A DNA stretch of 64,000 bases from Punctularia strigosozonata HHB-11173 SS5. Taxonomy: Eukaryota; Basidiomycota; Agaricomycetes; Corticiales; Punctulariaceae. Location of the stretch: assembly GCF_000264995.1 (NCBI RefSeq), contig NW_006767440.1, positions 463,430 to 527,429 of the forward strand, read 5' to 3'. The notes below the pieces were generated by a model. The model made no database searches. It saw nothing but the letters and a program-made list of their open reading frames with translations, and had not been told where the DNA came from. The position numbers and the translations under genes are program-made. This document shows positions 1-64,000 of this stretch, in pieces (within the stretch, counting starts at the first letter, position 1; the number at the start of each line of letters is the position of its first letter).

Positions 1-3000
1 GATTCCTAGACTTCCCGGCCTCCAGTGCACCAATCACGCTCTGGTTGTCGGAGCGAATGATCACGTGGAGGCCGCTCCAGCCTCTCAGCAGGGCTAGGCG
101 TAGACCGAATTCTATTGCGACCATCTCGGCCCAGCCGATCTTCCGCGCTTCCGAGCGCCAGCCGGGCGCGAGCTTCCAGGCGTCCCATTCGCTGTTCAGG
201 ACGACGCCGACACCCCACGACGTGGAGGCGTCTACCCAGAAGTCACACTCGGTGATCTCTGGTGGGCGCTGCAGCGAACTCCCGCAGGGGCCCGCCTTCA
301 GGGTGGTCCTCCAGAATTCGATGTCGCCTAGGACTTGGCTGTTCGGCGTCCGCCGCGAGAAGGCCGAGGCGGCCAGTGGGAATGAGGACGAGAACTTTGA
401 TATGGCTACGAGTTTAGAGCGCCCGTCCGGAATGGCCAGGCTGCAATGGACGAGGGTCCCCATGACCCGCTCGGCTTCACGCTGTGTGAAGGTGCTTCCG
501 GCGACCCACGGATCGAGCTTGATGACGTATCGAGCCCGTTTGTCTTCGGGGACCGAGACCCATTTGCGCTCGAGGTCCCAGTCGAAGCCGAGGTAGCGGA
601 AGGTTGGCGCGAAATCCTTGGTCTTCGACGGCTTCCACGGCCAGCCCAGCCGCTCCGCCAGCCGGTGTACCTCGACTAAGCTATATGCGAATTCCGGAGG
701 TCGGCCTTCGCTCGCGCGGATGGGGTAGCGGACGAATGCGAAGTCGTCTACCCACTTCTTGAGGGCGTCGACACCGGTTTTCAAATATACTGCTGCCATG
801 CAGTCAGCGACCCTGCCCCATACCCCTGGAGAACTTGCCGGTCCGAAGGGCGCGCACGAGTCGATCCAGAATTGATCTCGCCACTGGACCACGAAGTGTG
901 GTTGCTGGTCCGGGCGGATGGGGATGCAGCGAAAGGCGGAATCAACGTCGAGTGTGGCCACCTGCGTGCCCGGCGGGGCATCCATGACGAGAACTGCCAT
1001 CTCCGAAAAGGTGCCCCACTCGCATGGGAACGAGTCGGAGTCGATAGCGGCGTTCACCGATGCGATGGCGGGATCGTTGCGTGGGTACGAGAAATCTTGT
1101 ATCATCCGCAATTCGGCGGTCCCGGCCTTTGGTACCGCGCCTAAGGGGGAGGTACGGAATGGGCCGATCAGCGTCTCGAGCCTCTCGCGGTCGAAGGGGC
1201 CTGTGTAGCGACGAGCTGCGCGTTCTTTGTGAATATACGAGTCGATTGCTTCCACGTTCGACAGTGAGGATTTATGATTAGGTGGCGTGTAAGTGATATG
1301 TACAGGGGACGGAATGCCCATATCGAATCCGATCCGCATGCCTAAGGGGACGTCCGAGAAGGTATCTAACAAACCGAGCGAGTCAAGCAGCGACTCCCAT
1401 TCATTTGGTTTGAACGGGGTCGTCACGGCTAGTGCTAGCGATGAAACAGAGGCTTGCGGAGTGGGCGTCTCCGCAGAGGGTGCAGCGGTGCTCTCCATGT
1501 GCGCAGGTGCCTGTGGCCGAGCAGCCCCTCTGCATGTTAAAGTGGAAGCAGTACCTCTTACCGGACTTGTCGGCGTAGCCCCCGTCTTGCGTCCTCGCGA
1601 TGAACATGGGACTCCCGTTGGCAAGAGTCTTCGCGAAGCACTCCTTCGTGCGGTGGGAGAAGCGTCCGCAGAGAAAGCAGCTCCGAAAGGAACTGCCGTT
1701 CTGGTCGGAAACTCGGCGTCTTGTCGAGACCGGGTTCCGCGATCCCCGTGAGGCCGACGATGCTCCTGCGGGCTCCCGCCTGCGGTTGGCCAGCGCGAGC
1801 TGGGCCTGTTGCGGTTGCGGCTGGAGTACTCGCCTCCCGAGGTGAGCGATATAGAGGTCGTCCCAGATCGCGCGATGGTGTTCGCGTGGATCGATGGGGG
1901 TATTGAGCCGGCGTCTGCGAATTTCGATGTCGTACGCGAGCCAGACCGGCCAGACGTTTTCGCTGCTGACGCCGCGGCGCAAGCGAATGTTCTCGTGATG
2001 GGTGTGCCAGTCCAGGTATTCGTGAGGGAGGTACTCTTCGAACAACTGGAGGTAACGTTGCCACGCTTGGAGCCACTCGGCGAACGAAAGCTGCATCTCG
2101 CCTTCCGGCGAGAGCGGTTGCTGGACTGGGACTAGGCCCCCGGATTCTATCTGCCACAGATTCACCAGGTTCGCGTTCGTGTCGATGCCTTGAGCCATGC
2201 AGGCGGCGTCCGTGAGGTGATGCAGCGGTACGTGCCTCCTGTGTCCCCTCTCGAAGATGTCGCAAATCTGCTGAGGGATGACGTAGTAGTTGACGTCTGC
2301 TACAACCCCGGCGACGCGTGCCGGACGGCCTCGCGATGATAACGGGGTTGGGGATGCGTGTACAGTCGGGAACTCGTCGACGTGACGGGCCTGTTGACGG
2401 GGGGCCGCCCTGGGTGCCGTGGACGAAAGACGAGGGTGTCGTGCGGCCCCGCGCCCTGGGCGGGGTTGGTCGCCCGGGTCCTCCAGCTCATCCGGCTCCG
2501 GGCTAGGCGACTCCGACCCGAATTCGCGGTTGGTGCTCTGACGCCCTAGGTTTTCTGTGAGTCCACAGGACCGGTAGCAGGTGTGTGCCAAGGAAGGGGC
2601 TAGCAAGAATGTATGGCTCGAGCCGTAGCAAGAATATGGAGGCGTGTAGCAAGACGCGAGCAAGGTGATAATTTACATCCGGCGAGGAGGCCGGGAAAGC
2701 AAGGAAGGAGGCATGTTAAAGAACTCAGTGAGGTGTATTGCTCACCTGATGATGTCGGGGGAGGGAGCGGTTGTGTCTCTGCCCGCGCCCGCGCCGGGCG
2801 AAGTGATTCTCTCCCCCTGCTCTCCGAGCGTGTCTGCAGCCTTTGCGAGCTCGTACGTTGGCTAGGAGTCCGCGAGTGAGAGCGCGTGGACACGGACGGG
2901 AGGCTTTGCTCTTGGGTGTCGGCTAAGCCTTGCCATTCCGAGTCCTCGTCTTCTGTGTCCTGGACGCGACCTTGGAGGTATTCGTTCTTCTCCCTGTCTG

Positions 3001-3199
3001 TGTAAAGGGCGGTGAACGACGGGTGATCGATGAGTTCGTCCTTGCGGTCGAGCAAGGCTTGCTTCGTCCGTGCCTTGAGGTCGTGGACGTTCCCTCCGGG
3101 GTCGACGCCGAGGGCTTCCGCCAGTTCGACCAGCGCTGCCCGGTTGAGCCGATAGTGGGGTTTGTTGAAGGGGTTGTCCCGCGGGGCCCACGGAGGCAT
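1..3199 (-). mobile_element. DIRS-like retroelement (tyrosine-recombinase type), left-truncated by the window
   Basis: A minus-strand retroelement fossil. The 5' part (about 1401-3199) is gag-like. It begins with a short SAP-like segment, is followed by low-complexity Arg/Ser/Pro sequence, and ends in two cysteine/histidine knuckle clusters (FLCGRFSHRTKEC and an RYCFHFN...C...HRCTLCGDAH region near 1440-1640). Downstream, about 1280-780, is a reverse transcriptase of the type I recall from basidiomycete DIRS elements (GAVPKAGTAELRMIQDFSYP, then TLDVDSAFRCIPIRPDQQPH). An RNase H-like segment (HVIIRSDNQSVIGALEAGKS) lies at the left edge. The tyrosine recombinase expected further downstream would lie outside the window. 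The visible coding portion looks largely whole. Family assignment rests on motif recognition, and age cannot be judged because no terminal repeat pair is visible. Confidence 0.8.
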
Positions 3200-3737
3200 G
3201 ATGGCTAGTGTCGAGTCGATGATACGCTGAAGCTACTACTCGCTGTCTCTAGCTGCTAGTGGGTTCTGAGGGAGAGAGGCGCGACACGCGTCGGAGTTTC
3301 AAAGTTCCTCCCTCGAGCCCAAGATGGCGCACCGAGCTTCGCTCGGTGCTCGCTTTTTGACTACCAACACGATCTAGTTTCTGGGTAGATTAGCAAAGAA
3401 TTGATAATTTTGAACCATCAATCGAAATTGCATTGATGGTACATCCATAGTACTCTTTCTGGAAGAAGGGATAGACGCGCTTGTTTGGGCGGGGTTCTCC
3501 GCTTGCGCTTGCGGTCAGCGGGATCCTATTTTGGGAAAGGCATCTAGGCAGAAGTCCAGTCATCCGCGTCGAACTCGTTTCTCAATTTCGATAACTCTCA
3601 CGTCCCATCCTGCCAGCTCTAAACTCTCCGAGCCGTCCGATATTACGAATTCTCATTGAAACGCGGTGGTGAACGGTATACGTCGACTACGTCGGAGTGT
3701 AACCGTGCGCGAAAGGAAAGTAGTCCCCTCTGCTTCC
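3200..3737. other. Non-coding stretch with a short hairpin, 5' side of the retroelement
   Basis: No gene is visible. A perfect 8-bp stem (GCACCGAG / CTCGGTGC) with a CTTCG loop lies at 3329-3349, about 130 bp upstream of the retroelement's first ATG, so it may belong to the element's leader. The remainder carries the 3' flank of the FunK1 kinase gene, which ends at 3738. Confidence 0.4.
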
Positions 3738-6631
3738 CTACTTCTTCATGCCCCGTAGCTGCTTAGCTTCTCGGTCCTGGTGAAGCCGCCTGCAGGCGTC
3801 GTCGGCAGGTGCCTTCAACCACTCATTGAATGCTTTCTCCGGCAAGTCCAGGTTTTGCATGAAGCGCTCTGCGAATACGTTCAACAACTCCGTGTTTTCT
3901 CGCGCTCGGTCCGCCTCTATGTCTTCCCGGGATTTGCTAGCTATTACCGTTGTTGTCCTACGGTGCCTCGTCAGGATGTCCCGCGACGCCTCGTAAGACA
4001 CGGCAGAGGTCCATAACGCGAGGTCCATCGCCAAAAGCCACGGCTGTCGCGATCCGTACACAATGTGCGCGACGTCTGTCACCGTCTTCCATGATGACAA
4101 GAATTTTAGCTTCTTGCCGCGGCAATCCTCGTAATCAGCCGTGTACCAGTCGACCGCCGGTAGGGTTTCGAGTGTCTCGTCGTTGGTAAAGCCGAGGTAT
4201 ATGATGACCCAAGCGAATGACTCCACGTCGTGACGGTAAAGACGCTCGATCTTCCCTTCCCAATATTCGTCGCAGAGTAGTTCCAGTGCCATGAAAGGCA
4301 CTGTCCCTGTCCTCTCCGTGCCCTGCGGTGCAGACTCCTCGTTCTTGTCGCGGATCCGAGAGAGGTCAAAGTCCCGAAGGACGCCGCCGAGAGTGTCCGG
4401 ATCCACGGCTAGATTATTTAGACTGATGTCCCCGTGTTCGATCGCATGAGAGGAGTCACCCTGCCACAGCAGGTGGTGACCTGTTTGATATCAGAAGGAC
4501 GAAGCCACCGACGTCACGAAACTTCCTCACATTTCATGATTTGCCACAGGGCCTTCAGGAGCTGTTTGCCGGTGAGATATTGTATGGGCTTCAGCCTCTT
4601 CTCGAAGACGACGCGCAACACGCGCGGAGCCCCATGCGCGGAATCATCCGACAGCGCTTCCCCCTCCTGCCCGCCCTGCGGGCATCGGCGCAACCTCGAA
4701 CGGATCCGGTCCGTAGAAAACTCGTGGTAATCCCGATACGCGACCACCGTCGGTAGATGTTTCACGACCTCCGGGTTGTCCTGGCCGATCTCGTACGCCT
4801 TCCTCACCACGTCCACCTCGCTTGGTCTTTGCGTTTGGGGAAACGACCACTTGGCGACGTAGGCGACGCCCTCGGCGTCCGGATCCTCCGCTTCGACGAC
4901 CGTGGTTCGACGACCCTTCAACACCGCTCGATCCGAGGCGAAAACCCGACGCGAAGGATAGACCCTCATGACCTTTTCGTCGCCCTCGTCGCCGAATTTG
5001 CGCGCCGTGACCGTGAAGAAATCCAGCGCTTGGACGGCCCGGCTTCGGGTGTTGCGACCGTGATCCACCTTAGGTGCCATTTCTGACTTCGGAACGACGG
5101 TGTGCTCGGCGAGGTCACGTTGAGCCCTCGAATTGACCTCGGGAGGTATGCCCCAATGGGTAAGGTCAAATCGCTGGTACATCATGAGCAGAAGGATATA
5201 GATGGGGGTGTGCGCGACGATGCTGAAGCCTTGCGACTGGATGGCGCCTGAGCTGTCGAAGTACCAAAGCCAGACCCAATGATCTATGGGGAGATGAGCG
5301 TCTCCTTCGGCGTCCACGAATGACGGAAAACGTGCCTTGTACGACCGCCCCGATCGCGTGCGTGCGAATGAGCCCTCGCACGGACAGCATCTCAGACGCG
5401 TACACGGCCAATTGAACCATGGGCGGTTGCCGGTCGTTCTCGCCCCCAGATTGCCCGGCGCTTTCTGCGGGGGGCGGATCGACGGCTCTGCCAGGCGTAG
5501 AACCTTTGGCCTCGATACCGCCGTCGACTGCGGACCACTTGCGCTTCTGGCCTGTTGCTGGTCGTCAGTCAAGCAGGAGTCCTGTGGAGTCGTCGAACCC
5601 ACCCGAAGAAGGCAACGACGGCGCCAAAGGAGGGACTTTGTGAGTCAGAGGGCCCAACTCCGCAGGGGCCGCGAACGGTACGGATTGACCGGGTTTGTAG
5701 TTTTGGACATCCGACCTGGTCTTGTCGTCGAATTTGGTTTTCTTCAGCTCGTTCACGGTCAGCACTTCATCCCAAACGACACTGATCTTGAGGTTGTCAC
5801 CGTCGTCCCATGAATGCGTGATCCAATCCTTGGCCTGCTTCCAATCCTTGGCCTGCCTTCCCTGCGACAGTATACCTCTCCAGGTGATGACCACCACGTC
5901 GGGCTTCCGATACGATCTGTGAACCTGACCGCGATCTCCAACGATCGTCTTCAAGTCGTGGCAGACGAAGAGTATGTCCAGGCCAGAAAGCGGCTGTAGA
6001 TGCTGGGCCAAGGCCGGGGGCATCTCGCGTAATCGTTCGAGGACGCCGTTTCCGAGCTCTATATACGGCCTGTACATGTCGTACTCCGATCCGCCGCCGA
6101 GAACATGTTTGCTGTGCGCAGGTCATCACGGGAGACGCAAAGAAGGCGGCTCGCGAATGCTCACAAATCGTCGACGAGGCCCTTGATATTTTTATCCTTG
6201 GCTATCTCGGACGCCCATTCGCGACACTGGTCCATCGGGGACGGTTGACCTGCTTCTGGTGGATTCCCGACGATGCCGAAGAAGTAATCCAACATGCTCT
6301 CGAGCGAGCACTGTGCGTGATGGAGGAGGTCGCTCGATACCCCTCGTCCGATGTCCGTCAGTCTATCGAGATCCGTCAACGGTGAGCGATTTTACAAACT
6401 CAGAGTCGATACGAGACTTTGCTTCGAATGCGCCGATTGGCCTTGCGATTCTTTCGAAGTGCCATTGTTGGATGGCGTAGCTTTCAGTGATTGACCCGGC
6501 GCGTCCGCTGACCGCGGTGGGGTAGCAGGTTGAGATGGAGGAACCTTCGGCGTCCTATGTGGAATCTCGAGAGGCGGGGTGGTGGTGTCTGACGACGGAG
6601 GATCCTGAGTATCCATGTGACCGTGCGGCAT
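3738..6631 (-). CDS. FunK1-type fungal protein kinase
   Basis: A kinase of the FunK1 family, expanded in Agaricomycetes; substrates are unknown. The N-terminal region carries KPDVVVITWRG, QLAVYASEMLSV and VWLWYFDSSGAIQSQGF, all typical of FunK1 proteins. The kinase part has a beta-3 lysine (YVAKWSF), a catalytic loop HGDISLNNLA (His-Gly-Asp in place of His-Arg-Asp) and DFDLSR in place of DFG. Introns supported by motif continuity are 4481-4530 (giving MKCHHLLWQGD), 5552-5602 (LPSSGQKRKWSAVDG) and 6112-6164 (GLVDDFKHVLGGG). Two further joins need only 33-34 nt introns (6363-6395 and 5284-5317); otherwise the reading frame shifts by one base near 5300-5390, which would make this a recent pseudogene. 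The start at 6631 (MPHGHMDTQ) is uncertain; in-frame ATGs lie at 6616 and about 6770. Confidence 0.8.
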
Positions 6632-6801
6632 GAGGTTGTTGGCCGGATTTACTCGAGGCAGCGCGGTCGGCGTAGCTTCCGATACGAGCGCCGACAGATG
6701 GCAGAGAGAGATATGGTGCGACAGTGGTGACAGGCGGGCGACGACGTTTGGTAGAGAGAAGTGATAATTCATGGAATCGGTTCGCGACACACGGTGTAGC
6801 C

Positions 6802-6813
6802 GTGGCGCGCCAC
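6802..6813. promoter_or_regulatory. 12-bp palindrome GTGGCGCGCCAC upstream of the FunK1 gene
   Basis: A perfect palindrome about 170 bp upstream of the likely FunK1 start. The same 12-mer occurs at 34362-34373 in the divergent promoter between the F-box and hydrolase genes. A palindromic GC-rich core is compatible with a dimeric regulator, but this is inference only. Confidence 0.3.
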
Positions 6814-6831
6814 ATACCACGTGGGATTAAG

Positions 6832-7066
6832 GTGCCGGGTCCGACTCCCTTTTTCTTTTCTATGCCACTTTTATCACCACAAAAACAGTAGATACATACA
6901 CGATCACCGAATATTTTACGATATAGCCAGAGACGAACGAACGTGATGTATACAATTAAGGGTAAAAACATGACGTAGCGCGACAACTGCACAGTAGCTT
7001 CCCATGTCCGATTGCAAGATCCGGACGGCTACCAAGCATCACCCACATCAGACCGCTGAGCATGGA
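6832..7066. other. Short AT-rich spacer
   Basis: Between the FunK1 5' region and the copia fossil. It holds T-rich and A-rich runs and no convincing reading frame. Confidence 0.3.
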
Positions 7067-8212
7067 CTAGTACTCGTGCGCGTTGACTTCCGCTTCCAAC
7101 AGGTGCGAAAGTTTGATGTTGACGGCCATCGGAGTGCCGACTGGATGACATTCCGCAAGTTCGTGGCGGGCGAGCAGATCTTCGATGTAGCGATGCTGCG
7201 ACAAAGTGATCATGCGCCGCGCGGGGTCCCGTTTCACCTCCATGTTGAGGACCCAATAACCGTCGCCCGATCCAGCGTCGGTTATCTCCCATTTGACAGA
7301 TGACTTGAATTCTAGGATGGCAGCGATGTTGTTGCCGAATATGAGCATATCGTCGATGTAGACCGCGACGATGAGTAAGATGTCACCGTCTCGCTTCCAG
7401 AAAACACTGTGGTTGGCTTCAGAGCAGGTGAAGCCTTCGGCCTCGAATTCAGAGCGGAGATGGTTATACCACTCGCGGCTGGCCTGCTTGAGTCCATAGA
7501 GGGACTTTTTGAGGAGCCATACCTTGCCGTGTTTGTCTGAGAAACCAGCTGGAGCCTCAATGGATATCTCTTTGGTGAGGTGACCGTGAAGGAACGCTGT
7601 CTTGACGTCGATTCGGTGTATCTCAAGATTGAGTTCAGTGGCGAGAGCGAGGAGAGCGCGGAGGGTTGAAAACTTGACTACAGGCGCGAAAGTTTCGTCG
7701 TAATCAACTCCCTCGATTTGCGAGAAGCCCTTTGCTAACGAACCGGGCCTTGTATCGAATAACTTCCCCATCAGGTCCACGCTTGTAGGTGAAAACCCAC
7801 TTCGACTTGATGACCTGGCGGTTGTGCGGGCGTTCGACGAGACCATAGACGTTGAGTTTGACAAACGATGCGAGCTCTTCCGCACATGCTGCCTTCCAAT
7901 TGACTGCATCTGGCCGCTTGGTGGCTTCCTCGTAGGTGAGTGGTTTTCGTCTGATTCCGTATCGTCATCTTCATCCTCGACTTCCGCCAGGGGTGGCATC
8001 TCGTAGTCAGCATCCGATAATCCACGCGTGCCAGAGGGGTCCTGGTTCTGAAGTTGCACGGCGCTGGTAGGAAGAGACTGCATAGCGGGCGTCATTATCG
8101 CGGACTGGCGCTGTGCGAGTGCGCGTTGAACGGCGTAAAGATTGCGCTGGTGGAATGACCGGCATTCGGGCACGGTTTTCGGGGTGGCCTTCTCGCCCGA
8201 TGGCAAACGCAT
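7067..8212 (-). mobile_element. Ty1/copia LTR-retrotransposon fossil (pol fragment)
   Basis: A fragment of copia pol in the minus strand. Typical reverse-transcriptase landmarks are visible: GVDYDETFAPVVKFSTLRAL, HRIDVKTAFLHGHL, LKKSLYGLKQASREWYNHL and the active-site box VAVYIDDMLIFG. Upstream sequence resembles the low-complexity linker between integrase and reverse transcriptase. Gag, protease, most of integrase, RNase H and paired LTRs are not recognisable, so this is a broken, truncated relic. It may have been left by partial deletion between the FunK1 and PKA genes. Confidence 0.85.
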
Positions 8213-8881
8213 TGCTTCGGGTGGTGACGACCATTCGGTGCTAGTCTGGGATGTAGAAGAGACATAGGGCTGTTCTCATGTCTTTGCCGGCGCTGCATTG
8301 GCAATGAACCGTGTCAACTCGACAAGCTTTATTCAGAAAAACAGCAGCCACGATAATATATTTCATACAACGAGGGTAGTGGCGATACGTAAGCAGCTTC
8401 GGAGCCGGGGAAAACCAATGGATACAATGTAGTGGGGATAATGCAGTCCGGAATCTACGGTCGACCGAGATATCGGCTCTTTGGGGCATTGTGGTTGGAG
8501 AGAAAGATGGGAGCGATTAAAGGATGCGCCGACGCACGTACGTAGGCGCGTCGGGCTGGCGGCAAATTCGACCGCCGATAGAGGAGTAAAGGACGAAGGG
8601 GGAGAGAGAGTTGGAACGAGTGATTAGGGCCCGAGCTCGGACGGGCCGGCTGGGGGGTCGGAGACGAGACGCGACGGGAAATGGATACAGTGAGCACTGA
8701 GTGTTGACGGATATCGAGTACGAAATCGAGCCGGGAGGGACCGCTCGGGGGTATTTGCGACAGAGAAAAAAAATTCGGAAAGGGGGAAGATCGGGATTGA
8801 ACCGGTGTGCTTTGTTGTGAGACAGCCGAGGGGTTTTTTTCTTTTTGCAGGCTGCAGGGCGGCTCGAAACCATTTTCGCCC
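8213..8881. other. Non-coding 3' flank of the PKA gene
   Basis: No gene seen. This stretch lies downstream of the PKA stop at 8882 and upstream of the copia relic, and probably includes the PKA 3' UTR. A T-rich tract follows at about 8831-8841. Confidence 0.35.
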
Positions 8882-10362
8882 TCAGGCAAAGTCGGCAAAG
8901 CAGGAGGCGGCGTCGAGGGAGACGACGTCGTCGTCGCGGACCAGGCCCGGTATCTCGTCCGCGGGCGGGTACGGCAGGTGGAGGAAGTGGCGCGTGTCCT
9001 CGACGCCGGACGTGTGCGGGATGATCGGCGCGCGGATCTCGCGGCGCTCGAGCGCGTCCCAGTCGACGCCGCGGAACCAGGCGTGGTCGAGCACGTCCTG
9101 CGCCTCGCCGTTGAGGTTTCCCAACCTCTTCGACTTGTCCGGCTCGAGCAGCGCGCGGACGAACTCGCGCGTGAGCGGGTCCATCTCGCGCGGGAAGTGG
9201 ACGCGGCCGCGGAGGATCTTGTCGTAGATGCCGTAGGCGGTCTCGTCGAAGAAGGGCGGGTAGCCGACCATCATCTCGTACGCGAGCACGCCCGCCGCCC
9301 ACCAGTCCGCGGCCTTGCCGTGCCCGTCCGACTGGATGATCTCCGGCGCGAGGTACTCGGGGGTGCCGCAGAGCGTCCAGGTGCGGTCGTCGACGATCTT
9401 GGCGAAGCCAAAGTCGGTGAGGCGGACGTAGCCGCGCGCGTCGAGGAGGAGGTTCTCCGGCTTGAGGTCGCGGTAGACGACGTTGAAGGAGTGGAGGTAC
9501 TTGAGCGCGAGCGCGATGGTGGCGAGGTAGAAGCGGGCAACGTCGGGCGTGAAGCGCTGCGCGCGCCGGAGGTGGGTGAAGAGCTCACCGCCGGGGACGT
9601 AGGAGAGCAGCATGTAGATGTTCAGGCTGTCCTGAAAGGTGGCGTAGAGGTCGACGACGAACGGGTGTCGGACGCGGGAGAGGATGTAGCGCTCGTTCTT
9701 GACGTGGTCGACCTGTCGGAGCCGGACGATCTCCGTTTTGCGGAGCACCTTGAGCGCGAAGTAGTTTTGCGCGCCGGGGACGCCGCCGCGGTGCCGGACG
9801 AGGAGAACGCGGCCGAAGGTGCCCGTCCCTGGAGCATACACGCGGGTCAGCTTACTCGCCATGGTGTGGGAAACGACATACCCAAGGTGCCCTTGACCTC
9901 AAAGTCGGTGAGCTTAAGCACGCCGGGTTTCGAGAGGCGCGACTGCTCGTGCTCGAGGTAGCGCAGCGGTGGCTTAGGTGCCGGTGCGTCTTCGTCTTCA
10001 CCGTCCATGCGCACGTCCGCGTCCGCGTGCTCCCGCCCGTATTTACGCACGGACACGGGGCGGTGCACGGGACTGTCGTCCGACGAGGCTGGGCGAGGCT
10101 CGTGGATGTGAGCGGGGATCGTGCGTTCCGGACCGCTGTAACGTGGCTCTGCGTCGACGACGATCGCGCCGTCGTCAAGGTCCGAGTCGTCCTCGTTGTC
10201 GCTGTGGCCGGGCGAGATGGGTGGCGAGGGGAGGCCGTCGGAGAGCATCGCCTCGGAGCCGCGCCGGGAGGGCGGTTGTGGTTGCGGGGGGAGGAGCGAA
10301 CGCGGGTCGGCGGGGTGGGAGAGAGCCGGGAGGGAGAGCGAGGAGGAGCGCGAAGGGTTCAT
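8882..10362 (-). CDS. cAMP-dependent protein kinase catalytic subunit
   Basis: An AGC-family serine/threonine kinase, the catalytic subunit of PKA, which acts downstream of cAMP in nutrient sensing, growth and mating. Exon 1 is 10362-9882 and exon 2 is 9828-8882. The 53-nt intron (GTATGT...CCAG) interrupts the glycine loop and splicing restores GTLGTGTFGRVLLVRH. Seen in order: beta-3 lysine (YFALKVL), YRDLKPENLLLD, TDFGFAK, activation loop TWTLCGTPEYLAPEI, AADWWAAGVLAYEM, and the AGC hydrophobic tail ending CFADFA. The N-terminal extension of about 160 residues is disordered and proline-rich and includes RRGSEAML, itself a PKA consensus site. The start ATG at 10362 has a good context (GCCACCATGAAC). 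A giant transposon begins 575 bp upstream of it. The gene looks intact. Confidence 0.93.
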
Positions 10363-10930
10363 GGTGGCGATTGGGGCACTGGGTGATTGATCCGACAAGA
10401 GGGGGTCGACGCAGCAGGACGTGGGGGTGCTACTGCTATGAAGTATGAAGGCGAATGAGCAGGAGGTATGCAGTGAACGTACGACGGATGACGCACCCGA
10501 AGTTCAGATAGAGGCGGACCCGGCGTTCAGATTAGGCCAAGCCAAAGACCGATGGTGGCGGGTTGGGTACTGGTGACTACGGGGCGCCGACGCAACTCTC
10601 GGGCGTGTCGGGAACGCGATAATGATGGATTTGCCACCGTAAGCAGAGCCCGAACGCGGTGCTGGACGGATGGGGGGAGAGCCGCAGTTGGCGGTCACGT
10701 CACTCCGAGGAGGGCAGCTTGAGCGCGAATAGTCCCGCCTGCGAGAGCACCTCTCCCGCGCGCTGCGGATGGCGACCAAGGCTGGAGTCGGGACGTAGTG
10801 GTCGAGGAGGAAGGAGGGCGGAAGGGAGAGGCGGGTGTGTGTGTGAGATCGCGCACGGGGAGGCGGGGCAGATATCCTCGGGCTCATGTGCATGGGAAGC
10901 TGCGGTCTGGCGCCTCTCCCGAAGAACGCT
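10363..10930. promoter_or_regulatory. PKA upstream region, cut by a transposon
   Basis: Sequence between the PKA start codon and the transposon target site. No gene is visible. The native upstream sequence continues on the far side of the element at 30848, so the original promoter is split by the insertion. Confidence 0.5.
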
Positions 10931-10937
10931 CGATCAT
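10931..10937. repeat. Target-site duplication, left copy (CGATCAT)
   Basis: CGATCAT abuts the outer end of the left terminal repeat and recurs exactly at 30841-30847, directly after the right terminal repeat. This defines both ends of the element and supports a single transposition event. Confidence 0.85.
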
Positions 10938-12695
10938 CACCTCAGCCACCCCTTTGGCAGACCCTAGTAAGGCGGAATCTCCCTGCGCGAAAGTCGTCCT
11001 TTGGAGGCCTCGCCGGGGCGGTACGTTCCAATTTGTTGGTACTTCCTGTCCTACCCGCTGTCCAGGCCATCCGCCGCTGGGATGTCCCGCTTTGTGCCCG
11101 GGTACATACCATGCTACCAGTGCTACGGGATCGTGAACCCACTACCTGATGCGCACTCAGCTTCGAGATTAGGATATGTAACGATGGGCATGCGCGGCAG
11201 GCGTATGCACATTCATAAACGGTAACACACGCGCTGCACGATATCCTATTTACCGCCCGAGAGGTCTTAGAGTCATACTAGCACCCGCTGCTGGGACGCT
11301 AGCACCAGGTAGGTAGGTCATATTGTGGCGCACATGGCTTGCCTCCGCTCCATCCGCCGTCCCCCCTCCAATTTCTTCAAAAAACTGATGGATATAACCT
11401 GAATCTATGAGTCAATCATCGCCAGCCGCCGTGGAGGCGAAATATGTGCATATGCAAAGCATACCGGCCAGTCAATCGCCACGCAACGCTCGCCGGCATA
11501 GCAGGGGGCGTCCAGCCCTGGCTTTGCATTCTCGGTCCGCAACCGCTTGCTGGTACGTACCGTTCCTGGGATCTCCTTTGAAATCGTGCAGGGGTCCTTC
11601 ATGAGATCTGATTTTTGCTTGCTAGGAGTGTGCCTTCGACCCGTGGGTCTTACCCATATTCGACGTTTCGGGATGTTAGGTCATCCTCGATCGTATGGGC
11701 CGTCGTCCCATGCACTGTTGTACGTACCCNNNNNNNNNNNNNNNNNNNNNNNNNNNNNNNNNNNNNNNNNNNNNNNNNNNNNNNNNNNNNNNNNNNNNNN
11801 NNNNNNNNNNNNNNNNNNNNNNNNNNNNNNNNNNNNNNNNNNNNNNNNNNNNNNNNNNNNNNNNNNNNNNNNNNNNNNNNNNNNNNNNNNNNNNNNNNNN
11901 NNNNNNNNNNNNNNNNNNNNNNNNNNNNNNNNNNNNNNNNNNNNNNNNNNNNNNNNNNNNNNNNNNNNNNNNNNNNNNNNNNNNNNNNNNNNNNNNNNNN
12001 NNNNNNNNNNNNNNNNNNNNNNNNNNNNNNNNNNNNNNNNNNNNNNNNNNNNNNNNNNNNNNNNNNNNNNNNNNNNNNNNNNNNNNNNNNNNNNNNNNNN
12101 NNNNNNNNNNNNNNNNNNNNNNNNNNNNNNNNNNNNNNNNNNNNNNNNNNNNNNNNNNNNNNNNNNNNNNNNNNNNNNNNNNNNNNNNNNNNNNNNNNNN
12201 NNNNNNNNNNNNNNNNNNNNNNNNNNNNNNNNNNNNNNNNNNNNNNNNNNNNCACCCTCTGAAAGAACACGGTGGTATCTCCCATGATCGTCGAGAAGCT
12301 TCGTTGGGACTTACCATGGTGGCTGCCGCCTTTTGGTAGTTGCCACGGCCCTTGTGGGACTTACCATGGATGATCTCGGTGCGTTGGTATATACCCTACC
12401 TCCCCATCGAGCATTGGGACTTACCGGCGGTATGACAGTTCCATTTGGAACATACCAGCGGTGTCATTGGCACGATGGGACGTGCCAGTGCTGTCGACTC
12501 CAGAATGGGATGTACCAGCGTGGGCTTCTCTGCTGCGTGGTACATTCTTCACTCTTGCCCATCGCACCATCAAGTACCTGCGCGCCAGGGGAACAGTGGG
12601 ACGTACCAGCACTTCGTGCGCTGCGCTGGGGCATAACTGATTGCCCAATGGTACGTCCCTGGCATCTTAAATCGTACCACGGGATGACATTACTA
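10938..12695 (+). repeat. Left terminal inverted repeat
   Basis: Inverted partner of 28842-30840, about 1.24 kb of known sequence plus a 523-base N run. Similarity to the partner fades just inside 12695. Short motifs of the form GGGACNTACC recur along it, for example near 11080, 11550, 12306, 12357, 12417, 12507 and 12597. Such subterminal motif clusters are typical of transposase-binding regions. Compared with the right copy, several single-base length differences cluster at 11540-11720, next to the gap, and may be sequence errors. Confidence 0.9.
11730..12252. other. Assembly gap (523 N) inside the left terminal repeat
   Basis: In the right repeat the sequence between the matching flanks (CAGAGGGTG and GGGTACGTACC) is only about 40 bp (29285-29324). 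The real missing sequence is therefore probably tens of bases, not 523. Confidence 0.7.
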
Positions 12696-12813
12696 CGGCA
12701 GGCTGCTAAGAGAGTTTTCCGCTTCGTCAGTAGGTTACTCAAATGCGCCCATGGCGTTTTACATTGCATGTATTGCTCGTATTCAACAGACGTATTGTAC
12801 AATGTGCAATCTA

Positions 12814-15800
12814 CTAGTTATGACGTTGCCGCTTTGGCGTTTGAGGCATGTCCTCCTCGGAATGACTAGGGGATGCGAGCCAAAGCGATTCCTTTGAACT
12901 TTGCGCCCGCGATGGTGTTGTAATGGGGGACAAATGCAATGCAGGGAGGCGATTTGGAAACGGACGTCCATTGGGAGTTTTTGGCGACCGAAGAACCTGC
13001 GCCATACGTGTGGCCCTTGGCGTAACAGAACCTGGTACGGATAGTAACCCAAGCCGATCTGCAGGAGAAATCTGAGAGATAATTGAGGAGAATAGCAAAT
13101 GTACGAACCCAGAAAGCGTGTTTTGGTCGGCGATGCCCCCAGGTCGATAGTGCAATCCTCTAGATCGTCCCCGCTGTCAGAGCTATCCTCAGGCTCCATA
13201 CAGATGATCTCGCCAGCTGCGTCAGTATAATCATCAGGGTCTTCGTCATCGGAATCCTCTGTGCACAACGTATGATTTGTCTGCCCTGGCAGTGGCAGCT
13301 GGTCTTCGGTGAACTCCGTGTACTCATTCCGCATGCCGGCAATCATCTCGTCGCTGGAAGGACCCCACGATTCAGGTTGTGGTATGGCTGAGGGTATGTC
13401 ACCGGCTCGGCGACGCCAGATAACCGCTAGTTGCAGAAGCTGTTCACGACGGCCCTGAAGTTGATGAGCCATCCCCGGACTGAGATCTGACGAATCATCA
13501 AGGTCATTAGTGCTCTCTTAGACTAGAGGGCCCGATCTTTACCTGCGACCGCACGGGCTCTCTCGACCGCTGCCCATTCCGCAAGAAGCCAGCTCTGCAT
13601 GGTTCCGCGCTCCTTGTAAATGCGTGCCAGCTCTTCTCGGCAGCGGTCACGCTCGAGCATGGCACGTATCCCGTTTCGATACCGTTTGTCACTGAGCCAA
13701 ACGGGACAGGTCGCGCCATGATCGTCGTCATCCAGAAGTCCTGTGTCTTGCCAGATGGGGTCGTCCACGTCTAGCTTCCAGAAGGTAGTCACATCAATTG
13801 TGGCTGGCGTGACGGCTCCTGCCGGTGCTTGGCCCTTTTTTATCAAAGCGTCCATCTCGCGACACAGCGCGTTGTATCGCTGTACGGTATCCCGAATGCC
13901 GGTTTCACGTCTTTGAACGGCTGTCGCCGTATGGCCATGTAGTTTGCGTTCTGCATGAAAAGTAAGCTCGTAGTTCACCGTTGACGATCAAGATTACCTG
14001 ATGAACGCCCGGACCGCAACTGCTCGATCCTCGACAATTCGAATTTGCGTTGTCGCAATTTCTCTCGGATCCGCGTCTTGAGAGCAAGCGCATTTGCTTT
14101 TCGTCCAAGAAAGAGATCTTTCCTCAGCGCTTGAAGATTGCGAAGAGCTGGTTCATCCAGGAAGCCTTCAAACTTGGCGAGCTTCTTTCGCGCGTTCATT
14201 CGATCGTCTTCCAACAAAGTCTGGTAGTCTAATGCCTGTAAAGGATCGGCATTGAGGACGCTTGCATTACCATCCGCGATGGCGCGGTCGAGTTCGCGAA
14301 TGCGCTCATCGAGGGCGATGATGACTTCAACGTACTTCGTGCCCGCGTTCTTTGATTGCCCTACAAGGAGTGAGAATGGAAGTTATCCACATTGACTACG
14401 GTACGCACGTGGGATAGGTTTGGTCTGAACAGCACGCTGGTTGGCCCATTCCGCGCGAAGTGATTCTTCGTCAATACCACTCTCGCGAATCTCTTTCTCG
14501 GCTTCAGATAATCGCATGCGACACATTTCGTGCCGCCTCGATAACCACACCGCAAGATTGAGCAAGTGCTTCGATATCAGATGAAGGAGCTGGCAATCAA
14601 GGAGATATCTCCGTTGGTAGTACTGAAAATTTGTATCAGCGAGTGTAAGAGATTTGCGAGAAGAATATTACCCCGCTTCCCCTCAGTACTGAGACCAGGT
14701 GATTGAGGGCGCTCCATAGCCGCTCGCACCCTTCACCATCGGAGAGACCAAAGCCACTGCACTTTCGCGGGTGATAGCAACACTGGCACGGCCACTGGTG
14801 CCCGTAGGCATGAAGGACTGATATCGCGAAGGTTATGCGATCACGGATATCGCACAAGAACCCCCATTTGAAGACGCTCCGATGAATTTGACAGCCAATG
14901 TCGTATAGGATGCCAGCACGCCATGAAACTGGTATATGTTGAAATAATTTGTTGATCAGCGCAAGAGCGTAGTGCTGGCGTTCCCCCGCGCTGGTCATAT
15001 TAGCCACCCACAGAGTACAATCGTGTCGACAGAGCAACGCCACAAGGCCAGTGTCGTCAAAGAAGGTGGTGCTCGCTTTTTCGCGTCGTTCGTCGGCAGC
15101 TTTGAAAGAAGCTTCGCAACCATCAAGAACCGAATTTGGGACCTGAAGAGGTCCCTCGCATTTGTCGGGCTCCGTTGTCGCGTCCTTGCCAGATGTTGGG
15201 TCCGGGGCTGCCCTTTTCTTCCCCTTTCCTTTGCCGTCATTCTGCGATGAAGCAGGCTTGCTTCGACACTCTGCTACGAAGTCTTCCATGGCTTTCACTT
15301 CAGCATCGGGCATAAAAAAGGTGTCCGGATGAACCTTCATTGGATCGCGCGGGCCAGAGCGCCGTTTTTGACTGAAACAGGCATCGATGCATACGATCAC
15401 ATCAAATCTGGAGAACATTATCATTATTATTCATAACTGTCTTGCGATACACACTTACTCCATAGATTCGTCGCGGCTGCTAACACCCGCAAAGCATAGA
15501 GGACATCGCGACCGTAAATAAAGACTTGGTCTTGCTTCCTCTGCATGGGATCCGGGAAGGGGGGAAGACGGCTGTTGCTGATGCTCCGACGCTGAAGTCG
15601 GCGCATCGCAGCTGGGATTCTGCGGCGGAGAGTCGGCCGAAGTTTCAACGCCTGGACATACGGAGGGCGGAAATGGTGCAGACACTGATCGGACAGCGTT
15701 GATAGCTTCATCAACCTTCGCTGTAACGCAGTTTGTTAGGTGCATGTACCAGTTGAGCGTGTTGCCCAAACGGCGTCGCACCGAGTACTAGTAGAGTATA

Positions 15801-16657
15801 GCAATCAGTAACACCGAGCATACGTTACGTCTGGACATACCCTTGTGCGAAGCTTGAACTGTCTGGCCCCGAGGAAGGTCTCTAGAGTAGATGCCCATGC
15901 CGTGATGTTCGGTGCCACCCTCAAGAATAACGTCGCCACAAGTTCCATCATATTGATGTCAAATGCAACAGAGGGAGCTTGGGGCGCACAGGGAAAGAAT
16001 CCGCGGGAAACTAAAAAACTTGCTGCCGACGTGCAGCTACACACACGAACGTCCATGTTTTCGAGACCTGACAAAACGTAAGATAAAGGATAGATTGATC
16101 AGAGAACACTTACGATCAACATAGACGATCAAAACTTTCAGTGTCTTTGAGTTTGCACCATAGCCACAGGTGCACGGAGTTTCAGAGACCTGATCACAGG
16201 TCCGGTTACGGGCGCACGCCAAGTGGTTCATGTAGGGCGTCAATAGTTCCGGTATAACGATGGTGCACCAACGTTCCCATTGATTTGCCTTCTTCCGTGC
16301 GTATCGAATCTTGTGGTAGTCCTTCCCAGGTTCTGGTGGATCATGATAGCGAAGAGGTGACGAGCAACGGTGCGACGAAGGAGAGCCGAAGGAGTGGCCT
16401 GAGGGCGTCGATGGGGTGTTGTGCACGTTCGCAATGACTTCTTCGAGGCTCTCTCTTGTAACCAAGGGTCTTTGTCTCCCATCCGGATGTTGCGCAAGCG
16501 TCTTCCCATCTGGAAACAGGATTACGGGCAAAGGCTGGCCAACTCTCTGAGCTGGCAACGAACCACGGCCGGACAGAGAAGGACCATGGTCTAACGGTGT
16601 GGCTGAGGATTTCTTGTCTGAAGACCGCAGATGGTGACGGGGAATGCGAAATGACAT
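12814..16657 (-). CDS. KDZ-superfamily (Kyakuja-Dileera-Zisupton) transposase
   Basis: Predicted DDE-type transposase of roughly 1,150-1,200 residues in nine exons, all with GT...AG introns of about 45-60 nt. The N-terminal part has cysteine clusters of the CxC type: TPCTCGYG, then VCSCTSAASFLVSRGFFPCAP, then RCPLC. The core shows FDVIVCIDACFSQKRR, TGLVALLCRHDCTLWVANM, ILYDIGCQIHRSVFKWGF, HAYGHQWPCQCCYHPRK and LSDGEGCERLWSALNH. The aspartates of CIDAC and DIGCQ and the glutamate of EGCERLW fit the expected acidic triad. Downstream are the usual C-terminal segments (KLDVDDPIWQDTGL, GIRAMLERDRC, LLQLAVIWRRRAG) and a basic end, PKRQRHN. Start at 16657 (MSFRIPRHH). No internal stop remains after splicing, so the gene appears intact and may be active. 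Confidence 0.9.
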
Positions 16658-17731
16658 GGTTTGATGTAAAGACAATGCAAGCCGTCGGCGACAGACAAGC
16701 AGGTGACAACGTGTACTTTCATCCCTGGGATGAATATTGTATCACCAACACCGCATTCTCATCATTGACTTCCATGACCTTTCGCGCTCTGATACTGCAA
16801 GTCACCCAGTTCAGCATTGCATAACCATCCCAGCGCGAACCACCCAGCTTCACAAGCAATTTAGAGCGCACATCCAACGACACCCAACTCACGCTGGCAG
16901 CATCGCATATCGTCATTTCTTGGCACGCCAATGGACCGCACTCGTAGCTCCCGAAAGAGTTCACGGGTCCGGAGAGCAGGATTACAGGCACCGAGAGGCC
17001 AAATCTGAATCGGTAAGAATTAACGTAAAGACAACGGAGGACCTTGGTCTAATGGTGTTGTTAGGGATGCTTGGTTTGACTGAGGACCACAGATGGCGAT
17101 GGTGCATGTAGGAAGGCGTCGCCATACGCGAAGGCGAGGACAACAACAATCTCATCACCAACTCCCTCTTTTTCCATCTCATACTGTTGTACATCCTCGA
17201 ATGTTGGTACCGCAATACAACCTCACTCACCCCCAAAACGACTGACCCGTTGGAAATGAGCCGTTTCGAAGGCTCGTGAGGAGTTAAGTGATTTGACAAT
17301 GGCAGAACTGGTCACTTTCAGCGGCGCAACAACTGTCTTTCGATGTCAACACTCCATTGAGCATATATAGAGGCTTTAATATTCAGAAACATCACGCTAA
17401 GGTTGGGCTCGATTCAGTCTGCGCAACACAAACGCCAGGCCATGCATGCTGCTGTTCTGCGCGAGCGCCTTGGAAGGTGGTAAGATAATCCGTTACGAAT
17501 AAGGATAACTATCAATACAATCTGACTCCGCGTTGATCTTATTGCAATAAATACCGAGTGATGAATCTCCGCGAAAGAAAAGAACGTGCTTGTAGTGGGG
17601 TCTATAATTACATATGAGGACTGCTGAATATGGTAAGAGTGGGAAGGAGGTGATTGTTTTCGGCCTGAATTGTGTCACCTCTCGTAACCAAAATGAGATA
17701 TACAAACGCAACCAGAAAGCACCCTTTGAAT
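16658..17731. other. Transposase upstream region with a decayed copy of transposase exon 1
   Basis: This stretch contains the transposase promoter. At about 16955-17110 the minus strand reads MHHRHLWSSVKPSIPNNTI, which resembles the first exon of the transposase (PRHHLRSSDKKSSATPLDHG), and the nucleotides around it are visibly similar. It is a diverged partial duplication with no intact reading frame. The rest holds nothing recognisable. Confidence 0.5.
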
Positions 17732-18392
17732 TTACGCTCCATCAGTGGGAACCGACTGAGCACGCACGCGCAAATAATTTGGGAACGGGGGCGTGTTTGG
17801 GCGAGACATCATTCGAGTCCGAGACTCGTCCATAAGAGGCACGCGCAATGGCGTGACGTGCTGGGGGGGATCAAACTGGATACCCCAAACAGGGCCAACA
17901 AACAAGGAGTCGTGGAGCATATGGATAGCAGCGCGCAAGACGCGATTATCTGCGGTGATACGTAAGCGCAGCACCGTGTTCAAGACGGAATAAAACCTAC
18001 CGATGGAATAGGCATAGCTTATAAACCACCAGCACTCCATCGTGTCTTCTCCCAAGATTTTGCCAGTAATCTCGACGTCTCGCTCGCGGCTCAAGTCAAT
18101 GTCCTGTGAGTAATAATCAGTTGAGGTACGGGTACAGTTTTGGCTTGGCGTTACTCACGTCAGGTACATACACCTCGATGACACCACCGTCGACAGTCCG
18201 TAGCATCACGGACGATCCTTTGTCCTGATTATCACAAATGTAGAATCAGAATTTAATGGTGCATCATGTAGAGCAGCTGCGTACCTCTATGATCTGACCT
18301 GGGACGCGAGCGCTACGACCTCTATAGCGTGGGAAACGGGCGGAATCGATCCTAGGGGCAACACCGCACCAGGGCAGAAATGGAACAGACAT
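17732..18392 (-). CDS. Replication protein A small subunit-like protein (Rpa3/RPA14)
   Basis: Four exons (18392-18285, 18224-18159, 18103-18001, 17949-17732) encode 164 residues. The protein reads as a small OB-fold subunit of replication protein A: PRIDSARFPRYRGRSARV (strand 1 region), VMLRTVDGGVIEVYVP, DVEITGKILGEDTM, and a C-terminal helix IDNRVLRAAIHMLHDSLF. The order, spacing and the EITGK / I-x-HMLHD pattern match Rpa3 proteins as I know them. RPA binds single-stranded DNA in replication and repair, and the small subunit stabilises the trimer. The C-terminal extension of about 50 residues is unusual for a family normally near 110-125. All splice sites are canonical and frames join cleanly. 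It lies inside the transposon, so it is either captured cargo or a host gene carried along. Identification is by motif only. Confidence 0.68.
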
Positions 18393-19680
18393 ATTCAAGA
18401 TCAGGCAAAAGGGACGATGCAAAGGGAAAGACAGAAAGCAGGGCGAGGCGCTGATCGCCGAGCCAGAAATCCTTGAGTATATATACGCGGATTTGGTGAC
18501 GGGCACGTGCTATTCTTTATCGGTTGCGGTGCGCCTTTGTACGTCCCACTCCGGCCTTTGGTACATCCCATCCAACCTTTGGGACGTCCCAAGGCTTGGC
18601 GAAGCCACTCTTAGTGAAGAAGGTCACCACACTACCGCGCTCTCATGTCACTCATGTAATTACCAATTCCAATTTCAAAGCGCCACAAGAATCACCCAAA
18701 TCCGCACAGGCTTCGCTCCCTAGCTGCCTATTTTCTCAGTCAACGTTACCTGAAGATTACGCTCATTACGCCGCCAGGGCTTGCCCGTCCTCACGTAACT
18801 CTGCATACTTCATGCAGAGCTCTCAAGCGTGACAGAAAACCCCCCTCATCCCACTGCGGTCTGTGGTATGTCCACGTACGATACATTCCCCGCTCCGCGA
18901 TGGTTCCATTTCAAGAAGGCCGACTTATTCGCCGTTTTCTGAACAGAATTTCTTCCCCATAATCGGTGCAGCCGGTGCCCGCTATCATGTCTCGTGTAGC
19001 CCAGAACTCTTGACGTGCCTGAGCCTGGTTACGTCCCAGCGGTATGCGGGGATCACCCAAATGGGCGCTTGACATTTTTTTTTGCGTGTGGTGTCACTTC
19101 ATCTCCTTCTCAATACGTCAGGGCACATTCCAGGCGTTCTCGGAGCTTCCGTACCGACCCCGTCATTGACGCACTTCTGCAAAGCCCCGAAAGATGGTCC
19201 ATGGGCCGCAATTTGGGTCGTAAGAAGCCGCTGGTCCTTCTTCAACGGCGACGGCATTTTGATGGCGGAATTAGTTTCCATGGGCAACACTGTGGAGTGA
19301 TCCGAATACAACGCCACAGCACACGCCACAAATCATGTTCGATCGGCAGAGAAGTTGTCGGCACCTTGCATGCGACGATCCACGGCAGACAGCACGCAAG
19401 CGAGAACATATGATGGTGGCGGCGGATATAGGTGATGTCAATCCTGTCTCCGACTGTGCGTGGAGGTGGAGTTTGCGAGGCATGATAACCAGCGTTACAA
19501 GTCGACTTGCAACCTGCGAGTTACATCGTGATGTGCAAAGCCGCCGTAGTCATGAGATTGTAACAGTATTAACTAGTAAGACAACGGTGGAGCTGTGAAG
19601 AGACATTTGTCGCCGATTATAGAGAGTGCTTGGAGACACCGTGCTTTGACACTTATCTGGTTGTGACCATACACCATTAA
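18393..19680. promoter_or_regulatory. Rpa3-like gene upstream region with transposon-type motifs
   Basis: No gene was recognised. Within 150-210 bp upstream of the Rpa3-like ATG is a run of three motifs, GTACGTCCC, GGTACATCCC and GGGACGTCCC (18539-18591), matching the motif that fills the terminal repeats. Looser copies lie near 18865 and 19025. The rest is unassigned. Confidence 0.45.
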
Positions 19681-20720
19681 GCTGGGTGTGGCACCAGCAG
19701 CACAAAGGCGGATGCTGCAGGGCGGGCAGCCAAGAAGGCCCCAGTGCGGGTGAGTTTTACGTCGACGCTGGGATTCTAGGTCGGGCACTTACCTTCTGTC
19801 AACGTCGTGCTACGCTGGGATGTATCCCAGTGTCCATAAGCAACCCAGAACTGGCAGAGGAGACGGTGGGAGAGTACGAGGACGATGAAGGTATGCAGTC
19901 GTACCATATCTGTAGTCAAAGAGGTGGTCGGGTGTCAATAGTACGTATCCTTCAAGTTCAAATGATAATCTTGACCGGGGTGTACGAGCCTTTGGATGTT
20001 ACATGGACCGTGTAGAGCGTCAGGAGGTGCGGAGGTCCAACATGAGCATACACAATTGCGACTGTGATAGGTGAAGTACCACCAGCCCAGAGGCGGATGT
20101 TGTTTCGCTAGCAGTCAAGCCGGCTCGAGTGCCGTTGAGTTCGATGTCAATGCTGGCTCCTTAGGTCGGGCTCTGGCCGTGAGTTGATGCAGCACCGTGT
20201 CAGTAAGCATCCACAAGTGACCCAGGAGACGAAGAGGAGCTCAGAGACGGCACGGGAGTACGAGGACGAGGGAGCTATGTAAGGAGAAGTATGGGTAGCC
20301 GGACCATTGATATCTATGTAGGCAAAGAAGTGGCCGGGTTTCGATAGTACGAATCCTCCAAATAATAATCTTGGCCTTGGTGTACGAGCCTTTGCATGTT
20401 ACATGGACCATATAAAGTGTCAGGAGGCGCGGAGGTCTAACATGAGCATATATGGTGGCGATCAAAAACTATCAAGGTGTGTAGGGCTCCATTAGTACAT
20501 TGGTACTAAGCTGTTACCGGGAGAGCAGTGAGGACGGTTCAAGTGCCGTTGAGTGTAACATCGACACTGGATTTGGAGGTCAGGCACTCATTGTCAGTCG
20601 CAGTAATGCTACGCCGGGCTGCATTGAAGTGACCATAGGCTAACCGAGGAGATGCGGAGGTGCCAGGACATGGCACAAGAGTACGGGAGTGGAAGGAATG
20701 GCTAATCGACGCATGATCTT
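19681..20720 (+). repeat. Three diverged tandem copies of a ~390-bp unit
   Basis: Copies start near 19685, 20075 and about 20490 (the last incomplete). Shared landmarks include GTACGAGCCTTTG then ATGTTACATGGACC (copies 1 and 2), GGAGTACGAGGACGA-like blocks, and GTCGGGCACT / GTCAGGCACTC with CTACGCTGGG / CTACGCCGGG (copies 1 and 3). Substitutions and small indels are frequent. No coding potential was recognised. Copy 2 matches copy 1 over at least 200 bp. Confidence 0.65.
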
Positions 20721-21192
20721 ATCTACCCCGCAAGCAATCGAGAACGGATAGTACACGCCGTTCATATAAGTTCCAGCCTTGGTATGCATCTGGATCTATT
20801 CCTTGTAAACCCGATTTGGACAACATCGGTGATCTCAAGTAACGAAGACACTGATAGCCTGAGTGAGGAGAGATACACAATGTGAGCGGGCACGGCGAGA
20901 TGAATCGGAAACTCGTGCTCGTCAACGACAAATGTTCACCCTTCAAGTTGGCATCGAGTGATGGTGGAAACACTCTCTCTGCTTTATCGTGCTCGCGATG
21001 ACATGTTACTAGGCAATAATGTCGGGTAGATTGCGATCACCTCGCAAGTCTTCAGCGCTGCATATGTGCGCGAGCCATCCATACTAATCACACGTAGGCT
21101 GCAAGTAGCCTCATTCCGTTATTCCAGCACGTTTGTGGCATGAAATTCAACCCTATGACAGAACTTCGATAAGACTCTGCGGCGCGGAATAT
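20721..21192. other. Unassigned stretch inside the transposon
   Basis: Lies between the tandem repeats and the stop of the 314-residue gene. A short minus-strand frame ending near 20719 (RRVLSVLDCLRGR) could be a terminal exon, but nothing joins to it convincingly. Confidence 0.25.
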
Positions 21193-22335
21193 CTACGGCT
21201 CCGTCCCCCGACTACTATGAATCGTGAAGAAATTACGAATAGTTTCCCCAGGACCTGGCACAGTGCGAACAAGTCCCAGGTGCGGTTCTCCTTCTCCTTC
21301 GCCATTCCGATCCCAAATCATGTCCAACGTGATGGGAATGATGCTGAAGTTATCGGTCACTAAAGGCACCAATGCCTCGTTTGGGTCGATGCTGCGTCCG
21401 CCCCAGCGGAAGTACAAGTTTGCAAAACCGGATTTCAATATCTGTACATTAGAGCTGTGAGTTCACGCACAACGGAGCAAAAATGCAGTGTACATACAGC
21501 TTCCGACTTTCTATCATACTCGTCAGTGGTCAGAAACGCCAATCCCATCACGTGCTGAAGGTAGAGGCGGCAATTCACACCGCATGTTCGTCGCAGACGA
21601 TGGAAGTTAGTCATATGGTAGTTGAGGATACTATCCTGAACAAATTCCTGGACTGTCTCCGGCCGTAACGCATACGACAGAAGCTCTTGTGCCTACAAAC
21701 TCTCAGCCTCAACTCACGACAAACGTAACAGATCCCGTACCTCGGACTTTCGATTCAACCATGAGCGGAACCAAGGGTTTCCGTCGGTGACGCCCCAAAG
21801 CGCCCCAGACTGGTTCATCTCCACCTCCGGAATTCGCCACGGGAGCGTCAACTCGCGATGAACAAAAATATGCCTTGGGTGCATGACACCGGAGCCGGGC
21901 GCGCTCTCGTTGATCTTGCCTGGCTCAAACCGCTCGTACGCTCCTATGAACTCGCGTACGGCAGACTAAGGCAATTTGGTTACTTGAGCTTTCGATGTAA
22001 GGAATTCATCTCACCGGAGAATTAATAGGGTCCAGCAACAAATTCCCGAGCACGAAGATCCATTTCAGGTACGCTGCCGGTGCTGTCCCGAGCAGCATTC
22101 TATCATAGTAGTAACCGGACAGGTGTTGCAGCACCAAGGGACTATAGTTCCATAGATTCCCGTCCCTATCCCCTTCCCTCAGCATACCAACCAAAACGCG
22201 TGCCTTGCACCGCTGTCAGCATGGTTGGTAGCTGAAGACTCAGCGCCCTGGCCTCACCGTGGTATACTTGTCGCGGAAAATCATTGCGTCAGTGATGTCC
22301 ACAGCGTTGATATCGTCGGTGCAGGTGGTGGCCAT
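21193..22335 (-). CDS. Transposon-borne protein of unknown function, 314 residues
   Basis: Five exons (22335-22258, 22212-22015, 21965-21741, 21692-21498, 21441-21193) total 945 nt and stay open across all four introns (45-58 nt, GT...AG), which strongly supports a real gene. The product starts MATTCTDDINAVDITDAM and ends in IRNFFTIHSSRGTEP. It is rich in aromatic residues and has no signal peptide or membrane segment. Recognisable stretches are LVLQHLSGYYYDRMLLGT, LTLPWRIPEVEMNQSGALWG and FANLYFRWGGRSIDPNEA. I do not recognise a family. A GTAAGT site near 22440 may belong to an upstream non-coding exon. It points away from the large plus-strand gene, the two being separated by a motif-bearing tandem repeat. 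Confidence 0.7.
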
Positions 22336-22579
22336 TATTATCAAAGTGAGAGGCAGTCGAGGGAGAGAAAGCACAATAGAGCAGCGACGATGAGGTATAT
22401 CCCCAAGTTTTTGCTCTTCGGTGTGAGTTGAGCCACTTACGTTCTTGTGTGGCTAGATCGTGACATTGCAAATAGTTCCATCCGTCGATTCCATGTCCCC
22501 GCGCAAGTTTGTGAAGCTTCCAGGGCCGTGCTCTTGGCGTGATTAATGAGGCGGGCGTTGGGCATACGATCACATCGGA

Positions 22580-23445
22580 TTTCTCAAATCACCGCCGGCG
22601 GTCTTACAGTTGGTACGTACCATCCCGGTTGGACCTTTTGTCCCGCATGTCTAATTCTGTGCGCCTCTAGTCATCCAACCCACATGGATTGTGGCTACCG
22701 GAGTTAACATATCCGCTCCGTCAAGGTCCGGTCCGCCGATACTCAAACGATTGCGCTCGCAACCTGGAATCGTGTCGGCGAAGGCAACCAATTGTGCCCT
22801 CCAAGATTTATTGCCTTAACACCGGTGTTTCGCAATTGGTGCGTTCTGTTCCGTTTGCAGCCTTGTGTTGCATGTCTAACAATACGCGCGACTTCAGTCG
22901 CAAAGTCCACACGGAGTGTTGTTAACAGGGTGAACATATCGGCAGAGTCAACAACCGGCACACCGGTACTCGAATGATCGCGCTTGCAACCTGCAATTGC
23001 GTAGGCAAAGTCGACCAAGTCGCCCCTCTTGCATTTTTTGCATTACCACCGGCGGTTTTACAGCTGGTGCGTGTCGTTCCATTTCCGCCCTTGCGCCGCA
23101 TGGCTAACAGTGTGTGCGCTTCTAGTCACTCAATCCATTCGGAATGTTGTTGCCGGGGCTGACATATCGGCTAAGTTAAGGTCCGGTCCGCCGATACACG
23201 AACAATCGTGCTGGAAACCTGCAATTACGTTGGAGAGTCGATCATTCTCGGACTTCTCCACCATCGCCGACGATTTCGCCGCTTGGTATGTACCATCTCA
23301 ATTGCACCTCGGTCCCTCATGTCTGACGCAGAGTGTGCTATTCGCCGTTCGACTCGCACCCGATTTCATCGACTGCTTGGACTTGGATGCAGTCAAAGCT
23401 CGATCCGCCGATGCCAAACAGTCGCCCTGACGGGTCGCAACCTTA
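22580..23445 (+). repeat. Four diverged tandem copies of a ~215-bp unit, each with a GGTACGTACC-like motif
   Basis: Units begin near 22580, 22800, 23010 and 23240. Shared blocks are ACCGCCGGCGGTTTTACAG (intact in units 1 and 3), GCATGTCTAAC, GTCCGGTCCGCCGATAC, and GCAACCTGCAATTGCGT-like sequence. Each unit has one GGTRCGT/GGTATGTACC element at its centre: 22613, 22838, 23067 and 23285. The array occupies the space between two divergently transcribed transposon genes, where shared regulation or transposase binding would be plausible. Confidence 0.7.
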
Positions 23446-23668
23446 TAGATCCGACCAACTCTGCGCTTTCCCACTCATCACTGGGTTGCATTGTTCTGTC
23501 TCAGTCACCACTCGGAATCTCGAACTTCAACCTCTTCTGCACGCTTTCAAATGCCTCAAACACGTTCTGGGGTGCGGGTAAGATGTTTGCTACATTGAGT
23601 GATATGTTTGGAATTGACATTTTCGAAAGAAGGCCCAGAATACAGTATTGTCTTTACCGCCTCCGGAG

Positions 23669-25997
23669 ATGAAGAAGAAGCGGGTATGCAGTATGTTATT
23701 TTCTGCGTATTCACAGCTAATGCTAGCTACAGAAGAAGAAAACGGCTCCACTTGTTAGTTCGGCACAGTCAGCGTGTGATGCAGGAGCGCCGGTAAGTGT
23801 TCTCAGCTCAACACCGTCGACAATAATGCTCAATATTCTCTTCTTTCAGCTTGCTCAATCTGAAGTTGAAGCTCGGGCGGCATCGCTGACCGAAGGAACG
23901 GTTGAGTTGCCAAAGGTGATTCTTTTGTGCATATCATATTCTATTTTGCTCACATTCGTAACCCCGTCTCATCAGGAAGCCCCAAAACCGACGCGAAATC
24001 AGAGGACGGCTAAAGTTGCAAAAACCGGCAAGAAGGGCAAGGTGAGATTCTTGAGCGCTTGTTATATATCAGGACAAAGGCTGAGTGTAAACTAGACGAA
24101 GATTGTACCGGCCAACGAAACGGCAAGCATCGACCATGACGCAGCTGACGGGTTGGTAAACATGGCGACATCGGATGCGCCTGTATCACCGGTCACTTCG
24201 TCGTTATCCTCGGTGCATAGCAGGATTGGCTCTCCCGCATTGGTCAACACTGTCGTGCCCCCGATGTCAATCGCCGAAACTCCCTCCGCCGTGGCGCAGC
24301 TGCCAAATGCGACAAACAGCATGGCGCACCGTTCGACATCTCTAGAAAGTCCACAGGGCTCTGTTGTGATACCCTCAGCTGCTGCCTCTGTCGCCAATCA
24401 CGAGGGGAATTCATCTGAATGTTTGCCCCCGGATGCTTCTTCATCGGCTGGGGAAACGTCGCATGCACAGGATGCATTAACTTCGTTTATGGCATCGATG
24501 ATCTCGGCGGAGGCTAGCGTACAAAAGGAGGTATGTGCCCGTTCTACCGGCTCTTCAATCTACAAAACTAACCGAACCCTTTTGCCTAGCGTACCGCAGC
24601 GGCAGAATTATACCGTTTTCCCGCGATTGCGCCTTGGAAATCTACGCTGCTAGCCCCACCAATCCAGACCACGCAAGGTGCAGGACTGGGTACAACCGAG
24701 CCTAGATCCACGAGCAAGGAAGCCGCCGTTGCATCTTATACTTTCCCCGATCCCTTCCCATTGACAACCGGTGCTCACGTTGTGCACAGCGCTCAGCCGG
24801 TAAGCCTTTGCGGGCATGTTGCTCGACGTGGTCGCTAACAACATGGTCTCCAGCCCGCTCCCCAGAGTTCGATTATCCCGAGTGTATCGCATGGCATCCC
24901 GACCGATCCAGACGCCAACCAAAACGGTCGGGACGGGGAAGATGACGCACAACATCTTGACTGCTCTCCAGCGCAGGCGCCTGATTGCGCCACCTTTTTG
25001 GAGCTCGACAAAGATGAGGACTGGGAAGACCTCGATTCTGACAACGTCGAGGAGGACGGCTCTGGTCCTTCCATCGGTGACGATCCACTCAGCCCAGACT
25101 CTCCAAACCGTCCCGGGGCAATCAGCGCGGAGGCCAAAGCAAAACTCGATAATTTTATCAAGTACGCGGATAAGTTCAAATTACAGCTCGCGAAGGAGAC
25201 GGGCAAGTCACTGGATGTCATTGCGAAGTGGATTGGCCGGCCGCCGCTAATATCGTCTCGCGCGGAGAACCGGTGGCAGGTATGGCAAGCGTGGTATGCC
25301 GCACATCATCCACAGATCAAGGCTACCGATGGTTCAGCCGTAGGTACGTATTTTGGTTCAGCCCACGTTTTCTCTTTTTCATTTCATTTGATGCAGCGGA
25401 GGACTCGGAGACGTTTGCGCGTCGCAAGAGGAGCGCATACTATGCACGTCTTGCTGGTCACAAGACTTGGCAAGAGAAGAAGGCCGCCATGCAAGACTGC
25501 TACGACTGGTGGCATACGAAACGCCAGGAATTCTTGGACAATCTTGTCGGGACGGGGAAAACTAGCAACTTAGTCACGGTTGCCGCTCGTCAGGTTGGCG
25601 CTATGGTGGGTTCTGTTGTGTTCGCGTTTCCTGCCCCGCTAATTCCTCGTCTTGGATCAGTCGGAGCATTGGCATTCACAGAGCGGACTCCATATCTTCG
25701 GCATCATAATTGACACCGCCGGCGGGAATTACATCATGACGGGAGGTTCCCCGCTCTGGCCGCGGCTCAAGGCAAGGTTTCCCAAGAATCTGCACAAGTA
25801 TATAATGGAATGCAGAGCCCTCGCTACGTATGTGCCGTTACCGTTCTGGAAAATGTTTCTTAAAAACAGTTTAGAATCTTGGAACAAAATGAGGATGGCT
25901 CACCTGCTGTCTCCGACGAACAACTACAAGGTCTCATACCTATGGACAAATCAGACGGTCCTGAAGATGATGTTCCTGAATTGGTCCTCCCGGACGA

Positions 25998-26034
<37 letters not shown>

Positions 26035-28530
26035 AATGACGACGACGACGACGACGAGACCAACGAGCTCTCCGCCGATGGCGTGCTTGACGAGAAGAAT
26101 TCCCGTGACGGCTGCGATAAGATATTGAGGCGTATCATATTGGCGCTGTGCAGTGAGTATCGCTGGCTCATTTACCGTGACTGCGCCATTTAATCCGCCG
26201 CTAGATGATATCGGTATACGCACCTCGAAGTTCAAATGGGGCACGATGTTGGAGTATCTCGTTACGAACGGGATCACATTATACAACTGGTGCCCCGAAG
26301 CCACTATGACGGAGATCAAAATCAAAGGACGGAAAGACCGAATCGCTTTCAACTTCCGCACAGGAAATAGTCTGAACATCAAGGCGATGGTCGAGAGGAA
26401 CAATGGCCCAGGGAGGTTGGTCATCAAGAGATGGGATGAAGGTTTGCGCCTACGTCATGCTATGTTTATGATGTTGCTAACGCACCATCCAGAAGTGATG
26501 AAGAAGCAGTGGCGCGAACGTGGGGATGTCCCTATTCTGCTTGCCTATATTCCTGCAAGCGGCTGGGGAGGCAAAGAAGATATCATCGACACTCCCTATG
26601 GACGTCAAATTGTTCTGTATCGCGCCCAGGCTACGCAGGCGTACTGCAATGCCGTCATCGAAGAAAGCAAACCTGCGCCTCCTGTGCCTGTTCGCGTCAA
26701 AGGTCGAGGCAAACAGAAAGCAGCTGACCAAGGCGCTCATGCGACGAAGACGAAACGCCAACGGTCTCAACCCGTACATCCCTCGCCGGTCGATACGCCC
26801 ACTTCTACTCTCAATACCGATCATTTAGCACGACCTTCTGGGTCCACGGAGCCCAAAGACGCGCGCAGGGGCCATATTTTGGGGACTATTACGACACACC
26901 ATCACTACGACAATCCGCTTCTCAAAGGACGAAAGAGGACAAAGGATCAGCTGTACATCGAATTGGACAGCAGTGACGAGGAGTCTGCGTGCTCTCCCAT
27001 CATTTCAGCAGTTGCAGCAAGGCCCACCGACCACCAGTCGGTGCAGCCGCCCCCCCAGGTACTCACGGGTGGATGGGTGCGTGTCTTGGGTATGTTCGTA
27101 TCGCATACTCATTGTTTGACCTATTCAGAATGGCGCCGACGTCAATGAAAGCAACGGCAATTATCTTAGCGGACATGGGCTACAGTACAATGAGGTGCGT
27201 TCATGATGCAATGCACTCGAATCCCATCTGACCTGTTGTCATTCAGCAAACCCTCTATCCCCCCCACGTCGGGTTCAATGACAACCCTATCTTTGGCATG
27301 CACATCAACGACCCGGCTCCAATAGCAGCACAGGTGCGCCACTGATCACTGCTCGTTTCATTGCATTTACGCATTCTGTCGCTGTCTCAGGCTGGCGCCG
27401 ACTTCATCGCCAACGCTCAATACGGGTTATATATCACACCACCCGATCATGCTGGCGATGGCTACGCCACACATTGGAATGGATTGGTGCAGGACCAGAC
27501 GGCGGCCCCGACTTACATTGATCCCTTGGCCACCGGCTCTCTTCCAACAATTCCCGAACCTCCGGGTGAGTGGTCAGAGTTTAACGCAGAAATGTCGGCT
27601 CACGTTCGCCTAGACACGGAATCAGGGAATGATCGCAACCCTAAACGCATTGCGCAGAGCTATCCTGGGGATGTACCGTCATCGACGCCAGTCATACAGG
27701 CCAAACGATTCAACGGCAACCCTGGCGATGTTGTGCACGCGTCGCAACCTCCCATTCGGACCATCAAAGGACCTCGGCCTCTACCCTTACCAAGAAGCAA
27801 TCAGGTGATGCGTTATGGGAACATCCCTGAAGAGACACGTCACAATGTGCCCCCCTTTCCCGCAGAGCTCCAGCCTTTCATGTATCCTGCTCAACCGACC
27901 AACTATCAATCGCATCCTCATCCTCCACGTCTCCATTGTGAGCTGCCACAAATACCACACGATGGCTCACAGGGACTCACGGTCCAACGTTGCGCTGACA
28001 CTGTGCATGGGCAAGCCTCATCGACACGCAAGCCGCTACCACTACCATCGGCTGTTGATTGTCTAACGGCACCTATCCAGGTCTGCCAGGAGCCGTCAGC
28101 GATGAGTCTCTGGCCTCCTCAGCATGGAAGCAACTCCGATAGCATGCCGAGGGATCAAGCGTCAATCAGCTTCCCTCCAGGCCGCTCCCCTTTATACGTC
28201 TCACCCAACCCGAACACCGCGTATTCGGGCCGTCCCCCCGCCCCGTCTATTCAGCAATCCTTCGCTTCCGCAAGACTAGTACGTGGAGTTGCGAACGATC
28301 AGCTCAATGACGCTCTTCAGATACCCGCACAGGCAAGCAATCTTACGAGTCTGCGTCAAGGACAGCCAGTCTTGTCCAATCGTCCTCAACCGCGTCCCAT
28401 CAAGAGGTCTCGGAGTGATTACGAGGGCCCAGAGGTGGACATGGATGCGCAGATCCGAGCTGAAGGCACGAAGCGTGCCGCTTACTTGCGCGAACAGGAT
28501 GCTAAACGGGCACGCACACAAGAATCATAG
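23669..28530 (+). CDS. Large transposon-borne protein of unknown function (~1,370 residues)
   Basis: About 15 exons join in frame through GT...AG introns. It begins MKKKRKKKTAPLVSSAQ, a strongly basic start likely to act as a nuclear localisation signal, with a second basic tract at KTGKKGK. The first exons are tiny, and their introns are all phase 0. A Ser/Ala/Pro-rich region follows, then acidic tracts, a probable folded part (AKAKLDNFIKYADKFKLQL, AENRWQVWQAWYAAHHPQ, DCYDWWHTKRQEFLDNL, HIFGIIIDTAGGNYIMTGGS), an (NG)n-Asp-rich spacer near 26000-26060, and WGTMLEYLVTNGITLYNWC. The last exon of roughly 380 residues is disordered and Pro-rich. I recall similar large, poorly characterised proteins in many Agaricomycetes, often next to transposons, but cannot name a family. 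Candidate roles are DNA binding or partnering the transposase. Confidence 0.72.
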
Positions 28531-28841
28531 ACTATTCATAACATATTAGCGGATAATGTCTTAGCGGAGTTATAATGCTATTGTCGAGAAACGCGCTAGT
28601 CGTTTTTCACCTGCCCGCAGCGAGCCTGAGTTATGCAAAGAGAAGAGATGGATACACGAACATGTTTGACATGCAACTTACAATGCAACGCAGTGTTCGC
28701 CTTTAACTGGATGCTCTACTGATATGCCTGATTGCCACGGCCCGTGCTTGTGTCTCCTTCGATACTTCGGTCAACTCCTCGCCGGGGGAGGGGGAGGGGG
28801 TACGAGATCACCACGCGAAGGATCCTCCCAGCGGCCGGCAT
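28531..28841. other. Spacer between the large transposon gene and the right terminal repeat
   Basis: Nothing recognisable except a G-rich run (GGGGGAGGGGGAGGGGG) at 28785-28801. Confidence 0.3.
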
Positions 28842-30840
28842 TAGTAGTGTCGTCCCGTGGTACGATTTAAGATGCCAGGGACGTACCATTGGGCAATCAG
28901 TTATGCCCCAGCGCAGCGCACGAAGTGCTGGTACGTCCCACTGTTCCCCTGGCGCGCAGGTACTTGATGGTGCGATGGGCAAGAGTGAAGAATGTACCAC
29001 GCAGCAGAGAAGCCCACGCTGGTACATCCCATTCTGGAGTCGACAGCACTGGCACGTCCCATCGTGCCAATGACACCGCTGGTATGTTCCAAATGGAACT
29101 GTCATACCGCCGGTAAGTCCCAATGCTCGATGGGGAGGTAGGGTATATACCAACGCACCGAGATCATCCATGGTAAGTCCCACAAGGGCCGTGGCAACTA
29201 CCAAAAGGCGGCAGCCACCATGGTAAGTCCCAACGAAGCTTCTCGACGATCATGGGAGATACCACCGTGTTCTTTCAGAGGGTGGTGCATCATTGGAATC
29301 ACGCCATGATCGTGCCTCCATGTCGGGTACGTACCACAGTGCATGGGACGACGGCCATACGATCGAGGATGACCTAACATCCCCGAACGTCGATATGGGT
29401 AAGACCCACGGTCGAGGCACACTCCTAGCAAGCAAAATCAGATCTCATGAAGGACCCCTGCACGATTTCAAAGGAGATCCCAGGAACGGTACGTACCAGC
29501 AGCGGTTGCGGACCGAGAATGCAAGCCAGGGCTGGACGCCCCCTGCTATGCCGGCGAGCGTTGCGTGGCGATTGACTGGCCGGTATGCTTTGCATATGCA
29601 CATATTTCGCCTCCACGGCGGCTGGCGATGNNNNNNNNNNNNNNNNNNNNNNNNNNNNNNNNNNNNNNNNNNNNNNNNNNNNNNNNNNNNNNNNNNNNNN
29701 NNNNNNNNNNNNNNNNNNNNNNNNNNNNNNNNNNNNNNNNNNNNNNNNNNNNNNNNNNNNNNNNNNNNNNNNNNNNNNNNNNNNNNNNNNNNNNNNNNNN
29801 NNNNNNNNNNNNNNNNNNNNNNNNNNNNNNNNNNNNNNNNNNNNNNNNNNNNNNNNNNNNNNNNNNNNNNNNNNNNNNNNNNNNNNNNNNNNNNNNNNNN
29901 NNNNNNNNNNNNNNNNNNNNNNNNNNNNNNNNNNNNNNNNNNNNNNNNNNNNNNNNNNNNNNNNNNNNNNNNNNNNNNNNNNNNNNNNNNNNNNNNNNNN
30001 NNNNNNNNNNNNNNNNNNNNNNNNNNNNNNNNNNNNNNNNNNNNNNNNNNNNNNNNNNNNNNNNNNNNNNNNNNNNNNNNNNNNNNNNNNNNNNNNNNNN
30101 NNNNNNNNNNNNNNNNNNNNNNNNNNNNNNNNNNNNNNNNNNNNNNNNNNNNNNNNNNNNNNNNNNNNNNNNNNNNNNNNNNNNNNNNNNNNNNNNNNNN
30201 NNNNNNNNNNNNNNNNNNNNNNNNNNNNNNNNNNNNNNNNNNNNNNNNNNNNNNNNNNNNNNNNNNNNNNNNNNNNNNNNNNNNNNNNNNNNNNNNNNNN
30301 NNNNNNNNNNNNNNNNNNNNNNNNNNNNNNNNNNNNNNNNCCTCCACGGCGGCTGGCGATGATTGACTCATAGATTCAGGTTATATCCATCAGTTTTTTG
30401 AAGAAATTGGAGGGGGGACGGCGGATGGAGCGGAGGCAAGCCATGTGCGCCACAATATGACCTACCTACCTGGTGCTAGCGTCCCAGCAGCGGGTGCTAG
30501 TATGACTCTAAGACCTCTCGGGCGGTAAATAGGATATCGTGCAGCGCGTGTGTTACCGTTTATGAATGTGCATACGCCTGCCGCGCATGCCCATCGTTAC
30601 ATATCCTAATCTCGAAGCTGAGTGCGCATCAGGTAGTGGGTTCACGATCCCGTAGCACTGGTAGCATGGTATGTACCCGGGCACAAAGCGGGACATCCCA
30701 GCGGCGGATGGCCTGGACAGCGGGTAGGACAGGAAGTACCAACAAATTGGAACGTACCGCCCCGGCGAGGCCTCCAAAGGACGACTTTCGCGCAGGGAGA
30801 TTCCGCCTTACTAGGGTCTGCCAAAGGGGTGGCTGAGGTG
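28842..30840 (-). repeat. Right terminal inverted repeat
   Basis: Reverse complement of 10938-12695, about 1.29 kb of known sequence plus a 710-base N run. The outer 43 bases match the left end exactly. It carries the same series of GGTACGTCCC / GGTAAGTCCC motifs on the plus strand, for example near 28885, 28931, 29021, 29051, 29112, 29171 and 29222. Confidence 0.9.
29631..30340. other. Assembly gap (710 N), probably spurious
   Basis: The 21 bases before the gap (29610-29630) are identical to the 21 after it (30341-30361), and the left terminal repeat is continuous across the equivalent point near 11410-11440. The two contigs most likely overlap here with no missing sequence. Confidence 0.75.
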
Positions 30841-30847
30841 CGATCAT
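30841..30847. repeat. Target-site duplication, right copy (CGATCAT)
   Basis: Identical to 10931-10937 and directly adjacent to the outer end of the right terminal repeat. Confidence 0.85.
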
Positions 30848-32625
30848 CCCCATGGTACTTCTCACTCGCTCTCTTTCTCTCTCACCAACACCGACCAGCG
30901 GGATCTATTGCTTTTACGGCGACCCACACAGCCGTGGGGCTCTGTGATCACGATGGCACAAATGCTCTGGCAGTAGTAGCTTCTCCGACCGAAGCACTTT
31001 CAGTACGTCGAGTCGGTAGAAAGGACTTGCACCTCCTGACTCCTGAAGCCGGAGCGAGAAGCGGCATCAAAGCAACAACCATTTCTCCTTGGATGATCGA
31101 GCTGTATCTCCTCCCCCTTACCTACTTATGCGGCCGACCTGACAGCATTGACTTGTTGCATCGTTTGATCACGATCGAAATAGGGAGATCAGGAACTGCC
31201 CCTGTCTGCCTCCGTGACGATGAAAATCCAGCAACAGCCCAACAATCCTCAGAAGGAAAAAAAAATCGATAACGCGGGCATCGCACGCATGTATCCGTAC
31301 GGCATCATAACATCCCAATCAGATTCGTACTCGACGCGTGACCCCAAGTACCACTGTGCAGCTCGGTGCCGCCGCATCGCCCCCGCCCGCTCGAGAGGAG
31401 TCCGAAACGCAAGAACGGAAAGGAAATCAGATCTCGAAGCTTGCTCCCGATCATCGATCATCCCCTCCCGAGTCCTGACGCAGCGCCACCCCGCCCCCGA
31501 CGACAGGCCTGCGAACCCGCCCGATGGCTGTAACACGACAACGTCGGGCCGGCCGGATAGGTTTCTCACTGGGATTGTTGTAGGAATATCTGCGGACCGC
31601 GATGCATTGCTACCTAGGGATGCGATGCGAGCCCTCCCAACCGTCGTGCAAAGCAGAAAGAAAGACGCCAACACAAAAAAAGGGGATACAGAAGAAATGC
31701 CGTCGGTAAGACTTGAGTCCGTCCGAAACCCGGGGAGTTGACAAGGAGCTGTCGTCAGAAGAAGGATGAGGACTCCGCAGACCACCTCCGGGGCGTACAT
31801 ACGTATGTGTTAGGTCGTATCCCCCCCACTTGACATCGGTTAACCTTCTCGAAGGACGACCACATCTTGTTGTATCCCCCCCACTTGACAACGGTTAACC
31901 TTCTCGAAAGACGACCACATCTTGTTGCATCTTCACTTGCACTTTGCTTGGGTTACCGTTGCCCGGCCGGCTTGTCTCATTACGATAAATGCATAGTTAT
32001 AAAGCGAATACACGCAACGTTCGACTGGCCGCTGGACGACGCTAGACCCGCAGTAAATCAAACCAGTCATTACGACGGACAGGCTGGATCACTCTGCCCG
32101 ATCCTACTAGCAGGGGTGCTCCTGTCTGGCCGCGGTATTCGCGGCACAACGGACACGGGAGCGATACGCATGCATCGACACTCTCCAAAACAGATGGAAG
32201 TCGGGCGCCGCAAGGAGTCGTCCGTGTCTTTTGCTAGATCCCCGCCACCGGCCTCGCAGAAGACACGGGTAAGAAAATGGTAGCAACGTTCCTTGAGTCC
32301 CTTTGACGCCAGCCGTCGTCTGACACCCCGCCGAGCTGGTGACTATCTCTCGAGAGCTACACTTATGACAGTCGTGGCCGACCGTCATGGTTGTCTAGCA
32401 ACGCCTTTGCTACTCCGAACCTGCCAACACCGTGACGTTCCCAGGACTCCTGACTCTAGAGCCTGACCTAGCCAGATGATCGATGGGGTAGGGGACTTTG
32501 AGCGGACAACCCAAGAGTCTACCAGAACGACATTATCACATGTCTTGATTTCATTTCTTATCCGTCCTTGGATAAATCCATTGCCCTGCTCACTCAAAGC
32601 GCGTATACAACCTGCGTGCTATTGT
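30848..32625. other. Displaced PKA upstream DNA and intergenic sequence
   Basis: Native DNA beyond the transposon. Several overlapping frames on both strands (31214-31800) lack family features, and I treat them as chance. The only structure seen is the 55-bp duplication at 31817-31926. Confidence 0.4.
31817..31926 (+). repeat. Two-copy 55-bp direct tandem repeat
   Basis: The units at 31817-31871 and 31872-31926 start GTATCCCCCCCACTTGACA and differ at only a few bases. They look like a recent local duplication. Confidence 0.85.
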
Positions 32626-34230
32626 CTACGCGAATGGCTTCGAGTCTTTGCTACGCGATACGTACAGCAATTCTCCGTCCCAGGCTACGACTGCGTCATT
32701 GTCAACCATCCAAGTCCTCCAATCCTCTGTCTGTAGCGCGGTATCCAACTTAACCCTCAACATCTTCTCTGATTCACGATACCTTTGTATCAACAGTATA
32801 GCACAGTGCTCGAGAAGGGAATGTAATATCTTGCGACCATGCTTTTTCAAATGAAGGTTGAGATTTCGAATCGAAGAGAGCTGAGACATCTCCGTGAGGA
32901 AGTCCATGACGCGCTGCATCGACGACGGTGATTTCATAGTATCACCATCATCTGGCAGAGTGATTTCAACTGTCACGACACGATCGAGGCACATGAGGCG
33001 GACGACGGGCAGGATTGGCACATGCGACCCATCGAATTTGAACAACTGCTCCTGTCGCCGCGGCAAAGCCTTTGACCTCCTAGCACGCCAGCGATTTGAA
33101 TACGCCGTGAGCTGGTAATTATGGAGCAGGGGTTGTTGCCATTCGACAACGAGCATGTATACCGGGGTGGAGCCCACCTGACAGGTCTGCTGGTCTTGCA
33201 TAAAAGTGGCCAAAGAAGACATCATGGACGCTTCTTCGTCTGACGAAGATAAGAAATCCACCGACAGAGAGAAAAGGGAGGGGCAGCGGATGTACCGGAA
33301 TAACTCAGACGTTCTTGCCCTTGGGCCATCCACTGATAGGGTGCGTAGCTGATCCACTACGGCGATATCGCTTGGTGGGTCATTCTCCTCCGAATTCGAA
33401 AGCCACACGTGATGGTCGTACGTATGTTGGAGCTGAAGCGTACGCAAAGCAGGCATGGACCTGAGAGCCGCAACGAGCTGTGGTCCACTGGGAAAACAAG
33501 CCGCGGCCAAAGCACCCAATTCGAGGACCGTCAAGTTTTGGACCAGTGCTGGACAGCACAACATATCCCATTTGAATGTCACTAGCCTGAGCGTGAGGTG
33601 GCGAAGCCGAGGTGCGTATAACCCGAGGAAGTTGTCCGGAAGGCGTATGTGCTGGTCCCAGGAAGCGATGATGAGGCATGTGGTGAGTTGTGGGGCGGCG
33701 GATGAGAGTCTGAGACGTGTTCGTTTGCGGCCTTCAGATATAGGAAGTAGTTTGATTGACCGAATGCGATCCATATGCGAGAGGGTGGTCTTCGTAGATC
33801 CGTGAGTTGGATATTTCAGGCGGCCTGCGTCAGAGAAATATAACGAGTGACCACCAGACCGCGACAAAAACAACTCAGTGAGTGGTTGAGTAGCACGAGG
33901 GAGTAGCGTCCAGAGAGCGGCGGTATCAAGGGCGACACTTCGCCAGTGTTGGCATACGTGCGAGAAGGCATGGCTGGAAGGGAAAGAGAATGGTGACTTC
34001 AGACGGGATACGCTGTACCGGAAGATGATGGATAGGACATCGGAGGAGAGACGAAAGATAGGTGCCAGCTCGTTGCGACGTCCTCGTAGTTCGCGTAGCT
34101 TTTCAAGCGTACTCTCGATCTCACGATCGATGCGGTGCCTCTCCGTGTTGCGAGTCGCGAATGGCAGATTCCAAGGGAGGACTTCTGATCTGGGATGTGG
34201 CGATAAGGTGAAATTCGAGCACAACAGCAT
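32626..34230 (-). CDS. F-box protein
   Basis: Probable substrate adaptor of an SCF ubiquitin ligase. It is a single reading frame of 534 residues. A short coiled segment (IDREIESTLEKLRELRGRRNELAP) precedes an F-box core (FRLSSDVLSIIFRYSV...SHVCQHWRSVALDTAALWTLL). A leucine-rich region of about 400 residues follows (FLGLYAPRLRHLTLRL, LVQNLTVLELGAL), and the C-terminus ends in WDGELLYVSRSKDSKPFA. This layout is typical of Agaricomycete F-box families. It shares many blocks with the F-box gene at 47712-49071 and with the fragments near 50 kb, so they form one local subfamily. It is transcribed away from the hydrolase gene, about 260 bp apart. Confidence 0.85.
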   Translation of the reverse strand: MLLCSNFTLSPHPRSEVLPWNLPFATRNTERHRIDREIESTLEKLRELRGRRNELAPIFRLSSDVLSIIFRYSVSRLKSPFSFPSSHAFSHVCQHWRSVALDTAALWTLLPRATQPLTELFLSRSGGHSLYFSDAGRLKYPTHGSTKTTLSHMDRIRSIKLLPISEGRKRTRLRLSSAAPQLTTCLIIASWDQHIRLPDNFLGLYAPRLRHLTLRLVTFKWDMLCCPALVQNLTVLELGALAAACFPSGPQLVAALRSMPALRTLQLQHTYDHHVWLSNSEENDPPSDIAVVDQLRTLSVDGPRARTSELFRYIRCPSLFSLSVDFLSSSDEEASMMSSLATFMQDQQTCQVGSTPVYMLVVEWQQPLLHNYQLTAYSNRWRARRSKALPRRQEQLFKFDGSHVPILPVVRLMCLDRVVTVEITLPDDGDTMKSPSSMQRVMDFLTEMSQLSSIRNLNLHLKKHGRKILHSLLEHCAILLIQRYRESEKMLRVKLDTALQTEDWRTWMVDNDAVVAWDGELLYVSRSKDSKPFA

Positions 34231-34361
34231 ACGAAAATGTTAACCTATGGTTGACTCTATCCATGTCTACGCGCCAATTTTGTCCCAATTGAGCTGACTT
34301 GGTGTGGGCAAAAGACAGATGAAGAACGAACGAAAACCAAACGACAAAGACGCTAGCGCAT

Positions 34362-34373
34362 GTGGCGCGCCAC
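34362..34373. promoter_or_regulatory. 12-bp palindrome GTGGCGCGCCAC in a divergent promoter
   Basis: Second exact copy of the palindrome seen at 6802-6813. It sits between the divergently transcribed F-box and hydrolase genes. Confidence 0.3.
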
Positions 34374-34490
34374 AAACGCGACCCGCATACTCCGGTGAGG
34401 TCGGTGATCTCATATAGCCGGAGTAACCCACGAGTCACTGGCAGCAATCCGTGCCATCTTTGCCGCCCACCACGGTGAACTTGTTATAGC

Positions 34491-35851
34491 ATGGCTACAT
34501 CGCCGCCAGAGCTACGCAGCATATTCGATCCTACGACATGTGTCCGAAAGGGGCTCTGCCCTGTCACGAAGATACGGAGCAAGAAAGGCGAAGACCAGTC
34601 ACCTTTCGAAAGCCATTCGCTATATTTTGAGCAACATGGTAACGGGGACACGAAGATTCTGGCCATCATGGGGTATGTGGAACATACAGCTCAGTAGCAC
34701 CCCACGCTCAGCTTACCCGACTTTCGCTGTAGGTTAAACAGCAGCTCGTTTGCGTGGACGCCGCAGGTGGACTACTTCAGCAAGCAGGCTGGGTACTCTG
34801 TCCTCGTCTTCGATAACCGGGGAGTCGGAAACAGCGGAACACCTCGTGGACCATATACGTCTGTCATACTATCTCCTAAGCTCTGTGTCATCTCAGCACT
34901 TACAATAGGTGGTCGTGCCATTCAGGACGAGTGACATGGCTGAGGATATCATTGTGTTGTTGGAGTACGTCGGGTGGACGGCTCCCAGAGATCTCCATGT
35001 AGTTGGCATATCTCTTGGAGGCATGATTGCACAAGGTATCTATCAAACATGGTTGTTCGCGAACCATACTGACCACCGCGGCCCAGAGCTCGCTTACCGA
35101 ATACCACAAAATATCCTCTCGCTGACCCTGGCCGTCACGACCCCTGGTGGGCACCCATGGTCGAATTTACCCTCAGTGAGTTCTCAAAACGCGCATCGCT
35201 CATTCTAGGACGCTGATGAAATGAAGTGGAAAGGACTGTCGTCGCTCGCACGATTGACGTTCATGACCGACCCGGAAGAGAAAATCCCTATTATCCTCGA
35301 AATGGTGTTCCCCGTGTCCTGGTTAGATAGTCCTGCGGAAGAGGATCCGGAAGGGCGCACTAACAGAGCCGTACAGACGGAGGTAAGCAATAACCCTGCA
35401 TCTATCTACGCGCTGGCGCTCAACTCCTGGCGGGCTTGTAGATCTACCGGCACCGCATAGCCATAACGCGTCCGCAACAATTCATGGGCCACATTTCGCA
35501 AATGTTTGCGGCGCTCTCTCATTATGTGTCGCCGTCCAGGTTGGCCAAGATATCCAAGGAAATCCCAAAGGTGCGTGTCCTGGAGTCCATACCTGCGTCG
35601 CTTGTTCGCGTCTGACGTCGTTCGCGCTTTCTCCCTGCCAACTGTAGGTCGTCATTGTAACTGGTGATGTGGACTACCTGGTCGATCCCCGCAACAGCGA
35701 CAAATTGAAGAGCGCCATGCCTGAGGCGGAGTTCGTCAAGTGGGAGAACACGGGACATGCAATTCATGCCCAGAAGCAGAAGGAGTTCAACGCGTTGCTG
35801 GAGAGGACGTTCAGAGAAGGCAAGCAGAACGCTGCAAAAAGGGCGGAATAG
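34491..35851 (+). CDS. Alpha/beta hydrolase
   Basis: An alpha/beta-hydrolase-fold enzyme of about 300 residues in seven exons. Landmarks are the oxyanion region (ILAIMGLNSSSFAW), SVLVFDNRGVGNSGTPRGPY, the nucleophile elbow GISLGG with catalytic Ser, the acid region (VTGDVDYLVDPRNS) and the catalytic His in GHAIHAQKQKEF. Most introns are canonical. One, 35176-35208, is only 33 nt (GTGAGT...TTCTAG) and joins NLPS to DADEMKW in frame. No signal peptide or membrane segment is seen, so a cytosolic esterase or lipase-like role is likely, but the substrate is unknown. Confidence 0.88.
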
Positions 35852-36249
35852 ATTTGCAGTTGACGATCTTCATGGCAATCGGTGACGTCGAAGGTCATGT
35901 TCGAGGTTCAAGCATTTGTTATCTCATTTATCTGTGTAGATGTAGAGGACAACGATATTAATTCGCATGCTATAGCAGTTCTCGCGGAGAGGAGTAACGA
36001 CGAGGATTCATATATGTTTCCGTACGTCAGGTCGATTACGAGCAAGACCACTTAGCTGCCCTATACATATCATACCGCAGCTTTGCAGTCCTTCCGTGCC
36101 CGAACAGCCCCCGAGCATGCATCTCCTGCACCACACGGCGTCTGAACGCCCTGACCGCGTGCCATCTTTGCCCTTCTGCGTAGGCCGTGCCCGACAATCA
36201 CCCCCGCAGGCTTCTCCACTCCTCCTTCAGCGAGGACCCCTACCCCTTC
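35852..36249. other. Convergent intergenic region
   Basis: Holds the 3' ends of the hydrolase (plus) and the small protein gene (minus). Nothing else was recognised. Confidence 0.3.
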
Positions 36250-36516
36250 TCAGATTTCCTTCAAGAACTTCTTGAACTTCTCCCTGTACTCGGACCTGAC
36301 GTTCTTGAATGTCCTCTTTCCGAGCTCGGGTTCCAGCCGGATGTTCGACGGCCAGTTCGCTCCCTGCGCTTCCTGACGCTGCTGTAGCCGCTCGATGAGG
36401 GTGACGGGCTTGGGGTGCCGAGTGAGTGCGGGCACGACGCTGTCGCTGGCTTGGACTGCTGGCGGGAGCTGAGCGCGGGGGATGATCCGCACGAGGCGAG
36501 CGGCCGTAGGATTCAT
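36250..36516 (-). CDS. Small basic protein, possibly mitochondrial
   Basis: An 88-residue frame with ATG at 36516. The N-terminus (MNPTAARLVRIIPRAQL) is Arg-rich, lacks acidic residues and could be a mitochondrial presequence. The C-terminal half (PVTLIERLQQRQEAQGANWP and RTFKNVRSEYREKFKKFL) looks like a conserved, charged helical domain. I suspect a small mitochondrial or ribosome-associated protein but cannot name a family. An upstream in-frame ATG at 36648 would add 44 residues without presequence character. Confidence 0.55.
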   Translation of the reverse strand: MNPTAARLVRIIPRAQLPPAVQASDSVVPALTRHPKPVTLIERLQQRQEAQGANWPSNIRLEPELGKRTFKNVRSEYREKFKKFLKEI

Positions 36517-36808
36517 GGTAGCGGCGGGTTGATCAAGCTCCCAGAGGATCGAGCTGGTAGGGTATACTGTGAATATGCCGTGAGGTGTGGCAGGCAGTTC
36601 TGGCAGCAAGCGCGAAGGATGAGCGTGACGAGAACGTGAAGTCACCATGTCATTGTCACATCCGCCTTGTTAGTGTGCGAAGCGCTACGACGTGTATTCA
36701 GACCGAGCAGCCATAAAGGTATCATACATTAGCAGGGTATTATCTAGGGCCTATGATAGCTAACGTTAGTCGTCGGTGAAAATCATGTTGTAATTCGTGA
36801 AGACATTA

Positions 36809-38332
36809 TCATCGGCCCGCTTTCGGAAGCGTCGAGAGGTGCAAATACCACCGCCCAGGGCTGGTATTCAAGTTCAGATAGACGCCCCACCATATCCGGC
36901 CGCCGGCGACGCTGAGACAATCTACGCGTCGAATCCCTTGGGCCCATTCATATTCAGGTAGCCCACCGGATTCCGCCCTGCAACATCGCTCTACCATCGC
37001 AGCTTGAATGGTAGTCCTTGCATCCGGCCCAACGTGTCGGTCCAACGTGTCCAAGTCCTCCTGCGACAGCATGATGCTATAAGCCACCTGGCCCAAATGG
37101 TTAACACAAGCACTTACCGAAGTGATCTTCTCTTGGAAGTACGTGTAGATAGCCCATAGCAGGTTGCCCACGGTGACCCCCTTGGAGTTCCTCGCTACGA
37201 TTGGACCCCAATCGGTGCGCCCGGTGAACCACGTAGTGATGTGCACGGTCTCGGTCTTGGGCCACACGACTTGCTCATTCTCCATCTTTCCCAGCGACTT
37301 GTAGATGTGGTTGCCTGTAAGGCGCCTCGCCATGCTTGGCATCTGTGCTAGGTCCCACATGAGCTGCGGGGTGTACGCGTCCGCCGGGCTGGGGATGACG
37401 TGCGGGTTAACCACAGGGCGGACGGGATCGGGCACGCTGGTGGGGGGCCAGGCGGGGGGCAACCACTGCGGGACCGTGCCAGGCAGAGGATGGCCGCCCG
37501 TTAGGAGGATGGTAGGGGGAATGGCGGGGGTGACGGGTATCGGCGCGGCGAAGGGCGTTCCGGGTATGTTACTCCAGAATACGGGCGCAGGGATGGATGG
37601 GTGGGGAAGCGGATGCGGGTGCCATGTCCATGAGCCTGGAGTCGTCGGATTGTGGATCGTATGCCCGATCATCGAGACCGGGGTCAACGCGCCGCAGGCG
37701 GGGGCTTGGACGATAGGCGTCGGCACGAGAGCCGGGAAGGGGGTCCACGTGCCTGCCGGGGTTGTGATAGGCGCCAAGGGTGTCTGCGCCATTGCTGGAG
37801 TCATGACTGGGATAAAGGAGGGGGCCGGGGTCGCAGGCACGACAACTTGTGGACGGCGAGACGGGGAAGGCGGATTCCTGGTAGTCCAAGGCATGATTTG
37901 AGGGGTCACTAGAAGAGGAGAAGGAGGAAAGAGCTGGATTTAAGTATGTCGTCCTAGAAAACTGCATGAATAGACAGCCCACGCCATACCTGGAGTATGG
38001 GCCCAGTCTGGCACAGGCGGCGCGAACTGGCGATTTGGGTCGGGCCATTTCGAGTCAGACGGGCCATTACGGCCCGGGCAGTCACACCCGTCGTAGCGCC
38101 CGCAGGTGCACAGCGAACGTGAGGACACGCAGCAGGGCGTGCACCGCAGCGCACTCTTCAATGGCTTCAGAAAGCGATTCCAGCTGGACCGGGTACGGGG
38201 GATTACCGCGTGTGTCACCGGATCTACGTCAAATGCTATATCGTGGGGGCGATCGCGGGGGTGTATGAACCGGCCCTGCTCGTCGTCGTCATCCTCGTCC
38301 GGTACAATCCACGGATTGCGGGCTATCGGCAT
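36809..38332 (-). CDS. DUF6699-like basidiomycete protein
   Basis: Two main exons. Exon 1 (38332 to about 38002) encodes MPIARNPWIVPDEDDDDEQG and a Cys-rich patch (CTPCC...CTCGRYDGCDCPG). The intron (GTATGG...TTCTAG) joins DWAHTP to VTPQIMPW. A long Pro/Thr/Ala-rich linker leads to a C-terminal domain with IVARNSKGVTVGNLLWAIYT, which resembles DUF6699 (GVTV-x-DVL-x-AI pattern). That domain is common in Agaricomycetes and has no known function. Within it, 37088-37117 has GTAAGT...CCAG borders but is only 30 nt and in frame, so it could be retained or spliced. Confidence 0.7.
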
Positions 38333-38768
38333 CGTGTTCTCGCTACGTGCTGGGGTCGAGACGGTGCGCGAGCGAAGTGGAGGAGCACAGAGCCTGCGGT
38401 GCTATGGAGGGCGATGCGGAGGGCCGGCCTAGGTCGAAGAGCGGACGGAAGGTTTAAGAGCTGGAGACGCCGTAGAACACAGATCCGAGTAGGATTTCTT
38501 ATACCTGCTGAAGATCTGTATCCAGGGCCCGCCATGATATCCGGGAAGGATGAGCACTTTGATATCGATGGACTGCATTTCTGCCCTGACCCATTGTCGC
38601 GAGCGATGGCCTTGTTGTCCGTAGCGTTCGAGTCGACTAGCACTCAACAAAAGCGGCATCTCCGTTAACCGCATCGCAAATAGCGAGGGCCCACTGGGGC
38701 AAATAGCAACGGTGCTGGCATTCCGACATCGCAAGAGCCCAAGGAGAACAAGGTCAAGGACTGGGAAT
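38333..38768. other. Intergenic stretch
   Basis: Upstream of the DUF6699-like gene. No gene or structure was recognised before the small inverted-repeat element at 38771. Confidence 0.3.
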
Positions 38769-38770
38769 TA

Positions 38771-38885
38771 GAGAGCTTCCAAAATCGATATATATCGAGA
38801 ATTTATTTTCACATCGTGCGATTTGGCCCGCATTTTTGGCCATAGAATATCAAAATCTCGATATATATCGAAACTGGAAGCTCTC
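38771..38885. mobile_element. Small inverted-repeat transposable element (MITE-like), TA target
   Basis: A 115-bp AT-rich element with terminal inverted repeats of about 30 bp (GAGAGCTTCC...TCGATATATATCGAGA and its complement), flanked by TA on both sides. TA duplication and short size fit a Tc1/mariner-type MITE. It lies 140 bp upstream of HRQ1. Confidence 0.75.
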
Positions 38886-39024
38886 TATTATCGCCACCGC
38901 GCAGCACCTCGCGGTACGTCACATATCTCCCGAGAGTCACGCCCATTAGATGGTTGAACGCGTCCTTGCTTCACATTGCACAACCCACCATTGTAGAACC
39001 CGATCTTGAGTATCGGAAGATACC

Positions 39025-42000
39025 ATGGACCAACCACAACGAATTGTTCGAAAGAAAAGGGACGCCACCGGAGGTGAGGTGACACCGAGTACCCCTAAGA
39101 AGGCCCGTACAAGTACGTCCAAGAAAGCAGCCGAGAAGCGTGAACACGCAGACCTTCAGGTCGCTGCGTGGCCACCTTACTTTCAATGGGTGAGGGAGCT
39201 TTGCATGCGGAATGCCTGCATTCTGATCAAAGGTCGCAGTTGTTCAAAGTAAGAGCTTGCCCCTTGCTGAAGAGAGCCAGGATGAGAACAACAGCTAACG
39301 CTAACGCCGCCGCCGCCGCCGCTGTTTCAGGTCTTTAAGGTACGCCGCCCGCCACCGCCATCGAACAATGTACTGAATGATGGACAGGCGCTCAATACGG
39401 TACTCGCGTTTTGTTCGTCAAGGAAACACCTTGCGACTACGTTTCCCGGAGTGCGCAAGTCAGTGGAAGGCTTACTGAAACAGTATGTTACCTCCGACAG
39501 TCGGAAGATTGAGTCGATACTGACTACGACGTCAAGACCCTTAGATATGACAAAAGTTGCGGAGTTGAAGTACGTTCATCAGCGAGCTATGCGTAACTTG
39601 TCCATCCGAATTTGACTTATCCCAAGGGCGCTTCTTCCCGACTTGGTCAAGTTTGCATACATCCCTCAGAACGAACTACGGATTCACGCGGATTCCCAAC
39701 AACCTCGGCGGGAGAGATCCCCGGACTATTCGGCATTCGCTTCAGGTGGAGGCTACATGTCCTCCGAAGGGTCATGTTCCCAAGCTGGCTCCGCCGCGGG
39801 CGTATCAGACGTTGAAGTAGGTGGATACGTGGATGAAGGTGAACATGTCCTTGTCCTCGAGTTCAATGAGAACGTCCGGGGAAAGAAGACGGAGAATCCG
39901 TGCGTACGGGCAGTGCGAGAGATCTTTATCGTCCTCATGGTCATGTCTCTAGATTTGCCTATACCTTACCTCCGTCTCTAACACCGGCAGCCATGAAGAA
40001 ACTGATCGAGAAACGTAACGAACGATTCAAGAACGCCGTCGAGGAGTAAGCTTTGGCGTTTTTGGGAGAAGCGGTATCTCAATAACTCACTGCCTCCTTC
40101 CTAGATTGATGTCTGCCACACCTGAAGGCGAGGATCCCGTTGTCCTTTTGCAATCCGCAGCAAGGGACCACATACCGGTTAACCCGGCCTCCGCGACCAA
40201 GAATACTGAACCATTTCCTGCTGATGCTACGGTGGCGGATGGCGTGCCGGAGTCGAAAGATCGTCCAAGTATTGATTCCGTCCTTACTGAGTTAAGCCTG
40301 GAGAGCTGGTACAAGGACCAGATTGTAGATCGGCGAACGTTCGCAGAGAAACAGGGTCAAATAGGTGCGTCTACGTTCCATGCGTACGCGTCATGAGTAT
40401 TGAATTCTTTCTCCCGTCTCACAGGGACACTGGATCCTCCACTATCAGAAACCATACTGCAGGCTCTCTGTGACTCGCGTAACATCACCAGCCTGTACAC
40501 CCACCAAGCTGACGCTATCAATGCTCTCGCACAAAAGAAGCATGTTATTGTTTCAACGAGCACCGCGTCTGGGAAGAGTGTGATATATCAGGTATTGTCA
40601 AGTCATCTTCTCTCGATATCGACCTGCCAACCTAATCCATCTTTGCAGGTCCCTACGTTGCGGTTCTTGGAAGAGGACCCGGACGCGACTGCTATCTTCG
40701 TGTATCCAACAAAGGTGAGGAGCCGCTGTGATCGTGCGACTGCATCGGACTGCATTGCTGATAGGGGTACAGGCCTTGGCTCAAGATCAACGCGCGGCGC
40801 TAGAACAATTGCTGGTCGCGTGTCCTGGACTGGAGCACGTTCAGGTGTGCACTATGGTACCTTTGCCTACTACAGCACTCGAGCTACGCGTACCAGGTCG
40901 CCACATACGACGGCGATACGTCACAAGAGCAGCGGCGATGTGCGTGATTGTCATCAGTGCGGATCCACGGCTTATGCTGATTTATGCATTCCAGGGGTTC
41001 GAGAACATGCCTCTGTCATCTTTACGAACTTCGTACGCGTGTGGTCAGTCATGCACCTAGGAGAGCCTGACTCTGGGATCAGGACATGTTGCATACCTCG
41101 ATTCTACCGCACGAGGAGATGTGGCGACGGTACGCTCTGTGATATTTGGCGACTTGGTGATAAATTGTTGACGAGCTGCGAAAGTTTCCTCAAGAACTTG
41201 AAACTCGTTGCTGTAGATGAATTGCATTACTACTCCGCGCTCTTCGGGAGGTAGGTGTCTGAGAGAACGGAAGAATGTATGCCCGGGACTGACCCGTGAA
41301 CACAGTCACGTCGCTATGATCATAAGGCGTTTACGAAGGATATGCGCGGCCGTCGGCAGTAGGTTCCACTTGTGCACACCTCAGCAATGTGAATGGACAA
41401 CTCTGTGATAGATCGATGGACACTTTTCGTCTCCTGCAGCGCCACCATCACGAAACCAGGCGTACATATGAGGAACATGTTTGGCATCGAAGTATGTACC
41501 GTTCGCTCCCTTATCATACCTCATCTCACCTTTTTGAGTGATAGGAAGTGGAAGAGATAACCGAAGATGGAGCCCCATCTGGCAAGAAAGACTTCATTAT
41601 CTGGGACCCGCCTCCGATCGATTCCATGGATCCAACCTTAGGCAAGCGGAGCGTACTCACGGAAGCGACGGGCTTGATGCGATATTTGATGAAGCGAGGT
41701 ATCAGGGTGATCCTTTTCTGCAAAGTGCGTCTTTGATTTACTTTGCCTTGGAGCGTATGCTCATAAGGCGGGTGATTCCGCAAAATAGATACGGAAAATG
41801 TGCGAGTTGGTAGGTTCACCAATACATAAAATGGGCGAGAGTTGAAGCATATGTCAGGCGATGAAAACCATAAGGACGGAGCTCAGTGCCGAAGGAAGAC
41901 TAGACGTCCTCGACCGGGTAATGTCGTACCGGGGTGGTAAGTTCATACCCTTGTTCAGAATTTGCGCGATCTGACACGCAACCTAGGTTATTCGCCGCAT

Positions 42001-43793
42001 GTATGCAGCGATATAATGCATGCGACGTCATCTCCGTCTGACTGTTTTATTATTTTCGTTACTAGGATCGTCGCAAGATCGAACGGGAAGCGTTCTCCGG
42101 GAAGTTGCTTGGCATCGTCGCCACAAATGCGTTGGAATTAGGGGTCGATATCGGCGTACTGGATTGTGTGATCATGCTCGGTTTTCCTCTGAGCCTGGCA
42201 AGCTTTGTGAGTGGTTTTCGTGCTCTCGTGTTGAAGGTTTTATGAACGCTCGTTGCGACAGCGACAACAAGCAGGTCGTGCTGGGAGAAGAGCTCGAGAC
42301 TCGCTCGCGGTTCTCGTCGCGGAAGCGTACCCTGTCGATCAACACTATGTGAACAACCCGGATGATCTCTTTAACAAGCCAACCGGAGAGCTCTTAATTG
42401 ACTTAGACAGCAAGGTTATCTTGGAAGCTCATCTTCAGTGCGCCAGCTACGAGATGCCGCTTACCCTGGAGGACAGCAAGTACTTCGGTCCACTCACTGC
42501 CGCAGTATGCGAAGAGCGGCTCGAGAAAGACAAGGACGGTTGGTATCACCCTCACCCGAAGTTCCTTCCATTCCCTCCCAGCCACATTGCTATTCGTGGT
42601 GCGGAAGAGGAGAAATATGCCGTAGTTGACGTTACGAAGTCGACGGCGAGGATATTGGAAGAAGTGGAGCTATCCCGCGCTCTCTTCGAGATCTACGAAG
42701 GCGCTGTCTTTATGCATCAGGGTCATACATTCCTTGTCAAGGAAGTCAGCCACGACTCGAAGTTGGCGAAGCTCGTCCGTGCGGACGTCAATTGGGTCAC
42801 CGAACCCAGAGATTTCACCAACATTGACGCAGTCAAGACTTACCGTATTCGGGAGATCAAGAATTCGCCTCAGTTCGGATACTACGGGCGCGTCGAGCTG
42901 AAGACGATCGTGTTTGGCTACTTCAAGATGCGCAATCGGACTATCATCGATGCTGTAGATTTGGACACCCCTCCTTGGGAGAGAGAGACGACCGGAATGT
43001 GGATCGATGTGGACAAAGCTGCCGTTGATCTGATGAGGATGAAAGGCATACATCCAGCCGAGGCTATCCACGCTGCTCAGCATGCTTTCCTTAATCGGTT
43101 CGCTATGGGTTCCGATCTGAGGACGGAGTGCAAAGTGCCCGAAAAGGAGTATAAGGCCCGCGAATCGTCTAGGAAAAGGCCCGCAAGGTAGACGATTGAT
43201 TGCCCCGAGGATTGCAATGCTCATTGACAGCCCTCAGGCTTATATTCTACGACCCTGCCGGAAAAAATGGCGGCATTGCGGCAAAGGCATTCGATCATTG
43301 TGAGCAGCTAAACTCGTTCTTCGCATGTCCTGGCCGCTGATCTCACAAATACATCTGCAGTGTCTGACACCTTGAGGCGTGCCATGGATAGAGTCAACTC
43401 CTGCCCCTGCGAAGAAGGGTGTACTGAATGTAAGCTTGCCCCAGTGTCCCTGCAATGCCAACTGATGCGAGGTCACTGCATCAGGTGTGGCCAGCGCATC
43501 TTGTAAGGAAGCGAACGCCGTTTCGTCGAAGATTGGGGCGTTGATCGGTGAGACTTTGTGATTGTATTGGGGGGAACATGTAATTGATAACTGCACTTTA
43601 ACAGTTCTTCGGTACATTCTTCGATCCGGATTCCGTCAGCTATCTTTGACACTTGCTATGTAGGAGCATCCTTGGAGTACATATCGATCCCGACGAGATA
43701 CCGGCGCAGTTTACCGAGGCATCTCACGAGACGGTGGTTGAAGCAACCGCGGTGGCTGCTGTGGAGGGCATCGAGATAGAGAAGGACTGTTGA
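39025..43793 (+). CDS. HRQ1: RecQ4-family DNA helicase Hrq1
   Basis: A nuclear ATP-dependent 3'-5' DNA helicase of the Hrq1/RecQL4 type, involved in inter-strand crosslink repair and genome stability. It is a multi-exon gene of roughly 1,100 residues. The N-terminus is basic, followed by ALNTVLAFCSSRKHLATTFP and LLPDLVKFAYIPQNELRIH. Helicase motifs: HQADAINALAQ, motif I STASGKS, YPTKALAQDQ, motif II VDELHYYSALFG, ATNALELGVDIG, and motif VI RQQAGRAGRR. The long C-terminal region includes the Hrq1 Cys cluster VNSCPCEEGCTEC. Visible introns are about 45-75 nt. The last exon ends VEGIEIEKDC. Its 3' end faces the SCY1-family gene 70 bp away, so transcripts probably overlap. Confidence 0.93.
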
Positions 43794-43863
43794 TGATCCA
43801 TCCATAAAGTACGTCCATTGCATAGATGTATGTGCGTGGTACTACTGCTCTATTAACGAACAA

Positions 43864-46800
43864 TCACTTCAGTGGATCGAAGTCACCCCAGTCGTCTGCA
43901 CTCGGCTTTTTGACAGAGCCGGAGCCCCAGGAGGCAGGCTTAGAAGGCGTCAATAAGCTGTTCATGTTCATGGGAGGTGGTGATGCGACCAGAGGCGGCG
44001 ACGACATCGGGGGTGGTGAAGCTACCATAGGTAGTGCTCCCATTGACATCATACCCCCGGTTGGTTGTGAGGGTTGCAACGCGATGTTGTAGTTGGGTCC
44101 AGGCATGGAGGGTGGGGTGGGTGCAGGTGCAGGCGCCACGGAGAAGTTTGGAGTCGTCGCCAAGGTTACATTATAATTTGGCTTTGACGGCGCTAGTGGC
44201 TGGCTGAACCCGCCGGTATTCGTCGGTTGAAGTGGTTGGATCCTGGGGATGGGAGGACTCGAGACTGCGTGCACAGAAGGTGAAGTTATCGAGCTGGAGG
44301 ATAGCGAAGTAGAGGAGATCGGCCGGGCTCCTAGCTTTCCATGTGGTCGAGCGGGTATGGAACGCGCTCCGAGAGAAGCGCCGGATCCCGATGGTCCCGG
44401 TGACGAAGGAGTGGATTGTGTTTGCATGGGTGGCAGAATGGCGGAACCCTGGACCTGGGGAGTCTGCGAAAATACGTGAGACGACGAGCAGAATTATACT
44501 AGAATCGCTACTTACATCAGCGCCGCTGGAGAATATACTGCCCCAAACGTCGTCCTCCCAACTCGGCGCGTTCGACGACGGCCCTGGAGATGACACCAAG
44601 CCATCGGCCTTGATCGGCGTGTTGCCGGCGCTGCTAACGAGACTTGCAAAATCGAGCGCCCCCGCATGTCCATTCACGGGGGTGCCGTTCGAGGACGTGC
44701 TCGCGGTGGAATGATCCTCAGTGCGTTGCGAGTCTCGCAGGAACTGGATATGCTCCTTCTCCACGCGGTCACCGAGTTTACGGATGACGGCCATGAAGCG
44801 CTGAAATTGCGGCAGGCTGAGCACTACGTATCGTGTCATAAATATCAGAAGATGGCGTCAGATGTTGAAAGTGGTTACGGCTTACAAGGTCCCATAGACA
44901 TCGCCCACCTTATGAAGGGCAGCGTTAGCTTGTCGGTACTATTCAGAAATGGTCCAACTTACAGTTGAGGTAGCACCAAGGTGGCCACGGCTTCCCGATC
45001 GACCTTGAGACCCATAGCTTCCTGAACAGACAGTGTCGCCGTCTGCGTAATCCATCAATATGGGCTGCTACACAATAAACTCCCAATGCGCACCATAACT
45101 GCCGGTTCCTTGGTCCTGATCTTGGACAACAAAGGCACCAGTTTCTGCGTCAAGCTTGTCTACAGTACGACCTTATCAGCATAGCTCCCCATCGCCTCCT
45201 CCGAGAGGCACACCGACCTGGTCGAGGGTCTTCACCATACTGAGGAAAGTGTTTAACGTGGCCACTTTGACGGAGAGCACGCGCGTTTTGGTGAAGACGA
45301 GTGCGACGCGAGGGAACAGAACACCTTGCACCTCCGCATAGTCGATCGTCTCACATAGGTCCGGGACCACCTTGAGCGCTCGTTCTTGCACCTATTCACG
45401 TCATTGGATTACCGCCCAGGTGAAGGCGAGAAACAATCAACGTACGATGGCGTGCTCGGATTCGAGAGCATTGTACACCAGAGGGAGTACATCTGTGCAC
45501 GTGTGTTATTCCCTCTTGCAACTTCAAAAAAAGTGCATTCAGTCGCTCACGTTCGCGGAAGGCAGCCTTGTCGGTCTTCGCCTGAAGCAGAGAAAGATTG
45601 TCCAGAAGCGTGAGCATGTTCTGTGGCGGCTCCTTGATTGCGAAGAGCGGCTTCAGACTGGGAAGCACGGTGGTCGCAAATTGCGTCGGAGTCAGGTCTG
45701 ACGAGATCGCAAACACGTTCGGGAGGATATACGGAAGGAGATGGGTGTCTTTCATCTGCAAGATCGGGTCTTTGTCAACGGCATACTATGCACCGAAGAT
45801 GCGCTGCACACACACACCTCTTCGACCAAAGAGGGCAGTATCTTGCGGACACGCAAGCCTTCGGAAAACTTGTCGAGCACGCTAGTTAAGCCCTTCATGA
45901 ACGAGACCTTCTCTTCGCGTGACTTGGTGGCAAAGTTGGACCGGTCGAGGAAATTGAGGGTGGAGATGGGGAGGGAGGAGAAGAACGAATGCGAGGGGAG
46001 ACTCGATGGCGAGGGGCGGGGTGGACGGCGGGTGATGAGGGAGGCGAGCAATCCTGACAAACTAAATAGGTATTTTTTAGGGCAAACAATGTAGGTAGTA
46101 GCCACCTTGGAGATCGGGATCGAGCCTTTCGATACCGGGTATGGGTCTAGAGGAGCCCGCGGTGTCGCGTAGGCCGCTGAGGCTTCCGTGCGTCTTGTAT
46201 GGCGGAGAGCCCTTGGAGTGTACGGCAAAGATGAGGCAGCCGAGGGAGTACATGTCGGAATCGGTAGAGAGGACTTCGTCCAACGCGTATTCTGGAGCTG
46301 GGTAATGTCGGCATCACAGACTACGGCGTGGGTAAGTGCGGATGAAACGGCTTACCCATATAATCGAATGAGCGTTGGATATAGGACGGTACTCGACCGT
46401 CGAAGGTGGGAAACTCCCATCTTGTCGCGTTGCCATCCGGACTCGTCAGCGGTATCGTCAAGCCCAATCCGCCAATTTTCCAATCGCCCTGTGAACTTTT
46501 CGTACAGCAAACCGCTAGATAGTGTTGCATGAGCACGCACAGAATTATTGATGAGTATGCTCTCTGGGGAAATGTTGGAATGTATGAGCCGCGCCGAGGT
46601 ATGCAGGAAGGATAGGCCCTTGCAGAGTTGCAAGATGCCTTTCTGGATCTGTGGTCGTCGTTAGAACACTATACGATGAAAGTGCGTCGGATTTGCCGAC
46701 GACTTGCCTCTACTTCGTCAAGATCCACGAGAGACGAGCGATACGCTCCGGGTATAGATAGATGAAGGGATGATATCACGGGTTCCGTCGCGAAAACGAG

Positions 46801-47320
46801 CTCATTACGAGTTTCTTCGAGCGGCTCGACCATCTCTTGAAGAAAATACGTGATAGGTCTGCTTTCAGCAGGAAAACGTGTTGCACAAGTTAGGATTGCG
46901 TACCTAGCACACAAGGATGCCGCATCCTCCCAAGTGCTTGCGCCTACGTTATAACGTGTTATTACCCGATACGCGTTATGGAAACCATCTCGACGCTACC
47001 TCGGTCTTCAGCACCTCCAGAACACGATCCTTAGCAGACGGGCTCAGCTTCTCCATCTCCTGGCTCCGCTTGTCGAACGACCATACGGACACGCGCTTGT
47101 TCGTTGTCTTGTGCGCAGCCGCCTGCACCTTCCACGGCCCGACATTAAACGTAGGTGCATTTGTGACCACAGGCAGTGGTGTAGTCGTTACAGATCCCGT
47201 GCCCGAACTTGATGGACCAGGAGTAGAGGATCTGGAAGAGACGTTGATGGATGGCCCCCCGATATTATAGGACGCGGAAATGTTCGTCCGACCGAAGAAG
47301 GAGGTCGCAGCGGCCAACAT
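43864..47320 (-). CDS. SCY1-family pseudokinase
   Basis: A catalytically dead kinase with HEAT-like repeats, which in other eukaryotes works in clathrin-coated vesicle and Golgi/endosome traffic (SCYL2 and fungal Scy1 type). It starts MLAAATSFFGRTNISASYNI. The pseudokinase part shows RMRHPCVLEMVEPLEE, LIHSNISPESILIN in place of the HRD loop, and DWKIGGLGLT in place of DFG, both consistent with lost catalysis. Next come EYALDEVLSTDSDMYSLGCL, then helical HEAT-like segments (LLPYILPNVFAI, ERALKVVPDLCETIDYAEVQ). The tail is Ser/Pro-rich and ends SADDWGDFDPLK, an acidic WG/DF motif common in adaptor-binding proteins. Many introns; the gene looks intact. Confidence 0.9.
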
Positions 47321-47711
47321 GATAGCTCACGGGTAGTCTCTGTCCTTCTGCCTTTTCTGCTACCAAGTGAAGCTGGATTATGTCTGAATGACGGGACCGG
47401 GTTGAAAGGCCAGGCTAATAGCGGCGAGCGCTACCATACAGTGGCTGTGCATATGTCGCTGCGACTCCGCTGCGGCGCGGATCCGAGTCTCAGTCGGTGC
47501 TCAGCTTCTGGTGTATGCTACGGCCTCAGGCTCCTCGTGAACCTCGCGAGGCTCTGAACCCCATACCGGTGATTCTGTGGGTTAGAATTTCAGCTTCTCA
47601 TAAACACGCTACATACCCGTGCGGCGCGTACGTCGTGCACAACGTCTTTCATTCACTCATTCACTCTCTCTCTCGTGAATCGACGCTTCAAGCGTAGACG
47701 TGAAGTCAGCA
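47321..47711. promoter_or_regulatory. Divergent intergenic region
   Basis: Lies between the SCY1-family start (minus) and the F-box start (plus). A TCACTC/TCTCTC-rich tract at about 47650-47675 is the only feature seen. Confidence 0.35.
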
Positions 47712-49071
47712 ATGGCTATGGAGAACAGTGGCCTGGGAGACACTGTGGCTATAGAGCAAGCTGACCATAGGTAAGTAGTGTTGGCACCGTATCCGGAATT
47801 CGGCAGCGGTGGATACTCATTTATACTACAGACTCTTGGTTTTTCACGACGTAAATGAACATACATCACTAGACAATGATCTTGACAAGATACGACTACT
47901 ACTCGACCAGGAAATTGAAGCCTTGCTTGCTCGGGTACACCACCTTCGTGAACGGCGCAACAACCTCGCACCCATCTCCCGGCTTCCCCCGGAAATCCTC
48001 TCCACCATCTTCCGATACAGCATGATCAACCTCCGAAGACCCTTCCCTTCGAGCCACTCATTCTCACACGTGTGTCAGCGATTCAGGGATGTCGCGCTCG
48101 ACTGTGCTGGACTATGGACACTTCTCCCTCGTACCACCGAGTGGCTCACTGAGTTGTTTTTGTCTCGGGCGAAAATGCACGTGTTGTATTGTTCAGACTC
48201 AAAACGCCTCGCATTACCGATATTTCAGTCCGCAGTGGCCTCGCTCGGCCATTTATCGCGTGTCCGGGAAATCAAGTTGGATCACAGCTTGAGCCACAGA
48301 AACTTGGTCGATCATCTCTCGTCCCCTGCGCCACAACTCGTCTCGTGCTCGCTGAAGTACTCGGACCAGCGCCTCGAACTCCTGACGAACTTCTTAGGAT
48401 TATATGCGCCTCAACTCCGTCAACTGAGTCTCACCCGCTTAATCTTCAAGTGGGCTATGCTACCCTGCCAATCCTTGGTTCGAAACTTGACGGACCTTCA
48501 ATTAAGACGTTTGGTTCCCAACACTACTTTCCCAACGGGACCCCAGCTGGCCGATGCCGTCCGATCGATGCCTTCGCTTCAGAAACTTGTGGTGGTGCAG
48601 TCCGACCATGCAGACTACAACGATGACTGGCGTCCGGCTTCTGCAGAACCTCCTTGTGATGTTGTTGTGTTGCACCGATTGACGAGCCTGGAATTGTATG
48701 GCTCGACGAACCGAGTCTGGAACGTGCTGCAATATATACGTGCTCCATCCTTGGTCAAGATATCATTGGGCTCCCGATTCTGCGGCACAGAGTCACCGGA
48801 CCCGCCACCCTTGACCGACCTTCTTCATGATCAACAGACATGTCGGGAAGATGGCCCCCCTGCCTTTTGGCTCGTCGTGCCCTGGAATGACCCCGAATGC
48901 GTCGAATACGACCTCATAGCGTATTCGGACCGTACCAACGAGTGCAACGAACTGGACGAGCGACTGCTCGACCTTGAAGTGTTGCGTTCTCCTGGTCAGA
49001 TCCTCCCACAGGCTATCATTGACGAGATCCTACTCGACCAGCTTCACACCGCCTTGACGTACCTCCCATAG
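47712..49071 (+). CDS. F-box protein (paralogue of the 32.6-kb gene)
   Basis: Two exons. Exon 1 (MAMENSGLGDTVAIEQADHR) is joined by a canonical intron, GTAAGT...CTACAG, ending about 47831, to LLVFHDVNEH. Then come a coiled segment, an F-box core (ISRLPPEILSTIFRYSM...SHVCQRFRDVALDCAGLWTLL) and leucine-rich sequence (NFLGLYAPQLRQLSLTRLIF, SLVRNLTDLQLRRL). About 440 residues, ending at 49071. Predicted SCF adaptor. It shares the TELFLSR, FLGLYAP and FKW-x-ML blocks with the gene at 32626-34230 but lacks that gene's C-terminal WDGELLYVSRS segment. Confidence 0.88.
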
Positions 49072-49072
49072 C

Positions 49073-50165
49073 CTAGCGATTGGGAAGCATCTTGGCCAGA
49101 CTCCGTTCAAATCGTTTTTGATTGTCTATCGGCCATATGTCCGACAGAGTGATGTCCACAGCCTCGATATGGCCGAGTTGCATACTTCGAACAATTAGAC
49201 CCGCCACGAGACGGGATGCGCTCAAGTGGAACAACGGCTCACCGCCTGGTGCAGCTTTGAGCCTGAATCTATCATATTCGAACCGAGTACTGAGGCAGGG
49301 TACAACACGGAGAGGTCCGTTGTCCCGGCACAAATGATGACCTTGGAAGAGTGCCTGAAGAGGAGGCATAATCGACGAGCTTTCTTTCTCGCGGAAGAAA
49401 AGAGATATATCGACCAGGGCAGGGCACCGTATATGAGACAGCGAGGAACGGATTCGCTTGCTTCGCCCAAGAAATTTTGCAGTATTCAGATGGCTCATTA
49501 CAACGATGTCAGACACCGGTGCATCCATAGGATTCGAGCCAGTCCGCGAGGAGAAGCGGGCTTTAGTGATGACAAGTTTCCGCAACATGGGCATATGTCG
49601 AAGAGCCATCTGTAATTGTGACCCATGAGGAAAGCATTTTGAGGGAATGTCGCGCAGTTCGAGGACTGTCAAAACAGAGAGGGATGACACAGAGTGCTCC
49701 AGTCGAATGTCACCATGCAGAGTATCAGGTGGCGGAGTCGAGGCGCTCACAGACCCAGAAAATCGACCGGGAGCATCAGGAAAAACCGGATTTGCTAAAA
49801 ACCTCCTAAAACGTACTAAAACGTGCTCATTTAGTAGCTTTAGAGGGTTCCGGTGCCCAATAAGTGACTCTTTCGATAGTCCGATTTTTCCTGATGAGAC
49901 GCATCATGGAGCGGATCGAACATGTAGCAAGCTGCAAAGCAGCGGAAGACAGGTGCTTGAATTTGTACTGGTAATTGGTGGGATTGTCTAAGTGAAGACT
50001 TTGGATGTGGGATAGATGGGAGAGGGCGACTTGTGACGAGGCTAAGGGTGCTTGCTTCCTTCGCTTGGGCGAATCTGAAAACCGTAATGGATGCATTTTC
50101 GACGGCGCTACTGCGAAGATTTCATAGACGAATAGTGCATGCGGCTCATGCATGGTCATATTCAA
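49073..50165 (-). pseudogene. F-box protein pseudogene
   Basis: A decayed relative of the neighbouring F-box genes. Pieces of the leucine-rich region remain in more than one frame: VALSHLSHIQSLHLDNPTN and LSSAALQLATCSIRSM near 50050-49930, then LTVLELRDIPSKCFPHGSQL and LRHMPMLRKLVITKARF near 49680-49560. No F-box is left at the 5' end, and frames between about 49750 and 49830 do not connect. It is tail-to-tail with the intact F-box gene, whose stop at 49071 lies one base from this gene's stop. Confidence 0.75.
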
Positions 50166-50231
50166 TTGACGCGGACGAGCGCTTCACGCGAAAACTCGGA
50201 ATACAATATGATTGGACGTGGGTCAATACGT

Positions 50232-50513
50232 CTACCGGAATGGATCTGCGTCCTGACTACAAGATACGTACATGAGTCCTTCGTCCGGATCCCAGGCCAC
50301 CATGGCATCATCATCAATCCTCCAGGCCTTCCATGCCTCCGTTTGTTGTCCTGAGCTATTCCGTAGATACACCGAAGTCTTTTCCTCCAAGTCGTCGTAC
50401 CTCCGGATCACCAGTTGCGCGCAATGTTGCAGGATGTTGTCCGTGAGCGGCCGACCGTTCAGGCCCACGATGATCCGAACCAGGGCCGTACTCTCACAAC
50501 TACTGGTCTCCAT
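50232..50513 (-). pseudogene. F-box protein C-terminal fragment
   Basis: Encodes NILQHCAQLVIRRYDDLEEK and then AWKAWRIDDDAMVAWDPDEG...YVSCSQDADPFR. This matches the C-terminal part of the gene at 32626-34230 (LLEHCAILLIQRYRESEK ... DNDAVVAWDGELLYVSRSKD). No upstream F-box sequence is attached. Confidence 0.75.
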
Positions 50514-50518
50514 TTTAC

Positions 50519-50776
50519 ATGTGGTCCATCCAGCCCGTATTGAATTTCCTCGGGGCGGTGTTCGCGATCCCGGCGTTGGAGCGGATGAGCATATACGTGA
50601 AAGACAATCGCGATCCAGTTCAGGACCGCATCCACACCTTTCTCCAGCATTGCGCAGACTTCACTGTCCAGAGGTACAGGAGGACGGGATCCGCAGTGAA
50701 GATCAATTTCAAGTCCAAAGCACCGAGGGACTACAGGCTAGTTCGAGATGGACCCCGGACGATGCTACGCCGATAG
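50519..50776 (+). pseudogene. F-box protein C-terminal fragment, opposite strand
   Basis: Encodes PALERMSIYVKDNRDPVQDR and HTFLQHCADFTVQRYRRTG, again the C-terminal block of the same F-box subfamily. It lies only 5 bp from, and divergent to, the fragment at 50232-50513, giving an inverted pair of gene ends. A remnant of rearrangement. Confidence 0.65.
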
Positions 50777-51240
50777 CATGGGATGTAGCTACCATGTCCT
50801 TGTTGCGAGGGAGCGTCGGAGGACCAGAACCGAGATGACACATCTGTCTGTAATTCGAGGAGGCCAAGTCGAACCAGAATAGCTCAACGTCATGGCGTTT
50901 CCCGTGCGACGATGAGTATGAGGACGACCATGGCTTCGATATATAAATCCTAGTCTTGTGTTCGATACACTAGCCATGGAGCCGTATTGTGATCTGTATG
51001 CGTCGAAACCAGTGTACTGACTCGTGACGTCTGGTAATATCTGAGGGCCAAAACCGGGCTGGCAGTGTGCCTTGTTTGCAAGGAGGCCCATAAGTGGTCG
51101 ATGATGGGGAACGAGGCATCGAAGGCTCTTCCCACTTGACTATATATCATCCCTCGTCTTGTATACAGTCTCGCTTGGTCGAAATATCATACCGCGGCGT
51201 CGGCTGCGCACTTCTGGCTCCAGGCCCATTCTGCTGTATA

Positions 51241-51507
51241 CTGTAGTTTTACGACCTTATGTTCGTCCCCTGTCCCCATGGCTTCATGAACTGAACCTAA
51301 AATGACAGGTTGTCCCCTGTCCCCCTCACCTGCCGGACGTCCGTAACTAATTGTGGGAAAATGATGCTTTGACTGTGGAAAACACAAATGTGATGTATAT
51401 CACTTCAGGACCAACGGGCGGGTCAAAATGAACTTCCCACGGATAGTTGAACTAACGTGTCCCTGTCCCCCTTCTACAAACCTGAACATAAGGTCGTAAA
51501 ACTACAG
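51241..51507. mobile_element. Small inverted-repeat element (MITE-like) with TA target
   Basis: 267 bp with perfect 24-bp terminal inverted repeats (CTGTAGTTTTACGACCTTAT...) flanked by TA on both sides. The interior has repeated CCTGTCCCC blocks. This fits a Tc1/mariner-type non-autonomous element. It is unrelated in sequence to the one at 38771-38885. Confidence 0.8.
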
Positions 51508-51623
51508 TACTACCGGTTCACGCTGTTCGGGCCTCTGCGGGGGCTACAGTATATGCAGATGTATGAACTGGCAACACAGGCGACAAGATAAGAACGATAC
51601 GACGCACGAGCGCCCGAGGACAC

Positions 51624-53331
51624 TCATCGCTTGGAGCGTATCTTGGCACGTTTGGTTGGTCTTCGCTCCTGCACCTCAGGCTCACTTTCGCTCGAGTCGT
51701 CATCGCTCTCGTCTCCGTGAGTATCTTCATCCTCGCTGATAACCTCGTCATCGTCCCATCCACCTTCCTCTCCATGACCTCCCTGGTCATCCCAGTCCCC
51801 TTCCGTATCGTCATCGCCCCGATCCGACTGCGCGCCTTCGTCTTCGTCTTCATCCCCTTCGTTCCCTACGCTACGCTCTGGCCTCTGCTTCTTCTCCCCC
51901 GCGAGGGTCTTCTTCTTCTCCACGTTTCGTTCCTGCTCTTCCCTGCGCTGCTTCCTCAGCCGCTCCTTCTCGGCGTGCTCCTTTTTCTGCGCCAATATCT
52001 CCGCCTTAGTCTTTTTAACTAAGCAGCGATCGTCAGCATTCGGTCCCTCAGAGAGATGCACCGAAAACGTTACACACCAAATTCGTGATATATGACTGCG
52101 CCCTCCTTGCCCGGCACGCCCTCGGCAATTTTCACCAGCCGGAGCTCCATTCGGGGTCCGATCTCGTCCAACCGCACGGCACGCCGCTGCCCGCGCGAGT
52201 TGTTCCGTCCAACGTAATCGTCCGCGAGGCTGACCGCCGCGTCCGGCTCGTCGCCCGCGGCCGAGCTCGCGTCACTCGTCGCGCTCTCGTACCCGGCCTC
52301 CGTCCGGCGCAGCACGAAATCTGCGATGTCCTTCTCGCTCCCGAGGTCGAGCACCTGCGCCTCCGACGCCGACTTGCCCTTGGGGCCCTCGAGGATCTTG
52401 CGCACGCGGCGCGAGACGCCGAGGGGCTTGACGGTGATGAGGTAGTGCCGAAAGTCGAGCGTGCCGCGCTCAGCGTTGTACGAGACGAGTACTACACGCC
52501 GCGCAGAGGACAGCTTGAGTTCTTTTGGGGAAAGGGGCGGGAAGAGCGATTGGAAAGTTTTCATGAGGAGAGGGAGGTGCGGCGGTACGCCTGGGCCGGG
52601 TTGGGGGAACGAGGCGAGAACGAGCTGTACACAGACGCGTGCATGAGAATATTAGGTCTGGCGTAGTTTCCTGGAGTAAATGCGGGGTTCAAGACTGACC
52701 AAGGGCGGCGTAAGGTACTCCATGCCGACGCTCTTCGCGTGTTTCCGTGCGCCGAGAATGTCCTTGACGAGACTGTATCGCTCGACCCTGAAACTGAGCG
52801 TTGGACCATTCGAAAGACGGATTATGCGCATGGATGGCGCGACGTCGGTGAGCGTGAACGCTAGAAGATGCGTGACATGGAGCGGAGGGGCCATTGTGAG
52901 GAAATCGCGGAGTTTGTTCCGAGCGCGTTCCTTCACTTGCAAAGCTATGTCAGTATGAAGGCTTCCACAATGTTGCTCGCTCGCAGCCACGGATACAGCC
53001 AACGTGATGGCGTGATGGATGGAACCACGGTCTAAGAAGAGGAAGATGCCGGCGGTAGCAACGAATGAGATATACATTCCGGTATTTCAGAAGTTGCGGA
53101 AGGTCGTGGTGTCCTTCTGAAGGTAGTCCAAGGTACGAAAGTACTGACCCTTAATCGACTCGCTGTGTTGGGTTCCATCACCCTCCTGACGTCCCTAACG
53201 AGTTGAGCGAGCGAGCGTCCGACTTGGCCATGTTTTATCACGAAGGATTTGGGGGTATTCGCGTCCGATCCAAGCGCCTGGTTTGCCGTGCCGCCTTTGA
53301 GATGCGTCCTGTGTTTGCGCTTGCGAGCCAT
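51624..53331 (-). CDS. SSF1: Brix-domain ribosome biogenesis protein Ssf1 (Peter Pan)
   Basis: A nucleolar assembly factor for the large ribosomal subunit, needed for 27S pre-rRNA processing. The start at 53331 reads MARKRKHRTHLKGGTANQAL. The Brix domain spans FVIKHGQVGRSLAQLVRDVR, HVTHLLAFTLTDVAPSMRII, GPTLSFRVERYSLVKDILGA, LFPPLSPKELKLSSARRVVL and FRHYLITVKPLGVSRRVRKI. The tail is strongly charged: a KKTKAEILAQKKEHAEKERL coiled segment, long Asp/Glu runs and a basic end, KRAKIRSKR. At least five exons. All expected parts are present. Confidence 0.92.
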
Positions 53332-53441
53332 TCTCCGTTGACGGTTTGGGAGCCGCTGAAACTTGGTCAAGGCTCCAGAAGCAAGAAATTGAGAGAGTGT
53401 CACGTGCGCTGGGACTGTACTCTACATACTGCGAACCACAA

Positions 53442-53509
53442 CTTACGATACAGCTAAATTCAATACGATAGACCACTCGACGGTCTATCGTAATGAATTT
53501 AGCTGTAAG
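53442..53509. repeat. Near-perfect palindrome upstream of SSF1
   Basis: Arms CAGCTAAATTCAATACGATA.../...TATCGTAATGAATTTAGCTG around a 7-base loop, with about 26 paired bases and one small interruption. It lies about 110 bp upstream of the SSF1 start. It could be a tiny foldback element or a hairpin-forming regulatory site. Confidence 0.75.
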
Positions 53510-53923
53510 TATTTTCCAATACACTTCCAGATGGCAAGACACGACGCTATCATCAGGCATCCAGCCGTTAGTGGGTTCCATGGAACGAGATGTAGCCTAA
53601 CCCTTGCATGATGGAGGTCGTTCACAGCGAAGGATCCCTTCACCGGGCTGGTGGCACTCGCTGATATCGAAAGTATGATAGCGAGTCACTCAGTCATTAA
53701 TCAGCCTTACACTTCCGGTTAACCGGTTAATGTATGACAAGAAAAAAAATTCATTGGAGGCTATGCGATAAAAGAACAACACCATTACTCGAAAACTGAC
53801 GGCCAAACCAATCACGTTCTAAAAATGCAGGGGCAGCTCGCTTTGTATACAGGAGCCGGCGTCGATAAGGGATTTATAGTACAGTGTCCTCGCCACACCT
53901 GGATCTGCCGATTCTCCCGCTTC

Positions 53924-54404
53924 TCACTCCATGCGGTGACCCGGTGAAGGGTTGTTCCATCGTTCATTGGTCGCGGCACGAAGCTCCTCGAGAGTGTAAG
54001 TCTGATCATGATGTTTCATCACTGTTATTGGACTGTCATCGAATGCCACATGTGATAGTAAGAGACTCATACTATGGCTCCTGAGCTCACTCCACCTCGT
54101 CGGCGGGAACGTTCTCTTGCAATCCATAAATGTGCACGGCAAACAGGCATAACCACTATGCTTGTCCAACCAATGTCTGTTGTACTCCTTGCGGTGCATA
54201 TAGACCGACCCGCAGACCTGGCACCGTACGCCTGGGTGGCCGTTCTGCAGGAGATCAACCGCCGCCCTGGGAGGAGTGATGGCTGCACGTCTATGTATAA
54301 TTTGAGGCTGGGTCCGGATTCGGGATTCACTGTAGTACTAACCTGCCGGGATAGAATTCCTGCCTCAAGACTGCGGGCGGTTCCGCGACAGGCAATAGGT
54401 CCAT
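53924..54404 (-). CDS. Small C2H2 zinc-finger protein
   Basis: Exon 1 (MDLLPVAEPPAVLRQEFYPG, from 54404) is joined by an intron (GTTAGT...CATAG) to RAAITPPRAAVDLLQNGHPG. Two C2H2-type fingers follow: CQVCGSVYMHRKEYNRHWLDKH (C-x2-C-x12-H-x4-H) and CTFMDCKRTFPPTRWSELRSH (C-x4-C-x12-H, final His uncertain). About 140 residues. A second intron beginning at the GTATGAG after RSH is possible, so the C-terminus is uncertain. Probably nucleic-acid binding. It sits alone in a gene-poor region, so it could be the remains of a larger gene. Confidence 0.5.
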
Positions 54405-57400
54405 TCCATGCGGGGTAGAGATCACGTACCTGATTGTTGTGAATATCATATTAAACACAATCCAGACCTGATTCACTCACTCATCCTCGCCTCCATAAGT
54501 CATGGCGCAACGTGAATACATTCCTGAGACCGGCTGACTTGGAGAAGCTGTGGCAGACTCGCTACTTCACGTGTCAGGATGCACCACTATCTTGACGGAT
54601 TGTGTACGGACCGAACGCGACGTTGCAATATCGGAGAAACACCTGCGACCAGAGGTGCAGCGGATCCAGGAGAATGAGTATCCGTATATCTAAGAAGTGC
54701 ACTCAGCAATAAATTCAAAGCTATAAGTCTATTGAGTTGGTTGCACACCCGTGTGCCATGCTGAATGAGTGGGCAAGATCGTCGGAGAAACTGCATATCT
54801 CGTTTAGCAAAATCTCTTCGGCAGCGAGTACGGCAGAAAGATGTATTTTTACACGTTAAACTCGCTTGTCAGTGCGTAAATATTGGTTGAGGCTTGTGGA
54901 TTGATGTAGGAGACACTATTCCGGGTGCTATATATTGAGATCACTAGGCGGATCTTGGATGACGGGAATGGGACTGAATGCACTCACGGGGGCGAATCCA
55001 CCATCTGTCCGGTAGGGATGGACATCGTTGCAGTGGGGGATGAGAGGACACACGACCCAGTTTGGTTTAATTCCTCCATCTGTTCGTTTGAGGTCGGGAT
55101 AGTGCTAAAGCATAGATGAGCGTAGACTAGACTAGGCAAGTACCAGGTTCTTACGAGGTGACTCCAGCTCCAAATATGTTATATTCATTTTGGATTTCAA
55201 TGAAGCTTTCGTCATAGTAACTACAATTTTGTACGGGACTGAGGCGGCTAACAGAACAAATCATCAACGAAATTCATCGCAACAAGTTGCAAAGTGTCCG
55301 TACCTGTCCCGGTTGTTCCGAAGTTGTCAAGTTAAGTGACGCATCAAAATCGTTGTACAAGGTGTCAGTTAAGGGAAATATATATATATTGGACACAGAC
55401 GTCATTTAAACGTTGCCAACGTTGCAGAATCCTGGGTAGGCCTTGCAACTCTGGAACCTGGAAGTTGCGACCCGGAGTTTCCGAGCTGCAGACCATGGTT
55501 TCCTGTTCGCACTTATATAGTGATCAATGGCTCTCTCTCGGAGGAGAGCACAGGCGTAGCGTTCTACTCGGGATTGACAGGAATGGCAATTTCGCGCTAG
55601 TGACAGGGATGGATATGAAGCGCTCGACAGGAATGGCAATTTCGCGCTCGACGGATCGAGATCTAGAAAGGCGCAGGCGTAGGGTGGTGCAAACACAGCT
55701 TACAGCTGACCTCATGACGATAGGGCTCTAGTAGATCGTTCTAGGTTCTTCCCCTGAAGCGGAAGAAGTGGCAACCGTGAGCAAAGCTGGCGCGAGTGAT
55801 CTACTATCGTGAGACCACTAATGCAATATGGACCACTGATGAAATCTTTGGATTCAGTCCACTGCCGTAGCTCATCGGCTCATTTTTACGCTCCCAGGAA
55901 TAATCAGCAGCACCACATTCACCTATATAATCCACACACCAAAGCGCAAGGTGAATGCTCCTGTGCGAGAAGCTACAGAATAGTCCTCACACGTCAGGTC
56001 GCGTTGACTCTACAGTCTCGCTTCGGGGGATCGAGCTACCAAAAAACACGAAAATATTTCTGGAGATTTTTTAGCATCTCTCGAACTTATATATTGAGCC
56101 CGATACACATTTTGCATCTTCTATACGGGGCCATATGTACATTCTCGGCCGGTCTGGCGATCAGTGTCCCCATTGGATGGATCAGGGTTCTCACCAAAGC
56201 ATACCCACGGGCCATGGCTGTTGAGGGCACGAGCGAGGTACGAGCTCTGGCCTTCCAGAAGACAAGCCATGTAGCCCGGGCGAGAAAGGCTGAGCCCGGC
56301 ACATCGTGCAGCTCATCTTTTCTCGCCACCCACGTCAATTTTCGTGTCTCCCCCCCTTCCCGCCCTACGGCGGTACGGTGTTCGCACCGTTTGATCCAGT
56401 TCCCATGAAATTTCTTACAAGTGGTGCGCAGGTTCACCGTGCGTGGGGTTGGACGTGCCCACCCGCGCGGTGGCTCTCTCCCACATGAAAGCGCCAGGTG
56501 TCCCGGCAGCTTACCTTCGCTTGAGCAGAGCTACCCTTGTGCATATGCGATATCACTATAGTACTATCAGGTCGACGGTAACAAATGTGCATGCGGAAAG
56601 ATTACGAAAAAGACTGATAACTTAGAGATGGGCAGCCATGAGAATAGTGAGCGTGAGACGCGCAGCATCGTCGCAACGGCCCCTGTTCACAAATGCCCAT
56701 CTATGGATTCCGGGCGAGAAGGAGCGACTGTGAGTCCGGGATTTAAATTCTCGAATCCCAGGCTCGCGAACTCCGAAAGCGCCGCATTTGGAATCCACCG
56801 GGATCCCATGGGATCCGCACAGCCCGTTGGATCTTCGATTCCGCGGTGGAGCGTGTACCGGTCCATGAAGGCATGAAGAGACTTTTTTGTATTGACTATC
56901 GATATGCAAACCGCTGTAACATCTTTGAGGCGTGCATTCCGGAGCCACTCCAGTCTCCTGTACAAGCAAACATGCTTCCAGGCGCTGAATGCTGCATCCA
57001 GCGCTGATCGCAAAGAGGCCCGATGCGGAATTGAATGAAGACCGTCGTTCACATGTCGTGCCCGAAATAGCAACGTGCTCCTTTCTTGGCGGCACCCGCG
57101 TGGTGGCCTTGCACGCCTGAGCGCTGACGCCCTTAGGACCACCGCGGTCATCCACGCGAGTGCGCTCAGTTGGGATTTCGAATTTGCCTCCGCCGCGAGG
57201 CTGTTTACCGCGACCCGTGCCCGTATCCGTTCTCTGTCTAGATGTTACAATCCGTTCCGATTTCCACCTCCCGCACCGGAAAAGCGGGAGCGACACGTGC
57301 TAAACCCCGGGGATGCTCTGATCTAACATTCGCGTGATATAAAGGCAAGAACAGACGAAAGCGGTGCACTAAAACATGGAAAAAGAAAGAGGAAGCCTGG

Positions 57401-57586
57401 TAGAAGAAGAATGTCCAAACAATTGAGGTCATGTCCGCCCGATGTGGAAAACAAGCCGACGCGTTGATGGGACGGAACGACGCGAGTGCGGGTAAGGTAG
57501 TAGTCGTACAGCGAGTATCTTCGGTTCTGGGCATCGGGAGGGGGGCCATGGTTGCCCTGCGAGCCCCGGGGCTCACAGCGCACGCT
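54405..57586. other. Gene-poor stretch
   Basis: No gene recognised in about 3.2 kb. Seen: a duplicated 23-mer (GACAGGAATGGCAATTTCGC...) at about 55577-55600 and 55627-55650. A 224-residue minus-strand frame at 56622-57296 has composition and content typical of a chance frame. The right end carries the tetraspanin 3' flank. Confidence 0.4.
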
Positions 57587-58451
57587 TTAGACGAAGCCGC
57601 GGCCACCGCGCTTGGCGTCGATCCTCTTGAAGCGTTCCTCCTCGTCCCTCTGTCGACGAGCGTCAATGAATGAGTATCGGGAGAACGCTTTGAGCGCGAG
57701 ACGCACCTTCTTGATCACGCACAACGACGCGAGGAAGAGGCCGATGACGATCGCCATGAATCCGTATATGGTCGAGAACGTGTTGTTCAGCGACACGTCC
57801 GCGAACGCGGTGATGGGGCCGACGCAGAAGTTTCCGGTGGCGTTGTTCGTGACGGTGACGAACGTCTCGTTCGCGCAAAAGTTGCCGCCGACGACGGCGA
57901 GGTCGGTGCTGTTGAAGTAGCCGCAGCACTTGAGGTGGTCCTGGATCTTGATCTTCGTCGCGTCCGGCTGCTCCGAGAAGATCTTGTGGAAGTTGGCGCG
58001 CTCGCGGAGGGTGAAGAACCAGATGAAGGAGCCGATGACGCCGACGACGATGGCGTCGCCGATGAGGATCCAGTTGAGGATGACGAGCCCGATCGTGACG
58101 TGGTTCTTCTGGATGATGGCGCCGACGGAGAAGACGAAGGTGAACAACAGGAAGCTGCCGAGGACCAGGCCGGCTATACGAGGGGGAAAGGCGTTGAGAT
58201 GGGGTGATCGGAATCGGGCGTGGGTGGAGAGGTAAAAAGGGGGGGAAAGGATGGCAAATGGAAGGCGTAGCGAGCATGAGAAGGATTATTTGATGAGTGG
58301 ACTTACCCGTGAGGTCGGCCTTGCTGAAGACGAGGTTGAGCATCAGGTTGCTCTGGCCCCAGACGATCGAGAAGACGATGGAGATGACTCCCGCAACGAG
58401 GAGGCAGAAGTCAAGGAACGCGAACGCTCCCATCAACTGTTTGGACGGCAT
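57587..58451 (-). CDS. Tetraspanin
   Basis: A four-pass membrane protein of about 230 residues in two exons. TM1 is near residues 8-30 (LMGAFAFLDFCLLVAGVISI). The intron starts GTAAGT after SKADLTG and ends CGTATAG. TM2 (AGLVLGSFLLFTFVFSVGAI) and TM3 (VTIGLVILNWILIGDAIVVG) follow, then an extracellular loop with the diagnostic KCCGYFN and further Cys residues (NFCANETF, NFCVGP). TM4 is FSTIYGFMAIVIGLFLASLC, followed by a basic cytosolic tail ending KRGGRGFV. Potential N-glycosylation sites lie in the loop. It resembles basidiomycete tetraspanins; related proteins in fungi act in infection or hyphal tip structures. Confidence 0.92.
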
Positions 58452-59278
58452 GTTGGATGAACGGTCGGGCGGTGTGACCTATAGCCACCGCAGACGGGGC
58501 GGTTTGAGCTGGTTCGAAGTTGAGGTTATCAGCTCTGGGACAGGACGCACGATGGACAGGCGGGGGTGGCTAGCAGCCTGGCGGTGTCAGGTGAACTCGG
58601 GTGGAGGTTTGCGGGCTCTCCCAGAGAGTGGTTGCGATGACAGAGCAGGGCTGGTGGCCGCAGGCCAAGTAGGGGAGGAGAGGTGCAGAAAGCTTTGGAA
58701 AAAAGAATTGAAAGAAAGAAAGTCGGCGATCGACGCCTAGCTTGGCCTGCTGGAGGAACGAAGACGAAAAGGATATTAGCCCGGGGGTGAGGGAGGCACG
58801 AGAGGGGGCCCGCTGGGGGGACGTACCAAATGTAAGGAGGGAGAGATGATGGAGAACGGGTGCGGTGCTGATGGACGTGTTTTGGGTCACCGTCCGTGTT
58901 CGGTCACCATGGAGAATTCGGTGGCCGCTCGCGCGTCGGGGCCTGCCGAGGCTCGGGCCGGCCTCCTTCCAAGACGACGCGCGCCCAATTGCAGTGTGAT
59001 CCACTGCGAATGCGTATTCTCATCCACGGCACGATCAGAATAGCGACTAACATTGTGTGCGAAAGACAATATCGAGGGCACCAGCAAAGCGATCACAATG
59101 CGTAGTAGCGTTGACTGGGAACTCTGTCCGAGGACGTCGCGACAAAAGCGCCCAGGACACACCTTGCTACACCCCGGTATTGTCGCTTGGATGATCCCAG
59201 GCCCGGAAGCGGAAGCACTTTTGACGCCGTGAGTTTTCGTCTCATTTCGTCCTTCGTCCAGCCCACTCGTCACTCGGG
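58452..59278. promoter_or_regulatory. Divergent promoter region, tetraspanin/MET8
   Basis: About 830 bp between two divergent starts. It includes a GGGACGTACCA (58817-58827) like the transposon motif, probably by chance. No gene seen. Confidence 0.4.
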
Positions 59279-60127
59279 ATGGAGGACTCTGAACGACTCG
59301 CCGGCGGCTCCCTGCTGCTCGCCTGGCAGCTCAAGAACAAGAACGTCCTCATCGTCGGCGGCGGCGCCGTCGCCTCCGGCCGCATCGAGTCCGTCCTCGT
59401 CGCCGACGCGCACATCACCCTCGTCTCCCCCTCCTCCGGCCTGCACCCCCTCACCCTCTCCCACCTCCAATCCTACCCGGACCGCATCACCCACCTCGAC
59501 CGCGACTACGCCGCGCACGCCGACCTCGACGGCGCCGACATGGTCCTCACCGCGCTCGACGACCCGGACCTGAGCCAGCAGATCGCGGCCGAGTGCCGCG
59601 CGCGGCGGACGCCCGTGAACGCGGCGGACCTGCCCGCCAGCTGCGACTTCTACTTCGGCTCGCAGATCCGGGACGGCCCGTTGCAGATCATGATCTCCAC
59701 CAACGGGCGCTCGCCCAAGCTCGCCAACCTCGTCCGCCGCCGGATCGAGGCCGCCGTGCCCGCGCACGCCGGGGACGCCATCGAGCGCGTCGGCGTCCTG
59801 CGCGAGCGGCTGAAGGAGCGCGCGCCGGGCGTGGGCGGGTCCGTCGGAAGGCGGCGGATGCGGTGGATGATCGACGTGTGCAACGAGTGGGAGATGGACG
59901 AGCTTGCGGGGCTTGACGACGAGATGATCGCGAGGCTGCTCGACGACGGATGGGAGAAGGAGCGCGTGCCGAAGCCCGAGGAAGTCGGGGCGGTGTCTAA
60001 GAAGGCGACGACGGCCAGTACGACCGGCTCCGGGTTGGCGAACGTTTGGGCGCCCTCCGCTCTCAGCTTCGTGCTCGGTGCGGCTAGCGCGGCAGCGATC
60101 TTCCGGCTGTACGCTCGGAGCCGCTGA
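59279..60127 (+). CDS. MET8: Siroheme synthase Met8 (precorrin-2 dehydrogenase / ferrochelatase)
   Basis: Oxidises precorrin-2 to sirohydrochlorin and inserts iron to give siroheme, the cofactor of sulfite and nitrite reductases. A single 282-residue frame. The NAD-binding loop VLIVGGGAVASGRIESVL lies at about residues 23-40. NAADLPASCDFYFGSQI aligns with the catalytic Asp region of yeast Met8, followed by IMISTNGRSPKLANLVRRRI. The length matches the yeast protein (274). Odd feature: the last 30 residues (VWAPSALSFVLGAASAAAIF then RLYARSR) form a hydrophobic helix with a basic end, like a tail anchor. Very GC-rich coding sequence. Confidence 0.92.
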   Translation: MEDSERLAGGSLLLAWQLKNKNVLIVGGGAVASGRIESVLVADAHITLVSPSSGLHPLTLSHLQSYPDRITHLDRDYAAHADLDGADMVLTALDDPDLSQQIAAECRARRTPVNAADLPASCDFYFGSQIRDGPLQIMISTNGRSPKLANLVRRRIEAAVPAHAGDAIERVGVLRERLKERAPGVGGSVGRRRMRWMIDVCNEWEMDELAGLDDEMIARLLDDGWEKERVPKPEEVGAVSKKATTASTTGSGLANVWAPSALSFVLGAASAAAIFRLYARSR

Positions 60128-60941
60128 AGGGAATCCATTCCATCGGGCCTTCATCCACTGCAAAATAGACTATATCGGACGGGTATATGCATGCTACACA
60201 ATCTCTAGACCCTAGACGATCGCTTTGACAACCCTTGTACAGTCTTGCATACGCAAATCTATCATCCATTTGACAACCACGATGGTTTCCCATATCCATC
60301 CCGAGAGTTATTCGTTCTCCGATTCTTATTCTTCGGGACCAGCGCGAAGCGAATTGAATGCGGGCGCATCGCCTTTCTCCGCGGAATTTCCCAGCACTAC
60401 GAAGACGGAAGATAGAAGGGATGTAAAGTCTCGAGTTCGAGGGTGCCATTGGTATGAATCGAGCTATGAGCGTCAACGCAAGAACTCATGAAGATCGAGG
60501 TGAGTATGGAACGTCCCCCTCACCTTATACATTGTATACTGATTCACTCACTAGGCATACGCGATGGCGAGTACGGCGGCACACTGTGTCGAGTGCTACG
60601 CCAGTAACAGTGGCCTCGCCTGTCCCCGATATCCAGAAGTTACCGATGTGCCCCCTCAAGAGGAAACGGATCGCGTACGGTATTTCCATTTTAGGCGGCG
60701 CCGCAGGTCACCTGACCGAGACGCGACGCGAACTGACGCGAAGTTCAAGCTCAGCAACTGGACCTTTCTCCTTTCGCCCCATTCCGCGCGGATAAACACA
60801 CCGTTCGTTCTTAAGTCCAACCGCTATGCATATCTCCTCTCCTCAGACGTTGTCTTCCAACCTCGACGAGCCTCACGGTCTTTACCTCCGACGCCACTCG
60901 CGCTCGACCTACACTCGTTCTACCACATCACTACGAAGACG
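60128..60941. other. Intergenic region, MET8 to the next gene
   Basis: No independent gene was recognised. The last 370 bp are open in frame with the downstream gene, from an ATG at 60564. CT-rich tracts (about 60765-60790 and 60835-60900) look more like a promoter/leader than coding sequence. Confidence 0.35.
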
Positions 60942-62526
60942 ATGTCTCTCTCTGCCGCCTTAACGTCTTTTGGCCTCCGTGCCAAGACCTTATTTAAGAC
61001 CGTCTGCTGCCTCGTGTCTCCGATGGACGACGTCGAGGAGCAAGACCAGGTTGAAGGCCCCATCGCCCCTACGTCTGTCATCACGACTCAAACCTACTGC
61101 CCGCCCGTCATGGCGGAGCACGTGTCCCTCAGGGCAACGGTCAAGGCCGCCGTCGAGGCGCGTCCTACTGCCCGTAAGCTGCCCATCATCGAGGTGAGTG
61201 TTGCCCACCTTCTCGTGTTCGATCGGTGTTGACGCTGTCATGGCAGGAAGAGAAAGTGTCCTCGACGAGTCCTGTCATTGTAAAGGTGAGCTCTTCTTAG
61301 CTCCGCCGAAGTATGTGACGAACTGACAGTCGGCCGCAGGAGGAGAAGGTCAAAGTGGCCACCCAGTCCATCGTAGCTCAGGTACAACCTGAGATCGCCG
61401 GCGCCCGCTACGGCGGGCCCTTTTACCAAGATGTTACCGGTGAAAGATATAACGTCGATGTAAGCGCGTTATCACCCATTACTACTAGCACAGTCTGCTG
61501 ATGGATTCTCTGCGATGCCTACAGGAGGAGGTCAAGAGGGCGTTGAAGCATCTCTCCCTCGCACTCGAACAGCTCAATATAACGAACGGATCAACTGAAT
61601 CCGAAGAGGCCCGTACCGCGAGGCCCTCGCTCATGCAAGACTCCGACCTCGAACGCCTCGAGGAGGGGTACTACAGCCGCCTGTCGGAGGACATATCCAC
61701 CGATTCTTCCGCCATCGGCATCATCGACTACGACGACCGGAGCTCTACCTCCAGCCCTCCCACGGCTTCGCCACACGACATGATCTCCAAGCGTCCCTGG
61801 TCTATTCCGATAGAAGCGACCTTCCTTGAAATGGACTCGGATGACGAAGACTTTACCGAGGACGTTGAGATCCTCCAAGACATCTACGCCCCGCTCGCCG
61901 ATAAGCCATTTGACCCTAGCGAAGGCATCCCCTCCATCGAAGTTCTATACAGCACAGCCCGGCCCGCTCCCCTATTCAGGGCATATGAGCAGTCCGAGAT
62001 CTTCGCTCCCGCATCTCGGGCGTACACTACGATCGCCCCTCAGTCAGCGAAGCCCACCGCGAACATCCCGCGCATGTGGCGCGGCTCCCTTCCTCCCGCT
62101 CCTCGCTCCCCGACCGAGCCTACACCAAAGCACGCCCGCGTCTCCCCAAAGCCGTCCCGCACATCGCAACCCCAGCCAGGGCCCCCACCTCGCCCAAAGC
62201 GCCAAGACGCGCGCAAGGGCCAACTGCAGAACAAGCACGCGGCTCGCCAGCCTGGCACCTCGAACGCCCGCGAGTCCATCTCCGACAACCCCACCGCCAG
62301 CTCCTCCCTTTCCTTCAAAGAGAACGTCTCTAGCTCCTCCCATCGTCGCTCGTCCAAGCCCCGGCCGCGGCAATCCTCGACTCCCGCCGCTACCCGGGAA
62401 AACCGGCGCCAACCGTCCTCGTCGAACTCGAACCCGCATCCGTCTCTCATGAAGGCTCCAAGCCACTCCGCGCCACGCAAGTCGCCCCGTTCGAGAAGCG
62501 GCGCCCCAAAGATATTTAGGTCCTGA
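60942..62526 (+). CDS. Low-complexity protein of unknown function
   Basis: Four exons joined by phase-0 introns, about 450 residues. It starts MSLSAALTSFGLRAKTLFKT. Exon 2 is a micro-exon of 39 nt (EEKVSSTSPVIVK). Exons 2, 3 and 4 begin EEKV, EEKV and EEVK, which suggests exon duplication or a repeated acidic-basic module. Exon 3 has GARYGGPFYQDVTGERYNVD. Exon 4 has an acidic stretch (FLEMDSDDEDFTEDVEILQD) and then a long disordered Ser/Pro/Arg tail ending SRSGAPKIFRS. No domain recognised. An upstream in-frame ATG at 60564 is possible but less likely. Confidence 0.65.
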
Positions 62527-63217
62527 ATTCGTCTCGCCTCTCTCTCTCGTACCTGCCTCTATCGAATCTGCCTCTCCATTGACCCATCGAATCTGCCTCT
62601 TTATTGAACCTGCCTCTCTATTGACCCTGCCTCGTTAACGTACTCGTTCCCGCCTCCTCGTCTTTTCTCGGTCTTGTCTCGGTCGACTCTCAGTCCGGTT
62701 TCCCTTCCCCTTGGGCCGCGCAATATCATCATACAAGTCGCCTCGGAACTGTATCCCTAATCATAGTGAATGCATACAGAATCGTTACAAGCTATTCGAC
62801 AGAATATAAAACGCATTGGGCATTCGGCAAGCAGGAAACTCCATTTCAAGCAATGGAGCGAGGTGGCAGAATCGAGGCGCACATAAACCCAGTCCGGAAT
62901 CTGCCTGCATCTGGACGCTCATCAACATCGACCATGTGACAAGATGCATATGAAGAACAGCGGAGGATAGGTATTCGTTTCATACGTTTCATACACATGC
63001 GCTGAGTGAGCTCGAAGTGCAAATACTCGAATGAGCATGCCAGATTCATTTTTCTTTGTGCGATAGACGCTATCGCCTTGGTTCAGTATCCTCTATGCAT
63101 TGTCTGTTGTCACTGAGCAGGACGGCAGGACGGCAGTCCCGCGGTCGTCACATTTGTGACTGAAGACGCGTGCTCTACGCGTCACGATCCTCGGTACGCT
63201 TGAACGCGTCCTGCACC
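62527..63217. other. Intergenic stretch with short degenerate repeats
   Basis: At 62550-62635 a CTGCCTCTNNATTGA-type unit of about 21 nt recurs four or five times (TCGAATCTGCCTCT twice, CTATTGACCCTGCCTC and similar). The rest is the 3' flank of the upstream gene and the gamma-tubulin promoter. Confidence 0.5.
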
Positions 63218-64000
63218 ATGCCCCGCGAAATAGTCACTGTTCAGCTCGGACAATGCGGCAACCAAAGTACGCCCTCTCAGACAACGATAAACGGCTCAAG
63301 AAAAGCATCCTGATCACGCGAATCTCGGCTGTTTTGCGACCGTAAAGTGGGATCGGTGTATTGGCAACGCCTCTGCGCCGAACATGGCATCAACAAAGAA
63401 GGCATACTCGAGGAATGGGCAACCGAAGGAGGCGATCGCAAGGACGTATTCTTCTATCAAGCTGACGACGAGCACTATATTCCGCGTGCCATCTTGGTCG
63501 ATCTTGAACCAAGGGTATGAGACTCCTTTTTGATACCGATGAGCCTGGCTTCAATATTCGCGTTGCATAGGTGATCAACAACATCCTGACCTCGCCATAC
63601 GCGAATCTGTACAACCCGGAGAACATATTTGTTTCCAAAGACGGCGGTGGTGCTGGTAACAACTGGGCTCAAGGGTTCGCAGCTGGCGAGCGGATATACG
63701 AGGAGGTTATGGAGATGATCGATCGGGAAGCTGAAGGCAGTGATTCATTGGAGGTATGTCGTACACCTTTCAATTGACATTTTGATCACTGCCATTTGGA
63801 CTGATGAAACGCGTTCGTAGGGTTTCATGCTTATGCATTCCATAGCGGGCGGCACGGGGTCTGGTCTCGGATCATTCCTCCTTGAACGATTGAACGACAA
63901 GTTCCCGAAGAAGCTCATCCAAACATATTCGGTCTTCCCGAACGCACAGGAGGGCGATGTTGTCGTGCAACCGTACAACTCCCTGCTCACCCTCAAGCGA
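63218..64000 (+). CDS. Gamma-tubulin (5' part, cut by window edge)
   Basis: Nucleates microtubules at spindle pole bodies. It starts [16 protein letters not shown] (gamma-tubulin, not beta, by MPREI and what follows). After intron 1 come [40 protein letters not shown] and LVDLEPR. Later exons give [35 protein letters not shown], the tubulin signature [15 protein letters not shown], and [20 protein letters not shown]. Three introns are visible, including GTATGA...CATAG at about 63515-63570 and GTATGT...CGTAG at about 63754-63820. The gene continues past the right edge. Confidence 0.95.

What the first reader, a model, noticed from the sequence alone, without database searches (positions are those of the whole stretch)
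10931..30847. A complete ~20-kb KDZ transposon with ~2-kb terminal repeats and a 7-bp target duplication
Both ends begin CACCTCAGCCACCCC in opposite orientation, are flanked by CGATCAT on each side, and enclose an apparently intact KDZ transposase plus three other multi-exon genes. Long terminal repeats plus cargo make this much larger than a minimal DNA transposon. I see no TET/JBP gene, the partner known for some fungal KDZ elements, so the cargo set may be new.
Basis: partly seen in the sequence, partly recalled or inferred. Interest (0 to 1): 0.9.

Follow-up and report, generated by a model that had tools for sequence, protein, structure and literature searches.

The report
Mushroom-type KDZ transposon carrying RPA3-like gene

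Summary
The boundaries are real: inverted ends lie exactly at 10938 and 30840, each flanked by CGATCAT. An open nine-exon KDZ transposase (1147 aa) and three other multi-exon genes lie between. "~20 kb with ~2-kb repeats" counts scaffold N-gaps; each arm's gap is bridged by the other arm, giving TIRs of about 1.26 kb and an element of about 18.7 kb.

One cargo gene encodes a 164-aa protein matching Pfam Rep_fac-A_3 (26.0 bits, cut-off 23.5), best PDB match 4gnx_A, recalled as Ustilago RPA14. The other two (311, 1365 aa) match nothing. No TET/JBP was detected by Pfam; diverged types are not excluded.

A near-palindrome, TGGGACGTACCA, clusters in both TIRs and in spacers upstream of the cargo genes, and is absent from gene bodies.

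The 7-bp TSD and CA..TG ends match Kyakuja; long TIRs do not match the two Laccaria Kyakuja families described as TIR-less (PMC12730594). My searches listed no paper describing an RPA gene in a KDZ element, but Iyer 2014 was not readable. No empty site, second copy or fungal relative could be tested. Verdict: new variant of a known kind.

The parts
10931..10937 (.). left target-site duplication CGATCAT
10938..12695 (+). left TIR arm; contains a 523-N gap (11730-12252) that corresponds to 40 bp in the right arm; real length about 1.26 kb
12814..16657 (-). KDZ transposase gene, 9 exons (16657-16114, 16067-15841, 15787-15459, 15407-14672, 14622-14409, 14360-13998, 13950-13543, 13486-13109, 13058-12814), 1147 aa, all introns GT-AG, 46-56 nt
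   Evidence: model; Pfam KDZ 8.4e-62 and CxC1 1.1e-08
17732..18392 (-). RPA3-like (replication factor A small subunit) gene, 4 exons (18392-18285, 18224-18159, 18103-18001, 17949-17732), 164 aa
   Evidence: model; Pfam Rep_fac-A_3 26.0 bits (cut-off 23.5); PDB 4gnx_A E 2.9e-06
18537..18591 (.). three copies of the near-palindromic motif at 21-22 bp spacing, followed by a TATATATA box, upstream of the RPA3-like start codon
21193..22335 (-). cargo gene C, 5 exons (22335-22258, 22203-22015, 21965-21741, 21692-21498, 21441-21193), 311 aa, no match
   Evidence: model; no Pfam match; only chance-level PDB matches
22600..23500 (.). degenerate array of about 227-bp units (three recognisable, a fourth weak) with motif sites at 22611 and 23284, between gene C and the 1365-aa gene
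23669..28530 (+). cargo gene of 15 exons, 1365 aa, no match
   Evidence: model; no Pfam match; no PDB match
28842..30840 (-). right TIR arm; contains a 710-N gap (29631-30340) whose flanks overlap by 21 bp
30841..30847 (.). right target-site duplication CGATCAT

Best explanation
A complete, autonomous-looking cut-and-paste DNA transposon of the KDZ superfamily, Kyakuja-like in its 7-bp TSD and CA..TG ends, inserted about 575 bp upstream of the presumed start codon of a protein-kinase gene in a fungus, most likely an agaricomycete. SHOWN by sequence: the boundaries, the TSD, near-identical ~1.26-kb TIRs, an open spliced transposase, an RPA3-like gene, two unmatched genes, and a shared 12-bp motif. 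INFERRED: the transposase binds the motif arrays in the TIRs, pairs the ends, cuts, and inserts at a staggered target, leaving 7 bp. Motif sites upstream of the cargo genes would let a motif-binding element protein also control cargo expression. The RPA3-like protein most likely acts on, or joins the host RPA at, single-stranded DNA made during excision, gap repair or replication. The 1365-aa protein is the likeliest further DNA-binding or accessory factor.
For: TIR ends and TSD coincide exactly. KDZ and CxC1 domains are both above Pfam cut-offs and the spliced frame is open over 9 exons. The arms are identical over about the outer 585 bp and over the first 432 bp of the inner block; the ten differences between lie in the ~210 bp beside the left N-gap, seven of them single-base indels. 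RPA3-like: Pfam above its cut-off over almost the whole profile (5-99 of 105), best PDB match at 2.9e-06. Motif: 11 sites in the left TIR (0.10 expected), 12 in the right (0.14), 6 in interior spacers (0.33), 0 in 10.5 kb of gene bodies (0.54), 5 in 44 kb of flanks (2.23). Kyakuja families have 7-bp TSDs and CA..TG ends (PMC12730594).
Against: No second copy or empty site could be examined, so mobility is not shown. Identical arms may reflect assembly collapse or gene conversion. The two Laccaria Kyakuja families are described as lacking TIRs. The motif was chosen by eye from the TIR and the 18.5-kb spacer, so the counts are partly circular. No motif site lies in the spacer directly upstream of the transposase gene. 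Gene models are by eye, without transcripts. The unaligned AlphaFold model of the catalytic exon was unusable (pLDDT 43.7). No homolog from any fungus was seen, so conservation of the cargo is untested.
Confidence: 0.82

Rival explanations
1. The same element, but the RPA3-like gene and the other cargo are passive passengers captured from the host, with no role in transposition.
For: KDZ elements are said to carry accessory genes often in fungi (PMC12477816 passages). Only this one element is available; the viral and prokaryotic collections scanned gave no relative of the transposase and no match to the terminus, and cargo proteins were not scanned there.
Against: All three cargo frames are open over several introns, and cargo spacers share the TIR motif while gene bodies have none.
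Confidence: 0.35
2. A composite or nested structure: a smaller KDZ element (transposase plus TIRs) into which another element or host segment with the RPA3-like and unmatched genes was inserted.
For: There are internal degenerate repeats (19906-20450, 22600-23500).
Against: The window self-comparison shows no further inverted pair inside the element. The two outermost genes both run outward to within about 0.3 kb of the TIRs, and the motif links the interior to the ends.
Confidence: 0.12
3. An assembly artefact: two unrelated TIR-bearing fragments joined across the N-gaps.
For: Both arms contain scaffold gaps with wrongly sized N runs, as expected at repeats.
Against: The interior between the gaps is gap-free, and both outer ends run continuously into flanks that share the 7-bp TSD.
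Confidence: 0.06

Closest known systems
Kyakuja DNA transposons of Agaricomycetes (e.g. Kyakuja-1_LB, -2_LB; PMC12730594)
   Same: KDZ transposase, 7-bp TSD, CA..TG termini, extra cargo gene
   Different: Those two families are described as having no TIRs and carry an AG-type TET/JBP; here TIRs are ~1.26 kb, no TET/JBP is detected by Pfam, and an RPA3-like gene is present
KDZ1-KDZ3 of Cryptococcus neoformans (PMC12810828)
   Same: KDZ plus CxC1 transposase, TIRs, shown to insert into a reporter gene
   Different: About 9-11 kb with 139-241-bp TIRs; 8-bp TSDs for KDZ1 and 4-8 bp for KDZ2/3; the term RPA does not occur in that paper's main text
Giant KDZ elements of Ectocarpus (to 30.3 kb) and Chlamydomonas (31.7 kb) (PMC12477816)
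   Same: Large KDZ elements; many giant families in Ectocarpus carry additional genes, so size alone is not new
   Different: Algal; cargo not described as RPA-like in the passages read
Helitrons encoding RPA-like proteins (PMC4683698)
   Same: A transposon that carries a relative of an RPA subunit
   Different: Rolling-circle elements with an RPA homolog; here the small-subunit RPA3 family, in a TIR element with a KDZ transposase

Membership tests
KDZ superfamily | PF18758 KDZ transposase domain | tested here: met
   209.1 bits, cut-off 26.6
KDZ superfamily | CxC cysteine cluster before the catalytic domain | tested here: met
   PF18802 CxC1 35.6 bits, cut-off 26.9, residues 152-250; CxC2 17.1 bits, below its cut-off of 27
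KDZ superfamily | RNase H fold with acidic triad | tested here: inconclusive
   Pfam match covers 1-213 of 217; candidate motifs IDACF, YDIGC, DGEGCER found, but their catalytic role is recalled; unaligned fold has pLDDT 43.7
Kyakuja | 7-bp TSD | tested here: met
   definition from PMC12730594
Kyakuja | CA..TG termini | tested here: met
   CACC..GGTG
Kyakuja | no TIRs, as stated for the two L. bicolor families | tested here: not met
   ~1.26-kb TIRs
Kyakuja | transposase in the Kyakuja branch of the tree | not testable with these tools
   no reference KDZ sequences held; scans of viral contigs and genome contigs found no relatives
TET/JBP-positive element | TET/JBP dioxygenase gene | tested here: not met
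   no Pfam match in four models or in pieces of at least 40 aa in 18393-21195; diverged PE type not excluded, spacers 16658-17731 and 22336-23668 not scanned
Zisupton / Dileera | 8-bp TSD | tested here: not met
   8 bp does not match, 7 does
RPA3 (replication factor A protein 3) | PF08661 domain | tested here: met
   26.0 bits, cut-off 23.5; profile 5-99 of 105
RPA3 (replication factor A protein 3) | assembly with RPA32 and RPA70 or DNA binding | not testable with these tools
   needs biochemistry

The most novel reading that the evidence does not exclude
A DDE-type transposon that supplies its own RPA small subunit: the RPA3-like protein replaces the host subunit or competes with it, to protect excision gaps or to tie transposition to replication. 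One near-palindromic operator in the TIRs and cargo spacers would couple end recognition to expression of the cargo genes.
Probability: 0.25. Interest if true: 0.72.

Novelty: new variant of a known kind. Interest (0 to 1): 0.47.

Why it matters
Several fungal KDZ elements are known for carrying a DNA-demethylation-type enzyme. A KDZ element that instead carries a relative of an RPA subunit would suggest that these transposons also interfere with the host's single-stranded-DNA handling, and it gives a small protein that can be tested. The shared motif offers a concrete candidate binding site for a superfamily whose end recognition I met nothing about in the passages read.

Tried and rejected
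Own-genome search for other copies: no genome held. Close relatives of the transposase's main exon by the search for related loci: none confirmed in viral contigs (1 pattern match) or genome contigs, which is bacterial and archaeal (23 pattern matches). Terminal 26 bp as an exact pattern in viral contigs: 0 matches. No fungal genome collection was available, so these negatives say little. PDB search with the catalytic exon: best E 0.031 to an unrelated protein, taken as chance. The unaligned structure of that exon was too poor to use, so no fold search was run. The first version of the KDZ model and of the 1365-aa model was frame-shifted and was corrected at GT-AG sites; gene C failed on an anchor and was completed. 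A raw frame overlapping one exon of the 1365-aa gene gave DUF2612 at E 0.2, 12.1 bits against a cut-off of 23.5, taken as chance; the spliced protein gave nothing. I considered Starship and Plavaka: no such domain appeared in the Pfam scans of the four products, and Plavaka TSDs are 2-3 bp (PMC12730594). C-to-T (RIP-like) decay: no strong sign; CpG observed/expected is 1.02 in the element, 1.12 in the flanks and 0.91 in the TIR, TpA/ApT 0.65, 0.66 and 0.79.

Full report
OBSERVATION. In the window the sequence CACCTCAGCCACCCC is present once on each strand, at 10938 and ending at 30840, and the outer 500 bp of the two arms are identical. The two ends are bounded by CGATCAT. Only the 7-bp length matches among lengths 1-12, and inverted homology stops at the boundary (3 of 20 bases alike outside); random flank positions give such a match in 37 of 400,000 draws. 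The reported coordinates 10931-30847 are therefore exact.

SIZE CORRECTION. The window has 1,233 N in two runs, both inside the TIRs: 11730-12252 and 29631-30340. The sequence on the two sides of the right gap overlaps by 21 bp, and the left arm runs straight through the same place. The left gap corresponds to 40 bp in the right arm. If the arms are colinear, each TIR is about 1.26 kb and the element is about 18.7 kb (non-N bases 18,670). The arms are identical over about the outer 585 bp and the first 432 bp of the inner block. Ten differences lie in the last ~210 bp before the left gap: seven single-base indels, mostly in short base runs, and three substitutions. They look like sequencing error at a contig end, which is an inference.

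GENES. (a) Transposase, 16657-12814 minus, 9 exons, introns 46-56 nt, all GT-AG, 1147 aa; Pfam KDZ 8.4e-62 and CxC1 1.1e-08. (b) 18392-17732 minus, 4 exons, 164 aa: Pfam Rep_fac-A_3, 26.0 bits against a cut-off of 23.5, covering 5-99 of 105 profile positions; DUF5818 scores 25.4, below its cut-off of 27. The best of 9 PDB sequences listed is 4gnx_A at 2.9e-06 over residues 12-75; the listing calls it a putative uncharacterized protein, and that it is the Ustilago maydis RPA14 subunit is recalled. The other eight are at 0.26 or worse; one of them, at 0.86, is the telomerase Teb3 subunit. (c) 22335-21193 minus, 5 exons, 311 aa: no Pfam match, chance-level PDB matches (0.94 and 1.2). (d) 23669-28530 plus, 15 exons, 1365 aa: no Pfam or PDB match. 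The two outermost genes run outward toward the TIRs, so the TIRs are unlikely to be their promoters.

TET/JBP. No such domain was found by Pfam in the four products or in stop-free pieces of at least 40 aa from all six frames of the largest unmodelled stretch, 18393-21195. The stretches 16658-17731 and 22336-23668 were not scanned that way. Kojima (PMC12730594; parts 1-5 of 7 of the text read, and a term search) reports PE-type TETs in Agaricales whose relationship was indicated by HHpred and by AlphaFold structures, so genes c and d are not cleared of this.

MOTIF. A near-palindrome, TGGGACGTACCA, at up to two mismatches, occurs at 11 distinct sites in the left TIR (0.10 expected from 200 Markov shuffles), 12 in the right (0.14), 6 in interior spacers of 5,636 bp (0.33; highest shuffle 4), 0 in 10,510 bp of gene bodies (0.54) and 5 in 44,083 bp of flanks (2.23; highest of 40 shuffles 5). 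Three of the spacer sites form a 21-22-bp-spaced array followed by TATATATA upstream of the RPA3-like start codon. Others are at 19027, 22611 and 23284; the last two lie in a degenerate ~227-bp array between genes c and d. I picked the motif by eye from the TIR and the 18.5-kb spacer, so these numbers describe and do not test. No site lies in the spacer directly upstream of the transposase gene.

HOST AND SITE. The element lies 575 bp upstream of an ATG at 10362, taken by eye as the start of a gene whose main exon is a protein kinase (Pfam Pkinase 1.1e-64); that this is a cAMP-dependent-type kinase is my reading of the sequence. Of 28 long frames in the window, 10 were scanned; two neighbours match DUF6699 and Pkinase_fungal. 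An agaricomycete host is an inference from these, from the short introns and from the element type.

KNOWN ELEMENTS. Kyakuja families from Laccaria have 7-bp TSDs and CA..TG ends, are said to have no TIRs, and carry a TET/JBP (PMC12730594). Cryptococcus KDZ1-3 are about 9-11 kb with 139-241-bp TIRs, 8-bp TSDs for KDZ1 and 4-8 bp for KDZ2/3, and CxC1 domains (PMC12810828, passages). In Pleurotus, intact KDZ elements are preceded by CxC2 (PMC7641404, passages), unlike here. KDZ elements reach 30.3 kb in Ectocarpus and 31.7 kb in Chlamydomonas, and are said to carry accessory genes often in fungi (PMC12477816, passages). Marasmius KDZ and Plavaka elements have TIR motifs, shown in a supplement I did not see (PMC8290104, passages). 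Zisupton elements of Pristionchus have TIRs and multi-exon genes for proteins of up to about 1400 aa (PMC9297572, passages). RPA-like genes are known in Helitrons (PMC4683698, passages).

PRIOR REPORTS. Searches joining KDZ-family names with RPA, OB-fold or Rep_fac-A_3 listed 15 of 31 papers, 5 of 5, 15 of 25 and 25 of 377; a search on transposons with RPA3 and OB-fold listed 4 of 4. By the term counts one listed paper holds both 'KDZ' and 'replication protein A', once each: PMC5204125, on primase of Clostridium difficile, to judge by its title not about KDZ transposons. No listed paper appears to describe an RPA gene in a KDZ element. Iyer et al. 2014, the source of the KDZ name, is not held, so it may already mention such a gene.

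MECHANISM. Shown: structure, TSD, open transposase, RPA3-like domain. Inferred from DDE transposons in general: end synapsis, double-strand cutting and a 7-bp staggered insertion. Proposed and untested: motif binding by an element protein, and a role of the RPA3-like protein at single-stranded DNA. Recent insertion is suggested by near-identical arms but not proven.

VERDICT. A real and complete-looking KDZ transposon. The superfamily, large size and presence of cargo are known; the combination of ~1.26-kb TIRs, a 7-bp TSD, no detected TET and an RPA3-like gene is what appears new.

Noticed in passing
11730-12252 and 29631-30340: Scaffold N-gaps whose sizes look wrong: about 40 bp and about -21 bp by comparison of the TIR arms.
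   Followed up: yes
7067-8275 (-): Copia-type reverse transcriptase ORF (Pfam RVT_2, 1.7e-50) close to the kinase gene.
   Followed up: no
16977-17108: A degenerate copy (91 of 134 columns alike) of the 5' end of the KDZ gene just upstream of it.
   Followed up: partly
19906-20050 and 20310-20450: Direct repeat, 83% identical, in the gene-poor spacer of the element; no Pfam match in pieces of at least 40 aa there.
   Followed up: partly
31817-31931: 55-bp tandem repeat, 2.1 copies, in the right flank.
   Followed up: no
53449-53507: About 60-bp near-perfect palindrome (90% in the self-comparison).
   Followed up: no
10362-10938: The insertion lies about 575 bp upstream of the presumed start codon of a protein-kinase gene, so it may separate the gene from its promoter.
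   Followed up: partly
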